A DNA stretch of 64,000 nucleotides, taken from assembly GCA_009746045.1 (NCBI GenBank), contig RPFO01000275.1, positions 314,308-378,307 of the forward strand, in the 5' to 3' direction. The notes beneath the pieces are model-generated. The model was given only the letters and a program-made list of their open reading frames with translations. It did not search any database and had not been told where the DNA came from. Position 1 is the first letter of the stretch; every line of letters begins with the position of its first letter. The position numbers and the translations under genes were made by a program. Below are positions 1 through 64,000 of this stretch, in pieces. Source of the stretch: Mesostigma viride. Its lineage: Eukaryota; Streptophyta; Mesostigmatophyceae; Mesostigmatales; Mesostigmataceae.

Positions 1-744
1 TGGATACTGCTTGACCTCCGGAGCATCTGGTGAGCCGCAGTTCTGGTTTAGGGTGATAGGGTGGTTGAAAATGGAGGTCTAGTCAGGGTTTGTTATTGTT
101 TGTTGCGTTACTTGCTGGAATTTTATTTTCCGGTGCTGTCGGTGGCCGCTGAAGAAATTCTTTGCGGGACCTAGGATGTGTGCTGTCCTTCCGTCTGGCA
201 CCGCTGCCGTGGATTCGACGGCCGCAAACACCTGCATTGATAAATTGCCGCACCTGACTGCGTCAATGTTATGGATGCTCAGGGTATTATGGCGCCTTGA
301 GTGTCATGTTGTCCATACGTCTTGCATATGGCATTCATCTATGTAACCTTTTGCCTCTTGCTGTTGGTTGCTTTGCTTTTATGCGCTTTATTTCATTTCC
401 TTGGTGGGATTAGCCTGTGGAAGGCGGCCTCCCTCCTGCATCCTGTGTCGGCAGACATACTGACAGGCAGGATGAAGTGCAGGCAGAGGGGCAGGCGAAC
501 AGTTTATATTTGCACACATGCTTGCCGCTGGTACGCTAGTTTGCGTGTATCTTTGCATGGTCATGTTTTGGCAGGCCTGGACAGATATGTTCAAATATGG
601 TCGCATGCGTGCATGCACGCATGCATGAATGGGTTTACGCATGTTGCCAGCCACATAGGTAGGCACGTGGGAACGCTCGCAAGCTGACGACACTACCAGG
701 TCAGGCTGGTCTGGACCTGGAAGACACACAGGAATCAGGCAGCC
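1..744. other. Unassigned sequence, no gene seen
   Basis: Two overlapping frames of about 110-130 codons exist on opposite strands, but neither resembles a known protein or shows domain-like composition, and neither is bounded by convincing splice sites. I see nothing that can be annotated here. Confidence 0.5.
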
Positions 745-751
745 TTGGATG

Positions 752-1290
752 GTGAGGGAGGGAGGGAGGGAGGGAGGGAGGGAGGGAGGGAGGGAGGGAG
801 GGAGGGAGGGAGGGAGGGAGGGAGGGAGGGAGGGAGGGAGGGAGGGAGGGAGGGAGGGAGGGAGGGAGGGAGGGAGGGAGGGAGGGAGGGAGGGAGGGAG
901 GGAGGGAGGGAGGGAGGGAGGGAGGGAGGGAGGGAGGAGGGAGGGAGGGAGGGGGAGGGAGGGAGGGAGGGAGGGAGGGAGGGAGGGAGGGAGGGAGGGA
1001 GGGAGGGAGCGAGCGAGGGAGGGAGGGAGGGAGGGAGGGAGGGAGGGAGGGAGGGAGGGAGGGAGGGAGGGAGGGAGGAGGGAGGGAGGGAGGGAGGGAG
1101 GGAGGGAGGGAGGGAGGGAGGGAGGGAGGGAGGGAGGGAGGGAGGGAGGGAGGGAGGGAGGGAGGGAGGGAGGGAGGGAGGGAGGGAGGGAGGGAGGGAG
1201 GGAGGGAGGGAGGGAGGAGGGAGGGAGGGAGGGAGGGAGGGAGGGAGGGAGGGAGGGAGGGAGGGAGGGAGGGAGGGAGGAAGGGAGGGC
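752..1290. repeat. (GGGA)n tetranucleotide array
   Basis: About 540 bp of GGGA repeats with rare interruptions (a GGAGGA slip near 935, GCGA near 1009, slips near 1076 and 1213). Because the unit is 4 bp, every frame stays open, which creates long artefactual Gly-Arg-Glu or Ser-Leu-Pro reading frames. Confidence 0.98.
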
Positions 1291-1292
1291 AT

Positions 1293-1434
<142 letters not shown>

Positions 1435-1490
1435 ATGCCTGGGTGGGTGGGCACGTGTTCGGGTGGGTGTGGGTATAATACCTAATACCT

Positions 1491-1511
1491 AATGCACCAA
1501 TTTGGTGCATT
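1491..1511. repeat. 21-bp near-perfect palindrome between two arrays
   Basis: AATGCACCAA and TTGGTGCATT face each other around a single T. The palindrome sits exactly in the short gap between the GCGT and GGGT arrays. Its role is unknown; it could nucleate the repeat instability around it. Confidence 0.7.
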
Positions 1512-1525
1512 GTGTGTGGTTGTAT

Positions 1526-1761
1526 GGGTGGGTGGGTGGGTGGGGTGGGTGGGTGGGTGGGTGGTGGGTGGGTGGGTGGGTGGGTGGTGGTGGGTGGGTG
1601 GGTGGGTGGGTGGGTGGGTGGGTGGGTGGGTGGGTGGGTGGGTGGGTGGGTGGTGGGTGGGTGGGTGGGTGGGTGGGTGGGTGGGTGGGTGGGTGGGTGG
1701 GTGGGTGGGTGGGTGGGTGGGTGGGTGGGTGGGTGGGTGGGTGGGTGGGTGGGTGGGTGGA
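1526..1761. repeat. (GGGT)n tetranucleotide array
   Basis: About 235 bp of GGGT repeats with slips (GGTGGT) near 1561, 1587 and 1650. A similar array lies in an intron of the sulfotransferase-like gene at 62036-62145. Confidence 0.97.
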
Positions 1762-1880
1762 TAAGGTGTGCTATTTATTATCATTAGCCAAACACCATTC
1801 CTGTTAACAAAATAAGGTGTGCTATTTACTATCATTAGCCAAACACCATTCCTGCCTAACACCATTAGCCAAACACCATG
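1762..1880. repeat. 49-bp tandem repeat, 2.5 copies
   Basis: The unit beginning AAGGTGTGCTATTTA and ending in CAAACACCATTCCTG occurs at 1763 and 1812, followed by a partial third copy that ends CCAAACACCATG at 1879. Confidence 0.85.
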
Positions 1881-1935
1881 CCAAACTAAGTCAATTTTGA
1901 GGACCTAGGTATGGATCCCCACTTTGGTACCATGA

Positions 1936-2215
1936 ATTAATTAATTAATTAATTAATTAATTAGACTCGTGCTCCCGTTGGGGAGTCACGGAGCATTAAC
2001 CCCGATGGATGGATGGATGGACGAATTGTCTAGCGCGCTTCCCACATGTTTGCAAACGCGGGCGCTTCCCCACGGGAGGGGGTTCGTTGTCCTCTATGAC
2101 CTGGGCCCACTTGGCCTTGTCCATCATCTTGTTCCAAATCACGGAGAGGCCTAGGCCCCCCATGTCCTCTACTAGCTGTTCTTTGAAGGTACCATTGAAG
2201 ACACCTTCAAGCCCG
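1936..2215 (-). pseudogene. LINE reverse-transcriptase C-terminal relic and 3' tail
   Basis: Read on the minus strand, 2150-1990 encodes a fragment containing LSVIWNKMMDKAKWAQV. It aligns with LSVIWRQMVRKDRWQVV in the C-terminal part of the better preserved LINE ORF at 49-51 kb. It is followed by a stem-loop (CTCCC-CAAC-GGGAG) and a TTAA-type tail at 1936-1965. This is the 5'-truncated shape expected of a LINE insertion. Only about 60 codons survive, so the call rests on the short alignment plus the tail. Confidence 0.65.
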
Positions 2216-2463
2216 TGGGCCGTGATTCATGTCAAACACCATTCTGAAATCCGTTGGACGCATGACTACCGCCGGTTGATAAATAGCTACGTTTAATTTA
2301 CTAATTGATTAACTAGGTAGGTTTAATTAACTAATTGATTAACTATGTAGGTAGATGGTTTTCTCCTTGACAAACCAATTCATACAAGTAATCTGGTTTT
2401 CTCTTTGATATACAAATAGTGGCAATGGTAACGGCACTGTGGCAATGGTAAATTAATTAATAT

Positions 2464-3187
2464 ATGTATAAGGACCTTTAAGACTCCGGCAGACAAGATT
2501 TCTTTTCTCAGACGCCGCAAGCGGCTCGAGAAGACTCTCTTCACCCTTGACGACGACTTGACCCTGGCACAGCAACAACGACGACGGGAGCTATGGTCGA
2601 CCTACCTCCAGCTCCGGCAGACCAAGGCGGGCCAGCCGGTGTACTGGAAGGGGGCGGCCATCTACGTCGGCCACAAGCCCTGGCAAGCGACCCCCTCGAC
2701 CACCGCGGCCCCAGCAACTCCAGCCCCAGCCTAGGGGAATACAGCAGTAGTGTAGAATAGTTAGACAGTGGCCTTGTACATGCCCGCCTACTACAGGCAC
2801 TATACCAGCTGAGGCCTAGCCCTTTTTAGTCATGTACATGTGTGCCTATGATGTGCCACACTCCAGACGATGCCTAGCCTTATTTAGTAATGTTGTGCCC
2901 ATGCAGGGAGTCACTCTCTGCTGAGAAGCCATGCCATAGCTCTTGTATAGCCATGATGATCTTCCCCCTCACAGGCATGCTCCCCCCTTACCCGGGCATA
3001 GCGTGATAGACCATGAGGGTGCGGGTGCCCTGGTGCACCTAGAGCAAGTGTTGTTTACATTCCCACCCTTGCAGGAAGTAGCTTAGAATGTACTATAGGC
3101 TCATATGCCCCTTCTCAGGGCTACGTGCTACATATACTCCCAACGGAGTTATGTTCCTAATTAATTAATTAATTAATGTATAAGGAC
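2464..3187 (+). mobile_element. 5'-truncated ORF1-type LINE insertion with 12-bp target duplication
   Basis: The insert 2476-3175 carries the last part of the ORF1 protein (ADKISFLRRRKRLEK, then TLDDDLTLAQQQRRRELW, ending in an Ala-Pro-rich tail with a stop near 2732). After it come the roughly 400-bp 3' UTR shared with the copy at 52728-54704, a terminal stem-loop ACTCC-CAAC-GGAGT and an AATT tail. The 12-mer ATGTATAAGGAC is present on both sides (2464-2475 and 3176-3187), so both ends of the insertion are defined. The ORF1 fragment is almost identical to the other copies, which suggests recent movement. Confidence 0.9.
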
Positions 3188-3560
3188 GCAGTCACGTGTC
3201 TATTAATTAATTAATTAATGTATGAGGATGCTGCTGTTGGGAAGACATTGAGCACAGTAAGCATCGTGCTTTGTATCCCTATCTTACGCCGTTACACAAA
3301 GAGAATAAGGGGCAGGGGGACGCCTTGTGTGGGAATGGATAACAATGTCACACTTTGATCATCACTGGGACAAATTAATTAACTAATAAATTGATTATCA
3401 CGTAGACTAAGTCATGCGGGTACCAATAAAGGAACCTTCATTCATTGGGACATATATCAATCATTGGGACATATATCAAGACATATATTGGGTTGTCTCC
3501 TTGATATATTGGGCCATATATGTGTGTTACCTTGGTCTTAGCATGTGCAGCCCATGTCAA
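3188..3560. mobile_element. Remnants of LINE-type tails
   Basis: 3188-3220 holds the end of a second tail type (CGCAGTCACGTG followed by TTAA repeats), into which the upstream element inserted. At 3362-3445 a diverged minus-oriented copy of the element at 54873 is recognisable: a TTAA-like tail, then TTATCACGTAGACTAAGTCA, then the shared stretch ending AGGAACCTTCA. Nothing coding survives. Confidence 0.55.
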
Positions 3561-5040
3561 TTAAATTGCTTGATTCCCTTACAGCATAATACAAGGGGAG
3601 TGCACAACATTCGGCCATGCAGGCACCAGCTCATGTATTTTGTCTCCAGGGTGCTTAATTCTGAATGACGTATGTTGGTGAATAAGACATGCACCTCCGT
3701 TTGAAAGTCAAATCCTTACAAACCCGTCAAGTCCTACATGAAGGACAGTCTCATGTTGAGGGGGGGGGGGAGCGTAAGAGACCACCAAATGCGTGCAGGA
3801 GCTTGAAAAGGGGTTTTACGCGTACACGACCCAAGACTTGAGGTATTTATCCTTCGTCTGATCGACCAGGACTGTGATTTCCCCGTCATAAAACCTGCAC
3901 ATGCAGTTGCACGGATGTTTTAGCTAGTATTCAACCACACTAACACATCTTTATCCATCCAAGCCATGTGAAAACTGGCCAAACCACATGCTACCATCCT
4001 CTGCACATATGGTACCTCCTATGTTAAAGGTTTGACGCCATTCTGACAAGAACTGCTTAAGTTACCACCATTCCAAGACGGCCACCCACGAAGACGGTAC
4101 AAGGAGGTTTTAGTAACCATTTAGCCACACTAGCACCTCCTTCATCAAAGACATCTGCAAACTGACCAAAGCACATATAGTTAGTTCTTGCATGCTGACA
4201 ACAAGCATGCTCAAGGTTGGGGGTCATTGTGACAAGAACTGCTCAGGTTGATGGGCTTCATATGTGACCACCTGACAAGGCGCTAAGGACCACTAAGTAA
4301 GCAGGTAAGCACAATGACACTTCATATGCCATCCAACATGCACCAAAACCATGCTGAATATCAAGGAGACACCAAAACCATGCTGAATATGTTTAGAAAG
4401 TACAATGGGGTGGCCACGCACCTCATACGCCTTCACCACCCTCGAGCGTGGCCAGCCTTGTATCTATGTGCATAGCAATAATGATGGTAGCACTAACATG
4501 CCTAACCAGCATTTTCTATGTTTCTCCCATGTTAGAGTGTAAGGTTGATGCCAACCAAGCACATCAACACTATAACACTTCCTAAACTGCCCTAACCGGC
4601 ATGGGCAACAAGCAGGACTATGGAGGGCAAGGAACCAAGTAGGATCATGGTATGCATAGCTTGCATGCAGCCAACCATGTCAACCATGGTTGGCTCAGCA
4701 CATCGTAGTCTTGTCACATCATCATAACAAGGGAAAGCTCAAATAAACTATTAGTGGCAGCTATCTACATGGAGTCACACAAATGCAATATCTCCATATT
4801 ATCATCACCATAACACTTCCATCCCTGCACGATAAAATGCAACGAAACCATTGGCGGCCCTTCAGCGCATGAGCGCTGTGATGCCGCTGCGAAGAGAGGG
4901 TGCGTCACTCTCACACAACAAGAAGCGTCCATACACACAACATCCTTGCCAGAACACGTTTCATGAAATGCCTTAAACCTTCCCGAGAAGCTATAGGCTG
5001 CGACTGAAGCGGCCCTGACCACAAAATCAACGAAAACAAT
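3561..5040. other. Unassigned sequence, no gene seen
   Basis: About 1.5 kb of mixed composition with a G10 run near 3762 and a weak duplication of a roughly 60-bp segment (near 3930 and 4115, both around 'CCACACTA'). There is no frame with protein-like content. Confidence 0.5.
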
Positions 5041-5086
5041 CTAAAGCTGCCAGGTATTCGACAACACAACGGCAAGCCACGGCGAG

Positions 5087-5600
5087 CTAGCTGGCGGAAA
5101 CTGCCCAAAAAGAACGCAAAAACCTTCGAACGATGAGCTCATAGAAGAAAGCACTGATAGCAGATAACATTCGCGACAAATCTGTACCTTGCCCTCGGAA
5201 ATCCCTCGCCCAGGCGCGCAACAACCGCCGTTCTTCCATGGACAGGTCAGACACGCACTGTGCAGGCCTGAACAATTACTTACCGATAATGGCCAAAAAT
5301 GTGGCAAAAAGCACCCGCTCGGTTAAGAATTCGATGCTGCCGATATTAATGCCTGCTTCACGGTCAGAACAACCACCAAAACCACGATTTTACTGCCGCT
5401 ATCATGAATTCTATTTCATTCCGCGCGACCAAAAAATTCAGATTACCCCCCATGCCGATGGCATATAAAACATCAGCGATATTGTAAACCAGCTGATTTC
5501 CGCCACAAACCAACATCATAAAATCATCGTCTTTAACATTCGAGTAAATATTGTGCATTTCGCTTGCCCTATTGTGGTAATTTCGCCTGAACGCAGTCGC
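5087..5600 (-). CDS. Possible exons of an unknown minus-strand gene
   Basis: Two minus-strand open stretches look protein-like. One (about 5600-5364) includes EMHNIYSNVKDDDFMMLV and ENE-type acidic/hydrophobic alternation and ends in a stop after a Trp-rich tail. The other (about 5245-5087) contains SDLSMEERRLLRAWARDF. They lie downstream of the SR-like exon at 6113-7305, which ends at a good splice donor, so they may be further exons of that gene. I could not fix splice sites between them and recognise no family. Confidence 0.3.
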
Positions 5601-5774
5601 CATGGCCACTTCCGCTAGGGGTGCGCGCACCGTGCACCCACTTTTCAGAGTAGGGACGGCACCTCGGACGGCGAATTTTTCGGCGCCAAGAAATTCGGGC
5701 ATGTCCTGTCCCCTTAAAAGGACTCGCTCGCGGTGGCCATCGCTGCACGCAGCACGAAAGGACGCATGTAGGCT

Positions 5775-6085
5775 AGCGACGCTGGGTTTCGCTTCGTTAG
5801 TGCCAGAAATCGCTTCGTTAGTGCCAGAATCGCTTCTTTAGTGTGAATTCGCTTCATTAGTACAATGAATTCGGCTCGTTAGTCTGACATCATTCAATGT
5901 GCTAATCATGCGAATCGTTAGTACGTTACTTCCACTAATGACTCGGGTCTGACTGAAGTCAACGAAGTCGAAACCCCCCAAATTCGGCAGATTAGTACGA
6001 GTATCCGATCGGACCCGGGATCGCAATCTCGAATCGTTAGTGAAATCGAATCACTAATCTACCGAATTAGTGAAATCACTAAGGA
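5775..6085. repeat. Dispersed CGTTAGTG/CACTAA motif cluster
   Basis: A motif resembling TCGTTAGTG (reverse CACTAACGA) recurs at least ten times in 300 bp, some copies inverted. Two near-identical copies of GCTTCGTTAGTGCCAGAA lie at 5791-5838. The cluster lies just past the splice donor of the SR-like gene, that is, in its presumed intron. Confidence 0.7.
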
Positions 6086-6112
6086 AGTGAGCTGACCCTG
6101 TAATAAACATAC

Positions 6113-7305
6113 CTGATAATCGACTGAAAATCCTTCGTGAAGAAGGGGTGGGCTCCCGTTCTCGTCCTTCTCCCCCTCAACTGCCTTCGCAGCCTCCTCC
6201 CCCTTCCTCGCAGCCTCCTCCTCCATCTTCCTCGCGGCCTCTTCCGCCTTCATCCTCTCCTGTCGCATCTGCAAAAAAAGAGCGGCCTCCTCAGCAAGAA
6301 TTCCCTTCGCTGCCGCCTCCGTCTTCTTCTTCGCCTCCTCCTTCTGCTTCGCCACCAGGATCCTGTGCTCCTTCTCCTGGGCAGCCTTTTTCTCCTTGTA
6401 CTCCCTCTCCTCCTCCTCCCTCTCCGCCTTCTCCAGCCTCTCCTTCTCCTCCCTCTCCACCCTCTCCCTCTCCGCCTTCTCGATGGCCTCCCTCTCCGCC
6501 TTCTCCTTCTCCTTGTCCTTCTTGTCGAGAGCCGCGTAGTCGTCAGCAAAGCTTGCGGCCATTGCTAACAAATCGGACAACCGCTTCCGACGCGACTCCC
6601 GAACCGGCGATTCCGGGTCTTCAGGCCTCCCGTTAGTCTGATCGCGCTCGTCCTCCTCAACAAGCTCACTGATAGACTTCCTCAGCTTCCTGAGCTCTTT
6701 GGTGTGGTCGTCTTCCTCTACCCACTCGGTCGCAGGCTTACGCTTAGAACTGGAATGCTTGGGGGACGGCAAGCGGGACGCAGAAGCGGGGGACTTGGGT
6801 GGCGGCGAGCGGGACTTGGGGGAAGGAGAGCGGGACGGCGAGCGGGACGCAGTTGCGGGGTTCTTGGTTGACGGCGAGGGGGACTTGCGAGAAGGAGAGC
6901 GGGACGCGGTAGCGGGGGAACTTTGGGCGGAGAGGGGGACTTGCGGTTCGGCGAACGGGTCGCAGTTGCGGGGGACTTGGGGGACTTGCGGGGCGGCGAG
7001 CGGGACGCAGTAGCTCCGGCCGACTTGGGGGGCGGCGATGGAGACTTACGGGGCGGGGAGCGGGACGGAGCGCGAGACGCAGCAGCGAGAGAGGTGGGGG
7101 GTATAATTCTGTCCAACTCGCTGGGGGGCAAGTTGGACTTGGAGGGCGAGGGGGACTCGGTGGGGGGGGACCTTGCCAGAGCATTTACGGGACCGAACTG
7201 CAACGGAGGAAACGCCTCCGTTGCCGTTCGGTCCGGCGAGGTGTTCGACGTCATCTTGGGTGAAACGGGAGTGGCCTTGACAGAATCGGAATAGGAGGAC
7301 GACAT
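6113..7305 (-). CDS. SR-like, Glu/Lys-rich coiled-coil protein (frameshifted exon)
   Basis: The exon starts at an ATG (7305-7303) placed directly after an acceptor (TTCTGCAG) and ends at a donor (CAG|GTATGT, 6113/6112). It encodes a Ser/Thr/Pro-rich N terminus, then an RS domain of repeats such as SRSPPRKSPSP, then a Lys-rich linker, an acidic stretch, and a long predicted coiled coil dominated by Glu, Lys, Arg and Ala. The RS part is broken. Near 6915 two extra bases (AAAGTTCCCC where the repeat predicts AAGTCCCC) shift the frame, and the reading continues cleanly in the new frame to the donor. This is either a mutation or an assembly error. RS domains usually mediate splicing-factor contacts, but no RNA-binding domain is visible, so function is not assigned. 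The gene is divergent from the one at 18.7 kb, with palindromic repeats in its upstream intron. Confidence 0.6.
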
Positions 7306-7382
7306 CTGCAGAACAATATCAAAAAAGCAAGTTTCACAAATGTCATTCAGAATCTGAATCGCCGGCAGAAAAACGATGGGGA

Positions 7383-7847
7383 GGGTCTCGCTGCAGCTAG
7401 ACCCTTTCGTGGATTCTAAAAGGGACATTTACTTTAATGCAAAACTTTGGCGTCTCGCTGCAGCGAGACCCTCACTTCAAGCAAAAACAAATCATTTTTA
7501 GGGTGAGCGAAAAAAAGCAACCTCCCATTATGCAAACATAAAAAAGTATACATTCCTTGGGGTCTCGCTGCAGCGAGACCCTAACGTCAAACAAAAACGA
7601 ATCATTTTTAGGGTGAGCGAAGAAAGCCCCCTCCCATGATGCAAACATTAAAAGTCGACATTCGTAGGGGTCTCGCTGCAGCGAGACCCTAACACCGATA
7701 CAAAAACAAATCATTTTAAGGGTGAGAAAAGAAAGACCCCCCCATCATGAAAACATGAAAAATTGACATTCCTTGGGGTCTCGCTGCAGCGAGACCCTTA
7801 CGTCAATACAAAAATAAAATTCCGAGGGTCTACCCGCAGCGAGACCC
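7383..7847. repeat. Cluster of six 22-bp palindromes (left cluster)
   Basis: Copies lie at 7383-7404, 7450-7471, 7560-7581, 7668-7689, 7776-7797 and 7826-7847, spaced about 50-110 bp. The consensus half-site is GGGTCTCGCTG followed directly by its exact reverse complement, with a PstI site (CTGCAG) at the centre. The spacers are themselves related (TCATTTTTAGGGTGAGCGA and TGCAAACAT recur), so the array behaves as a roughly 110-bp tandem repeat with the palindrome as its conserved core. It lies upstream of the acceptor of the SR-like exon, so probably in an intron. Confidence 0.95.
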
Positions 7848-7856
7848 TTACGACCA

Positions 7857-8400
7857 CGTATAAATACATGTGGGGGGGGGAAGCTACGTATAAATCCATG
7901 TGGGGGGGGGATGCTATGTATAAATGCATGTGGGGGGGTGCTGCCATGAATAAAAGAATGTGGGGGTGTGATGGCATGAATAAATGAATGTTGGGGGGTG
8001 CTGGCATTAATAATTAAATGTGGGGGGTGATGGCATGAATAAATAAATGTGGGGGGTGCTGCCATGAATAAAAGAATGTGGGGGTGTGATGGCATGAATA
8101 AATGAATGTTGGGGGGTGCTGGCATTAATAATTAAATGTGGGGGGTGATGGCATGAATAAATAAATGTGGGGGGTGCTGCCATGAATAAAAGAATGTGGG
8201 GGTGTGATGGCATGAATAAATGAATGTTGGGGGTGCTGGCATTAATAATTAAATGTGGGGGGGTGATGGCATGAATAAATAAATGTGGGGGGGTGCTGCC
8301 ATGAATAAAAGAATGTGGGGGTGTGATGGCATGAATAAATGAATGTTGGGGGGTGCTGGCATTAATAATTAAATGTGGGGGGATGATGGCATGAATAAAT
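7857..8400. repeat. 118-bp higher-order repeat, four copies
   Basis: Four units begin GTGCTGCCATGAATAAAAG (near 7938, 8056, 8174 and 8292). Each is made of four diverged, about 30-bp subunits of the form 'ATGAATAAATGAATGTGGGGGG'-like text. The subunits are reverse-complement relatives of the 30-bp repeat that follows, so the satellite switches orientation near 8400. Confidence 0.9.
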
Positions 8401-8401
8401 A

Positions 8402-9577
8402 AATGATACGTAGCATCACCCCCCCACATGTATTGATACGTAGCATCACCCCCCCACATGTATTGATACGTAGCAGCACCCCCCCACATGTATTAATACG
8501 TAGCATCCCCCCCCCCACATGTATTGATACGTAGCAGCACCCCCCCACATGGATTGATACGTAGCAGCACCCCCCACATGTATTGATACGTAGCAGCACC
8601 CCCCCACATGTATTGATACGTAGCAGCACCCCCCCACGTGTATTGATACGTAGCAGCACCCCCCACATGTATTGATACGTAGCAGCACCCCCCCACATGT
8701 ATTGATACGTAGCAGCACCCCCCCACGTGTATTGATATGTAGCAGCACCCCCCCACATGTATTGATACGTAGCAGCACCCCCCACATGTATTGATACGTA
8801 GCAGCACCCCCCCACATGTATTGATACGTAGCAGCACCCCCCCACATGTATTGATACGTAGCAGCACCCCCCCACATGTATTGATACGTAGCAGCACCCC
8901 CCACATGTATTGATACGTAGCAGCACCCCCCCACGTGTATTAATACGTAGCATCCCCCCCCCACATGTATTGATACGTAGCAGCACCCCCCCACATGTAT
9001 TGATACGTAGCAGCACCCCCCCACGTGTATTGATACGTAGCAGCACCCCCCCACATGTATTGATACGTAGCAGCACCCCCCCACATGTATTGATACGTAG
9101 CAGCACCCCCCACGTGTATTGATACGTAGCAGCACCCCCCACATGTATTGATACGTAGCAGCACCCCCCCACATGTATTGATACGTAGCAGCACCCCCCC
9201 ACATGTATTGATACGTAGCAGCACCCCCCCACGTGTATTGATACGTAGCAGCACCCCCCCACATGTATTGATACGTAGCAGCACCCCCCCACATGTATTG
9301 ATACGTAGCAGCACCCCCCCACATGTATTGATACGTAGCAGCACCCCCCCACATGTATTGATACGTAGCAGCACCCCCCCACATGTATTGACACGTAGCA
9401 GCACCCCCCCACATGTATTGATACGTAGCAGCACCCCCCCACATGTATTGATACGTAGCAGCACCCCCCCACATGTATTGATACGTAGCAGCACCCCCCC
9501 ACATGTATTGATACGTAGCAGCACCCCCCCACGTGTATTGATACGTAGCAGCACCCCCCCACGTGTATTGATACGTA
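8402..9577. repeat. 30-bp minisatellite, about 39 copies
   Basis: The unit is ATTGATACGTAGCAGCACCC plus CCCCACATGT, with C-run length varying from 6 to 9 and ACATG/ACGTG alternation. It ends abruptly at 9577, where the TIR element begins, and the same array resumes in phase at 16439. The 30-bp period keeps several frames open, but these are not genes. Confidence 0.97.
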
Positions 9578-9615
9578 CACTATACTATAAACTTACGGCC
9601 CGTACACGTATACGG
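9578..9615 (+). repeat. Left terminal inverted repeat
   Basis: 38 bp starting CACTATACTATAAACTTACG; the inverted match is at 16401-16438, with one difference (C versus T at position 15). Confidence 0.92.
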
Positions 9616-9775
9616 GCCCCGTATACGGCCCGTAAACGTATACGGGCTCCGTATACGGTACGTAAACTTTACTTCAATATACGACAAAAAGTATACGGGC
9701 CGTAAGTTTTACGGCCGGTATACTTTTTGTCGTATACTTAAGTAAATTTTACTTTAGTATACGAAAAAAAGTATT
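9616..9775. repeat. Left subterminal palindromes (GTATACGG family)
   Basis: Repeated, mutually inverted blocks containing CCGTATACGGCCCGTAAA and TATACGACAAAAAGTATACG form hairpin-capable arms. The same family occurs at 11740-11935 and, diverged, at 16040-16400, so both ends of the element carry it. Such subterminal repeats are often transposase binding sites in DNA transposons; that role is inferred here. Confidence 0.85.
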
Positions 9776-11738
9776 CATGTCCCACGTAGCTCCCACAAAA
9801 ACCAGCATCTTCATTAAAACAATAAGTGGAAGCATACATGTGACACTAATTGACATGCCCGGAGGCACGCCGTTCAAGGCCCTTCATGAAGTACGTTGCC
9901 CTAGAGGCAACCAAGACAAGGGTGGGTGGGTGGGGAGCAAAGAAAGAGGCCGACAAAACCAGCCAGAGCGGCTTTTAGTCGCAAAACCTCCCTTATCCCT
10001 AGCTAACTGACGTCATTAAACCCTTATGTTTAGTGGATGCTAGTAAGACGCTAACCGTACAGACCGGGGGTAGAATATCCCGAATCTGCACGGCTAGTAT
10101 TAAATAATGCGTAGGTTGTTCTTTTCAGGGGCACTGCACCTCACGCCCCGTTCCGCCCGGGTATAATCAACCCAAGCGCGGAACGCACATTTTATTTAAT
10201 TCATTTTTCAACCATGCACTATATTGCATCTACTAATCACAAAAGCTCTAGCCAAACAGCTACGAGTAAACACTGCGACCTATAAGCCGCTCATCCAGCG
10301 GCCTCTTGTTCCCGCATTCACGTATAGAAGAAACTCCGTTCAAAGAACCCCGATTCATGTCCCACGTAGCTCCCACAAAAACCAGCATCTTCATTAAAAC
10401 AATAAGTGGAAGCATACATGTGACACTAATTGACATGCCCGGAGGCACGCCGTTCAAGGCCCTTCATGAAGTACGTTGCCCAATCACCCCCGCCCTGGCT
10501 TTCCCTTGAAGCCGCACTCCACCTTGCTCGTTGTCACAAGTGACCGCCCTGCCGCAAAACGGGAGCCCCCCCACATCGGGAGGCGTGTGCCCGGCGGCTG
10601 TGGATGCATGGCCAGGCCCAAAAAGGCCCAGCGCATTTGCACTGCGATTGCGCACGGCCAGCCTATCATGACCCCTCTCGGGGCCCCGAGTCGGTACCGC
10701 TATGGCCGTCTCCCCATAGACCCGGGGTGCTTCGAGAAAAAACGTGGACCTAGCCCAGGCCCCGCCAGCCCGGATGCCCGAGGCCACAGCCCCAGGCACC
10801 TGGCTGAACGAGAGTCCGTTCAGCCAAGACCGCATTCCCCCCCGAGGTTTCTATGCGTGGGGAAAAAATTTCTAGCTTAGACGCTTTTCCCATCGCCGTC
10901 CCCAGCCCCAACCACCCCCCCTCGGCGGAAGGCAATTGCAAAGTTTGCTGGCCAGCAGCAATTTCCGAAGAAAAAGCCGCAGGCCGCGGACCGAGACACG
11001 GGTCGCCAGTGCCAGCCATCCGGCTCCAACCCGGGGTGCAAGCATCCCCAGGTACGGAGCACCAGCTCGCGCACTGGGCCGACCAAGCGACAGTTGAGCA
11101 CCTGTCACGGCATCCGGCCCACCAAAGACCCCAAGCTGGGGAAAAGGTGCGGACCGGAGGTAATCTTTTTCTTTTCTTTTAGTTAACCGGGCGAGGAACT
11201 ACGCCTGGCCGGTTAACAACTGGAAGTCTCACCACTGGCCAAGTGGCCAGTGCAACCAGTGCTTTTGGGATTTTGCTCCGCAGCACCCATAGCTGCGGCT
11301 GCCGCCGCAACGACAACGAGCAAAGAAAGAGGCCGACAAAACCAGCCAGAGCGGCTTTTAGTCGCAAAACCTCCCTTATCCCTAGCTAACTGACGTCATT
11401 AAACCCTTATGTTTAGTGGATGCTAGTAAGACGCTAACCGTACAGACCGGGGGTAGAATATCCCGAATCTGCACGGCTAGTATTAAATAATGCGTAGGTT
11501 GTTCTTTTCAGGGGCACTGCACCTCACGCCCCGTTCCGCCCGGGTATAATCAACCCAAGCGCGGAACGCACATTTTATTTAATTCATTTTTCAACCATGC
11601 ACTATATTGCATCTACTAATCACAAAAGCTCTAGCCAAACAGCTACGAGTAAACACTGCGACCTATAAGCCGCTCATCCAGCGGCCTCTTGTTCCCGCAT
11701 TCACGTATAGAAGAAACTCCGTTCAAAGAACCCCGATA
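9776..11738. repeat. Tandem duplication A-B / A'-B' with internal length difference
   Basis: Segment A (9776-9901) recurs at 10354-10480 and segment B (9936-10352) recurs at 11317-11738, almost without change. Between A and B there are only about 35 bp in the first unit but about 836 bp in the second. The simplest reading is a tandem duplication of a unit of about 1.4 kb in which the first copy later lost its middle. The 836-bp core (10481-11316) is GC-rich and ends in a pyrimidine tract plus TTTTAG near 11180. Its frames are not protein-like. Confidence 0.9.
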
Positions 11739-11739
11739 C

Positions 11740-11940
11740 GGGCCGTAAAAATTACTACCGTATACTTTTTGTCGTATACTTTAGTAAACTTTACTAAAGT
11801 ATACGACAAAAAGTATACGGGCCGTAAACTTTACGGCCCGTATACTTTGTGTCGTATGCTGCAGTAAATTTACTACCGTAAACGACACAAAGTATACGGG
11901 CCGTAAAATTTACGGCAAGTATACTTTGTGTCGTATGTAT
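11740..11940. repeat. Internal palindromic GTATAC repeats
   Basis: Three back-to-back inverted blocks around GGGCCGTAAA and TATACTTTTTGTCGTATAC, same family as the subterminal repeats at 9616-9775. Confidence 0.88.
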
Positions 11941-12059
11941 GCCTTACAGGCCATTTTTTTACGTCCACTTGGCGTCCACTAGAATTAATGTCACGCTACG
12001 TGCACGCCGCGTACACCGAACCGAGCCTAGTACGGGGCCGTGACCGAAACGGACCCCGG

Positions 12060-12500
12060 TTACGGTCTTGTTGTTGTTGTTGTTGTTGTTGTGTCCCACG
12101 CCGCACATGGGCAGCAGAGAATCTATACTGGCCGATACGGTCTTGTACTTGTCCCGTTCTAGGTACGGCACAGAGCGGTTGCGTGTTGTTCTTGTTCTTG
12201 TTCTTGTTCTTGTTGTTGGTTCCCACGCCGCGGAAGTTAGTTAGTTAGTGAGTTAGTTGAATCCCACGCCGCGGAAGTTGTTGTTGTTGTTGTTGTGTCC
12301 CACGCCGCGGAAGTGCAGCAGAGATTCTATATTTGCCGAAGGCCGGATAGAACGGTTGCGTGTACGGGACTGGTTTCAGGAACGCCCCCGTACCTGTGCT
12401 AGTCGAGTTTGCAGGTGGGGAGTTGTGAACCGCCGCGCCGGGCGAGAACGATTTTTCGAATTTATCAACGATCACAAGCGTCTGCCCTTGCAACGCTTGC
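12060..12500. repeat. TTG/TTCTTG microsatellites and ~100-bp duplication
   Basis: (TTG)n runs at about 12067-12092 and 12277-12297, (TTCTTG)n at 12186-12216 and (GTTA)n near 12236. Two related segments begin GTGTCCCACGCCGC (12091 and 12296) and continue through GCAGCAGAGA-TTCTATA; a third partial copy begins near 12221. Confidence 0.8.
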
Positions 12501-13283
12501 CTCATAATTAGCCGGCCATGCCGATTTGCAGTCGCCAGCCGGTCAGTAGTGGTGAAAGAATATTTGGACTAAAAAAGAATCGCGGGCTTATTGCGCCTGA
12601 AGAAGAAGAAAGCCAAAGGCGCACTAGAACAAGCCTTTGGAGCCGCAGTTTAGCATGATTGAGTTATCATTTTTCCAGCCATCTACAGCGCTCTCTCCGA
12701 TACAGCTAGCCTACCATGGCGTAGTCCTTAGCCAGCTACATCAATTTGTTCGTCTTTGTTCCTAAAGGAAATTTAAATTTCGTGACATCGTGCGCATGCG
12801 GCATTTCACGAAGCTACTGCAATCGCATTACGCTAAACAAAGTAAGCCAATGTTCCTAATCAGCGCCCGCATATGCATGCCACGTTTAGTCGCAAGGAGT
12901 CGCATAGACTATCTGTCTCACACTTTGTTAATCATCGCTCATTTGCTTACTGCTCTATGAGGGGAGCTGTGTACTACTGATTCTCTATCTTTTATGTATG
13001 GCAGTCGACTTAATGTCTTTTGCCATTCTTCAGGTTTCCACTCGTTCCCGTCGCTTGACAGGCTACTAAAGACGCCTTTGAGTTACGCGACATTTTCGGC
13101 CTCGTTTACTCTACACCCGGCACATCTGGGCTACTCATTATGTGCCGATGTCCACCGTAAGTTATTCAAGTTTTTTGCCTTGCATGGTTGTCAGTTTTGC
13201 TGGGCAATTTCTCCCCACCGAGATCTCTTTTTTCGCTTTGGCAACGCCATGCTATTGTATGGTCTGCCTTCGTGCCATGCTAG
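12501..13283. other. Unassigned interior of the TIR element
   Basis: About 780 bp without repeats or a supportable reading frame; one 98-codon frame (12994-13290) has no recognisable content. Confidence 0.5.
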
Positions 13284-14385
13284 TGGGTAGGTAGGTTCAC
13301 GTGCTTGTTCGTTGTCAAGAGAGGAATGCGTGTGGGTGGGTGGGTTAACGCGCTTTTTCCCTGTCAAGGAAGGGATGCATGTGGGGTGGGTGAGTGCAAG
13401 TGCTTTTTCCTGTCAACGGAGGGATGCATGTGGGGTGGGTGAGTGCACGTGCTTGTTCCTTGTCAAGGGAGGGATGCACGTGGGGTGTGTGGTTGCACGT
13501 GCTTTTTCCTTGTCAAAGGAGGGATGCATGTGGGGTGGGTGAGTGCACGCGCTTGTTCCTTGTCGAGGGATGCATGTGGGGTGGGTGGGTGCACGCGCTT
13601 GTTCCTTGTCAAGGGAGGGGTGCATGTGCAGTAGGTGGGTGCACGTGCTTGTTTCTTGTAAAGGGAGGACTGCATGTGGGGTGGGTGGCTGCATGCGCTT
13701 GTTCCTTGTCAAGGGAGGGATGCATGTGGGGTGGGTGGGTGCATGCGCTTGTTCCTTGTCGAGGGAGGGATGCATGTGGGGTGGGTGGGTGCACGCGCTT
13801 GTTCCTTATCAAGGGAGGGATGCTTGTGCATTAGGTGGGTTCACGTGCTTGTTTCTTGTAAAGGGATGGATGCATGTGGGGTGGGTGGGTACACATGCTT
13901 GTTCCTTGTCAAGGGAGGGATGCATGCGCGGTGGGTAGGTGCATGCTCTTGTTCCTTGTCAAGGTAGAGATGCATGTGGGTGGGTGGGTGCATGAAATTG
14001 TTCCTTGTCAAGGGAGGGACGCAGGTGGGGTGGGTGGGTGCACATGCTTCTTCCTTGTCAAGGGAGGGATGCATGCGCGGTGGGTGGGTGCATGTGTGTG
14101 TTCTTTATCAAGGGAGGGATGCATTGCAGTAGGTGGGCCCACATGCTTGTTTCTTGTAAAGGGAGGGGTGCATGTGGGGTGGGTGGGTGCACGTGCTTGT
14201 TCCTTATCAAGGGAGGGATGCATGCGCGGTGGGTGGGTGCATGTGTGTGTTCTTTATCAAGGGAGGGATGCATTGCAGTAGGTGGGCCCACATGCTTGTT
14301 TCTTGTAAAGGGAGGGGTGCATGTGGGGTGGGTGGGTGCATGCGCTTGTTCCTTGTCGAGGGAGAGATGCATGTGGGCCGCTAGC
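13284..14385. repeat. 50-bp minisatellite, about 21 copies
   Basis: The unit TGCATGTGGGGTGGGTGGGT plus GCACGCGCTTGTTCCTTGTC plus AAGGGAGGGA repeats with substitutions and small deletions. Several pairs are near identical (for example about 14090-14210 and 14220-14340), showing local higher-order duplication. Confidence 0.95.
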
Positions 14386-15450
14386 TTCCCTCCCCTCCCC
14401 TCCCTTCTTAGCTTCCCTCCTTCCTTGCATTACTGAAGTTCCTATAGCTTCCTTCCCCTCCCCTCCCATATCCCATAGCTTAATGCCCTTCCCTTTCCTC
14501 CCTCTCCCTTTGTAGCTTTCCTCCCCTCCCTTTCTTAGCTTCCCTCCTTCCTTGCATTACCTAAGTTCCTTTAGCTTCCTTCCCCTCCCCTCCCATATCC
14601 CATAGCTTAATGCCCTTCCCTTTCCTCCCTCTCCCTTAGTAGCTTTCCTCCCCTCCCTTGCTTAGCTTCCCTTCTTCCTTGCAGCACCTAAGTTCCTTTA
14701 GCTTCCTTCCTCTCCCCTCCCATCCCTGAGCTTCCCTCCCCTTTCGTCCCTCTCCCTTCTAAGTAGCTTTCCTCCCCTTCCCTTTGTTAGCTTACCTCCT
14801 TCCTTGCATTACCTAAGTTCCTTTAGCTTCCTTCCCCTCCCCTCCCATGTCCCATAGCTTAATGCCCTCCCCTTTCGTCCCTCTCCCTTAGTAGCTTTCC
14901 TCCCCTTCCCTTTCTTAGCTTCCCTTCTTCCTTGCAGCACCTAAGATCCTTTAGCTTCCTTCCCCTCCCCTCCCATCCCTGAGCTTCCCTCCCTTTCGTC
15001 CCTCTCCCTTAGTAGTTTTCCTCCCCTTCCCTTTCTTAGTTTCCCTCCTTCCTTGCATTACCTAAGTTCCTTTAGCTTCCTTCCTCTCCCCTCCCATCCC
15101 TTAGCTTCCCTCCCCTTTCCTCCCTCTCCCTTCTAAGTAGCTTTCCTCCCCTTCCCTTTCTTAGCTTGGGGGCTTCCTTGCATTACCGAAGTTCCTTTAG
15201 CTTCCTTCCCCTCCCCTCCCATCTTAGCTTCCCTCCCCTTTCCTCCCTCTCCCTTAGTAACTTTCCTCCCCTTCCCTTTCTTAGCTTCCCTCCTTCCTTG
15301 CATTACCTAAGTTCCTATAGCTTCCTTCCCCTCCCCTCCCATATCCCATAGCTTAATGCCCTTCCCTTTCCTCCCTCTCCCCTAGTAGCTTTCCTCCCCT
15401 CCCTTGCTTACCTTCCCTCCCTCGTTGCATTACCTAAGTTCCTTTAGCTA
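14386..15450. repeat. ~125-bp pyrimidine-rich minisatellite, about 8 copies
   Basis: Units start near TAGCTTTCCTCCCC (14512, 14638, 14766, 14891, 15010, 15137, 15253, 15385) and include CCTTGCATTACCTAAGTTCC. The plus strand is almost purely C/T with regularly spaced TAGCTT. Confidence 0.93.
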
Positions 15451-16039
15451 CTTGGGAGCGGCGGGAGCGATGCCGACGAAAGGGCTGGCTGCGGCAAGAA
15501 CGTCGTCCAGCGACCGGGTTTCTGGGTCGGCAGGTGTTGTTGGGGCCTCCATAGCTACGGGGAAGATGTCGAATGCTGGGGCGGGGGGCGCAGGCGTGCT
15601 ATTCACGAAGGGAATGCCGCCATATCGAGTCGAAAATAGCGATATCTGCTGGGCAGGCCGCCAGGCCGAGGTCGAGAACGTACGAAATCGGGGGCGATAG
15701 CTGCCGGAAATTATACCAGCGTGTTTGTCATCAGAAGACGAGTCGAATGCAACAAACCCGACTAAATTTCATGGCCTGAGTCGAAAGTTATGAGCATTCT
15801 CGGCAGCCATAGCTCGGCATATTTTCGCGTACGTCGTTGAGCTGATGCTCTGGGAAATTTGAATGATTGATAAGGGTTAATTCAACTAGTGTGTTTCTTA
15901 GTAGTATAATGTGTTTCTTCATTAATGTGAATGATTGATAATTGATTAATTAATTTGAATTAATTATTGCCACATGATGTTTCCATGAAGTCAAATGACA
16001 ACGCAAATCACAATACACTAGGTTGGACAAATCACAAGG
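15451..16039. other. Unassigned sequence, AT-rich at its right end
   Basis: No gene recognised. A 98-codon frame at 15404-15700 starts inside the minisatellite and is not convincing; 15880-16010 is AT-rich. Confidence 0.5.
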
Positions 16040-16400
16040 TTACGGCCAGTATACTTGTCCAGTATACTGGTCGTAAACTTTTACTACCGTATACTTTTTC
16101 TAGTATACTGGCCGTTAAATTTACTACCGTATACTTTTTCTAGTATACTGGCCGTTAAATTTACTACCGTATACTTTTTCTAGTATACTGGCCGTAAAAT
16201 TTACTACCGTAAATTTTTTCTCGTATACTGGCCGTAAAATTTACTACCGTATACTTTTTCTAGTATACTGGCCGTAAAATTTACTACCGTAAACTTTACT
16301 GCCGTATACGAGAAAAAGTATACGGTAGTAAATTTTACGGCCAGTATACGAGTGGTAAGTATATGCGTACGAACGTAAAATTTACGGCCCGTAAAAATTT
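16040..16400. repeat. 40-bp tandem palindromic repeats (right subterminal)
   Basis: About five copies of TTTACTACCGTATACTTTTT plus CTAGTATACTGGCCGTAAAA (16080-16280), then an inverted stretch at 16290-16350 that can pair with them. Related to the GTATACGG family at the left end. Confidence 0.92.
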
Positions 16401-16438
16401 CCGTATACGTGTACGGGCCGTAAATTTATAGTATAGTG
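16401..16438 (-). repeat. Right terminal inverted repeat
   Basis: Reverse complement of the left terminus with one mismatch; followed by TA and then by the resumed 30-bp array. Confidence 0.92.
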
Positions 16439-16890
16439 TAGCAGCACCCCCCCACATGTATTGATACGTAGCAGCACCCCCCCACATGTATTGATACGTA
16501 GCAGCACCCCCCCACATGTATTGATACGTAGCACCCCCCCACATGTATTGATACGTAGCAGCACCCCCCCACATGTATTGATACGTAGCAGCACCCCCCC
16601 ACATGTATTGATACGTAGCAGCACCCCCCACATGTATTGATACGTAGCAGCACCCCCCCACGTGTATTGATACGTAGCAGCACCCCCCCACATGTATTGA
16701 TACGTAGCAGCACCCCCCCACATGTATTGATACGTAGCAGCACCCCCCCACATGTATTGATACGTAGCAGCACCCCCCCACGTGTATTGATACGTAGCAG
16801 CACCCCCCCACATGTATTGATACGTAGCAGCACCCCCCCACATGTATTGATACGTAGCAGCACCCCCCCACATGTATTGATACGTAGCAG
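16439..16890. repeat. 30-bp minisatellite, continued (about 15 copies)
   Basis: Same unit and same orientation as 8402-9577. It begins in mid-unit (TAGCAGCACCC), exactly where the left part was interrupted, so both parts were one array before the TIR element inserted. Confidence 0.95.
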
Positions 16891-17625
16891 CACAATTTTA
16901 GTCAGCCTACCATCCACGTTGCGGCAAAAGATCACCTTTTTTTGTGTTTCGGCAAAATGAAGATTTCTTGCAAACTATCGTTATGCAGGCAGGTAGCAAC
17001 GTCCGATGTTATAATCCGGCAGGTAGCATGCAAACGTCGAAACGATATGAAGGGGAAAAAAAGCATCAAACAGGAGCACCGATTAGAAACGCAGCAAATG
17101 CAGTATGTGCACATCTACACCTATAACCTAACCAGACCAAAGGCATAGCAAACATGGAAAGGGTGACCCAAGTGAAAGCCTAGCACCACCATGATCGACA
17201 TGTGCGAGACCAAGAAACGCTCCATGGCAACTAGACTAAAGGGATGGATGCCAGATGTGGATTAGGATCGGCTTAGCTGACTCTACCGAGATGTCTGCAG
17301 GGTTTAGCTAGCAACGAAAAGAAGGAAGCCAGACATTTTTATCACTCTTGCTGCAACATAGAGTTTCTTGCGATGGCAGCAAGGACATGTCTTCGCCCAG
17401 CTGGCTAACTGTGTCGTCGGCGTGCATGCGCTGTTTAGTTGCCGTTTTTGATAGAACAATTTTAGTCAGCCTACCATCCAGGATGCGGCAAAAGCTCACC
17501 TTTTTTTCGTTGTGCGGCGAAAGCAGACCGATTTCCTTGTAAACTTCCGGCACCAGGCAGGTATCAACGTAGGATTTTATAATCCAGCAGGTAGCATGCA
17601 AACGTCGAAACGATATGGCAGCTCG
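16888..17625. repeat. Diverged direct repeat of ~165 bp
   Basis: 16890-17052 and 17456-17618 share ACAATTTTAGTCAGCCTACC at their starts and TAGCATGCAAACGTCGAAAC at their ends, with substitutions and small gaps between. The 400 bp separating them have no recognised content. Confidence 0.85.
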
Positions 17626-18040
17626 TATCAGCTATGGGGTCTCTCTGCGGCTGCGCTTCTTTTTCGATGGGCGATGGGACGGTCGCAATTCGCAAAACGG
17701 ACGCGGCGTCACAGGGCTGAACGGTATTGAAAAAATTGGAAACGTGGCATCCTCGTTCCTCCCCACGGAACTGAAAACTGGAAGCGCGGCGCTGGTGCAA
17801 AAGCTCGATCCCATCTTTTGGAACCAAGCTAGCGGATTGGACGACATCCAATATGCCGTCACCCGTGCTTGTGGCCGCAGGTATAAAAAGAGACGACCTC
17901 CAGCCCATTTACCTGGGAACATTCGGATGTTTGGCTGACATCGTTACCATGCGAAATGTACAATGAGGTTCTGGGTTCGATTCCTGGTGTGGTCATGGAA
18001 ATAAATTTTTTTCTGCACATCTACTGAAATCAGTCATAGC
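17626..18040. other. Unassigned sequence with a tRNA-like B box
   Basis: A GGTTCGATTCC box at about 17970-17980 matches the internal Pol III B box, but no 5' partner for a full cloverleaf is visible. It could be a SINE or tRNA relic. A 107-codon frame at 17615-17938 is not supported by anything else. Confidence 0.35.
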
Positions 18041-18044
18041 ACCA

Positions 18045-18700
18045 AACGGTCACGCTGCAGCGAGACGCTATAGCCCTGGAGGCCGCTGATAAACCTGACA
18101 TCCGGTACGTCTTACTATCATAGATTGCCGAACTATATAATAATAATAGTCTATACCACTTTTTCTTGTAAATGATTTACTAAATAATGATTCTATATAC
18201 TTTAACATACCATATTATTAAAGTATGTGGAATTTAACCATGCTATTCACAATATATTATAAAATCTTTTGCAAAATATACTGTAATTAGTATATATATT
18301 TTCTGATAAACAATTTTATCAATGCTACTGTGTTATTTTTGTTATTCTCGCCATGCAGGTATCTGAGTGTTCTGGGAGAACTAATAAGAGAATGAGCCGC
18401 GAAGGTGAGGAAAACCTGAAATCTTTTCGTCCTTATTGGGGTCTCTCTGCAGCTAGACCATTTATAACCACAAGCAATAGCTTAAATTCAAGGGTCTCGC
18501 TGCAGCTAGACCCTCTTTATGGTTGCTATAAAATTAATGAATCAGAAGTCTGTGATTTAACAATCGCACGCCGCAATGAAGGGTCTAGCTGCAGCGAGAC
18601 CCCAATCTTGGTCGGGGTATGCTAAGTTCACCACATCAGGTAATCTTTTCGTCTAACGGAAAAAGCCCCTCTAAGGGTCTAGCTGCAGCTAGACCCCAAT
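18045..18700. repeat. Palindromes upstream of the plus-strand gene (right cluster)
   Basis: Copies at about 18050 (partial), 18437-18457, 18493-18514, 18581-18602 and 18675-18696. The last is a perfect palindrome built on GGGTCTAGCTG instead of GGGTCTCGCTG: the seventh base and its partner in the other arm have changed together. AT-rich DNA (18120-18340) separates the first two. Confidence 0.92.
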
Positions 18701-18711
18701 CGTGGTAAAAA

Positions 18712-21700
18712 ATGATACACTTTCGAACTTTGTCTGTAATTGTCGCTTTTCCCAACGATACTCGATTTGCATGGATTTCGTTGTGCCGGTCGTCATGGCA
18801 TGCAGCACGCGAACGGGTGGGAGTTTTCGCCCTTGCGTCCGGTCGTCCAGGATTCAGTGCAATTAAGTTGAACACCGGGACGAAGCAGTCAACTGGCGCA
18901 AAAAGGGTTTTCGGAGATGAGAACCAGAATCCAGCGCAGCCTGAAGCCAAGGAAGTCAAGCGGCCGGGAGAATACTCGAAATCAAAGAGGGTTATTGGGG
19001 AATATTTCGCTGACCAGGCGTTTGAAGCGGCTCAGGCGATGACAAAACCCGAGGGGCGGGGGCCGGCTTTCGACCAGATGATTGCTGGCTTTAACTCTAG
19101 GGCCGCTGAACTAGGTCACGGGAAGTATCATGAGGAGGCGAAAAAGCTTTACAATCAGGAGCGGATGGCAGAACTGAACAGGTTCTGGGTGGCTCGGATT
19201 AACGGCTTTTTTGATGGTCTGACCAAAAGCGACGCAGACAGAGACGTCAGGATGGTGCTGATGTCCACGCTTTACTGTGGTGACGACTTGGAGAAGGAGT
19301 TTTCGGCCGCGGAGTTGGAGAACCTGACGGGGATGGACGCCAAGAAGATTCGCGGAATTCGCGCGATACGAAGGCAGCAGAAGTTGGACTACCTCAGACA
19401 CGCGCAGGCTCGCAAGGGGCGCCCTTTGCCGCAATTCGTGATTGACGCGATAGTGGACGCGTGGATGCACGATGATGAGTCGCGCGCCTCCTCCCAGATG
19501 AAGGATGTCAAGCGCACTTACAGCAGGGAGGGTCGTGGCAATCACGGGGTGCTCGTCGCCGTTGAGGGAGCGCGCTATTACATGACCTCCAAGGAGGACA
19601 TGTACAATCACTTTCTCGAAAAGCATGCGTACTGGAACAAAAGGAGTAACCAGTATGATAAGGACGTGGGCATTCACGTGGGCTACACGACCTTCTGCAA
19701 ATACGCGCCCGATTGCATCAAGGGCAAGTGGAAGGAGAGGAACCTGTGCGCGTGTGAGAAGCACGTCACCATGCAGTCGGCCATGGGGGCGTGGACCAAG
19801 CACTCCAATGCGAACCACGGCAAGAACTGCAAGTGTGGCGCGGAGTGTGCGGGATGCTCCAAGTACAGAGAGCCGGACGGTACTTGCGGAATGTGGAAAG
19901 CCATTCACTCGACGGACTGGATCAAGCACTTTCACTGCCCGGTGTCCGCCGAGACTGACGGCAGGGATAACGGGCTGCGTGAAGGGGGCGGAATGGGCGG
20001 GGGGATGGAAGAGGGGGAGGGGGAAGATGAATGGCGGGGACGGGACCTGGAAGACCTCGACATTTCTGAGAGGCTGGTGGAGGACGAAGATGGGGTGCCG
20101 AGGACGGAGAGGGTTCACCGCATACTGAAGATGGCGTGTGTGGAGGGGTTCTGTCCTGAGGAATCATGCGGCATCCATAATAACTGGGTGCAGTGTGATC
20201 GGGACAAGAATTCCACGGAGATTCTGAATTGGTTCAAGTTCGAGATGGTGGAGCAGACTGTGACCCGACGGGTGAATGTGAGTTGGTTTCGATTTTATTT
20301 CTCCGTTAATATGTTGTTGACTTTTTTTTTTGTGACCTATAGCTGCAGCGAGACCCTTTGTGAGTTGCAGTTATCTTATCGAAATGCGATTTTATTGCAA
20401 ATCGAAACTGTCTGCGGACCTTTGCGAAACAGGGCGAGACCGATGGCAGGGCGGCGAAGAAGGTGAAGCGGCCCGAGCAAGTCCAAATGAGGTCCACCCC
20501 AGCTGAGCTGCGGGACGAGATTCTTAAGATGTGGGACAAGTTCACCGTGCACTGCTTTACGGCCTGGTCGCAGGCGGATACAATCAAGGATCGGGAGAAG
20601 AATCTGAGAGAGGGGGACGTGCTCGTGCACGGCGACTGGGCCGAGAACTACGAGAACAGCAGCTACGTCCAACTGCAGTCGCAGTACTTCCACAAGCGCA
20701 GCCACATCCTGATGCCCATGATCGTGCGTTATCGGCTCAACGGCGAGCTGGAAAAGCGCGTCTTCTTTTTCCTGGGGGATTCCAGTATCAAGCGGGGCGA
20801 GCGCGCACTCGTATACGCTCTTCGCAAGATTCTGGAAACCCTGCGGGTAGAAGTAGGGGTAGAGGTGCGAAACCTGTACATGTGCTCGGACAACTGCGCG
20901 GTGCAGTTTAAGTCCAGGTACGTGATTAACCAGATTAACGGTCTGCTCATGGGGGATCCCGACCTGCAGGCCTTTGAGTTCCACTACATGGGGGAGCAGC
21001 ATGGGAAGGGGGAGGTGGATGGTCAAGGAGCGAAGTGCAAGTGCGTCTTGAGGGAAATGCAGAGGATTCCCGAAAACCAGCACATACTTGAGACCCACCA
21101 GCTAGTCGCCTACTTGAACCAGAACTGGCAGGGCGGCAAGACATCGAGCAGGGAGTCGGCCCGCGCGCGGGCCGAGAACGTCACTCGCCACTTCTTCCTT
21201 TTACCCCCGGTACGGAATTTGTGTTATTTCAGGTTTTAAGACGTCAACTGCCGCTGTTCTATAAAAATTCAAACCCAATAAAGGTATCTCTGCAGAGAGA
21301 CCCTATATACTGTCATGGGTTGCTTTTCTTTTAGGTATGAAATTTCGCTTGTTCTTCGGTATGAAGGGGTCTCTCTGCAGCTATACCCTGTGTCGAATTT
21401 CGATCACTTGATATCTTGTCGTACGTTGTTATTATGATTCGAATGGGGTCTCTCTGCAGCTATACCCTGTGTCGAATTTTGATCACTTGATATCTTGTCG
21501 TACGTTGTTATTATGATTCGAATGGGGTCTCTCTGCAGCTATACCCTGTGTCGAATTTTGATCACTTGATGTCTTGTCGTTAATTTTTTTTTTAAGGGGT
21601 CTCTCTGCAGCTATACCCTGTTTTATTGGTTTTTGGTCAATTTTGCTAATTTGAACGGTATTCTTTTTGTCCTAACTATTTGATGACAGGACGTCGAGTC

Positions 21701-22436
21701 CGGCCGACGCGCGGAGGTTGAGGAGGTGCCTGGCATCAAGAAGGCGCATTGGTGGCGACTGGACAAGTCCGACCCTGGCCTTTTGATGATTAGGCGCTAT
21801 TCCTGCTACTGTCCGCCCTGTTTGGCTGGGCGGTTTGAGGGATGTCTAAGCGAGTGGTCGTTTATCATCGAGTTCAATGATGCAGGAAGCTCGATGAAAA
21901 CTGTCCGTTTGCTGCCACCGAGCCAGCCCAACCCTCCGGTTCGCATGGTGACGCGGGGGGAGCAGCTGAAGGACAAGCGGGAGGCGATGGGCCGGCAGAT
22001 GAGACTCCACGACTATGTGGCAGTTCCATCGGACAAGGACACGGATCACGATCCCATCCACCCGTTCTGGTTGGCTGAGGTTGTAAGCGAAGCCGGGCCG
22101 ATCGTGTTAGACGAGAACTTCGAGAGGTGGGTCGAGGGCCGGAACGGACGGGAGAAGGAGCTGTTCCTCGCCGGGAACGGCATTCTTCCCGTTCGGATTT
22201 GGAAGCGGGATAAGCATGACCCCCTGCATTTCACGCTCAACGTTGAGGATTGGCCACCGTCACGCCAGCCCGAGCTTGTGAATTGCTATCTCTGCGTCGC
22301 TCCGGCTCTCCGGCTAGAAGCACGCGTGCGCAGCGACGGAATGTGTGCCGACATCAGGATGAGCAAGGAGCTCGACAAGTGGCTTACTACGCTGGTGATC
22401 AAGGATGAAGCCCCGGAGGGGCCGGCACCGACTTAA
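18712..22436 (+). CDS. Three-exon protein, possibly a DDE-type transposase
   Basis: Exons 18712-20277, 20433-21209 and 21690-22436 join in phase 0 at GT-AG introns into about 1,029 residues. The first part (to about residue 330) is basic and helical. Next is a Cys/His-rich segment, including CACEKH and CKCGAECAGC, that looks zinc-binding. The second exon has conserved-looking motifs VHGDWAENY (Asp about 590), CSDNCAVQFKS (Asp about 675) and GEQHGKGEVDG (Glu about 710-716), spaced like an RNase H-fold DDE/D triad. From memory, similar motifs occur in unnamed repeat-associated proteins of invertebrates. The third exon is an uncharacterised C-terminal domain with a Cys pair (YCPPC). The true start may be upstream. 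Both introns carry the 22-bp palindrome. The transposase role is inferred. Confidence 0.72.
20278..20432 (+). repeat. Intron 1 of the plus-strand gene with one palindrome copy
   Basis: 155-bp intron (donor GTGAGT, acceptor AACAG) containing a degenerate palindrome copy at about 20338-20358 (AGCTGCAGCGAGACCC). Confidence 0.8.
21210..21689 (+). repeat. Intron 2 with five palindromes in an ~80-bp tandem array
   Basis: Palindrome copies at about 21283-21303, 21365, 21445, 21524 and 21596; the middle copies are part of an about 80-bp tandem unit that includes TCACTTGATATCTTGTCGTA. The first copy carries TCTC/GAGA arms, another matched-pair variant of the core. No copy falls in an exon. Confidence 0.9.
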
Positions 22437-22727
22437 ACAAGAAATTGGGGTCTCGCTGCGGGTAGACGACGCCCTAGTTTCGGCTCGTATTATATCTTTA
22501 GAGTGGGGCTTCAGTAGGGTGTAAAAAGGTGGCCGCATATATTGTATATATTTTTCGAGATCTTTCTGTGGTCAAGTTTAAGGGTAGTTGATAATTTTTT
22601 GCGGCCTTCAATTAACAGTTATTTTTTACTGCAACATAATTTTATGCTGTATATTTAAATAATGATAAGGATTTCGATATTTTTTTGCACAATCTATTCG
22701 ACATTTGTTTCTGCATGTCGAGAATTT
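22437..22727. other. Downstream flank, AT-rich, one degenerate palindrome
   Basis: A partial palindrome copy lies at 22447-22468 just after the stop codon. The remainder is AT-rich with no recognised gene. Confidence 0.6.
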
Positions 22728-22935
22728 ATTGCTCCACCCCCACAAAAAAAATCGTTCCGGAACTGTTCGAAGCGAATAGCACTGACAGGATTCGAACCCG
22801 GGTCCACATTAATGTTCGGAGTGAGGTAGGCCAGCCATCATGTTCCGCACTCAAATCTGGCTCGGGTCCGATCCCTTCCATTGCTCTTCGCTTCGAACAG
22901 CTCCGGAACAAGTTTTTTGGGGTTGGAGCAATAAA
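22728..22935. mobile_element. ~208-bp foldback (MITE-like) element with tRNA-like T arm
   Basis: The outer arms 22728-22776 and 22887-22935 are inverted copies of each other (GTTCCGGAACTGTTCGAAGC against GCTTCGAACAGCTCCGGAAC), and the similarity continues inwards almost to the centre. On the minus strand the interior contains GGGTTCGAATCC, a canonical T-arm/B-box, preceded by a weakly matching acceptor half. The element may be a foldback built on a tRNA-like sequence. No coding capacity. Confidence 0.75.
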
Positions 22936-23091
22936 TACTTATTTGCCGGGCGCAGTTGTCATTCCGCCTAGTACAATTGCGTCACTAGTACAATTTTTGT
23001 CTGGGTACGGTACGAACCAATAACGCAATATTTAGTATCTAATCGCCGCTGCTCTTGCTGAATTTTATCCGGAAGCTGAAAAAGGTGTCCG

Positions 23092-23697
23092 GTGAAGCGA
23101 ATACTAGTGACTGGTGGTCGTGCCCTTCCATTACTCCTTATCGACAAATTTTGGGTTCTACCTGCAGTTATAACCCTTGCGCGTCTGGCTGTCGGGGTCA
23201 CCAATTTCCTGTCGATTGCAAGCAGCCAACCTTGCCGAAATTTAACACTGTCACAAATGGAGCAGAGCAATATTTTCGGTTCTCAGCATACCTATGTGAT
23301 GGTCGACAAAAATGAGCACGCTGCAAACATCAGAATTGATGTAGAGTTGCTCGGACCTTCTGCACAGTGGGGTGCAGGTGTCATTGCGTTCGGCAATGGC
23401 ATGATCGATCTGGTGCCACCCGATTCAGATTTGAACCCTGCTTACCAATGCGTGCCTGACAATCAGGCGAGAGTGGTGGTGGAGAGCACGGAAATTCCGG
23501 GCTCTCCCAATGTATCAATGATGCGCCTGAGGGCCGAGGCCCAGCAGGAGTTCCTGGCTGCTGCGGAGAACGGCGGGGCCAAGTGGAACACCAAAATGTA
23601 TACAGGCGAGCCTCCCAACTACAGGGGAGACCAGTACCAGGGAGTGTACTCCTTCGGCGATTTTGACATCGACGGATGGGGTACCTTTTTCTAGGCG
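23092..23697 (+). CDS. Uncharacterised ORF, about 150-200 residues
   Basis: An open frame with varied, protein-like composition ends at 23694-23697. The convincing part begins near the Met at 23257 (MEQSNIFGSQHTYVMVDKN) or at a possible splice acceptor (CCTGCAG) at 23161-23167, so the upstream end is uncertain. The C-terminal half is rich in Gly, Asp and Asn and ends with Tyr/Phe/Gly-rich sequence. I recognise no family. It sits between the foldback element and the MULE transposase and could be an accessory gene of a mobile element or a fragment. Confidence 0.45.
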
Positions 23698-23925
23698 CAA
23701 TGCCTAAGTTGTCAAATACTCCGACAATGTCAAAATTGCGAATGATAAAATTACGGACATGTGCACATATATGTACTGATTTAATAAAAAAATTTCGGCA
23801 ATTTTGTTCCCGGCATTGATAATCAAAAGCTGCTAGCAAGCCAAGGACTTCAAAAGTGGCAATAGATCGATGTAGGTCGTCGATAAACTTGTCTAGTCGT
23901 CATATTTCGGTCGCAAAATTCGTGC

Positions 23926-25950
23926 GTGGCCTGCAGGCATCGGACAAAGTGCACGCAACAGCAGGAGTCGGTTGAGTTCGAAGCACGGCAGACACAAAAT
24001 TTCGGCGCAAAGTCCGTCGGGCGAAAAATTCGCTCGGCTGCCAAATTTTCGGCAAGAATTTCGGCGCAATGTCCGGTTTTCGGACGATTGAAATTAGCGT
24101 TTTTTTCTTGCAAAAATCTACCCCATTCCGCGTGGGACCACCCCGGACAAGAAGTGCAGGAGGATGATCCGGACAGCGATTCTGGGGATGAGGAGGAAGA
24201 TGGGGGTGGAAAGGACCATGAGCGTCACCCAAGTGCCAACAAGGCATTTGCGCGGTACACCTGTGCGAGGTATGGCAGCTGCAGGGTCAACCCAAAGAAA
24301 CTGCCGCGTGGGCACCCTAAGGCGCGGGCGTCTAAATTGAGGGGTGAGATGTGCGTTGGATGTCGGGTTTCATGGCGTATCGTGGAGTTACGTGAGAACC
24401 TCGGCACATCATATATCACGTACTCCGAGTTCAGGCATGAGCATGGGGCAACTGGGCTGGCCAGGGACATCTACGAAGGTGGACAACGACTAAGCGAACG
24501 TTGCCGGGAGTTTCTATGCGGTAAGATGAGTGACCTGAAGGATGGGCAGCGGGCTAATTGTAATGCTATCATCCGAGAATGGCAGAGAAGCTTAGAGGAC
24601 TTGCTGGGATCCGAGGAGGCTATCAAGCAAAGGGACTACGCGTTGACTGCAGCGGATGTGAGAAACATGGAAGACAAGTTGCTTTCAACGGCGTGGAAGT
24701 TCCATGCAGAAGAAGCAGAAAGCGTGGAATTATGGGCAGCGCGCTTGGGGGACAACGTCCGCTACTACCAACCCCAGGAGATGACCCCGGACGGTACAGT
24801 CCAACTTTCCCCCTTTGTGCTAGTGTACCAGAATGCATGGCAGCGGGAAATGTATAAACTGCATGGGCAAAAGAAGGCATTTTTGGATAGCACATTTGGG
24901 GTATCCACCATGGGTTTCTCACTGGTGACGCTCATGGTCGTGGATGCTTTTGGTAATGGTGTGCCAGTGGCTTGGTGCCTTGCCAGCGCGGAGACCAGTG
25001 CCGTGTATGAGGCATTTCTAGAAGCTGTGGTGGATGGCTGTGAAACGAAGCCCCCGTTGACAATCATCATCGATTGTTCAAACGCTGAAATGAACGCATT
25101 GAAGCGGGTGTTCCCAGCTACCAAGATCTTTTTGTGTTCATGGCACGTCCAGCGCGCTTGGTGCACGAACCTATTAACAAAGGTGAAAGGTGCCAAGGTC
25201 CGTATGGAACTGATGGAAGAGCTTAATGCCATCTTGTATTACATGAGCTCGCGCCTTGCCGGGGATGCGGAGGCGCAAGTACGTGCGGTGCAATGCCGGC
25301 TCACCCAGTTTTATACCAAGTGGGACCCCATTACCCCCGCATTTGTCGACTACATGCGCAGTCAATGGGAGGACAAGCTGCACATGTGGGCGAAAGCGTT
25401 TAGGGTGGCGGATTATGCCCAACATGATACGAACAATATTCTTGAACGGTATCATCGAACCCTCAAGTATACTTGGCTGCATAACCGTGGGCGCCAACGT
25501 CTTGACTGGCTAATTTACATGTTTGGGTTGATTGTTGGGTGGCTGGAAAGGGACCAACAGCTCAAAACCCGTGGTGTCATCATAAATCACCGTCGGCGGA
25601 AAGAAGAGATGGCGGAGCTTGACAAGGCGTGTAATCTCCAAGCGGAAATACAGCAAGGTAAAACCAGGAGCTGCTGGGCGGAGATGGTCACGGATGGTTC
25701 TTGCACATCCCGTCGCGTTGTGGTGGATTTCGTGACTTGCGTGAGGTCATTTAATATTGACCTCAACTCTAACACGGCCACTTGCGACTGCACCGACTCT
25801 AAAACAGGAAACATTTGTCATCATTTCTTGGTCGACCTCATGCTCTCCGGTGTGGCTACCCGTGAGGACATTGAGCTTGTGATCAAACGCCGGGCAGCAT
25901 TCGGTGTTCCGCCAAACAAGCACTCTTGTGTGCACTTCCTTGAGGAATAG
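23926..25950 (+). CDS. MULE-type transposase
   Basis: This is a Mutator-like transposase that cuts and reinserts its element's DNA. The catalytic core is visible: FLDSTFGVS (Asp 321), IIIDCSNAEMNALK (Asp 383) with the following FLCSWHVQRAW typical of MULEs, and NNILERYHRTLKY (Glu 507). A SWIM zinc finger follows (CDC at residues 620-622, then CHH). Upstream, residues about 110-200 contain a Cys-rich segment that may be the DNA-binding region. The first 65 or so codons (before about 24120) are low-quality and may be intron or UTR, so the start is uncertain. The frame stops at TAG (25948-25950) but stays open beyond it. No terminal inverted repeats were found by eye. Confidence 0.9.
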   Translation: MACRHRTKCTQQQESVEFEARQTQNFGAKSVGRKIRSAAKFSARISAQCPVFGRLKLAFFSCKNLPHSAWDHPGQEVQEDDPDSDSGDEEEDGGGKDHERHPSANKAFARYTCARYGSCRVNPKKLPRGHPKARASKLRGEMCVGCRVSWRIVELRENLGTSYITYSEFRHEHGATGLARDIYEGGQRLSERCREFLCGKMSDLKDGQRANCNAIIREWQRSLEDLLGSEEAIKQRDYALTAADVRNMEDKLLSTAWKFHAEEAESVELWAARLGDNVRYYQPQEMTPDGTVQLSPFVLVYQNAWQREMYKLHGQKKAFLDSTFGVSTMGFSLVTLMVVDAFGNGVPVAWCLASAETSAVYEAFLEAVVDGCETKPPLTIIIDCSNAEMNALKRVFPATKIFLCSWHVQRAWCTNLLTKVKGAKVRMELMEELNAILYYMSSRLAGDAEAQVRAVQCRLTQFYTKWDPITPAFVDYMRSQWEDKLHMWAKAFRVADYAQHDTNNILERYHRTLKYTWLHNRGRQRLDWLIYMFGLIVGWLERDQQLKTRGVIINHRRRKEEMAELDKACNLQAEIQQGKTRSCWAEMVTDGSCTSRRVVVDFVTCVRSFNIDLNSNTATCDCTDSKTGNICHHFLVDLMLSGVATREDIELVIKRRAAFGVPPNKHSCVHFLEE

Positions 25951-26592
25951 CTCTGGGTGAGAAACAAGGCAACTCCATCTGAGAAAGGGGAGGCTTCGGA
26001 TTTTCCTGACACGGCTGACGTCGATGAAACTCCCGATGACGCCCAGCCACCCGACTTTGGTCAACCTGCCAATCACGACAAAGGTCAAGCATCATCTTCC
26101 GTGAAGGAGAAGAATCGGCAGATGCTTAGCCGAATCGAGGCTGCATGGGATGGGGCGGCAACCGAGGATGGTTTGCGGCGCGCCCAAGAGCTCACAAGTC
26201 TAGCTTTGGCGGACGTGGCGCGACAAATTGAAGACTTTGTGCGCTTGGATAGGCAAAGGGCAGCAGTGGGCAATGTTCCGCCTACACCTACCTTGCGCCC
26301 TGTTGATAAACCTGCGGTCAGGAGAGGCACTCGAGACATTCGGCACGACCCCGCTGTAATCGGGCAACAATGTGGTGTCAAACGTGCATTTGTCCGTCGG
26401 AATGGTGGGGCAAAGAAACAGAAGCTGAGCGTCATGGGCCGATTGCAGAAAGATGCTGCCAGTGAGGCAAGCAATGGTGCGGGGTCCCGAGCCCAAAGCA
26501 ATCCACTATGTTCTTTTCCACTTGCTGAAGCGTCGGATTCATCATTGGCCATGCCGGAAGGCGGCCAAGCGGCTGTCGACCACGGCTTGTGA
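25951..26592 (+). CDS. In-frame continuation after the MULE stop codon
   Basis: Directly after TAG the same frame stays open for 213 codons to TGA (26590-26592). It encodes an acidic Pro/Asp-rich segment followed by a basic one (VRRNGGAKKQKLSVMGRLQK) resembling a nuclear-localisation or DNA-binding tail. Many MULE transposases have such tails after the SWIM finger. Either the TAG is a recent nonsense mutation in an originally ~890-residue protein or the tail is an untranslated remnant. Confidence 0.5.
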   Translation, partial: LWVRNKATPSEKGEASDFPDTADVDETPDDAQPPDFGQPANHDKGQASSSVKEKNRQMLSRIEAAWDGAATEDGLRRAQELTSLALADVARQIEDFVRLDRQRAAVGNVPPTPTLRPVDKPAVRRGTRDIRHDPAVIGQQCGVKRAFVRRNGGAKKQKLSVMGRLQKDAASEASNGAGSRAQSNPLCSFPLAEASDSSLAMPEGGQAAVDHGL

Positions 26593-26706
26593 TGGAGCTC
26601 AAGCTGCCGAGGCATACATGTGGAGGTAATACACTGTGCAAGAGCCAATGTCCTTCGGCGAAGTCATTCCTCACAGGCATGTTGTGTGTGGGCGGGGGCA
26701 GGGGCG

Positions 26707-27068
<362 letters not shown>

Positions 27069-29772
27069 CCAACCTAACGAACTCCCTCTCACTGCGTCTC
27101 TCTCTGCTGGGCTTCCTTTTCCCTTTTTCTCCCCCGTTATTGTATTGTGGTTGTGCATGTGCATGTAATGCCCATATGTACGCAATTAGAAAAAGAGATT
27201 CCTGAAGTTTTTCATCCATAGCTTGTCACGAATCATTGTTTGTGTGTGGTTGAGTCCAGGGTTCTAAACTCAGTGCTTGTCTATTTGCTCTTAATGCAGG
27301 AGGTGGTGACCGAGCTTTCGGCATGAAGATTCCAAGACTACCCTCATATTGGAGCATTATCAGCTGGCAGCTGCAAATGCCCAAGGGCTGCAATGGATGG
27401 AGCTCTCGAGTTGAAGGGCCCATTATCATAAAGGCCTGCCTTCACGTTGGCCATGTTACACAGTCATGAATGAATAAATTAATAAACACGTAGACAGCGT
27501 CAGCATATTTCCTGATGGAATGGGGAAGGGGGGATGGGGACAGTCATAAGCTAGCCGCAGTGGTGCAGTATCATGTGTCTTATATGCATACTGCTATAAA
27601 ACTGGGCACCTTGAAAATTTTCCTCGTGGGCTAGCTAGGATCCATGCGACAACTGGATGATTGTGAGGTTCTTCAACATCTACCTGGTCAGTAATTTTGC
27701 AGGTGGCCGGCCAACACAAGGTATGCGTTGCTAACATTCAACACATGCATGCGTCTGCTGATTTAATAATGCATACCGATGCTGGTTGACCTTGATAGCT
27801 AATTTATGGGCGGATCCACACGTCACGTTGCCGTAAGTAATAATCATAAGATGTCATGATTGACTGCGTCAACGAGCATACATCCCCATTGGAATGGTTG
27901 AGCAATGAGCCCCGACCAAATTATCAGTCAAACCTTAATTTGGGTTGAAAGAGCGTCAAACACACAGTCTTGATTGTCCAAATTCTTACTATATGATCTG
28001 ACGTGCATCCATCCTCACAATGCCAATGGCCGCTATCTCATGGATGACAGGAACATGTTTCCTGCTCTAAAATTAAATTAAATAAATTATAGCATGCCTC
28101 GGTGGGGTGGGCATGTAGCACCTAGAGTGCTTTCCAGTCCCTGTAAGTTGCACAGTGGGAAAGGGGCAAAGACACCTGCGTCCTCACTCATGCCCGAAGG
28201 CAGGCCACAGCTGCGTTCAACGCTCGTTGGACTATGGCAAACTGTGGGTGTGCTAAAGCTGAAATATGCGCGAGTATGCTGGTATGTTGGCTGCTCTAAG
28301 GACCGAGCCACTGATGGCCAGTGGTGGAATCATCTTGCACGTAGTCTAGCTAGCCAACCCCAACACTGTCCCAAGGTACCTAGCCACAAAGACCCCACTA
28401 GCTGCAGGCATGGGTGCCAACAAAGTGTGATTCGGCTAGGATCGGCTCCCAAACATGCGAGCCATACATGTGTGCTTTACATTTACGCACACACTGACAA
28501 CCTCAGCCCAGGTCGATCCACGTTGGTTGACATTAGACAACGTATTGACGCTGTAATTACCAAATAAGCAAAAAAGCTCACCATGGGCTCAACAATTTTC
28601 AGGCACGGCATGTGCACGGCAGTTGCCTGCACCTATTTTACAATGCACGCCAGTGGTAAAAAGCTTGGTACTGTATTTCATTGATATTTGTAATGCCATC
28701 CTTGCCTGCATGTCCCAAGGGCTACTCTAAAAAAAGAAGAAGCAGTATCAACGACAAGCTTTCTACTTTAGGACACAAGGATCCCTATACAAACACTCAT
28801 ACAAGAACAAACCCAGCATTCAACAAACCCATCACCAAATGATGCAGTGGTCAGTCACACTCTGCAACCCTAAACTTGAAGGATACAGCAACACTAGCAA
28901 CCTACGCAAAATAAGCAAGATACTGTAACAGATACATGTGGTCCAGTTCCCAGATACGGGCTGACAGTTCCGCGAGGGCCGACAAGGTGTGCTACCAAGC
29001 TTTACGCAGAAAATCAGAAGAGAAAGGCGCGCACGATGACCGCGTCCAGACGCATTTCCCGGTATATCTCTTCAAGGTCTACTTGGAAACTTGGTAGCGA
29101 GGTATGGAGAGGCAATGCATAAAAAGCTCGGAAGCTAACGAGAGAAGGCAGGGTGGGGGGAAGAAGACAGGACGGGACGTTGGAGGAACGCATGAGACGG
29201 AGGGAGGGAGCGAGCAAGGGAGGGAGGGAGGGAGAAAAAAACGAGAGAGGGAAAGATTGCCAGACAAAAGATCGATTCGAAGAGGAAACTAAGTGTGCCG
29301 ACATTACTGCGAGTAGAGAAAGCAGAATTTTTATTGCTATGGATCCCAGGGACGTCAAAGACTGTTTGTCTCCTACTTTAGACAAATTAGGGTCCGATGA
29401 TTATACTTTAGAACAACCATGGCATTCTCGTCGCCCAACTTCCCGGCTGCGCAATTGCCAGGCAATAGTCACTACTGCATCACAAAGAAACCAGATTTTT
29501 GCCACCTTCAAGCGTAAATTGCCAGCACCTTGGCAAAATAATGCAATGATGCCAATTGCATCCTTGACTGCGCTTGTAGTCAACAAAGAAATTAGCCAAG
29601 TCCTACAGTAATTGGCGCGGCAGGCCCTTTTTTCCCGCGTAACTCGTGTGCCGGTCCGGCGCGGCGTGGCCTGGGCAGGCGCGTCGGACTTAGTGCGGTG
29701 GTGTCCCGGAACCCCGCACTCACCCCCGCACTAGAGTTTGTGTCATCAGAGCCAAATTATGCGCTTCCCCTT
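27069..29772. other. 2.7 kb without a recognised gene
   Basis: Composition is mixed. There is a small GGGA patch at 29200-29235 and an AT-rich part at 28060-28090. Frames of 120-157 codons (28094-28567, 29014-29385, 29153-29611) show no motif or splice context. The segment at 29610-29770 is GC-rich and ends where a LINE 3' UTR begins. Confidence 0.5.
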
Positions 29773-30170
29773 GTACATGCCCGCCTACTACAGGCACTAT
29801 ACCAGCTGATGCCTAGCATTTTTAGTCATGTACATGTGTGCCTATGATGAGCCACCCTCCAGATGATACCTAGCTTTATTTAATTATGCCCTGCCCATGC
29901 AGGGGGTCACTCCCTGCTGAGAAGCCATGCCCTAGCTTTTGTATAGCTGTGCTGATCTTCCCCACCTATGACAGGCTCCCCTTAGCTGGGTGTTGCCTGA
30001 AACTCTGGGTGGTGCAGGTGCCCTAGTGCACCTAGAGCAAGTGTTGTTTACATTCCCACCCTTGCAGGAAGTAGCTTAGAATGTATGATAGGCCATATGC
30101 CCCTTCTCTGGGCTATGTGCTACATATACTCCCAACGGAGTTATGTTACAATTCAATTCAATTCAATCAA
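29773..30170 (+). mobile_element. LINE ORF1-type 3' UTR, truncated, plus orientation
   Basis: Matches the 3' UTR seen at 2755-3165 (CTTGTACATGCCCGCCTACT through the terminal stem-loop ACTCC-CAAC-GGAGT) and ends in an AATTC-type tail at 30148-30170. No ORF1 codons remain. Confidence 0.85.
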
Positions 30171-31104
30171 TCATGTGTCAATTGATGCACATGGTTTAGA
30201 ATTGCCTTCATTTGTCATTGACTAGTTTTTACTTAGTAATGCTATACGTGTTGCATGTCATGAGGCTGTCAGTCATTCGCTCCATGACTCCCCCAAGGGA
30301 GCACGAGTTTAATTCAGTTCATTAATCAATTCGCTCCTGCTATATTCTGATCCTGCTATATATTTCTGGCCAGCTCTGGTTGTCTCTTTGATATATGCTT
30401 AAGTTGGGAGAACGATGGGCTACACAATACCTTTGGGATCTGTATACCTTCCGTCTTTGCAATTGCCTGCCGGCATGTACTCATTATTGGCTATATTTTG
30501 AAACTGTCCATTTATCAAGGAGACAACCAGCGATTTATTTCCATAATCCTCTAGAAGTAGCAGATCTAGATTTGCGCAGTCGGGGTACGTTCAGCCACGT
30601 GGTCAACCAAGGTCACGTATCAGTGCAAGCTGAACTCGTGACTAGTGGGTAATACTCGATCTTACCTCACGTAGTGTAGTGTAGTTAGGATTTTCTCGAC
30701 TAGATTTAATTTTCAAAAAAAAATAAAATTACCTCACGTTGTTCCCTGTGGGTAGACGGCAACTTTGGGTAGTTTCATATACGACAACGCAAAGGTACGG
30801 CGAGCACGTACTAGCTAGACTAAACTTTCTCAAACAGCCAGCTGGCGCACTACGTACACGTGTACAACCACGATAGCTCTCCCAAGCTGTCTTCAGTCAA
30901 TCAGCTTATCGGATCGACCATTCAATGTTGTACAGGGTGCATGCCTGCTCCCAGTCCAAGTATCCCCTCGCTCTTGCCCGAGGTCTCTCAGCCCCCCGGA
31001 TGAACCGCCCAGTACCCATCGCGAAGCGCCAGAGCTCAAGAAACCCTATAACATGAACACCAGTCTGGACATTGGCAGTACCCAACAAATGAGCTAATGC
31101 AGTC
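30171..31104. other. Unassigned; contains one more LINE-type tail
   Basis: At 30284-30330 the sequence CCATGACTCCCCCAAGGGAG with following TTTAATTC is the tail of the diverged LINE family seen complete at 32240. The rest is unrecognised. Confidence 0.5.
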
Positions 31105-32280
31105 AATGGCTGACGGCGGTATGGATATGACGGCGGAGCTCAGAACTTTTGCGTATTCGAGCCCCGTTCGCATCCCAGCCACCCCGGCAGGATGATGCAG
31201 GCGACCTCCCGCCGCTCTCCTATGCAGACCTGCTGTGATCGACAGCGACCGCCTCAACCACTGACGCCATCGATCGCTACGAAACTTCAGGAGCTTGAAG
31301 ACCTTCGCCAGGCAAAACAACAGGAGGCCACCGACCGCGCTCGCCGCGAGTGCCGGGTGGTGCTGCGTTGTTTCCCCCAGAAGCCAGGTGAGACGTCAAC
31401 CACTCTTGCCGACGAGCTCGAGGACCAGCTCCTTACCCTCGTGGGCCTGGTACGTAGGTGAGGTAGAACTGCGTGCATGGGTGCCACCGCCTTTCCCACT
31501 CACGGGACAAGGCGGTTCCCCCACCAGTTCTGCTCACCTTCCCCTCCCCTGAGGACAAGCAGCGGTTCCTTTCTCGTCGCAAGAGGTTGCATGACCTCAC
31601 CTGGACGCTGGACGATGACCTGACCCCCGCTCAGCAGCAGCAGCAGCAGCGACGCGACCTGCATGTTCTGATCAGGCACTCCGCAAAGGTGAAAACCATT
31701 TGCGTTCAGTGCCGGGCCGCGCTGCATGTGGCCGGAATACCTCCGCCACAAGCAGGAGGTCCCCCCAGAAGCCCAAGGCCCCAGAAGCCCAAGGTGTACT
31801 GGAGGGGCGGGGACCTGATGATTGATCAACCACAAGATGTGGACGCCCCCTGCGGGCTAGCTAGAATAGCCCTAGCTTGTATTCATTGGTAGTCACTGCC
31901 GCCATGGCAGCCATGCCGGCCTAGCATGTTTGCCTAGCTGTGCCACCATATCTAGTCACGTGCACCGCTATACACACGGTACACAACCAGCCCTAGCCCG
32001 TCAGCCTAGCCCTTGTACAGCCATGCTGCGTCCTGGCTATGATCAGATTACTTGCCCACACTCCTTGTTATGATATATGCTCACATGGGTCTTATCGCAC
32101 CCACAGAACTTGCCGGATCGTCTATCGTGTCCGATTGCAGCTGTGGCATGCCTCTGGCATGAAGGAGAAAGGGGATCTCAATCTGCACTTTCTTCCTGTT
32201 GTGCACATACAGGGATGAAAAGCACTTCGGTGCTCCGTGACTCCCCAATGGGAGCACAAGTTTAATTAATTAATTAATCC
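31105..32280 (+). mobile_element. Diverged ORF1-only LINE copy with frameshift
   Basis: The 5' end resembles the start of the copy at 51113 (CATGGCTGACGG-like text, then GAGCTCA-AACTTT). ORF1 survives in two frames: 31192-31461 (coiled-coil-like, then RECRVVLRCF) and 31473-31892 (VLLTFPSPEDKQRFLSRRKR, then TLDDDLTPAQQQ). The latter aligns with the ORF1 core of the family (LLLTFKTPADKISFLRRRKR, TLDDDLTLAQQQ). The 3' end has GTGACTCCCCAATGGGAGCA and a TTAA tail at 32262-32278. It is clearly older than the other copies. Confidence 0.75.
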
Positions 32281-33294
32281 ATTCGAGCCCCAAACTCAGT
32301 CAGATCACTTGCATTCGATGCGTCTTTCAAGACGCACTCGCCTGCCGGTACAACCGCGGTTTATACAGCTGAAGCGCACTATTGAAAAAGTTACGCGCGT
32401 GACAGGATTCAGGCTATGACGACCCCAAAAGCTAAACGCGGCCTGGAAAAGGCTGAGTCCCTGAGCCCAACCCATTCGCCATTGTTCTCACCCAGCCGTC
32501 CAAGGATTATGTACCCGCAAACCGGCCATCACCAGGCGCCTCGGCGGCGCCTCGCCTGAGCCCAAGTTCTAAACCCTGCCACGACCAGATATGGAGCCCC
32601 CTCGGCTTACCCCCATGCGATGAAAACTTTTCCTTATACCATCGGCCAGACGGTGTCTACCTGTCTGGTTCGGGCATGATGTCCTACAAATGCTATTCTC
32701 ATTGACACATGGTGTATAAAGCGAAGTGCTCAAGACAACAAGATGAGATTGGTAGGAAACCCCTAGGGCAAAGGAAAACAAGGTGAGAGACTGGTGAAGA
32801 AATGCTCTTATTCAGCGAGAAAATGTCCCATGGTGCTTCCAGGGTGCATGGCATGAGCACATGGGAACCCAATGCCAGCCTTCATTATGTGCCAAGGCAA
32901 CTGGCACCTCATAAGGCCTGTGAATGCCTCAGATCTCAACGGCTGTTGAACATTAGGAGGCCAGGGGAGGTCCAAAATGACTGATACAACATGACTACAC
33001 ACTACCAATCTGATGAAAGCTTTTGGCCTCCACCTTTTGGATCAGCCCCCCCCATAAGGGGGCATGCAAAAGGTACATGACTACCCTGGCACACACTCAG
33101 ATGCGCGGGCAAATTCAACACACCCATGCAACAGAAGGTGTCGCTCTTCCAAACAAAACACAATCAGTTTGGGTGGCAGACTTGCTACAACCTCTACGGT
33201 CTTCAAATGCCTGCACCTCAACAATTGTTTTGACATGCAAGCGCACACGGAACATATCACCGGTGGATTACAATGGCACAGCCCGTGCCGTCAC
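32281..33294. other. 3' flank of ferritin, no gene recognised
   Basis: About 1 kb between the LINE copy and the ferritin stop codon. Part of it must be the ferritin 3' UTR. No supportable ORF. Confidence 0.5.
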
Positions 33295-36200
33295 TCAGGG
33301 CGCCGCCCCAGCCGCCCCGGCACCCGCGTGGTTGCCCGGCTTGAGGGTGGCGTCCCAGTGCCACACGGGGTAGCCCTTGCCGATGCGGCGCAGCTGAGCC
33401 ACATAGTCCGACACTGTCTTGATGGCATCCACCTGGCAATGCGTATGGGTGAGGGCAGTCCACACAGACAGGGAGGGGCAAGGGGTGAGACAGGGGACAT
33501 GGCTACAGTCCGCAGAGGCATGCTCCATGCAGCACACCTGAAGGGGGGGGGGGGGGCGAGCGTTCCTCGGCGGCACACCCAGCAGATGCCCCTACACCGA
33601 CGCCTGGGGCGTATGGCACTAGAACAGCACGCATCCCATGGGGACAGAAAGACGAGCACCGCATCCAACCTCGAACCCGGGTGGCCTGCGTCCAGCCATG
33701 CCCTCGCCTTGACAGACAAACGCTAGCCTTATCTCCACAACAACCAAGTAAGACACCATTCGCCCAATACTGCCCACCAGGTTCCCCAATCGCTAACCAC
33801 CACCACTTTGTGCTAAGTAACGTACCCACCTGGCCCCCAGGAACGTGGCCCCCATGGCCCATGTACTTGCACCTACCAATCGAGGACTACCACTCATAAT
33901 ACCCTGCGTGCGCCACACCCACCTGCTCCCCCAGGAACGTGGCCCCCATGGCCCATGTACTTGCCCCTACCAATCGAGGACTACCACTCATAATACCCTG
34001 CGTGCGCCACACCCACCTGCTCCCCCAGGAACGTGGCCCCCATGGCCCATGTACTTGCCCCTACCAATCGAGGACTACCACTCATAATACCCTGCGTGCG
34101 CCACACCCACCTGCTCCCCCAGGAACGTGGCCTCAATGAAGTCGGCCATCTCCACATCGCCATGCTGGTCCGCAATCTGGCACACCCAACGAGGAGTCAG
34201 CGCCAGGTTGCACAGACAAAGGGCACGGTGAAGCAGGCGGGATCAGCTTTAGGACAGGGCTGGGTCCCAAACCCATGCCCAAACCCATGCCCGAACCCAT
34301 GTGAGCAAAAAAGGCAGACAAGGGCCCAAGGAAATCTTCATTTGCGCAAACAAGCTCACCTGCTGGTCACCTGCCCACCATTCCCTGACCTAGCCACCAT
34401 CGTGGCCCACTACACCTGACACCGGGGCCGCCCGCTGGAGACGATCACATGACATAGGAGCAGAAGAACCAAGGCCTGGATGCCGAGGCATATACGCCGC
34501 AGCCCACAAATCCTCGTCGTCATTACCCCCCCCCCCCCTTCTCACCTGGTGGCACTGCAGCAGCTTCTCGTTGGTGAGCTTCTCCAGCGAGAGGGTCAGC
34601 TCCATGGCTGCACACACACGCCACAACATGCGCACATCACCAAAGGCAACCAGCGCGGGGGCGCAAGCATGGGTCAGCGCGCGGGCAATGAGAGAGCCAC
34701 CTTGCGGACGTGCACGTTCAAAAGCACAGCAGCGGGTTATGCGCACGAGTGCACGCAGGAGGGGGCGGAGGGGGAGGCGGAGACATCGACACTGGGCAGG
34801 CAGCCGCTGTGCTCAAGGTCAGGCCTGGATAAAGAGGGGCATACGACAAGTATTGGGACAAAGACAAGGGCCGGGGCAGCCGCTCATGCGTACTAGTAGC
34901 GAGCAGCCGCTCACGCGCGGGGGGTAGCAGAATGCAGGCTATCCATGGGGGTGGGGGGACAGTTCAACAGACAAGGGGTTCCCATCCATGGATGGATGGG
35001 TGCATGTCGCCTAGACGTATCACAGACAAGCCTCTCCTATTATTAATTAAGAAAAGGCCATTCTAAATTAAGCATATGCATGGGCTACTGCTCCAACCAC
35101 CCCCAAATCCACCCAACCCCACGCCCCGCGGCCCCCAGCACAACGTTTCCAACCCCCTGTGCTACCCTGGGGACGGGGTGGCAACCACCGACGCACCCAG
35201 CACCTTGCTTGCGTACTTTTGCATGTGTGCAGCTGCCTACCGTACCGCGTGTCACCTTTCTCGTGGTGGCACGTGGGTCAACAAACCACCCACGCCGCCT
35301 ACACTCATTACAGCACCTCGCCCTACTCAAGGTGTGGGCTGAGCGCTTGCTTGCTTGCATTCATATGCGTGCGCGCATGTAGGGGGCTTCCTACCGTAGA
35401 GCGCGTCGCCCTTCTCTGGGTGGTCAAACTCCATCTGGGGAAGCATGATGGACTGCAGCTTGACGCGGCCACCGCGCTTGTTCTGCATGGCACACGCACA
35501 AACGAGCACACACAGATTCGCGCGCGATCACGCCCCAGCCCCCGCCCCAGCCCCCCGCCCCCGCGCACGCCCACGCCCACGCAGGCAACCAGGGGGGGCG
35601 GTGCACATCAACGGACGCGACGGTCAGGCATGAAAATGCTGGCAAGGTGTGGAGAGGACGTTGCAGGATGGTGGAGAAACTTGTGTAGGATGATGGAGAA
35701 TGCTCTGGTGAGGAGGCACCGCCGATACCAAGCACATGCCTCCGCCAAGGCATCAACAGCCTCATCTGGCATGGCCATGCTAGCCTCACCCGGCGGGTGC
35801 GGCGGGGCACCCCGCCTGCGTCTTCTGGCAACCATATGATATATATATTCATTGAGAATGATAGATTACACATGATATATATGCATATATGTACGCATGC
35901 TATCAACCGCTGTCACGTGGCTGTCCACCCATGCCTCCCCTGCTGTCCTCCGCTATGTTTCTTCACGGCAGCCAGCTGAGCTCGCAAAACTTATGTCACC
36001 ACCAGGGTACCACTCTGCCCCTACCACCCTACCTCCAGACCGTTTCCGTCACGGCCCATCTTTCCCACTGGGGGTGACAGCATACCTCGGCATACAACCA
36101 ACCCCGCTAGGTGCTACGACCAACCCCGCTAGGTGCTAAGACCAACCCCGCTAGGTGCTACGACCAACCCCGCTAGGTGCTACGACCAACCCCGCTAGGT

Positions 36201-36696
36201 GCTACGACCAACCCCGCTAGGTGCTACCAACCCCGCTAGGTGCTACGACCAACCCCGCTAGGTGCTACGACCAACCCCGCTAGGTGCTACGACCAACCCC
36301 GCTAGGTGCGACGACCAGCCCCGCTAGGTGCTACGACCAACCCCGCTAGGTGCTACCAACCCCGCTAGGTGCTACGACCAACCCCGCTAGGTGCTACGAC
36401 CAACCCCGCTAGGTGCTACCAACCCCGCTAGGTGCTACGGCCAACCCCGCTAGGTGCTACGACCAACCCCGCTAGGTGCTACGACCCACTACCGTATCAT
36501 CTCCCTCACGAATTTCCACTCCCTCATCCCCTCTCTACCCCATGTCCATCCCTACTACCCCATCCCCGCCACCTGGTACTCCCTGTTCTCCCCAAACCGC
36601 CACCCCCCCGGTACTCCCCTTCCCTCTTCAGCCACCCTCACCTGGTACTTTGTCGACAGCTCCCCATGCTCCCTCTCTCTCACACACACACACACA

Positions 36697-36728
<32 letters not shown>

Positions 36729-39453
36729 CCGCGCCCGCGCCCGCGCCCGCGCCCCGCCCCGCCCCCGCCCCCGCCCCCGCCCCGCCCCCGCCCCCGCCCC
36801 GCCCCCGCCCCGCCCCCGCCCCCGCCCGCCCCCCCCCCCGCCCGCCCCCGCCCCCCCCCCGCCCCGCCCCGCCCCGCCCGCCCCGCCCCCGCCCCGCCCC
36901 CGCCCCGCCCCCGCTCCCGCCCCGCCCCCGCCCCGCCCCGCCCCCCCGCCCCCGCCCCCCCCCCGCCCCCGCCCCCGCCCCCGCCCCGCCCGCCCCCGCC
37001 CCCGCCCCGCCCCGCCCCCGCCCCGCCCCGCCCCGCCCCACGCCCCCACACCCACACTATACTTAAGTGACCACACACATGGTAAAACAGTGACCGCCCC
37101 CCCTAACCTGGTACTCCATCAGCAGCTCCGCGTGCTCCCTCTCTTCAGCGCTGCTCTCCTTGAAGTACCTGCGGGCAAGGCAGTGACAGGGGGTGGCGGG
37201 GGGCACACGACACAGGGCACCTGCGGTCAGCACATGCCAGACGACAGGCACGCAGTCAGGGCGAGCGGCGGCGCTGCAGACGGCAGACCGCCCCATTCCG
37301 CGCGTGCGTGTGCGGGGGGGGCTACAAGCGGCCGCACACGCGAACATGTGCGCACAGATAGAGAAACGCGCGAGTGGACGGCTCTTCACAATTACTCAAA
37401 GCGCACGCAAACCACGAGCCAACACAATGATTGTCTTGACGACACCACGCTGGCTGGTGACAACAGGTGGCCCCATGCCCCTCACAGACACGGCGACGTG
37501 CACGCCTTTTAGCCATGACCTGTCGGCCACCACCCACAGGATTTGTGGCCGCCACGGCCCCAGACCACCCAGCATCATCCATCTGGCTGTATACCGCAGC
37601 ACCCCCCACCTTTCCGCACCAAGCAAGTTGCCCCAGCACAGGGCAGGGCAAGGCAAGGCAACCACAGGGACACGGATGCTGGCACCAGTATTGGCAACCC
37701 ACAAACCTGGCTTGCACACGGCCACTTTGGGCACCCACAATCATTGCCAACCACACCCACCGCTGCCCCGAACTTGTGCCTCAGCAAGCGGAGGCAGCTA
37801 TCCCCATCCACACGGCATCACCTAGCACAGCCACAGTGTTCGCTGTACTCTGACGCCACGCACCGCCAAGGTGGGCCCTCCCGCTGCCCATGTGTGCCTG
37901 GACCAGTGCCCCCCAGCAAAGCCCAGGGGCATGCAAGAGGCGCTACTGCTGCCACGCGGACACGACCCAGAACCATCGAGGGCGGCTCCTGACATGCACT
38001 AAGGCAAAAGGAAGACACACCGGAGAAGCGGGCACTCCCTACACCCATCAACGCCCAAATTAACGTGCCCCCATGCCCTCTTGCACAGTGTCCAGGCCAG
38101 CGTATCACCCGTGTGCACGCGACCCCACTTGGGGAACGTCTCGATGACCAGATAGTGTCGGCACCCAGCACTGCATTGAGGTTTTGCCACATGGCTTACT
38201 TGGCAAGCCCCGGCAGTGCCACCGTGTCGCGCGCAAAGTAGCAGTAGAGCGCGTGGTAGATGTACGACACGTTGTACTCCACGCTGGAGGGGACGAAGGA
38301 AGAGGGAGTTCAACAGTGTGTGGGGGGGGAGAGCAAGGGGGTTCCAACAGATGGGGGGGAGGAGCTTAGACTTATGACATTTTCTACTCCAGAGTGTAGG
38401 GAGCGCAGGGGGGGGGGGGGGAAACAACGGAGGAGGGGGAGAAGGAGCAAGGGGCGTCAACAGGTGGAGGTGGGGCAAGAGCATCGTGGGGAAAACCAAG
38501 CGCCGAGAATAGCCACGAGCGAAGATGTCACCAGAAAGCAAAGCACTCAGTCGGTGGAGCATTCAAAAGTCTGCACTCTGCCGTGCACAGAAAAAACGTT
38601 CTGCTACCAGCAGTGGAACTCGTTAATGTCACATCTCTACAGGCACACCCAGTGGCTAGCCATGACGAAAGCCGACGGGTACATGAGCGCGGCTATGCAA
38701 ATGGGCGGGTGTAGTCAGGTGCCGGCGGCCGGAGCAATCAGAATCTGCAGACAGGCTGCAGGGTCACCGACAAGAAAAAAGCGCGCGTCCTGGAGAACCA
38801 CGCGGAAAATCCGGCGGCCATGCCTCTCACCGCGGAACAACAATCCCTGTCGGACAAGTCCGTCATGTAAACTACGGCTGCGGTCCTCATACATGCACCC
38901 GCTAGATTGTAAAAAAAAAATGCCGCAATCTCGATGTGATGACCAATGTATTGCCGTCTTGGCAATACACGCCGAGACGGCTCGGTTACGACACAGCCTA
39001 GAATCGCTGCAGCCAGTCGGAATAAATGTGCGCGGCAGTGGTAACAGACTATTGAGAAGATACATTTGCGGGGTAAATTTAACTCCATGCGAAGTATCTC
39101 TCAACAAGGCTACAACGTGACAATTAAGCCCGTGCGTGCTCTTACTTGATTTGTTCGTTAATAGCCGCCTCGCAGGCTGGGTGATAGCCTTGCCTAGCCA
39201 ACGAAACGTTGGGAGTGGACACTTGAGCAAGATTGCTTTGCACTTCCTGGAATGGCTCGAAAACCACTCCAGTCAATCCAGTCTCGGCCTTGCGAGTCTC
39301 TGCCAAGACACGGAGGCTTTCCTTAGCCTGTGAGCTACGGATAACTGGTGCAGCACGGGAAATAGGCTTTCCCACCAGGAAGGCCTTGCCGGTCATGGGT
39401 GCAGTGCACCGGGCGCCGACAGCTACGGTTGTCATCGTCACAGAGGTTGCCAT
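33295..39453 (-). CDS. FER: Plastid-type ferritin, 7 exons
   Basis: Ferritin assembles into a 24-subunit shell that oxidises Fe(II) and stores iron, in green plants and algae mostly in plastids. Coding exons: 39146-39453, 38200-38283, 37108-37168, 35395-35482, 34546-34607, 34111-34176 and 33295-33432. All introns are GT-AG and phases agree, giving 268 residues without a stop. Residues 1-50 are Ser/Thr/Ala/Arg-rich with few acids, a likely transit peptide. [11 protein letters not shown] begins the plant extension peptide. Ferroxidase residues are present: Glu105 in [11 protein letters not shown] with Tyr112, the EEREHAE motif, and GEQVDAIK. The C-terminal helix reads [19 protein letters not shown] and is followed by an unusual Ala/Gly/Pro tail. 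The gene is divergent from the proteasome beta-5 gene. Introns 3 and 6 hold minisatellites. Confidence 0.96.
33833..34130. repeat. 94-bp tandem repeat that includes the exon 6 splice donor
   Basis: Copies with a 94-bp period start near 33838, 33932, 34026 and 34120. Each contains CTGCTCCCCCAGGAACGTGG, which read on the minus strand is the last coding bases of ferritin exon 6 plus the splice-donor junction (GGGGGAGCAG|GTGGGT). The first copy is altered at the junction. The true exon is the rightmost copy, since only it continues into the ADFIEA coding sequence. Confidence 0.93.
36096..36490. repeat. 22-bp minisatellite in ferritin intron 3
   Basis: About 18 copies of ACCAACCCCGCTAGGTGCTA plus CG; several units lack 'ACG' and are 18-19 bp long. 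Confidence 0.96.
36680..37040. repeat. (CA)n/(CGCA)n followed by CCCCG-rich repeats in ferritin intron 3
   Basis: A short CA and CGCA run (36680-36728) precedes about 310 bp of CCCCGCCCCCG-like text lying 65 bp upstream (plus-strand left) of exon 3. On the coding strand this is G-rich with many G4-G5 runs, so it has G-quadruplex potential. Confidence 0.95.
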
Positions 39454-40199
39454 TTTTCGTTAACTACACAGGGCGAAGCAACGAGAAATCAACTTCGTCG
39501 CAAAAAGCCGATACCTATCGTAATCGGGAAAATGTTACACGCTTCTGCCCGACGCTCGCACAAGGCCGACGTCACTTGCATCGTGGAGGCTTGGTCGGAG
39601 GCATGCATCTGCCGTTTCCCGAAACGGACGGAGGACGGGCAAGCCGTGGATTCCTAATAGACTTGCTCGACAACGGTGCGCTACTCAACTACGGAGTATG
39701 CAAGCAGGACATCTGATATCAACAGAAACTTGACCCATGGTAGCGTGGCTGCCTAGCTCAAGCCCGGTTTGCCTACTGTTGTGTAACGCGTGCCGTTTGC
39801 CTAGTGAGCACACGTATTGCACACGCTTGAACCAGCTCCCTCTGCGCGCGTCATACTTCGGGGCGCGACGCTCCAATACAGTACTGTACAGTACAGACTG
39901 TACTTTGTTCGCGCCATCGCAGGGGGACCCTTGAATGTTAGGAAGACGGACGCGACGCGACATGACACAGGGGGCACAGTGAACACCGACAGCGTCCAGC
40001 TCGTCCTCCATTGACAACTTTGACAAGGGAAATAAAATTGCGCACCGAGAGGACCGCGCAATTTCTCACGCCATTACAGCGTTTGGCTGAATTCGGCGTT
40101 AGTGGTAACTTCGTTGCAGAGACTTACAAGAAATTATGGCCTGTTTCCATTAGGGAATTTGGAGACCTCGCTTGTCAGTGCTTTTTTCTGTACGCGAAG
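39454..40199. promoter_or_regulatory. Shared upstream region of ferritin and proteasome beta-5
   Basis: The two start codons face away from each other across 746 bp, so this region must hold both promoters and 5' UTRs. No TATA box in a clear position was identified. The only striking motif is the GTAC cluster at 39881-39903. An open frame runs upstream of the beta-5 ATG from 40011, but homology stops at 40200. Confidence 0.7.
39881..39903. promoter_or_regulatory. GTAC-rich palindrome
   Basis: GTACTGTACAGTAC is a perfect 14-bp palindrome with GTAC at 39881, 39886 and 39891; a fourth GTAC follows at 39900. In Chlamydomonas, GTAC is the core of copper/hypoxia response elements bound by the SBP-domain regulator CRR1. 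A link to metal control of ferritin is plausible but inferred. Confidence 0.5.
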
Positions 40200-43100
40200 A
40201 TGGCGTTGCAATTGGACGTACCTTCGCTGGGCCCACCATCCACGTTCGTGCGGCGTCATGAGGCCTTGACGGATTTCGCTATGCCACCATCTTTCGAACT
40301 ACCAGATGTACCTGACGTAAGTCTGTGCTGATTTCTGCTCTATTGACTGTTCGTTCTCTTTCCTCGCGATTCAGTGTAGTGGTCTGTTTGCCGTCGAGCA
40401 GCTCATCACAGAACCCAGGCTGCTGGCATGGCCATACCTACGGACTTCTTTTACATCCACTCAACAATGGGGCCATACCTACGGACTTCTTTTACATCCA
40501 CTGAATTATGGGGCCGATTTTCGTGATCTTTGTCGTATTGATAGGAGGATAATTCCACACATGGCAGATGTCGATGTCATCAATTGGTGAATGTTGTGGC
40601 TGGTGGTTGGCTCCGTTTGTCACTCTGCAGCAGTTGCAGCAGTTGACTGTCTAATGGTCCGTCCATGGAAGAATTGAGCAGCACACGGCTAGCATATAAA
40701 GATATTAAAACGAGATGTTTCTCAGTGTTTTGCTGATTCTTGTCAATACTCACCAATTAGCCTCCAGGCTGAAGACACTAGAAGCTTGCAGTAAGGCCGA
40801 CCTGTGCAGGAATTCGCTCGTCTGTTGCTCCCAGCTGATCTTAGGCAGGGCTGGTAGGCTCCTTTGGCCTTGGAATCTAAGTTACACAGGCAAGAATTTG
40901 TGCTCGAGACCTGCCACTGATGGTTACAGTTGCTGGAGGGGCGTGATCCTGTGGTACCTGTACTTGCTGGCCGATTCAAGCAGCCTTTGTTGAGCATGTG
41001 TTTGTTGAGCATGCGCATACTCCATCCAGGGAGACGTGTCTGCAGGCGTGAGAAAGGCAGCGAGCGCGCGGTGGTGTCGATGGAATCGCGGCGGATGCCT
41101 CCCGTCATATGTCACCATCTTTCGTTCACATCCTCACGTCCACGCTATGCATCCACCATCCACCGCCTACCGCGCATGCCAACCTCATTTTCACACTTGG
41201 AGCCGCGAGCCTCTCCTGGGGGACAGCCTTGTGCGCACGCCGTAGCCCTCGCATCCTGCTTCGCGCCCGGACGCTACCAGCCCTCCCTCCTTGCGCCTGA
41301 TGCCCCCAGGTCATCCTTTTGCCCGTGCCCCCCACACACACATACGCCATCCACCACGCTCAGTTGGATAGCTTTGAGCGTGCGGCGATGGCCATGGTGA
41401 AGCCCTGTCACGGCACGACCACGCTGGCCTTCCTCTACCAGCACGGGGTGGTGGTTGCCGCCGACTCGCGCGCCAGCATGGGGTCGTATATTTGTGAGTG
41501 ACAGCACACCCACGCCCACACGCATGTTTGAGTATTGCCCAAGCATGAGGTCATACGACCGTGAGTGGTGATGCTTGTCTTGAAGATCGATATCATGCCT
41601 CTGTGAGTACCTGTCGCACTCACATGCACCTACGTGTGTGAGTGTGATGGGGCTGCGCTGTGATGGGGCCGCGCTGCATCCGTGAGTGCACGGCTGGCGG
41701 CCGCGTGTGCCACCGCCTGCCTGTCACGCCTGTCCAGGCGTTGTTGGGCGCGGGGCAGTGGGTGGGAAGGGAGCTCCCCTTGGCACCTCTCCGCTGCCGC
41801 GTCATCCCCCGCATGGACCCTGTGCCCTGGGCGATAAAACTATCTTTGGGGCCTAGCGGGCGGGGCGGGGCCAGTGCTTTTGTGTCGCCACGCTGGCATG
41901 TGCCCTGGCGCCCTTCCCTGTCGTGGCAGCATGCTTTTGATCCCCGCCGCAGACCCGTCCCACAAGTGCGCCCTTGGCATGCTTGTTCATGACCATTCCC
42001 TAGGACGCACTGGTCACTTGAACTTGCCTGTCACTCAAGCGCACCTTTCCCTCGGACGCACCTTTCCCTAGGACGCACCTTTCCCTCAAAGCACCTTTCC
42101 CTAGAAGGTACCGGCACACCCACATGGCATGCAGCCATGAGGATGCATGAATGCATGCACGCACACTCAGACACGCACGCATGCACGCACACTCAAGACA
42201 CGCACACATGCACGCACGCATGCATGCAGGCGCAGACAATCACAGGCCCTCCTGTACCCATGCAGGGCCATGGCTCCCCTGGGGTCATCCTGCCAAACTC
42301 ATGGTGGTTCGGTACAAGCAAGGTGTGGCACTGCCGCATCCACCCATGTCACACCCATGGTGACCACCCATATCTTAACCCCTCCATCCACCTGTTCGGA
42401 CGGGGTGAATGTGCTCCCCCCTTTCGCGTGCTCCCCCCTACCTAATGCTGCCGGCGGCTCCTGCACATGCGCGGGGGCTGTGGGTGCGCATGATTTATGT
42501 CGGGTGTCGGCGTGGCGCGCCGCCCTGTGTTGTTGTGGGCATGGTCCCCCTCCCTCAGCCTCGCAAACGGTGAAGAAGGTCATCGAGATCAACCCATATC
42601 TCCTGGGCACGATGGCGGGGGGGGCCGCCGACTGCCAGTTCTGGGAACGCAACCTGGGCATGCAGGTAGGTGATGGCGCATGCAGCACAGTAGGCGCTGA
42701 TCCGTTGGCAAGCGGGTGAGTAGGCAACCGTTGGCAAGCGGGTGGGCAGGCAACCGTAGGCAAGCGGGTGGGCAGGCAACCGTAGGCAAGCGGGTGGGCA
42801 GGCAACCGTTGGCAAGCGGGTGGGCAGGCAACTGTTGGCAAGCGGGTGGGCAGGCAACCGTTGGCAAGCGGGTGGGCAGGCAACCGTAGGCAAGCGGGTG
42901 GGCAGGCAACCGTTGGCAAGCGGGTGGGCAGGCAACCGTAGGCAAGCGGGTGGGCAGGCAACCGTTGGCAAGCGGGTGGGCAGGCAACTGTTGGCAAGCG
43001 GGTGGGCAGGCAACCGTTGGCAAGCGGGTGGGCAGGCAACCGTTGGCAAGCGGGTGGGCAGGCAACCGTAGGCAAGCGGGTGGGCAGGCAACCGTTGGCA

Positions 43101-46100
43101 AGCGGGTGGGCAGGCAACCGTAGGCAAGCGGGTGGGCAGGCAACTGTTGGCAAGCGGGTGGGCAGGCAACCGTTGGCAAGCGGGTGGGCAGGCAACCGTT
43201 GGCAAGCGGGTGGGCAGGCAACCGTTGGCAAGCGGGTGGGCAGGCAACCGTTGGCAAGCGGGTGGGCAGGCAACCGTTGGCAAGCGGGTGGGCAGGCAAC
43301 CGTTGGCAAGCGGGTGGGCAGGCAACCGTTGGCAAGCGGGTGGGCAGGCAACCGTTGGCAAGTGGGTGGGCAGGCAACCGTTGGCAAGCGGGTGGGCAGG
43401 CAACCGTAGGCAAGCGGGTGGGCAGGCAACCGTTGGCAAGCGGGTGGGCAGGCAACCGTTGGCAAGCGGGTGGGCAGGCAACCGTAGGCAAGCGGGTGGG
43501 CAGGCAACCGTTGGCAAGCGGGTGGGCAGGCAACCGTTGGCAAGCGGGTGGGCAGGCAACCGTTGGCAAGCGGGTGGGCAGGCAACCGTTGGCAAGCGGG
43601 TGGGCAGGCAACCGTTGGCAAGCGGGTGGGCAGGCAACCGTTGGCAAGCGGGTGGGCAGGCAACCGTAGGCAAGCGGGTGGGCAGGCAACCGTTGGCAAG
43701 CGGGTGGGCAGGCAACCGTTGGCAAGCGGGTGGGCAGGCAACCGTAGGCAAGCGGGTGGGCAGGCAACCGTTGGCAAGCGGGTGGGCAGGCAACCGTTGG
43801 CAAGCGGGTGGGCAGGCAACCGTTGGCAAGCGGGTGGGCAGGCAACCGTTGGCAAGCGGGTGGGCAGGCAACCGTAGGCAAGCGGGTGGGCAGGCAACGG
43901 TTGGCAAGCGGGTGGGCAGGCAACCGTAGGCAAGCGGGTGCATCACGTGTGGGCGCATGGGGGCAGCTGAGTGGCCCATGAGTGTTTTTACCAGCCGCCT
44001 CACGGGATGCCTTTCACGGGTTTTGGGTTGCCATGAAGGGCGTGAAGGACACACGGTTACCATGCACGTGCCCATGCGACTATACCGCTCAGACCCCACC
44101 CGCCCCTGGCAGGTACAGCGGCTCTCTGTGGTGGAATGTTGTTCGGGCGGCTCCGTGGTGGCTCCGTGGTGCAGCTGTGGGTTGGGTGGCGAGGCACATG
44201 TGGCGGGTAGGGCGCCCATGGCATGGTGGTGGCGGGTCTCAGGACGTCTGCCCAGGGCAGCTTGCACGCATCAAATGAATGCCTGCGCTGTCAAGGTAAT
44301 GTTCTGCCGCCACGGGAAGCAACATGGGAAGCCACTGGGAAGGAACGCAATGCCTGAGGAACTCTAGCGCAGAGCAGCTGCTCTCATTGAGCGCTGCCCT
44401 GCGGGCCCCGGCGCAGGAGCCCTGCTCTCGCTGGCATGGTCCCCGCATGAAGGACACGGAGGCTGCTGGTCCTGTGGAGACGCTGTGTTTGTGTGTGTGC
44501 GTGCTGGACCCATGTCCCCCCCCAAAGACCCAACCCCAACCCAAACCCCGCCTCTTCCGTGTCCCTCTTCCGTGCACCTGCGTCATCCCCACATGCATGC
44601 GTCCACTGGGTGACCCTCCCCTCGCTGCGGATGCCCCCGTGCTGATGTGCCCAGATCTAATGCTTGCTTTCCCCTTCCCCTTCCCCTTCCCCTTCCCCTT
44701 CCCCTTCCCCTTCCCCTCCCCCTCCCCCTCCCCCTCCCCTCCCCTCCCCCTCCCCCTCCCCTCCCCTCCCCTCCCCCTCCCCCTCCCCCCCCCCTCCCCC
44801 TCCCCTCCCCCTCCCCCTCCCCCTCCCCTCCCCCTCCCCTCCCCCTCCCCCTCCCCCTCCCCTCCCCCTCCCCCTCCCCCTCCCCTCCCCCCCCCCTCCC
44901 CTCCCCTCCCCTCCCCTCCCCCTCCCCCTCCCCCTCCCCCTCCCCTCCCCTCCCCCTCCCCCTCCCTCCCCTCCCCTCCCCTCCCCCTCCCCTCCCCCTC
45001 CCCTCCCCCTCCCCTCCCCCTCCCCTCCCTCCCCCTCCCCCCCCTCCCCTCCCCCTCCCCTCCCCCTCCCCTCCCCCTCCCCCTCCCCCTCCCCTCCCCT
45101 CCCCCTCCCCCCCCCTCCCCCTCCCCTCCCCCTCCCCCTCCCCTCCCCTCCCCCTCCCCTCTCCCCTCCCCCTCCCCCTCCCCCTCCCCCCCTTCTCCCC
45201 CCAGTGCCGTCTCCATGAGCTGGCGAACAAGAAGCGCATCAGCGTGACGGCAGCCAGCAAGCTGTTGGCCAACACCCTCTTCAGCTACCGCAACATGGGC
45301 CTGTCCATGGTGCGTGCGCGTGGGCATGAGCACATTCGGGCAGTGGGGGCCGTCATGGGGCACCGCTTCTGCACACACCTGCGTACTGGCAAGCCCGCGC
45401 TGGAAAGACTTCTTTGACGTTGTAGCTGCTGCGTATCGTGTGCTGCATATTTCTGCGTGTTGTGTGCTGCCTGTTGCCCCATGGGTTCCACCCTGTGATG
45501 CCTTGCTGCCCAAACGCGCTTGCATACAGATGTGTGTGTCTTGGACCGCGCCAGGTGGAGGTGGAGGTGGAGGTGGAGGTGGAGGTGGAGGTGGAGGTGG
45601 AGGTGGAGGTGGAGGTGGAGGTGGAGGTGGAGGTGGAGGTGGAGGTGGAGGTGGAGGTGGAGGTGGAGGTGGAGGTGGAGGTGGAGGTGGAGGTGGGGGT
45701 GGGGGTGGGGGTGGGGGTGGGGTTGGGGGTGGCGCTGGCGGTGGCGGTGGGGGTGGCGCTGGCGGTGCAGTCGGTGCTGGCAGCGCATGCTAGGCCTAGC
45801 GACAGTGCTACGCCCAGCTACAGTGACTGGTGTGGTTTATGCCCCTGCCCCTGGCAGGGGCAATGGCGTGGCAGCGCTCGAACTTGTGGCAGCGGACACC
45901 AGCCATCAGTGCCTGATGCACACTTTTCTCCCTTTCCCTGCTCCCGCCATTTCTGCTTGCGCACGCCCCCCCCTGCTGCACGGTGTGTTCTTCTTACGGG
46001 GCCTACAGGGTCTCTTACTGTGTTTCTGTGTGCGTGTGTGTGTGCGCTCGCTTGTGTTTGTGTTGGTTTGCCGATGTGCCGCCTGCTCAAGCGTGCTTGT

Positions 46101-48527
46101 GGTCTCTTGCCTCACTGCCTCACATATGTGTGTGCATTTGCGTGTGCGTGCATTCGCCCACCCACAGGGCACGATGATCGCTGGGTGGGATGGTGAGGTG
46201 GGTCGCGCGCATGCGCATGCCCTTACGACCCTAGTTCATGCTCGCTTCACCATACCCTCGCGGCCCTATTTGATGTTTGCTTCACCGCACCCTTACAGGC
46301 CTAGTTGATTCTTGCTTCACCACGACCTTACGACCCTATTTCATGCTTGCTTCGTCAGGGGCTAGTGGGGTGTTGCTCGGGTGATGATGGCTGGACAAGC
46401 AGGCGTTGGTACGCCCATCAGGAGGCATACGCCAGCATAAGCAATCGTCACCCTCACGTAGAAATCATCTGCCCTTCCCTGGGCATGGGCGCCGCACGCC
46501 CGCGCAGCACTTGTGGGCCGATTGCTGTTTGGCTAGCAGGGTAGGGTGGCGCGCATGCTGCCTGGCCGGCTGTCGTGCTTCGGGCCGTAGCGGCCACTTC
46601 CGGACTGTCCTAGCGGGTCGCTGCCGTGCAGGTGCCGCACATCATGCATGAGTACAGGGAAGGCGCTGCATGGGATGCCCGTTAGGATCACAGGACCTGC
46701 ACTTGTGCAGCGTGAGGGGATGAATGAGGGGGCGTCCGCTTGGTTAGTACCAAGTAGAGGGCACTCGCTACAGCCTTTGGCAGCGGTGCACGCCGTGTCA
46801 TTCCTTACACACTGGTGTGCTTTGGCGGGGGCGGGTGTCCGGTTGAGCTGGCATGCGCCAGCCCTCTCCGTTCTCTCTCTCACCATGCTTGCACAATCCA
46901 CGATCACGCACACGTGCGCCACGCAGGGCCCCGGCCTCTACTACGTCGACAACGACGGCTCGCGCATCAAGGGCAAGAAATTCTCCGTTGGCTCCGGGTC
47001 ACCCTACGCGTACGGTGTCCTCGATGCCGGGTGGGTGCCCTCGCAGCGTGGTGGAGGTTGGGTTGTGGTTTCGGGTGTGTGCCGCGTGCCAGGTGGGTGA
47101 TGCTCAGGTCGAAGATTTTCATTGTTTTGTGGGGTTTACAGTGTAGGCTGCGTGCTGTATGCGTATTGGCTGCCGCCACGTGGACTGCCCGCCAAAACGC
47201 CGTGCCGTGCGGCCGCGGTGTTGTGGCAGGGCTGAGTGCCCGCACGGTGTCACGCCACCTGGCCAATCATAGGGAGGTGGCAGGTCGGTGATTACCAAGG
47301 GCTGGCACAGCAGCTCTCGGAGGTCCCTCGGTTGTCGGCCATCGGTGCCATGAAGGGCAAGCAAAGGCTGGCCATCGCGGTGGACGCCTGCTCGTTGCAT
47401 CGCAGGGGGGGGGGGGGGGAGAAAGGGGAAGGGAAGGGAGGAGAGGGGGGGGGTAGGCAGAGGCGGGCGCAAACACCCCGGCTAGTTCACACTTGGCTAT
47501 CTTTCCACGTGCACTGCCCCTAGAGAGAAACAATTAGAAGAGAGAAAAACCAAATGTGATAAGAGAAAAGCATGAGAAGAGAGAAAACGCATTTTACGGG
47601 GACGTAGGGAGGGAGAGCATGTTGGCTTGGAGGATGGGGTATGGGGGGGGGGGGGGGTATGACCAACTGTTGCGGAAGAGTATCCCTCTATAAAGGAGGT
47701 TGTGTTGGGAATCGGTCAAGCGTATGGCCACTTTGGTGTCGTTGCCAAATGCCCACGCCCTGCTTATGCTAACAGCAGTTTGTTTGGCTCATGTGAGTCT
47801 CTTGGTTGACCAACGTGGAGGAAAAGGGTTCTTTAGGTTAGAGCATGCTGGTTGATTGGTTTGCCATTGCTCTGGATTGATAGGGGCATGTGCAGCGGCT
47901 ATCTATGTGGCATTACCTTGACGGCACATTTGTGTGGCGGCGCTTCCTTTGCCCTGGCCTCATCTGCCCCTTGGTGGCGTGTGCGTGCAGCTACCGTTGG
48001 GACATGACCAAGGAGGAGGCCTGTGAGCTGGCGCGCGCCGCCATCTACCACGCCACCTTCCGAGATGGCGCCAGTGGTGGCACTGTCAGCGGTGCGTGGC
48101 CGCCGCATGCTCGTGCTTGCTTGCGGGAGCTTGTGGGGTGCTTTCTCGTGCGGGGTGTAAGATGGGGCATGTGTGCAGCAGGCATTTCTGTGGTCCTTAA
48201 GATCAGGAACATTCTCAGCGCAGGATTGCATGGAGAGGGAGATAAGGTTGCGGCGTAGTTGTGTGTGTGTGGAATTTTCATTGGTGTTTTCTGTGCCATA
48301 GTGTTATCTTAGAGTAGCTTGGGGGTATGGTGAGCTACATGGTTTCTCTCGTCATCCGCCACGTCAGTTGTGCTGACCATGGTCCGCTTGGTTTGGGTGG
48401 TGGTACTTGCAATGCAACCCACGGCTTGCGTGCAGTGTACCACGTCGGGCCGGAAGGCTGGGTGAAGGTGATGGGAGACGACGTTGGGGAGCTGCACTAC
48501 CATTACAACCCAGTGCCAAGCGCCTAA
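40200..48527 (+). CDS. PBE1: 20S proteasome subunit beta type-5, 8 exons
   Basis: Beta-5 is the chymotrypsin-like catalytic subunit of the 20S proteasome core. Exons: 40200-40316, 41364-41493, 42559-42665, 45205-45309, 46168-46197, 46927-47030, 47991-48091 and 48436-48527. They join at GT-AG sites with matching phases into 261 residues without a stop. The start is set by the plant-like propeptide ([10 protein letters not shown]). Autocleavage before Thr57 is marked by HG|TTTLAF. Mature numbering gives Thr1, Asp17, Arg19, Lys33, Met45, Gly47 and Ala49 as expected for beta-5. Further blocks are [58 protein letters not shown] and VYHVGPEGW. The 10-codon exon 5 uses donor GAG|GTGGGT, which alone keeps frame. 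Introns carry four minisatellite arrays. Confidence 0.97.
42020..42108. repeat. 17-bp tandem repeat in proteasome intron 2
   Basis: About five copies of GCACCTTTCCCTAGGAC-like units (CTCGGAC, CTAGGAC and CTCAAA variants). Confidence 0.85.
42130..42235. repeat. GCATGCACGCACAC-type short repeats in intron 2
   Basis: Alternating purine-pyrimidine sequence with repeated ATGCACGCA and ACACGCAC; simple-sequence derived. Confidence 0.75.
42704..43940. repeat. 26-bp minisatellite in proteasome intron 3, about 47 copies
   Basis: The unit GGCAAGCGGGTGGGCAGGCA plus ACCGTT differs among copies almost only at one T/A site (CCGTTGG versus CCGTAGG) and at CTGTTGG. The array is thus highly homogenised with a two-letter barcode along it. 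Because 26 is not a multiple of 3, all frames alternate and several stay open, giving artefactual ORFs of up to 570 codons. Confidence 0.98.
44671..45200. repeat. 530-bp CCCCT/CCCCCT tract before exon 4 acceptor
   Basis: CCCTTC repeats (44671-44715) pass into irregular CCCCT, CCCCCT and CCCCCCCCCT runs right up to the acceptor TTCTCCCCCCAG|TGC at 45204. It acts as an extreme polypyrimidine tract of intron 3. The complementary strand is G4-G9 rich. Confidence 0.97.
45552..45780. repeat. (GGTGGA)n array in proteasome intron 4
   Basis: About 24 copies of GGAGGT, then GGGGGT units (45694-45725) and a GGCGCT/GGCGGT variant tail (45730-45780). Its poly-Gly, Trp-Arg and Val-Glu frames are not genes, since the region lies between exons 4 and 5. 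Confidence 0.97.
46218..46362. repeat. ~38-bp tandem repeat in proteasome intron 5
   Basis: Four diverged units of the form CCCTTACGACCCTAGTTCAT plus GCTTGCTTCACCA. Confidence 0.8.
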
Positions 48528-48835
48528 ATTACGTTGTTTTGATAGTGCTGAGCAGACTGATGCAAACAGCAGTGCTGAATGGTGGACACCTTGGCCTTGC
48601 CCTCCCTCTGCCTGGTAGAATCGCCAAAAACGCCAACGATTCTGGGCACAGAAGATCTGGTGGCGTAGGATCTCGCCGGCAATCCCGGGGTTACCCTCGT
48701 GAAGCATTGCGGTGGCTATAGGATAACTGCCTGTGCCACGGTTACGTTGCCCACATTGCGTCAGTACTGGACAACTGGTGCCAACTGATGATGGCAAAAT
48801 TTTCACGCTTTTTAAAATTGTTGGTTGGCCTCATT
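48528..48835. other. 3' flank of the proteasome gene
   Basis: About 300 bp after the stop codon, presumably containing the 3' UTR. No ORF with content; the 165-codon minus-strand frame overlaps exon 8 and is a shadow. Confidence 0.5.
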
Positions 48836-48990
48836 CTGCTTCTATCAATTAATTAAGTAATTAAGTGATCAATTAAGAACATATCAAAGAGACAACCAGC
48901 GCAGGCCAGCATATGTCCGTTGGGAGCATATGTAACACATATCCCTCAGAAGGGGCATATGGTTTCTAATACATTCTGAGCTACAATCAG
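48836..48990 (-). mobile_element. LINE ORF1-type 3' end, minus orientation
   Basis: A TTAA-like tail (48845-48875) is followed by text that, reversed, matches the 3' UTR end of the ORF1 family (CTGAGG-GGCATATGG, GCTCCCAACGGACATATG). It is diverged. Confidence 0.65.
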
Positions 48991-48994
48991 TTAG

Positions 48995-51105
48995 CTCTTA
49001 ATAGCGCCGGAACCTTTTTGCCACCTGCGGCAATAGGTCCGGAGCTATTTAGCCGGCGATAACCACTCGCTCTCTGGCTCACCGCAGCAGCAGCTCGACC
49101 AGTGGTATTCCTCCCAGTCCCGGCTGCTCGGCGCCCCCCCGCCGCCTCCGCCGCTTGGCCCTCTGGCGGCCGCACGCCTGGCAGTAGCACCGGCGGACGT
49201 CCCTGCGCCGCCCACGCCGCCCGCCGCTGAGCAGGACTACACGTACCCAGCCCTGACGGAATCCCTGGCCGACCCCAACGAGCTCCCGCCGTTCACCGAG
49301 CTCGAGCTGAGCACCGCCGCCAAGCAACTCCGCTTTTATGCCGCCGTTGGACCTGACCAGCTCCCAGCCCCGGTGATTAAGCTGACGGCGCTCACGGGGT
49401 TCCTGCTTGACGTCTGCAACCGGATCCTGCTTGCCGACGCGCCGCCGATTCCTGAGTGGCAGCACAGCTACCGTATTATGCTGTAAAAAAACAAAGGTTC
49501 CCCTGACGACCCCGCCAACTACAGAGGAGTCTGCATCCAGAGCGCCGCACTTAAGTTGTTCATGCGCATGATCCTCAACCGCCTTCGTTCTGCTCTCGAC
49601 TGTCACCTTGGCGAAAGTCAAATGGGCTTCCGTCCTGGGCGCAACACCGTCATGGCCATATTTGTCGCGCGTCGCCTCTTCGAGGAAATCGCTCTCCTGC
49701 AACCTGGTGAGTTTCCCGCCATCCTGATCTTCGTCGACTTCATCAAGGCTTTTGATTCTGTCCTCTGGGACGCTCTATGGGCTGTACTTGCTCGCGCTCG
49801 CGTCCCCACTCCCCTGATTACCGTCATCCGCATGCTGTATTCATGAGGGGTCGACCACTTCGGTGCGCACTCAACACGGCATTACCCCGCCATGCCCACT
49901 GCAGACCGGCGTCTGGCAGGGTTGCGTCCTGTCGCCGTACCTGTTTATTATTGTAGTGGATTATGTTATGCGCCAGGCACGTGCTCGCTTTGCTAGCATT
50001 GCAGGCCGTGCCCCTGGCCTAGCGATCACGAACGAGCTTGGGGAAGGGGGGCCGACTAACAAGCAGAATTTACTAGCTGACCTCATTTATGCCGACGACA
50101 TCACGCTCATCGAGAAGCCGGAGTCTGCCCAACTTTGGCTGGACTGCCTGGCGCTCGAGGCTCGGGCGGTTGGTCTAGAAATCAGCCCCAAAACGGAGGC
50201 CCTGGCCCTCGGCATGGCAGGGCCCCCACCCACACTCCGCCTCTTAGACGATGCCGAGGTCAACTACCCTCCTTCAGGCCGCTTCAAGCTGCTCGGCAGT
50301 TGGCTTCCCGACTGCGAGGACGACATGACGACACGGATCGGCATGGCGTGGGCGCACCTCCATGACCACCGCCGCTGGTGGAGCAACCCCGCCCTACCCC
50401 GGATCGTCAAGCGTGACCTCTTCAAGGTCGTCATTCTGACGATCCTGACCTACGGCGCCGAGACGTGGACACTGATGCAGGAGCTGGAGCAACGACTCGA
50501 CGGCGCCGTCACGAAGATGCTGCGCAAGGCCCTTAACATCCCCTTTGGTTTGCACATTAGTAATGAGGATTTGTACGCTGATTTGCCCTATGTTTCCCAC
50601 ATTATTAGGCACAGGCGCCTGGGCCTAGCCGGGCACCTGGCCCGCACAGATCAGGTAGATACATCAGATAGACTAGCTGGCACCAAGCCCGCCCCTGGGC
50701 GATATGGAGCCTGGGCGATATGTCCTCACCTGGCGTGCCCCCGGCCGCGCGCGGCAGGGCCGCCACCCGTGGACTTTTCGTGATAGACTCGGCATGGACA
50801 TGTGCTACACTAGACGTGACGGGCTCACCCCCGGGCAGCCTCCTGGTTTGTCTGTAATATGGAGGCAGATGGTGCGCAAGGATAGATGGCAAGTAGTGAT
50901 GAAGGAGACCACCCCCAAGCCTGTGGGGGCTCCGCGTGTGACCAAGTATGGCATTCATAGCGATTCGGGCCGCGGTGCCCACACCCCTGTAACTAGGACC
51001 TAGATTAAGCTTATACCATCTGGACATTCCATACCATGTTCCCCTCCCACTGAGGACTTATGCTCACGTGACGCAGTCACGTGTCTATTAATTAATTAAT
51101 TAACC
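48995..51105 (+). pseudogene. LINE ORF2 reverse transcriptase, 5'-truncated and frameshifted
   Basis: Reverse transcriptase of a non-LTR retrotransposon. Recognisable blocks in order: DDPANYRGVCIQSAALKLF, GESQMGFRPGRNT, FVDFIKAFDSVLW (first catalytic Asp), GVWQGCVLSPYLF, LIYADDITLIE (YADD catalytic pair) and, C-terminally, AETWTLMQELEQRL and SVIWRQMVRKDRW. The N-terminal endonuclease is missing. Lesions: TAA at 49484-49486 in frame; a one-base deletion near 49843 that makes a false stop; and a 16-bp tandem duplication near 50695 (CCTGGGCGATATGGAG) absent from the copy at 55.7-56.3 kb. It ends after 51003 with the hairpin CACGTGAC-GCA-GTCACGTG and a TTAA tail (51066-51103). It cannot encode a full enzyme. 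Confidence 0.93.
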
Positions 51106-51112
51106 ACTCGCC

Positions 51113-52576
51113 AGAGCCACGAGCCACGAGGTAGCCATGGCTGACGGCGGCGCTCATAACTTTCACGTTTGAGCACCGAATTTAGTCGTGAATATCACAA
51201 TCGCTTCGTCTTTCTAAGACGCACATGCTGATATAATTTTCCGACGCTATTACGCAATATACGATGAGCAAACGCCCATCGACGCAACGCAGCCTGACGG
51301 CTGCGCTCGGCAATGAAAATACGTCTGCAGCTCCGGCTGCAGCTTCGCCATCAGGGCCGGAAGGCAGTGGTGACACTAGTCGCGCACTGGTGGCCGCCCA
51401 GCACCCTCCCGGGCTTCCTGCCTTGCCATCGGCCTCGCCAGACCCTAAACGCAGCCGCTCATCCTTTCCACGCGAACCGCGTTTCAAGTACAACTCCTTC
51501 CATGCCGACGATCACGACTGGTTCAACAACATTTCTCCGGTCGCTGCTATGCACTGCATTTTCTTCGGGGACTACGCCTCGCTTCTTGAGCTGTGCCTCT
51601 ACTTTCACAGCATCCACCGCCTACTGGAATTTGACGGCACTGATTTTAAACAGAGCCGCGAACTGCTGCTGACGGGCTTGTACCCCCGGCCCGAGCTTCA
51701 GCACATGATTCTCTGTTCCCTGCTGACGAAGTCTGACGGCGAGATCTTGGCCCCCACCATCTCCGCAGCCACATACCGCTCCATCCTCACGGAAGCCTTT
51801 CAGCAGCACGTGACCCCCCTTGCCGCAGATGTGGCGGCAATGGGCGGCACGCTGGCTACTGAGCTCCCTCACATTTCCACCACCGTCACTTCCACCTCCA
51901 CCCTCCTCGCCTCCACCTCCACTGCCACCTCCTGACCTCCACCGCCGACATCAAAGCCCAGCTCCTCGACATCGACCAGCGTCTTAAGAACAATGCCATC
52001 GCTATCGAGGTCCTGAAGAACACCGCAGGCCTCACCGCCCAGGCAGTGAAGGACATTGCCGCCAAGCCAGCCCCGGCTGGCCTGGCCGGCGATGCTCCTC
52101 CCATCACCACCTGGGCGGACATGCTTAAGCAACACACCACCTCCACCACCTCCGCCGTCGCAGCCCAGCTTCAACGGCAGACGCTTGACCTCCGCGAGGA
52201 GGCCAAGCTCCCCAAGCGCAGCCTCAACGTCATTGTCAAGAATCTCAAGATGGAGGAAGGTGAGAATTCCGAGAAGCTTGCGCGTGCTTTTGAGAGAGGA
52301 ATCCTTGATCGCATGGGCCTTACTGGTGAGATCGAGCTGGCCGCCCACCGCCTTCCCCGCGCGCGGGGTAAGGCAGGGCCGCCCCCGCTCCTTCTCACCT
52401 TTAAGACCCCGGCGGACAAGATTTCTTTTCTCAGACGCCGCAAGCGGCTCGAGAAGACTCTCTTCACCCTTGACGACGACTTGACCCTGGCGCAGCAACA
52501 ACGGCGACGGGAGCTATGGCCGACCTACCTCCAGCTCCGGCAGACCAAGGCGGGGCAGCCGGTGTACTGGAAGCAG
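51113..52576 (+). mobile_element. ORF1-only LINE, copy 1, 3' truncated
   Basis: Starts with GAGCCACGAGCCACGAGGTA as copy 2 does, then about 150 bp of leader and ORF1 from ATG 51264. The first frame runs to 51935 (an N-terminal Ser/Ala/Pro-rich segment, then FGDYASLLELCLYFHS). After a frameshift in a Pro/Ser/Thr-rich linker the second continues from about 51940 with a coiled-coil region (AQLLDIDQRLKNNAIAIEVL), SLNVIVKNLKMEEGENSEKL and LLLTFKTPADKISFLRRRKR. This resembles the L1 ORF1p layout (coiled coil, RRM-like domain, C-terminal domain), an RNA-binding chaperone. The copy stops at 'CTGGAAG' (52574), where repeat X begins. Confidence 0.87.
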
Positions 52577-52727
52577 TGTGAGCCAATACGGCAATACGGC
52601 AATACGGCAAAACCTCGGCGTATTGCGTATTTCGTATTATACACGTATTATACGCGTATTATACGCCAAGAGCTCAAAAAGTGGTTTTTTGTTCGGAAAA
52701 GTGGATTTTCAATTAGGATAAAATATT
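52575..52727 (+). repeat. Repeat X, first segment
   Basis: Begins CAGTGTGAG, then ATACGGCA repeats and TATTATACGCG-rich inverted text, and breaks off in GATAAAATATT at the insertion point of ORF1 copy 2. It continues at 54705. A more complete copy in the opposite orientation is at 56425-56753. Confidence 0.8.
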
Positions 52728-54715
52728 AATTAATTAATTAATTAGGAACATAACTCCGTTGGGAGTATATGTAGCACATAGCCCTGAGAAGGGGCATATG
52801 AGCCTATAATACATTCTAAGCTACTTCCTGCAAGGGTGGGAATGTAAACAACACTTGCTCTAGGTGCACCAGGGCACCCGCACCCTCATGGTCTATCACG
52901 CTATGCATGCCCGGGTAAGGGGGGAGCATGCCTGTGAGGGGGAAGATCATCATGGCTATACAAGAGCTATGGCATGGCTTCTCAGCAGAGAGTGACTCCC
53001 TGCATGGGCACAACATTACTAAATAAGGCTAGGCATCGTCTGGAGTGTGGCACATCATAGGCACACATGTACATGACTAAAAAGGCTAGGCCTCAGCTGG
53101 TATAGTGCCTGTAGTAGGCGGGCATGTACAAGGCCACTGTCTAACTATTCTACACTACTGCTGTATTCCCCTAGGCTGGGGCTGGAGTCGCTGGGGCCGC
53201 GGTGGTCGAGGGGGTCGCTTGCCAGGGCTTGTGGCCGACGTAGATGGCCGCCCCCTTCCAGTACACCGGCTGGCCCGCCTTGGTCTGCCGGAGCTGGAGG
53301 TAGGTCGGCCATAGCTCCCGTCGCCGTTGTTGCTGCGCCAGGGTCAAGTCGTCGTCAAGGGTGAAGAGAGTCTTCTCGAGCCGCTTGCGGCGTCTGAGAA
53401 AAGAAATCTTGTCCGCCGGGGTCTTAAAGGTGAGAAGGAGCGGGGGCGGCCCGGCCTTACCCCGCGCGCGGGGAAGGCGGTGGGCGGCCAGCTCGATCTC
53501 ACCAGTAAGGCCCATGCGATCAAGGATTTCTCTCTCAAAAGCACGCGCAAGCTTCTCGGAATTCTCACCTTCCTCCATCTTGAGATTCTTGACAATGACG
53601 TTGAGGCTGCGCTTGGCGAGCTCGGCCTCCTCGCGGAGGTCAAGCGTCTGCCGCTGGAGCTGGGCTGCGACGGCGGAGGTGGTGGAGGTGGTATGTTGCT
53701 TAAGCATGTCCGCCCAGGTGGTGATGGGAGGAGCATCGCCGGCCAGGCCAGCCGGGGCTGGCTTGGCGGCAATGTCCTTCACTGCCTGGGCGGTGAGGCC
53801 TGCTGTGTTCTGCAAGACCTCGATAGCGATTGCATTATCCTTGAGGCGCTGGTCGATGTCGCGGAGCTGGGCGGTGATGGAGTCGGTGGAGACGGAGGGG
53901 GGGGGGGGTGGAGGCGAGGAGGGTGGCGGTGGCGGTGGGGATGGTGGGGAGCTCAGCAGCCAGCGTGCCGCCAAGTGCCGCCACATCTGCGGCAAGAGGG
54001 GTCACGTGCTGCTCGAAAGCTTCCTTGAGGAGGGTGCGGATGGAGGCTTCGGAGGGGAAGGGGGGCGGTTTGGGAGCCCAGATCTCGGATTCGGAGCGTC
54101 CAACAAGGGAGCAGAGGGCGAAGCGTTGAAGCTTGGGGCGAGGCATGCGGTGAATGATTGGGAGAGCCTCGGCGGGGTCGACAAGCTCGCCGCCACCAGG
54201 CCAGCGGCCACGGTTGTGGGTCGTGAGGTACACGCACATGGCTAGAAGCGAGGCGTAATTGCCGTAATAAAAGTCTTCCATAATCCAAGTGGGGAGCTGC
54301 GTTGCCAGAAGCCGGGGCTGTTGACGTCAAAGGAGCGCTCTTCCCAGGGCGGCTCAGCAGAGCGACTGCGCTTAGGTTCAGGCGATGCTGATGGCGAGGC
54401 GAGCCCGGGAGGCTGGGCGAGCACCAGTGCACTACTAGTGTCACCGTTGCCATCTGGGCCGGTGGGCGAAGCTGCAGCCGAAGCTGCAGGCGTATTTTCA
54501 TTGCCGAGCGCAGCCGCCAGGCTGCGTTGCGTCGAGAGGCGTTTGCTCATCGTATATTGCGTAATAGCGTCGGAAAATTATATCAGCATGTGCGTCTTAG
54601 AAAGACGAAGCGATTGTGATATTCACAGCTGAATTCGGCGCTCAAACGTGAAAGTTATGAGCTCCGACAGCCATGGCTACCTCGTGGCTCGTGGCTCGTG
54701 GCTCGATAAAATATT
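52717..54715 (-). mobile_element. Complete ORF1-only LINE insertion (copy 2) with 11-bp target duplication
   Basis: The element spans 52728-54704 on the minus strand. The 11-mer GATAAAATATT flanks it at 52717-52727 and 54705-54715, and the interrupted repeat X resumes exactly there. Order from its 5' end: GAGCCACG tandem leader, ORF1 from ATG 54550, about 440 bp of 3' UTR, terminal stem-loop ACTCC-CAAC-GGAGT (near 52755) and a TTAA tail. ORF1 is read in three pieces (54550-54242, 54281-53835, 53995-53171) because of two frameshifts, one at a G10 run near 53900. The C-terminal piece is intact and ends in an Ala/Pro/Thr tail. There is no reverse transcriptase, so it must have moved using a partner's enzymes. 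Confidence 0.92.
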
Positions 54716-54872
54716 CTAAGGTGTTTATCCCATGGGCGTGCCTCTCAAAAACTCTAGCTAATGTCTCAATCTTGATGAAAAATTAAACAATACAATGCAC
54801 AATTATTGCACATAGAGGTCGTCGGTAGCCGTTTGACACTCACTTGGTTGTCTCATCAATTGTATGAAGTGT
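54705..54872 (+). repeat. Repeat X, second segment
   Basis: Continuation of X (CTAAGGTGTTTATCCCATGG onward); interrupted again at ATGAAGTGT by the next insertion. Confidence 0.82.
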
Positions 54873-55416
54873 AATTAATTAATTAATTAGTTCATTATCA
54901 CGTGACTGCGTCACGTGGGTGCCAATACAAAGTAGAGGAACCTTCAACCCCTGTACACAATGAGAGGGAGGGAGGGCGCCCTAGCTTCTCTCACTGCCAC
55001 CGCCCACCAGTCGGTGGGCAGGCCACATCGAGCGCTCTATCCACATCACGGGGCCGGGGCGCATCACTGTGGAACAACCATTATTAACGATACCAGAGGT
55101 AGGCTGAAGCATAGCTGATGCTGTACAAGAAAGGTGAAGTGGGCTCAACGGGCGTCTCGGCTAAGGCATAAGCAAATGGCCACGCTGAGCCATGGCTGGG
55201 CTAATGTGATTGCGTTCATGCCACTCTAAACCGTTGGGGCTACTCTAAGCCGTTGGGGCTAGATCAGTATACTATGCTCGAGAAATACATGGCAAGTCAT
55301 GCTATAATGTAAAAGCTATGTCGATTGCCTTCTTCTAGACAGCTGGCTAGAATCTATTCTGGGGGAGCCCTAGGGGGCGTCGACAGTTTGTTGTTTACAT
55401 AAAGGTCATGAAGTGT
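54864..55416 (-). mobile_element. 535-bp LINE-type insertion with 9-bp target duplication
   Basis: Insert 54873-55407 lies between two copies of ATGAAGTGT (54864-54872 and 55408-55416). On the minus strand it ends with a hairpin CACGTGAC-GCA-GTCACGTG and a TTAA tail, the same tail type as the reverse-transcriptase element. The body (about 54930-55400) has no recognised ORF and may be a truncated LINE or a SINE-like passenger. Confidence 0.82.
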
Positions 55417-55490
55417 GATACTCATCCACTGCATGGTATATAGATTGCTAATTGAACTAATTCCTTATTACAACCATGAACTTATTGATA
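55408..55490 (+). repeat. Repeat X, third segment
   Basis: GATACTCATCCACTGCATGG through ATTGCTAATTGAAC matches the end of the inverted X copy (reverse of 56435-56480). Confidence 0.75.
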
Positions 55491-55549
55491 GGTATACGAT
55501 TCGACCCAAAACCTTGATACAGTATGCAATAAAACGTGAACAGGATAGC

Positions 55550-56326
55550 ACATTAATTAATTAATTAATTAATAGACACGTGACTGCGTCACGTGAGCAT
55601 AAGTCCTCAGTGGGAGGGGAACATGGGATGGAATGGATTAATTAATAGACACGTGACTGCGTCACGTGAGCATAAGTCCTCAGTGGGAGGGGAACATGGT
55701 ATGGAATGGATGGTATAAGCTATCTAGGTCCTAGTTACAGGGGTGTGGGCACCGCGGCCCGAATCGCTATGAATGCCATACTTGGTCACACGCGGAGCCC
55801 CCACAGGCTTGGGGGTGGTCTCCTTCATCACTACTTGCCATCTATCCTTGCGCACCATCTGCCTCCATATTACAGACAAACCAGGAGGCTGCCCGGGGGT
55901 GAGCCCGTCACGTCTAGTGTAGCACATGTCCATGCCGAGTCTATCACGAAAAGTCCACGGGTGGCGGCCCTGCCGCGCGCGGCCGGGGGCACGCCAGGTG
56001 AGGACATATCGCCCAGGCTGGGCGGGCTTGGTGCCAGCTAGTCTATCTGATGTATCTACCTGATCTGTGCGGGCCAGGTGCCCGGCTAGGCCCAGGCGCC
56101 TGTGCCTAATAATGTGGGAAACATAGGGCAAATCAGCGTACAAATCCTCATTACTAATGTGCAAACCAAAGGGGATGTTAAGGGCCTGGCGCAGCATCTT
56201 GGTGACGGCGCCGTAGAATCGTTGCTCCAGCTCCTGCGTCAGTGCCCACACGTCTCGGCGCCGTAGGTCAGGATCGTCAGAATGACGACCTTGAAGAGGA
56301 TAGGCTTCCTCCACCCCATCCATCAT
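55550..56326 (-). pseudogene. LINE reverse-transcriptase C-terminal fragment, 5'-truncated
   Basis: A 200-codon minus-strand frame (56326-55724) matches the C-terminal part of the ORF at 49-51 kb, from ELEQRFYGAVTKMLRQALNI through SVIWRQMVRKDRW to the stop. It lacks the 16-bp duplication of that copy, so it preserves the ancestral frame (GRYVLTWRAPGRARQGRHPW). At its 3' end the last about 70 bp, including the CACGTGAC hairpin, occur twice (about 55572-55632 and 55642-55710). Confidence 0.9.
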
Positions 56327-56329
56327 GGA

Positions 56330-56424
56330 ATATGTGCTACATGATCTCCCAACGGAGGCATGTTATAATTTAATTTAATTTTTTTTTAAAATCAAGGAGA
56401 CAACCAGCTATCATTTAATTAATG
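56330..56424 (+). mobile_element. Short LINE-type tail, plus orientation
   Basis: ATGTGCTACATGATCTCCCA followed by ACGGAGGCATGTTA and TTTAATTTAATT is an ORF1-type 3' end reduced to about 55 bp. An inverted LINE end (AAGGAGACAACCAGCT) follows. Confidence 0.6.
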
Positions 56425-56753
56425 GTTGTCATAAGGACTTTGTTCAATTAGCAATCTATTAGCTGTGGATGAGTATCACACTTCATACACTGAGACGACC
56501 AAGTGAGTTTCAAAGGCTACGTGCATTGCATTTACACCACGCCAAGATTGAGGCATTAGTTAGCGTGTTTGAGAGGCACAGCCATGGGATAAACACCTTA
56601 GAATATGACGAGAGACTTGCCAGCATGAATAGCGGCTCGAAAATGCCCTTTTTGAGCTTTTGAGCTGTTGGCGTAAAATACGCGTATAATACGCAATATG
56701 GCAATACGCTGAGGTTTGGCGTATTGCCGTACTAGCCGTATGAACTCACACTG
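56425..56753 (-). repeat. Repeat X, nearly continuous inverted copy
   Basis: The minus strand reads CAGTGTGAG, ATACGGC repeats, GTATTATACGCG, GCTCAAAAAGGG, then ATTCTAAGGTGTTTATCCCA and GTATGAAGTGTGATACTCAT. It thus shows in one piece what is split over 52575-55490. No ORF. Probably a non-autonomous element of about 320 bp. Confidence 0.78.
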
Positions 56754-57063
56754 CCCATAATGATGCGATACACAGTAAAAAGGACGCGGTCTGTCACTGC
56801 ACGAAAAAGATGCTGCCACCGCCTTGCTCCTTGCTGATACATGTAGCATGCACGGCATCGCATCCGCAGCATCTGCTACCCATGACAAAAGGGATCGGGG
56901 CGTGGGCGGGCGCACTGCCGTCCGCACATGGCCCTGGGTTCCTCTCTACCCGCTCATGCGCATCGGCTCACGGGGCCTTCCCAATTGCATCATAGCCCCT
57001 GCAAGCATGCCTACCCCCTGCGCGCCACGCACCCGCTGCTACTCAGGCTGCCTCACCGCGCAC

Positions 57064-60000
57064 CTACTGCCACTTTGGCCCCTCGCTGCCGCGGTTACCC
57101 GCCACCTTCTGGAACGCGTTCAGCCACCGCCGGTCGGCACGCGTGGCTCCGGGGGCCCGCGTGACTGCCTCATCACCCTTGGACCCCTTCCCTTTACCCT
57201 TCTTGCCCTCGTCGTCGCTCGTGTCGCCTGTCTTGTGCAGAGCTTTGTACACATGCTCCAGCTTGTTCTCCTCCTTCTTCGTGTTCTCGCGGTTGTGCCA
57301 GTCGCGGATTATCGTAGCCACCTTGGACTGCGGGCCTGCCTTCTTAGCCACCTTGGACTGCGGGCCTGCCTTCTTGTCCAGCGGGCGGGACGCGCCGCCC
57401 ACGACGATCACGTCCGGATCGTCGAAATTCACCTGCAGGTCCTTGGCCGCTTTCGACCGCTGGCTGCTGCGCGACGTACCCTTGTCGGCCTTCACGGTCG
57501 GCCTGCGGGGCACCTTGTCAATCCTCTCCGTCGCCGGTGCGTTGCCCACCACCGCCATGTCGTCGTGGTCCCATTGGATGGCCGCCCCGTGGCCCTTGTG
57601 CCGCTCAGGCACAGACACGCTGCCGCCACTTGCCCCACGAGCGGAGCGCGCCGCCCCGCGAGCCTCCACGTCGCCATCGTCCGCGGGGCCACCTGGCTGC
57701 GGTTGACTCGTCCGCAGGCCTGCGACGCTCGTCTTCACATCCGCCCCGTAGGCGCTGGGATCCAGCCGCATCGGCGCCTGGCCGTCGCCAACTGCCACCA
57801 CGCTGGGGCCGGGAGCCGGACGCTGCTCGGAGTCACTTGCGCCGCTGCTCTTGGCGGCAACGGCGGCGGCAGCAGCAGCTGCTGCGTTCTTCATGACGGA
57901 GAAGGAGGTGAGCCGGGGGGGGGGGGCGCGGTGCCTGAGCCCAGCAGGATGACGTGCTTGCTGCTGTCTGACGCATCCTCAGTGGCGACGGGGGAATGTG
58001 GCGCCACCCTGGGGGGTATGTTGGCCGGCGCTGCCTGTGGGTTGGAATAATCCGGGATGGTGACGCCCGCCCAGCCGCACACGTCGAAGGGCCAGCCGTA
58101 GCGGAAGCACGCCAGGTCCTGCAGCAGGTAGCGGCATATGTGCGCCATGGTGGCGCGGTTGCTGAGCAGCGCCTGCGTGACGGCCACCTGGCGAGGAGGA
58201 AAAGGCATGGGAAGTAGAATGGTGTCCAGCCGCGCGCATGGCCCGACATGAGAGACATGGGGACAGAACGGGATGGGCACGCGGGCAATAGACAGGCACG
58301 GGGCGTGGCTGGGTTTGCGCATCAGATGCATTACGTGAGCAGCGCGCGCCCGCGTCTCCAGTGCGCACGTGGAAACGGGGGCATCGTCTCAGAACACCAC
58401 AACGCACCACCCCCACTTGCCACCGGAACGGCGAACAGCATATGAAAGAAAAGGGACATAAACACCTTTTGCCTTCCAAGTCCTTCATCCCAGAATACTG
58501 TGCTGGCCACATCCCTAACGCTCTTGGTTATCTCCCTCTCTCCCTCCCTGCCTCCCTGCCTCCCTCCCTCCCCCCCCCCTCCCCCCCTTCCCCCCTCCCT
58601 CCCTCCCTCCCTCCCTCCCTCCCTCCCTCCCTCCCTCCCTCCCTCCCTCCCTCCCTCCCTCCCTCCCTCCCTCCCTCCCTCCCTCCCTCCCTCCCTCCCT
58701 CCCTCCCTCCCTCCCTCCCTCCCTCTGTCCGCCCCCCTCCCAACCACCCACCCCAACCCCCTCACCTCCTCATCCGATGGCGGCGTCAGCTCCACCGCAA
58801 TACCCACAGGGGGCTCGAAATCGCGGTAGGTGCGTGGCACTGCGTTGTTGGCCCCACGGCGCGGGCTGGTGGACCCCGGCACCTCCCTCGCGCGCGTGAG
58901 GCTCTGCCAGTGCAGGCCGCGGCTTGCCTCGTACGCCTCGGTAACGTCGTTGTAGATGTTGCGGAACAGGTCGGGCCGCTCCAGGTGGTAGACCGCGTCG
59001 TACGCAAACCCGCTCACATTCTGCACGGGCTGCAGCAACGTGGCCATCTGCGAGCGCAGCGGAGCCGGCGCGGGCAACCGGCCCTCGAACGACGACTCGA
59101 GGCGGGCGAGCACGCGCTGCGCGACCGTGGTGGTGGGGGCGTCCTGCGTGGCGGCTGCAAGTAGGGAGGCACACGGGTGTGAGTGGGCTGAGACACGGAG
59201 GTGTTTGCCCACGCAGGGCCCGATGGGCGTCCGCACGCATCGTGCATCATGTCCGCAGGAACTACCATGCAAGTCCCCCCCATGCAAGGCGTTATTCCCG
59301 CAAGGCACGGGAGCAACTATTCCTGACGGCGCACCGCGGCTTGCCAATGCAGGCACTTGACGGAAACAAGGAACGCAAGGCACAGCCACGCGAGGTAGGC
59401 CTGGTCCAAACTCGATGGGTGGGAAGGGCAGAGATCAAGGGGGGGGTCTTTGGAAAGTCTCCCAGTTGCATCATACAAGACCAATAGGACGGCCCACTAC
59501 ACATGCCCCAAACCACAAAAGGAAAAAGAGACAGTAGACCAACAAACCGCACGCCCCAGAGTTGCCAGGCGTGCATGTAGCGCGCCCATGGCGAGTGGAC
59601 ATGCATGCCATGCATGCCACCCGCGGAGGCAGGTACATAAACGCGCCGCAGGTCCGCACCGAGCGCGTCCCACATGCCATGCTTACATGCCGCAAGCGGA
59701 GGTCGCCTGCATGCGGCAAGGGCCAAATGCTGCTTAGGACCAAGGCCTTGCTGCCTAGCATGCTGCCCTCAACAGGTACAACCCCTATCCCAGCCCACAA
59801 CAACCACACTGCCTGCCTGCGTGAAGCTTCCCCTCATGTGCACGTGCACTCCCCCACCCCTTTCTCCTGCCAGGTGCCGACACGTCCGCGACTCCCTTCC
59901 ACGCCCTGCCACTTGCCTACCCACGTGCGCCGCCCCAACCCGAACCATGCCTGCCGTGCGGCACTTACTGGCGTCCGGCCCCTCCCCCACCAAGCGGCGG

Positions 60001-62147
60001 TACTCGCCGGCGACCGCGCGCGTAATCGGGTTGCGTACAACAGCAAAGCGGAAGTAGAGCTCTCGATGGACCACTTCCTGCGCACTCTCCCGCGCCGACG
60101 ACGCGTCCCGTCTCATCCCCATCCCTGCGCCCCCATGGGCCCATAGGTCGGTGACCGCTGCCTTGGAGGTGGCGTGCACCGGCGCAGGTGCTGGCGCAGA
60201 TAGCTCAGCCAGGGTCATGCGGCGCGAGCTGGGGAACTGCTCCTTGAGCCAGTGCCCCACAAACACCGAGCCGGCCTGGCGCACCCTGCGACATGCACGC
60301 ATGAGGGTAGGCCAAAGGCGTGCGGGGGTGAGCTTGCAGGCTGTGTGACTTGAGATGGGCTAGGGGATCTGCTGTGGTGCCTCGGCGCTCCAGTGTGCTG
60401 CCATGTCGACCTGATGAGATCCTGTGGCACCGCTTAGACGAGATAGATCATGGCATCCCATCACCGCTTACATGACATAAATAAAGCAGCAAGACTTAAA
60501 TGACATGAATGAAGCACATCCCATGCCATCACCGCATAGACGTCATGAATAAAGTGCAGCTTGTCATTCCTTACATGACATCATTGAAGCGCATCTCATC
60601 CCATCACTGCTTACATGACATAAATGAAGTGCATCTCGTCATTCACAAGGAAGCTTGGCCCCTCCTCGCCATCTGTGTCCCCCCCCACGGCGTCCCCGTT
60701 GCCGGCTGCTACATGCGCGTTGCCGCTGGCATCCGCGGCCAGCCTCGCGCGGATCATGTCCTCCCGCGTGTACACTTGGCAGGGCGTGCCGCAGCGCACG
60801 TGCACGTCGCGGCTGATGAACATCTCCATGCACGGCTCGGTGAGGTGGAAGCCAGCGCTGGACTGGAACTGGGCAGGGGTCATGTGCGGCCGCATGCCGT
60901 GGCAAGTCTCCAGCGTGGTACACAGCCCTGGGGGGCAAGCGAGCAGGGGCAAGAGAGCAGGGGCAAGCGAGCAGGGGCAAGAGAGCAGGGGCAAGAGAGC
61001 ATGGGCCAGGGCCAGAGGGGCCAAGAGCAACGGCCAAGGCCAGTTTAGCAACCCAAGCGCTTCAGCACCACGGCATGAGGGCGCGCGAGCACAGGACGTT
61101 GCCATGCGGTTGGGGGAGGTTGGGGACGGTGGGCACCGACTCCCACACGGGGCGCACCTACCTGAAGGTGCACGCGGGGCGCACTTGAGTGCAGGCAGGA
61201 CAAATGGGCGTAGGTGGCCTCACACACAAGCGTGCATGTGCTTGTGAATATGCGGGGGAAAATGCCAATGCCCTACCGCCAGCCCCCGCGGAACCATCAT
61301 GCAACCACCGCATCGGTCATGCAGGGCGGGCCCACGCGCCACTTCAGGTGGCGTGAGGCAGCACCCCCCCTGCAGGCATGTGTGGCACCACAACCAAGGT
61401 TTGCTCCTGCTGGCCGCATGGGCCTGGGTTCGACGGCAGCCATGCGCGTGCCCTAGACGAGCCGGCAACATGACAGGCCTCTCTGCCAGCGGCCATGCTG
61501 CGCGCCACCTGCCGCGCCACCCTCGTGCTGCGCTGGCAGCAGGCGCCACCGCCCCATGGAGCCGCGCTCCCACGACCATCTCGTGGCCGCACAGGATAGG
61601 GCCACCGCACCCCACGTGTGATGCGACTCCCCTATCCCTCCCCCTGCTCGCATGCGCCGCTATCCGTGCCTCTGCAGCATCCCTTGCTAGCACACGCCCC
61701 CTGCTATCCCCCAGCTGTGTCCTTGTGCGCATGCATGATCTCCCCCCATGTGTCCTCCATGATAGCAGAGGTGCCCCCGACCCTCCCCCCACCTGAATCA
61801 TCATGCGCGGGCTCGCCCGTGTCCGAGTCGTTGGCGGCCGGGTTGGCCTGCTGGATCGCATGGATCATGGAGATGAGGCGCGGGTCTGGACAAGGGGGGG
61901 GGGGGGGGGGGGAAGGGGGGGGAGGAGTCACCAGAGGCAGCGCACCCAGCGAGTGGCAGCACGCCAAGGAGGGCATGAGTGATGCATCAACAAATGGGTA
62001 AAGAAGCAAGTGCCACACTAAATAGTTTTTGTGCATGGGTGGGTGGGTGGGTGGGTGGGTGGGTGGGTGGGTGGGTGGGTGGGTGGGTGGGTGGGTGGGT
62101 GGGGGTGGGTGGGTGGGTGGGTGGGTGGGTGGGTGGGTGGGTGGGTC

Positions 62148-62184
<37 letters not shown>

Positions 62185-63304
62185 GTGGAAAGATGCAAAA
62201 AAACACTAATGAGGTGCACGTCTAGTTGCCTGCCAAATGACAGGGCGCTGGGGCACCCATGAAGTGTGGCACTCATGTGTGTACTTTTTCAAAAAAGTGT
62301 GATTCCAGCATGCACTACCGCTTCGCCCACAGGCCACAAACAGGAATTCACGCAAGCACCACGGTTGCAAACGTGCATGTCCAAGGTCTTGTGGCTATGC
62401 ACGCCGCACAAGTGTGTGTGCGTGCGTGCGTGTGTGTGGCTACCAGCAAGGCCTCACGCACGTTTGGTGACCTCCGGCGCCGCCTCCTCGTCGTCGTCGC
62501 CACGCAGCATGGTTGTCCACACGCGGCGGCGCGCGTCGGGATCGGCAGGGACAGTCTCGGGTTCCTCCTCGCGCCCACCCTGCGGAGACGGCTGCCCCTG
62601 CGTGGATGCGGCAGGGTGGGTGGGACAGGGGAGGTCGGCGCAGGAGTTTGGGCATGGGGGGACACCCAGGCCGCGACAGCCACAGCACCACGCAGACACA
62701 AAGATGAAAGGTTCATTGAGATCCTCATTCCACATGTTAGTAGTATGCATGGTAGTTTGCGATACTCGCTGCATAGAGGCCACGAGCTTGGGACAAATGC
62801 AAAGACTTATCAAGATATGGTCCACCATGAGCACCCATCCATCGTAACCCATCCATCCTTCCGTGCTCCACCACCGTCATGTTGCCACATGCCGGCATCC
62901 CAGCGCGGACCATGGGCCGCACGACATGATGGCAGCCGGCGGTGTGCGCGTACCCTCGTGCCGCCCTACCTGGGTATCCTCGTCACTGCCGCCGCCGCCA
63001 ACGTCACCACCGTCTCCATCAGAGCTGTCGCTGCTCTCATCGCTGCCGTGGTCGCTGCCGAGATTGGGGCCCTGGTTGGCGCCGTGATCACTGCCATGGT
63101 CGGGGCCCTGGTTGGCGCCGTGGTTGCTGCCGTAGTCACGCCCGTCTGAGTCGCTGTCCGAGTCCACATCGCGCAGCGAGGAGTAGCGCTTGGACAGCAC
63201 CGGCCCGCTGTCCCGCGCCCACCCATCCAAGCGGTGGTTGTCCAGGTCATCGTTCCGCACCAGCATGTGCATGGGCAGGTCCACACCACCGTAGTGGGGG
63301 TGGC
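57064..63304 (-). CDS. Sulfotransferase-like protein, 7 exons visible, 5' end missing
   Basis: Exons 63304-62970, 62579-62462, 61885-61793, 60927-60615, 60285-59969, 59154-58766 and 58187-57064 join at GT-AG sites in consistent phase. The order of parts is: acidic Asp/Ser/Gly-rich N-terminal region; LCTTLETCHGM and Cys-containing segment; then HFIYVMVRQAGSVFVGHWL, which occupies the place of the 5'-phosphosulfate loop. RELYFRFAVVRNPITRAVAGEY matches the 3'-phosphate motif of Golgi carbohydrate sulfotransferases (Sulfotransfer_2), and HICRYLLQDLACFRYGWPF resembles their C-terminal helix. The usual Lys of the loop is Arg here. Long low-complexity inserts and a charged C-terminal tail (to PKWQ) are unusual. 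In the last exon a C12 run (57915-57926) puts the tail in another frame; 10 or 13 C would join it. Otherwise the protein ends at 57891. The substrate is unknown. Confidence 0.75.
58532..58725. repeat. (CCCT)n array in sulfotransferase-like intron
   Basis: About 190 bp of CCCT units with C-run interruptions at 58571-58596, directly downstream (minus strand) of the exon donor at 58765. Confidence 0.96.
60440..60650. repeat. Tandem copies of an exon-intron junction in sulfotransferase-like intron
   Basis: About four diverged units of 40-50 bp containing CTTACATGACATAAATGAAG and CATCCCATCACC. The rightmost copy contains the real exon end: on the minus strand it reads TTTATGTCAT|GTAAGCAG, the donor at 60615. 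The other copies reproduce that coding end and donor inside the intron. Confidence 0.85.
60935..61015. repeat. 14-bp tandem repeat next to an acceptor
   Basis: About five to six copies of GCAAGAGAGCAGGG, a few bases upstream (minus strand) of the acceptor at 60928-60929. Confidence 0.9.
61896..61924. repeat. Poly-G run near an acceptor
   Basis: Some 18 consecutive G on the plus strand (C on the coding strand), about 10 bp upstream of the acceptor of exon 61885-61793, forming its polypyrimidine tract. Confidence 0.9.
62036..62182. repeat. (GGGT)n followed by (GT)n
   Basis: About 110 bp of GGGT repeats, then about 17 GT dinucleotides, inside the intron between 62462 and 61885. Confidence 0.97.
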
Positions 63305-63479
63305 CTGCCCACGGGGTGCCGCGTCAGGTGGCACAACAAGGGAAGACAGCGTGAGAATCGCTAGCCATGCATCCCATGGCGGTGCACGAACAAAGGCCAC
63401 CTGGACCAAGGACAAGTGCGAGGAAGCAGCCACCATGCGCGAAACACAGGATAAAGAATATAGGACTGGGACTGGAAAT

Positions 63480-64000
63480 AGGGTGGAGGGCGGAGGGCGG
63501 GGGCAGAGGGCGGAGGGCGGAGGGCGGGGGCGGGGGGCGGGGGGCGGGGGCCGGGGGCGGGGGGGGGCGGGGCGGCGGGCGGGGGGCGGGGGCGGGGGGC
63601 GGGGGGGCGGGCGGGGGGCGGGGGCGGGGGGCGGGGGGCGGGGGCGGGGGGCGGGGGGCGGGGCGGGGGGCGGGGGCGGGGCGGGGGCGGGGGCGGGGCG
63701 GGGGCGGGGGCGGGGGGCGGGGCGGGGGGCGGGGCCGGGAAGGCGGAGAGCGGAGGGCGGAGGCAGGGTGCGGGGTGCGGGGTGCGTGAGGCGTGAGGCG
63801 TGAGGCGTGAGGCGTGAGGCGTGGGGCGTGAGGCGTGAGGCGTGAGGCGTGAGGCGTGAGGCGTGAGGCGTGAGGCGTGAGGCGTGAGGCGTGAGGCGTG
63901 GGGCGTGAGGCGTGAGGCGTGAGGCGTGAGGAGGGAGGAGGAGGAGGGAGGAGGGAGGAGGGAGGAGGAGGGAGGAGGAGGAGGGAGGAGGGGAGGAGGA
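63480..64000. repeat. G-rich simple repeats at the window edge
   Basis: GGGGGCGGGGC-type repeats (63480-63740), a 7-bp GTGAGGC tandem (63785-63930, with GTGGGGC variants) and GGAGGA repeats to the end. All are strongly G-rich on the plus strand. The 5' exons of the sulfotransferase-like gene would lie beyond or within this. Confidence 0.95.

Follow-up and report, generated by a model that had tools for sequence, protein, structure and literature searches.

A TA-flanked 6.86-kb inverted-repeat element in a Mesostigma viride minisatellite: probably a non-autonomous transposon that later received a second insertion

What kind of DNA has entered a 30-bp minisatellite in Mesostigma viride, and in what order did its parts arrive? 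Within the window, i.e. the whole 64-kb stretch that was analysed, the minisatellite is interrupted by one copy of a 6,861-bp element (9578-16438), whose ends and flanks are as follows:

9578..9615, + strand: left terminal inverted repeat (TIR), 38 bp, 37 of 38 bases identical to the right one
16401..16438, - strand: right TIR, 38 bp, 37 of 38 bases identical to the left one
9576..9577, no strand: left copy of the TA target duplication; with a single TA kept, the joined flanks give back a 30-bp unit
16439..16440, no strand: right copy of the TA target duplication; same join
8404..9577, + strand: left part of the target 30-bp minisatellite, about 39 copies
16439..16893, + strand: right part of the target minisatellite, about 15 copies (the repeat listing starts at 16438)

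With the TA counted in, the two ends match at 39 of 40 positions. They read CACTATAC...GTATAGTG and so carry the CA..TG of the CMCT group. Joining the flanks in silico with a single TA gave an empty site that is an exact unit of the 30-bp array, phase kept, and the integration point is the second TA of TACGTA in this unit; the arrays on the two sides are one repeat, about 95-98% alike among the alignments listed. As a control for the ends, 20 windows were produced by Markov resampling, and in them 14-mer seeds 50-10,000 bp apart were extended in one direction with at most one mismatch. The longest inverted pair obtained was 20 bp, and 5 of the 20 windows had no seed at all. Scanning for pairs 100-15,000 bp apart that share 12 identical bases beginning CAC revealed 43 matches, 10 of which passed a filter requiring the 2-bp flanks to be equal and three or more different letters to be present; this element is among the 10, and the other nine all lie within the arms of a single inverted duplication at 50.6-56.1 kb. 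All 18 window sites of GTATACGG fall in the element (1.0 expected), and the 14-base terminus, allowing up to two mismatches, occurs at seven sites: the two exact ends, four in the right subterminal array and one outside (18250). The initial annotation had described a 6.86-kb TIR element with a TA duplication and an empty array site, and had made this depend on the flanking arrays agreeing in phase; on each of these points the data bear it out. TIRs together with a target duplication whose empty site can be restored are features of a class II TIR transposon.

About 400 bp inside each end is made up of palindromic GTATAC and of GTAAA/TTTAC units, and the element is divided as follows:

9578..9774, + strand: outer piece of the left subterminal palindrome array, 197 bp with 8 GTATAC, TIR included
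11738..11937, + strand: inner piece of the left subterminal palindrome array, 200 bp with 7 GTATAC
11938..16042, no strand: core, 0 GTATAC in 4,105 bp, boundaries by eye
13285..14377: minisatellite in the core, 50-bp period
14394..15449: pyrimidine-rich minisatellite in the core, 127-bp period
16043..16438, - strand: right subterminal palindrome array, 15 GTATAC in 396 bp, TIR included

Without the block that splits the left array, the arrays measure about 397 bp (left) and 396 bp (right), their inner boundaries (11937/11938 and 16042/16043) being placed by eye, and they flank a 4.1-kb core. GTATAC is absent from the 1,963 bp of the block as well as from the core, and outside the element it occurs once in 9,575 bp and seven times in 47,560 bp. 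The right array has a 40-bp period at 16049-16297, and four of its units resemble the terminus at two mismatches. Contrary to the description of the cargo as almost wholly tandem repeats, the minisatellites fill only about 2.15 kb of the core. The stretch has 46 listed ORFs of at least 70 aa, many of them within tandem repeats; none of the nine element ORFs tested against Pfam gave a match at E up to 1, in agreement with the earlier claim that no transposase is recognisable. Scanning the window against Rfam at the gathering threshold, and for tRNAs, gave no matches. The termini pattern was found in none of the viral and none of the bacterial/archaeal contigs searched, and neither the A-start pattern of the block, nor one subterminal palindrome, nor relatives of P0002 were found in the viral contigs; both collections may leave out the window's own genome, so that these negatives carry little weight.

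The block within the left subterminal array (1,963 bp, 9775-11737) consists of two units arranged head-to-tail and meeting at AT:

9775..10354, no strand: first nested unit, made up of A (ending at 9901), the 33-bp x and B (starting at 9935)
10355..11737, no strand: second nested unit, made up of A' (ending at 10481), the 836-bp y and B' (starting at 11318)

The A copies (129 bp) are identical, as are the B copies (420 bp), while the middles x (33 bp) and y (836 bp) differ. When the block was excised in silico by joining 9774 to 11738, the neighbouring array units matched at 87% over 117 columns (E 1.55e-37) with two gaps, neither of them at the junction, and on the other strand at 85% over 124 columns. 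Excision without AT leaves a 2-base gap at the junction, and retaining one AT closes it. AT stands at the left edge, at the unit junction and at the right edge of the block, and once in the restored site, a pattern that fits an insertion between A and T as well as a 2-bp AT duplication. These data indicate that the block is not original interior, as had been supposed, but was inserted later into the left subterminal array; of the tandem A-B duplication proposed initially, the identity of the A and B copies stands, whereas the middles differ and the block as a whole is secondary. It is quite unlikely that the block instead arose when part of the element's interior was simply duplicated in tandem, with no secondary insertion: 100% identical copies are what a recent duplication would leave, and a later deletion could account for the difference between x and y, but the lack of GTATAC in the block and the continuous repeat restored on both strands with one AT kept argue against it. 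Possibly a single nested unit inserted first and was then duplicated. Helitrons end in 5' TC...CTRR 3'; the ends of the A-B units are TCATG...CCCCGAT, or ATCGGGG...GACATGA when taken from the opposite strand, and a Helitron was rejected given that their ends carry no CTRR.

The target array has its own surroundings:

7382..7848, no strand: host unit, six copies of a palindrome near GGGGTCTCGCTGCAGCGAGACCCT, left of the target array
18046..22468, no strand: host unit, 11 more palindromes at 18046-21619, plus one at 22449 that diverges further
18805..22433, + strand: host-unit gene, exons about 18805-20277, 20433-21209 and 21687-22433

The 24-bp palindrome forms two clusters, 17 sites in all, with the target array between them, and in the right cluster the palindromes lie upstream of the gene, in its introns and after it. 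The gene product has an RNase H-like fold and is possibly a transposase. Given that the array is flanked by palindrome clusters and lies beside this gene, it probably belongs to another element.

Together, the data point to a non-autonomous cut-and-paste transposon that arrived first and an A-B block that came later. We put the probability of this reading at about 0.78, a figure that covers the transposon and the order of the two insertions and does not include the CACTA class. A transposase encoded elsewhere in the genome would act in trans on the element, presumably binding its ends and subterminal units, and would cut at CAC/GTG and then join the ends to TA. The sequence itself shows that the element entered the 30-bp minisatellite at TA, duplicating that TA, and that the 1,963-bp head-to-tail pair (A-x-B, A'-y-B') inserted afterwards at AT in the left subterminal array.

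As to class, the element is probably CACTA-related. The likeliest supplier of the transposase, with about an even chance, is a CACTA-related (CMCT) enzyme; some other or unknown enzyme is a weaker candidate, and a Tc1/mariner-like one weaker still. It is unlikely, by our estimate, that the element itself is a non-autonomous Tc1/mariner (or pogo-like) derivative mobilized in trans. TA duplication is the rule of the Tc1/mariner superfamily, and the element shares with such derivatives both this duplication and ends that begin CA; against this, Pfam found no Tc1/mariner transposase in the nine element ORFs, and both the 6.9-kb length and the subterminal arrays, each about 400 bp long, are atypical of the superfamily and set the element apart from its non-autonomous members.

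Also rather improbable is a foldback-type element, with internally repetitive inverted ends derived from another superfamily after loss of the transposase. Single-stranded folding of the array pieces far exceeds that of shuffles (z -10.5 for 9578-9773, -15.3 for the left inner piece, -16.1 for the right array), which would suit such an element; the arrays fold strongly because they are palindromic, and folding alone is no demonstration of function. However, the near-perfect inverted repeat is limited to 38 bp, beyond which the two ends are about 70% alike over 184 bp, and therefore subterminal arrays look likelier than long TIRs. For foldback elements, among them Tetris in Drosophila, an origin from another superfamily has been proposed; the ends of Tetris contain tandem repeats and, in the excerpted text, no autonomous copy of it was found (PMC4079207). 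The internally repetitive ends of Tetris and Galileo, with proposed or reported extra transposase-binding sites (PMC4079207, PMC3573991, in excerpt), resemble those described here, but their TIRs are much longer. An assembly artefact, suggested by the long simple arrays of the window and the identical A and B copies, is hardly credible, since mis-assembly would not readily produce the in-phase array, the exact TA, two independent restored sites and middles x and y that differ.

A CACTA-related transposon is consistent with what is published. CMCT lineages mostly have CA..TG ends and duplications of 2-5 bp (PMC12730594), a range that includes the 2 bp found here. Their transposase is a DDE enzyme with C(2)C and H(3-4)H motifs, and a non-autonomous copy need not encode one. 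Plant CACTA/EnSpm elements, e.g. Jozin of Chenopodium, likewise start with CACTA, have subterminal repeats of several hundred nucleotides and in some cases satellite arrays (PMC8978399); the arrays here, about 397 and 396 bp with boundaries by eye, are of that size. In the strict sense plant CACTA has a 3-bp duplication (PMC8978399), in contrast to the 2-bp TA of the Mesostigma element, in which no transposase was recognised. SmTRC1 of Schistosoma mansoni, which its authors class as CACTA-related, shows 2-bp duplications at 7 of the 14 copies and has three empty sites; it is alike in its 2-bp duplication, in having empty sites that lie within other repeats, in its long TIR of 54 bp and in its tandem repeat region, and differs in encoding a Transposase_21 protein, in its TIR and in showing the duplication in half its copies (PMC1636069). 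ESTA, an EnSpm-like lineage of fungi, shares the TA duplication, as Tc1/mariner does, and places it inside the CMCT group, but its defining trait is a RAG1-like transposase, and its description includes TET/JBP genes (PMC12730594), neither of which was seen in the Mesostigma element. SmTRC1 (PMC1636069) and ESTA (PMC12730594) leave without support the idea that combining a CACTA-like start with a 2-bp duplication makes an unusual kind of element; the part of the rarity claim that survives is the difference from the 3 bp of plant CACTA (PMC8978399).

A more far-reaching proposal is, taken jointly, very unlikely: that this alga, an early-branching streptophyte, has a CACTA-related lineage that targets TA and links the 2-bp forms of fungi (ESTA) and animals (SmTRC1) to the 3-bp plant CACTA, that the palindromic 40-bp subterminal units would be a distinct end architecture, and that the A-B pair would be a separate, undescribed non-TIR element integrating at the central AT of GTATAC and forming head-to-tail chains, as expected of a recombinase that integrates circles.

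Given that 2-bp/TA duplications, subterminal arrays and internal tandem repeats have each already been published for CACTA-type elements, novelty is modest, and the locus is an unusually readable case of a familiar kind of mobile DNA. The two before-and-after insertion sites make ends, duplication and order of events legible from one sequence. If the element is CACTA-related, a 2-bp TA duplication occurs in an early-branching streptophyte, and the contrast with the 3-bp form of plants would be a testable evolutionary step. The locus also shows that a second insertion can land in a subterminal repeat array, which is a simple route by which such an element could change or become non-functional.

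Comparing the two ends of the element, a 6,861-bp transposon candidate, we found that its terminal inverted repeats (9578-9615 and 16401-16438) are identical at 37 of 38 bases in inverted orientation and that TA stands directly outside both. In 20 Markov-resampled windows, searched by one-way extension of 14-mer seeds 50-10,000 bp apart with at most one mismatch, the longest inverted pair was 20 bp. The ends proposed in the initial annotation are confirmed. One 30-bp minisatellite lies on either flank (~39 copies left, ~15 right). Fusing the flanks with one TA gave an exact 30-bp unit with phase kept, while fusing them without TA would leave 28 bases, so that the 2-bp duplication is read directly; the reconstructable empty site that had been claimed thus holds. 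The 30-bp unit includes TACGTA, and the element inserted at its second TA.

Features of the element and counts of GTATAC
9578-16438, 6,861 bp: the element
9578-9774, 197 bp: left subterminal array, outer piece; 8 GTATAC
9775-11737, 1,963 bp: block of two nested units, A-x-B and A'-y-B'; 0 GTATAC
9773-9901 and 10353-10481: A, 129 bp, copies identical
9935-10354 and 11318-11737: B, 420 bp, copies identical
Between A and B: x (33 bp) in the first unit, a different middle y (836 bp) in the second
11738-11937, 200 bp: left array, inner piece; 7 GTATAC
11938-16042, 4,105 bp: core; 0 GTATAC
16043-16438, 396 bp: right subterminal array; 15 GTATAC
Outside the element: 1 GTATAC in 9,575 bp and 7 in 47,560 bp

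Inside both ends is an array of palindromic units in which GTATAC and GTAAA/TTTAC are the building blocks. Most of the right array repeats every 40 bp, and four of its units differ at 2 positions from the outermost 14 bases of the element ends. Folded as single-stranded DNA, 9578-9773, the right array and the left inner piece each beat every shuffle (z of -10.5, -16.1 and -15.3, respectively), which is what palindromes alone would give. The left array is interrupted by the block, which carries AT at its left edge, at the junction of its two units and at its right edge. Excision of the block with one AT kept restored an array that aligns with neighbouring units at 87% identity (117 columns, E 1.55e-37), both gaps falling clear of the junction; on the opposite strand the alignment reaches 85% across 124 columns. 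Given this restoration, and that the arrays without the block measure ~397 and ~396 bp (inner boundaries drawn by eye), the block is most simply read as a later arrival, a second insertion within the element. The tandem A-B duplication proposed initially stands for the identical copies of A and B, but the middles differ and the whole is most simply a secondary insertion. A canonical Helitron was rejected, as the block ends do not fit. The two units may have arrived successively or as a chain, or one may have been duplicated after arrival. The block entered at the middle of a GTATAC palindrome, which may be chance given the dense sites there.

The core contains one 50-bp and one 127-bp minisatellite. 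Nine element ORFs (46 were listed over the stretch) were compared with Pfam and none matched at a cutoff of E 1, in agreement with the earlier remark that no transposase is recognisable. On the minus strand, 15697-15814 matches 51133-51250, at the start of an ORF adjoining LINE-like sequence (68% ungapped over 118 bp, E 5e-6), so a gene or retroelement leader may be present in the core. A large inverted duplication occupies 50.4-56.3 kb (e.g. 51761-52573 versus 54054-53255, 93%; 50409-51096 versus 56307-55637, 96%), where ORF 49818-50780 matches reverse transcriptase; inverted copies of ~700 bp, 98% identical, lie at 2474-3177 and 52725-53431.

Mesostigma is a streptophyte green alga, and the gene near the target array (18805-22433) has three exons, an RNase H-like fold and a family known only from Mesostigma. 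Over 18805-21209 its residues 17-766 are identical to Mv25249, one of the predicted proteins of the Mesostigma viride genome; judged against Mv26047, this public model stops early in exon 3. Palindromes similar to GGGGTCTCGCTGCAGCGAGACCCT (at most 5 mismatches; 17 copies) occur within the window only at 7382-7848 and 18046-22468, some in introns of this gene. Left of the target array (8404-9577), the array at 7856-8405 is its diverged inverted relative (~71-73%), so that the two stand head to head; just beyond the right part of the target array is a direct repeat of ~160 bp (16889-17049 and 17458-17617, 83%). Next to the unit formed by this gene and the palindromes, ORF 23887-25947 matches the transposase domain of MULE elements (PF10551, E 1.8e-14).

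The sequence itself shows the element ends, the duplication, the arrays and an order of the two insertions. Beyond the DNA, from this one copy in one genome, we infer that a transposase supplied in trans would recognise the ends and subterminal units, and that the same enzyme would excise the element and join it to TA. A TA duplication is the rule for Tc1/mariner, making this class possible. CACTA relatives fit the element best, because its ends start CACTA, its subterminal arrays are similar in size to those of CACTA elements (excerpts of PMC8978399), and the CMCT group (CACTA/EnSpm and relatives) makes 2-5-bp duplications with ends mostly CA..TG (PMC12730594). Since plant CACTA duplications are 3 bp in the same excerpts, in contrast to the 2-bp TA here, we did not file it as a plant CACTA member. 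No title or abstract among the open-licence matches listed describes this element from Mesostigma, and 'CACTA' and 'EnSpm' have 0 occurrences in the main texts, the portion covered, of two Mesostigma genome papers (PMC6947507, PMC7027972). Precedent exists for every main feature of the element: ESTA likewise makes TA duplications (PMC12730594); SmTRC1 contains a region of tandem repeats, and 7 of its 14 copies show a 2-bp duplication, for three of which the empty site lies within another repeat (PMC1636069); Chenopodium CACTA elements contain satellite arrays (PMC8978399, in part); and, in passages of PMC4079207 and PMC3573991, Tetris and Galileo have internally repetitive ends.
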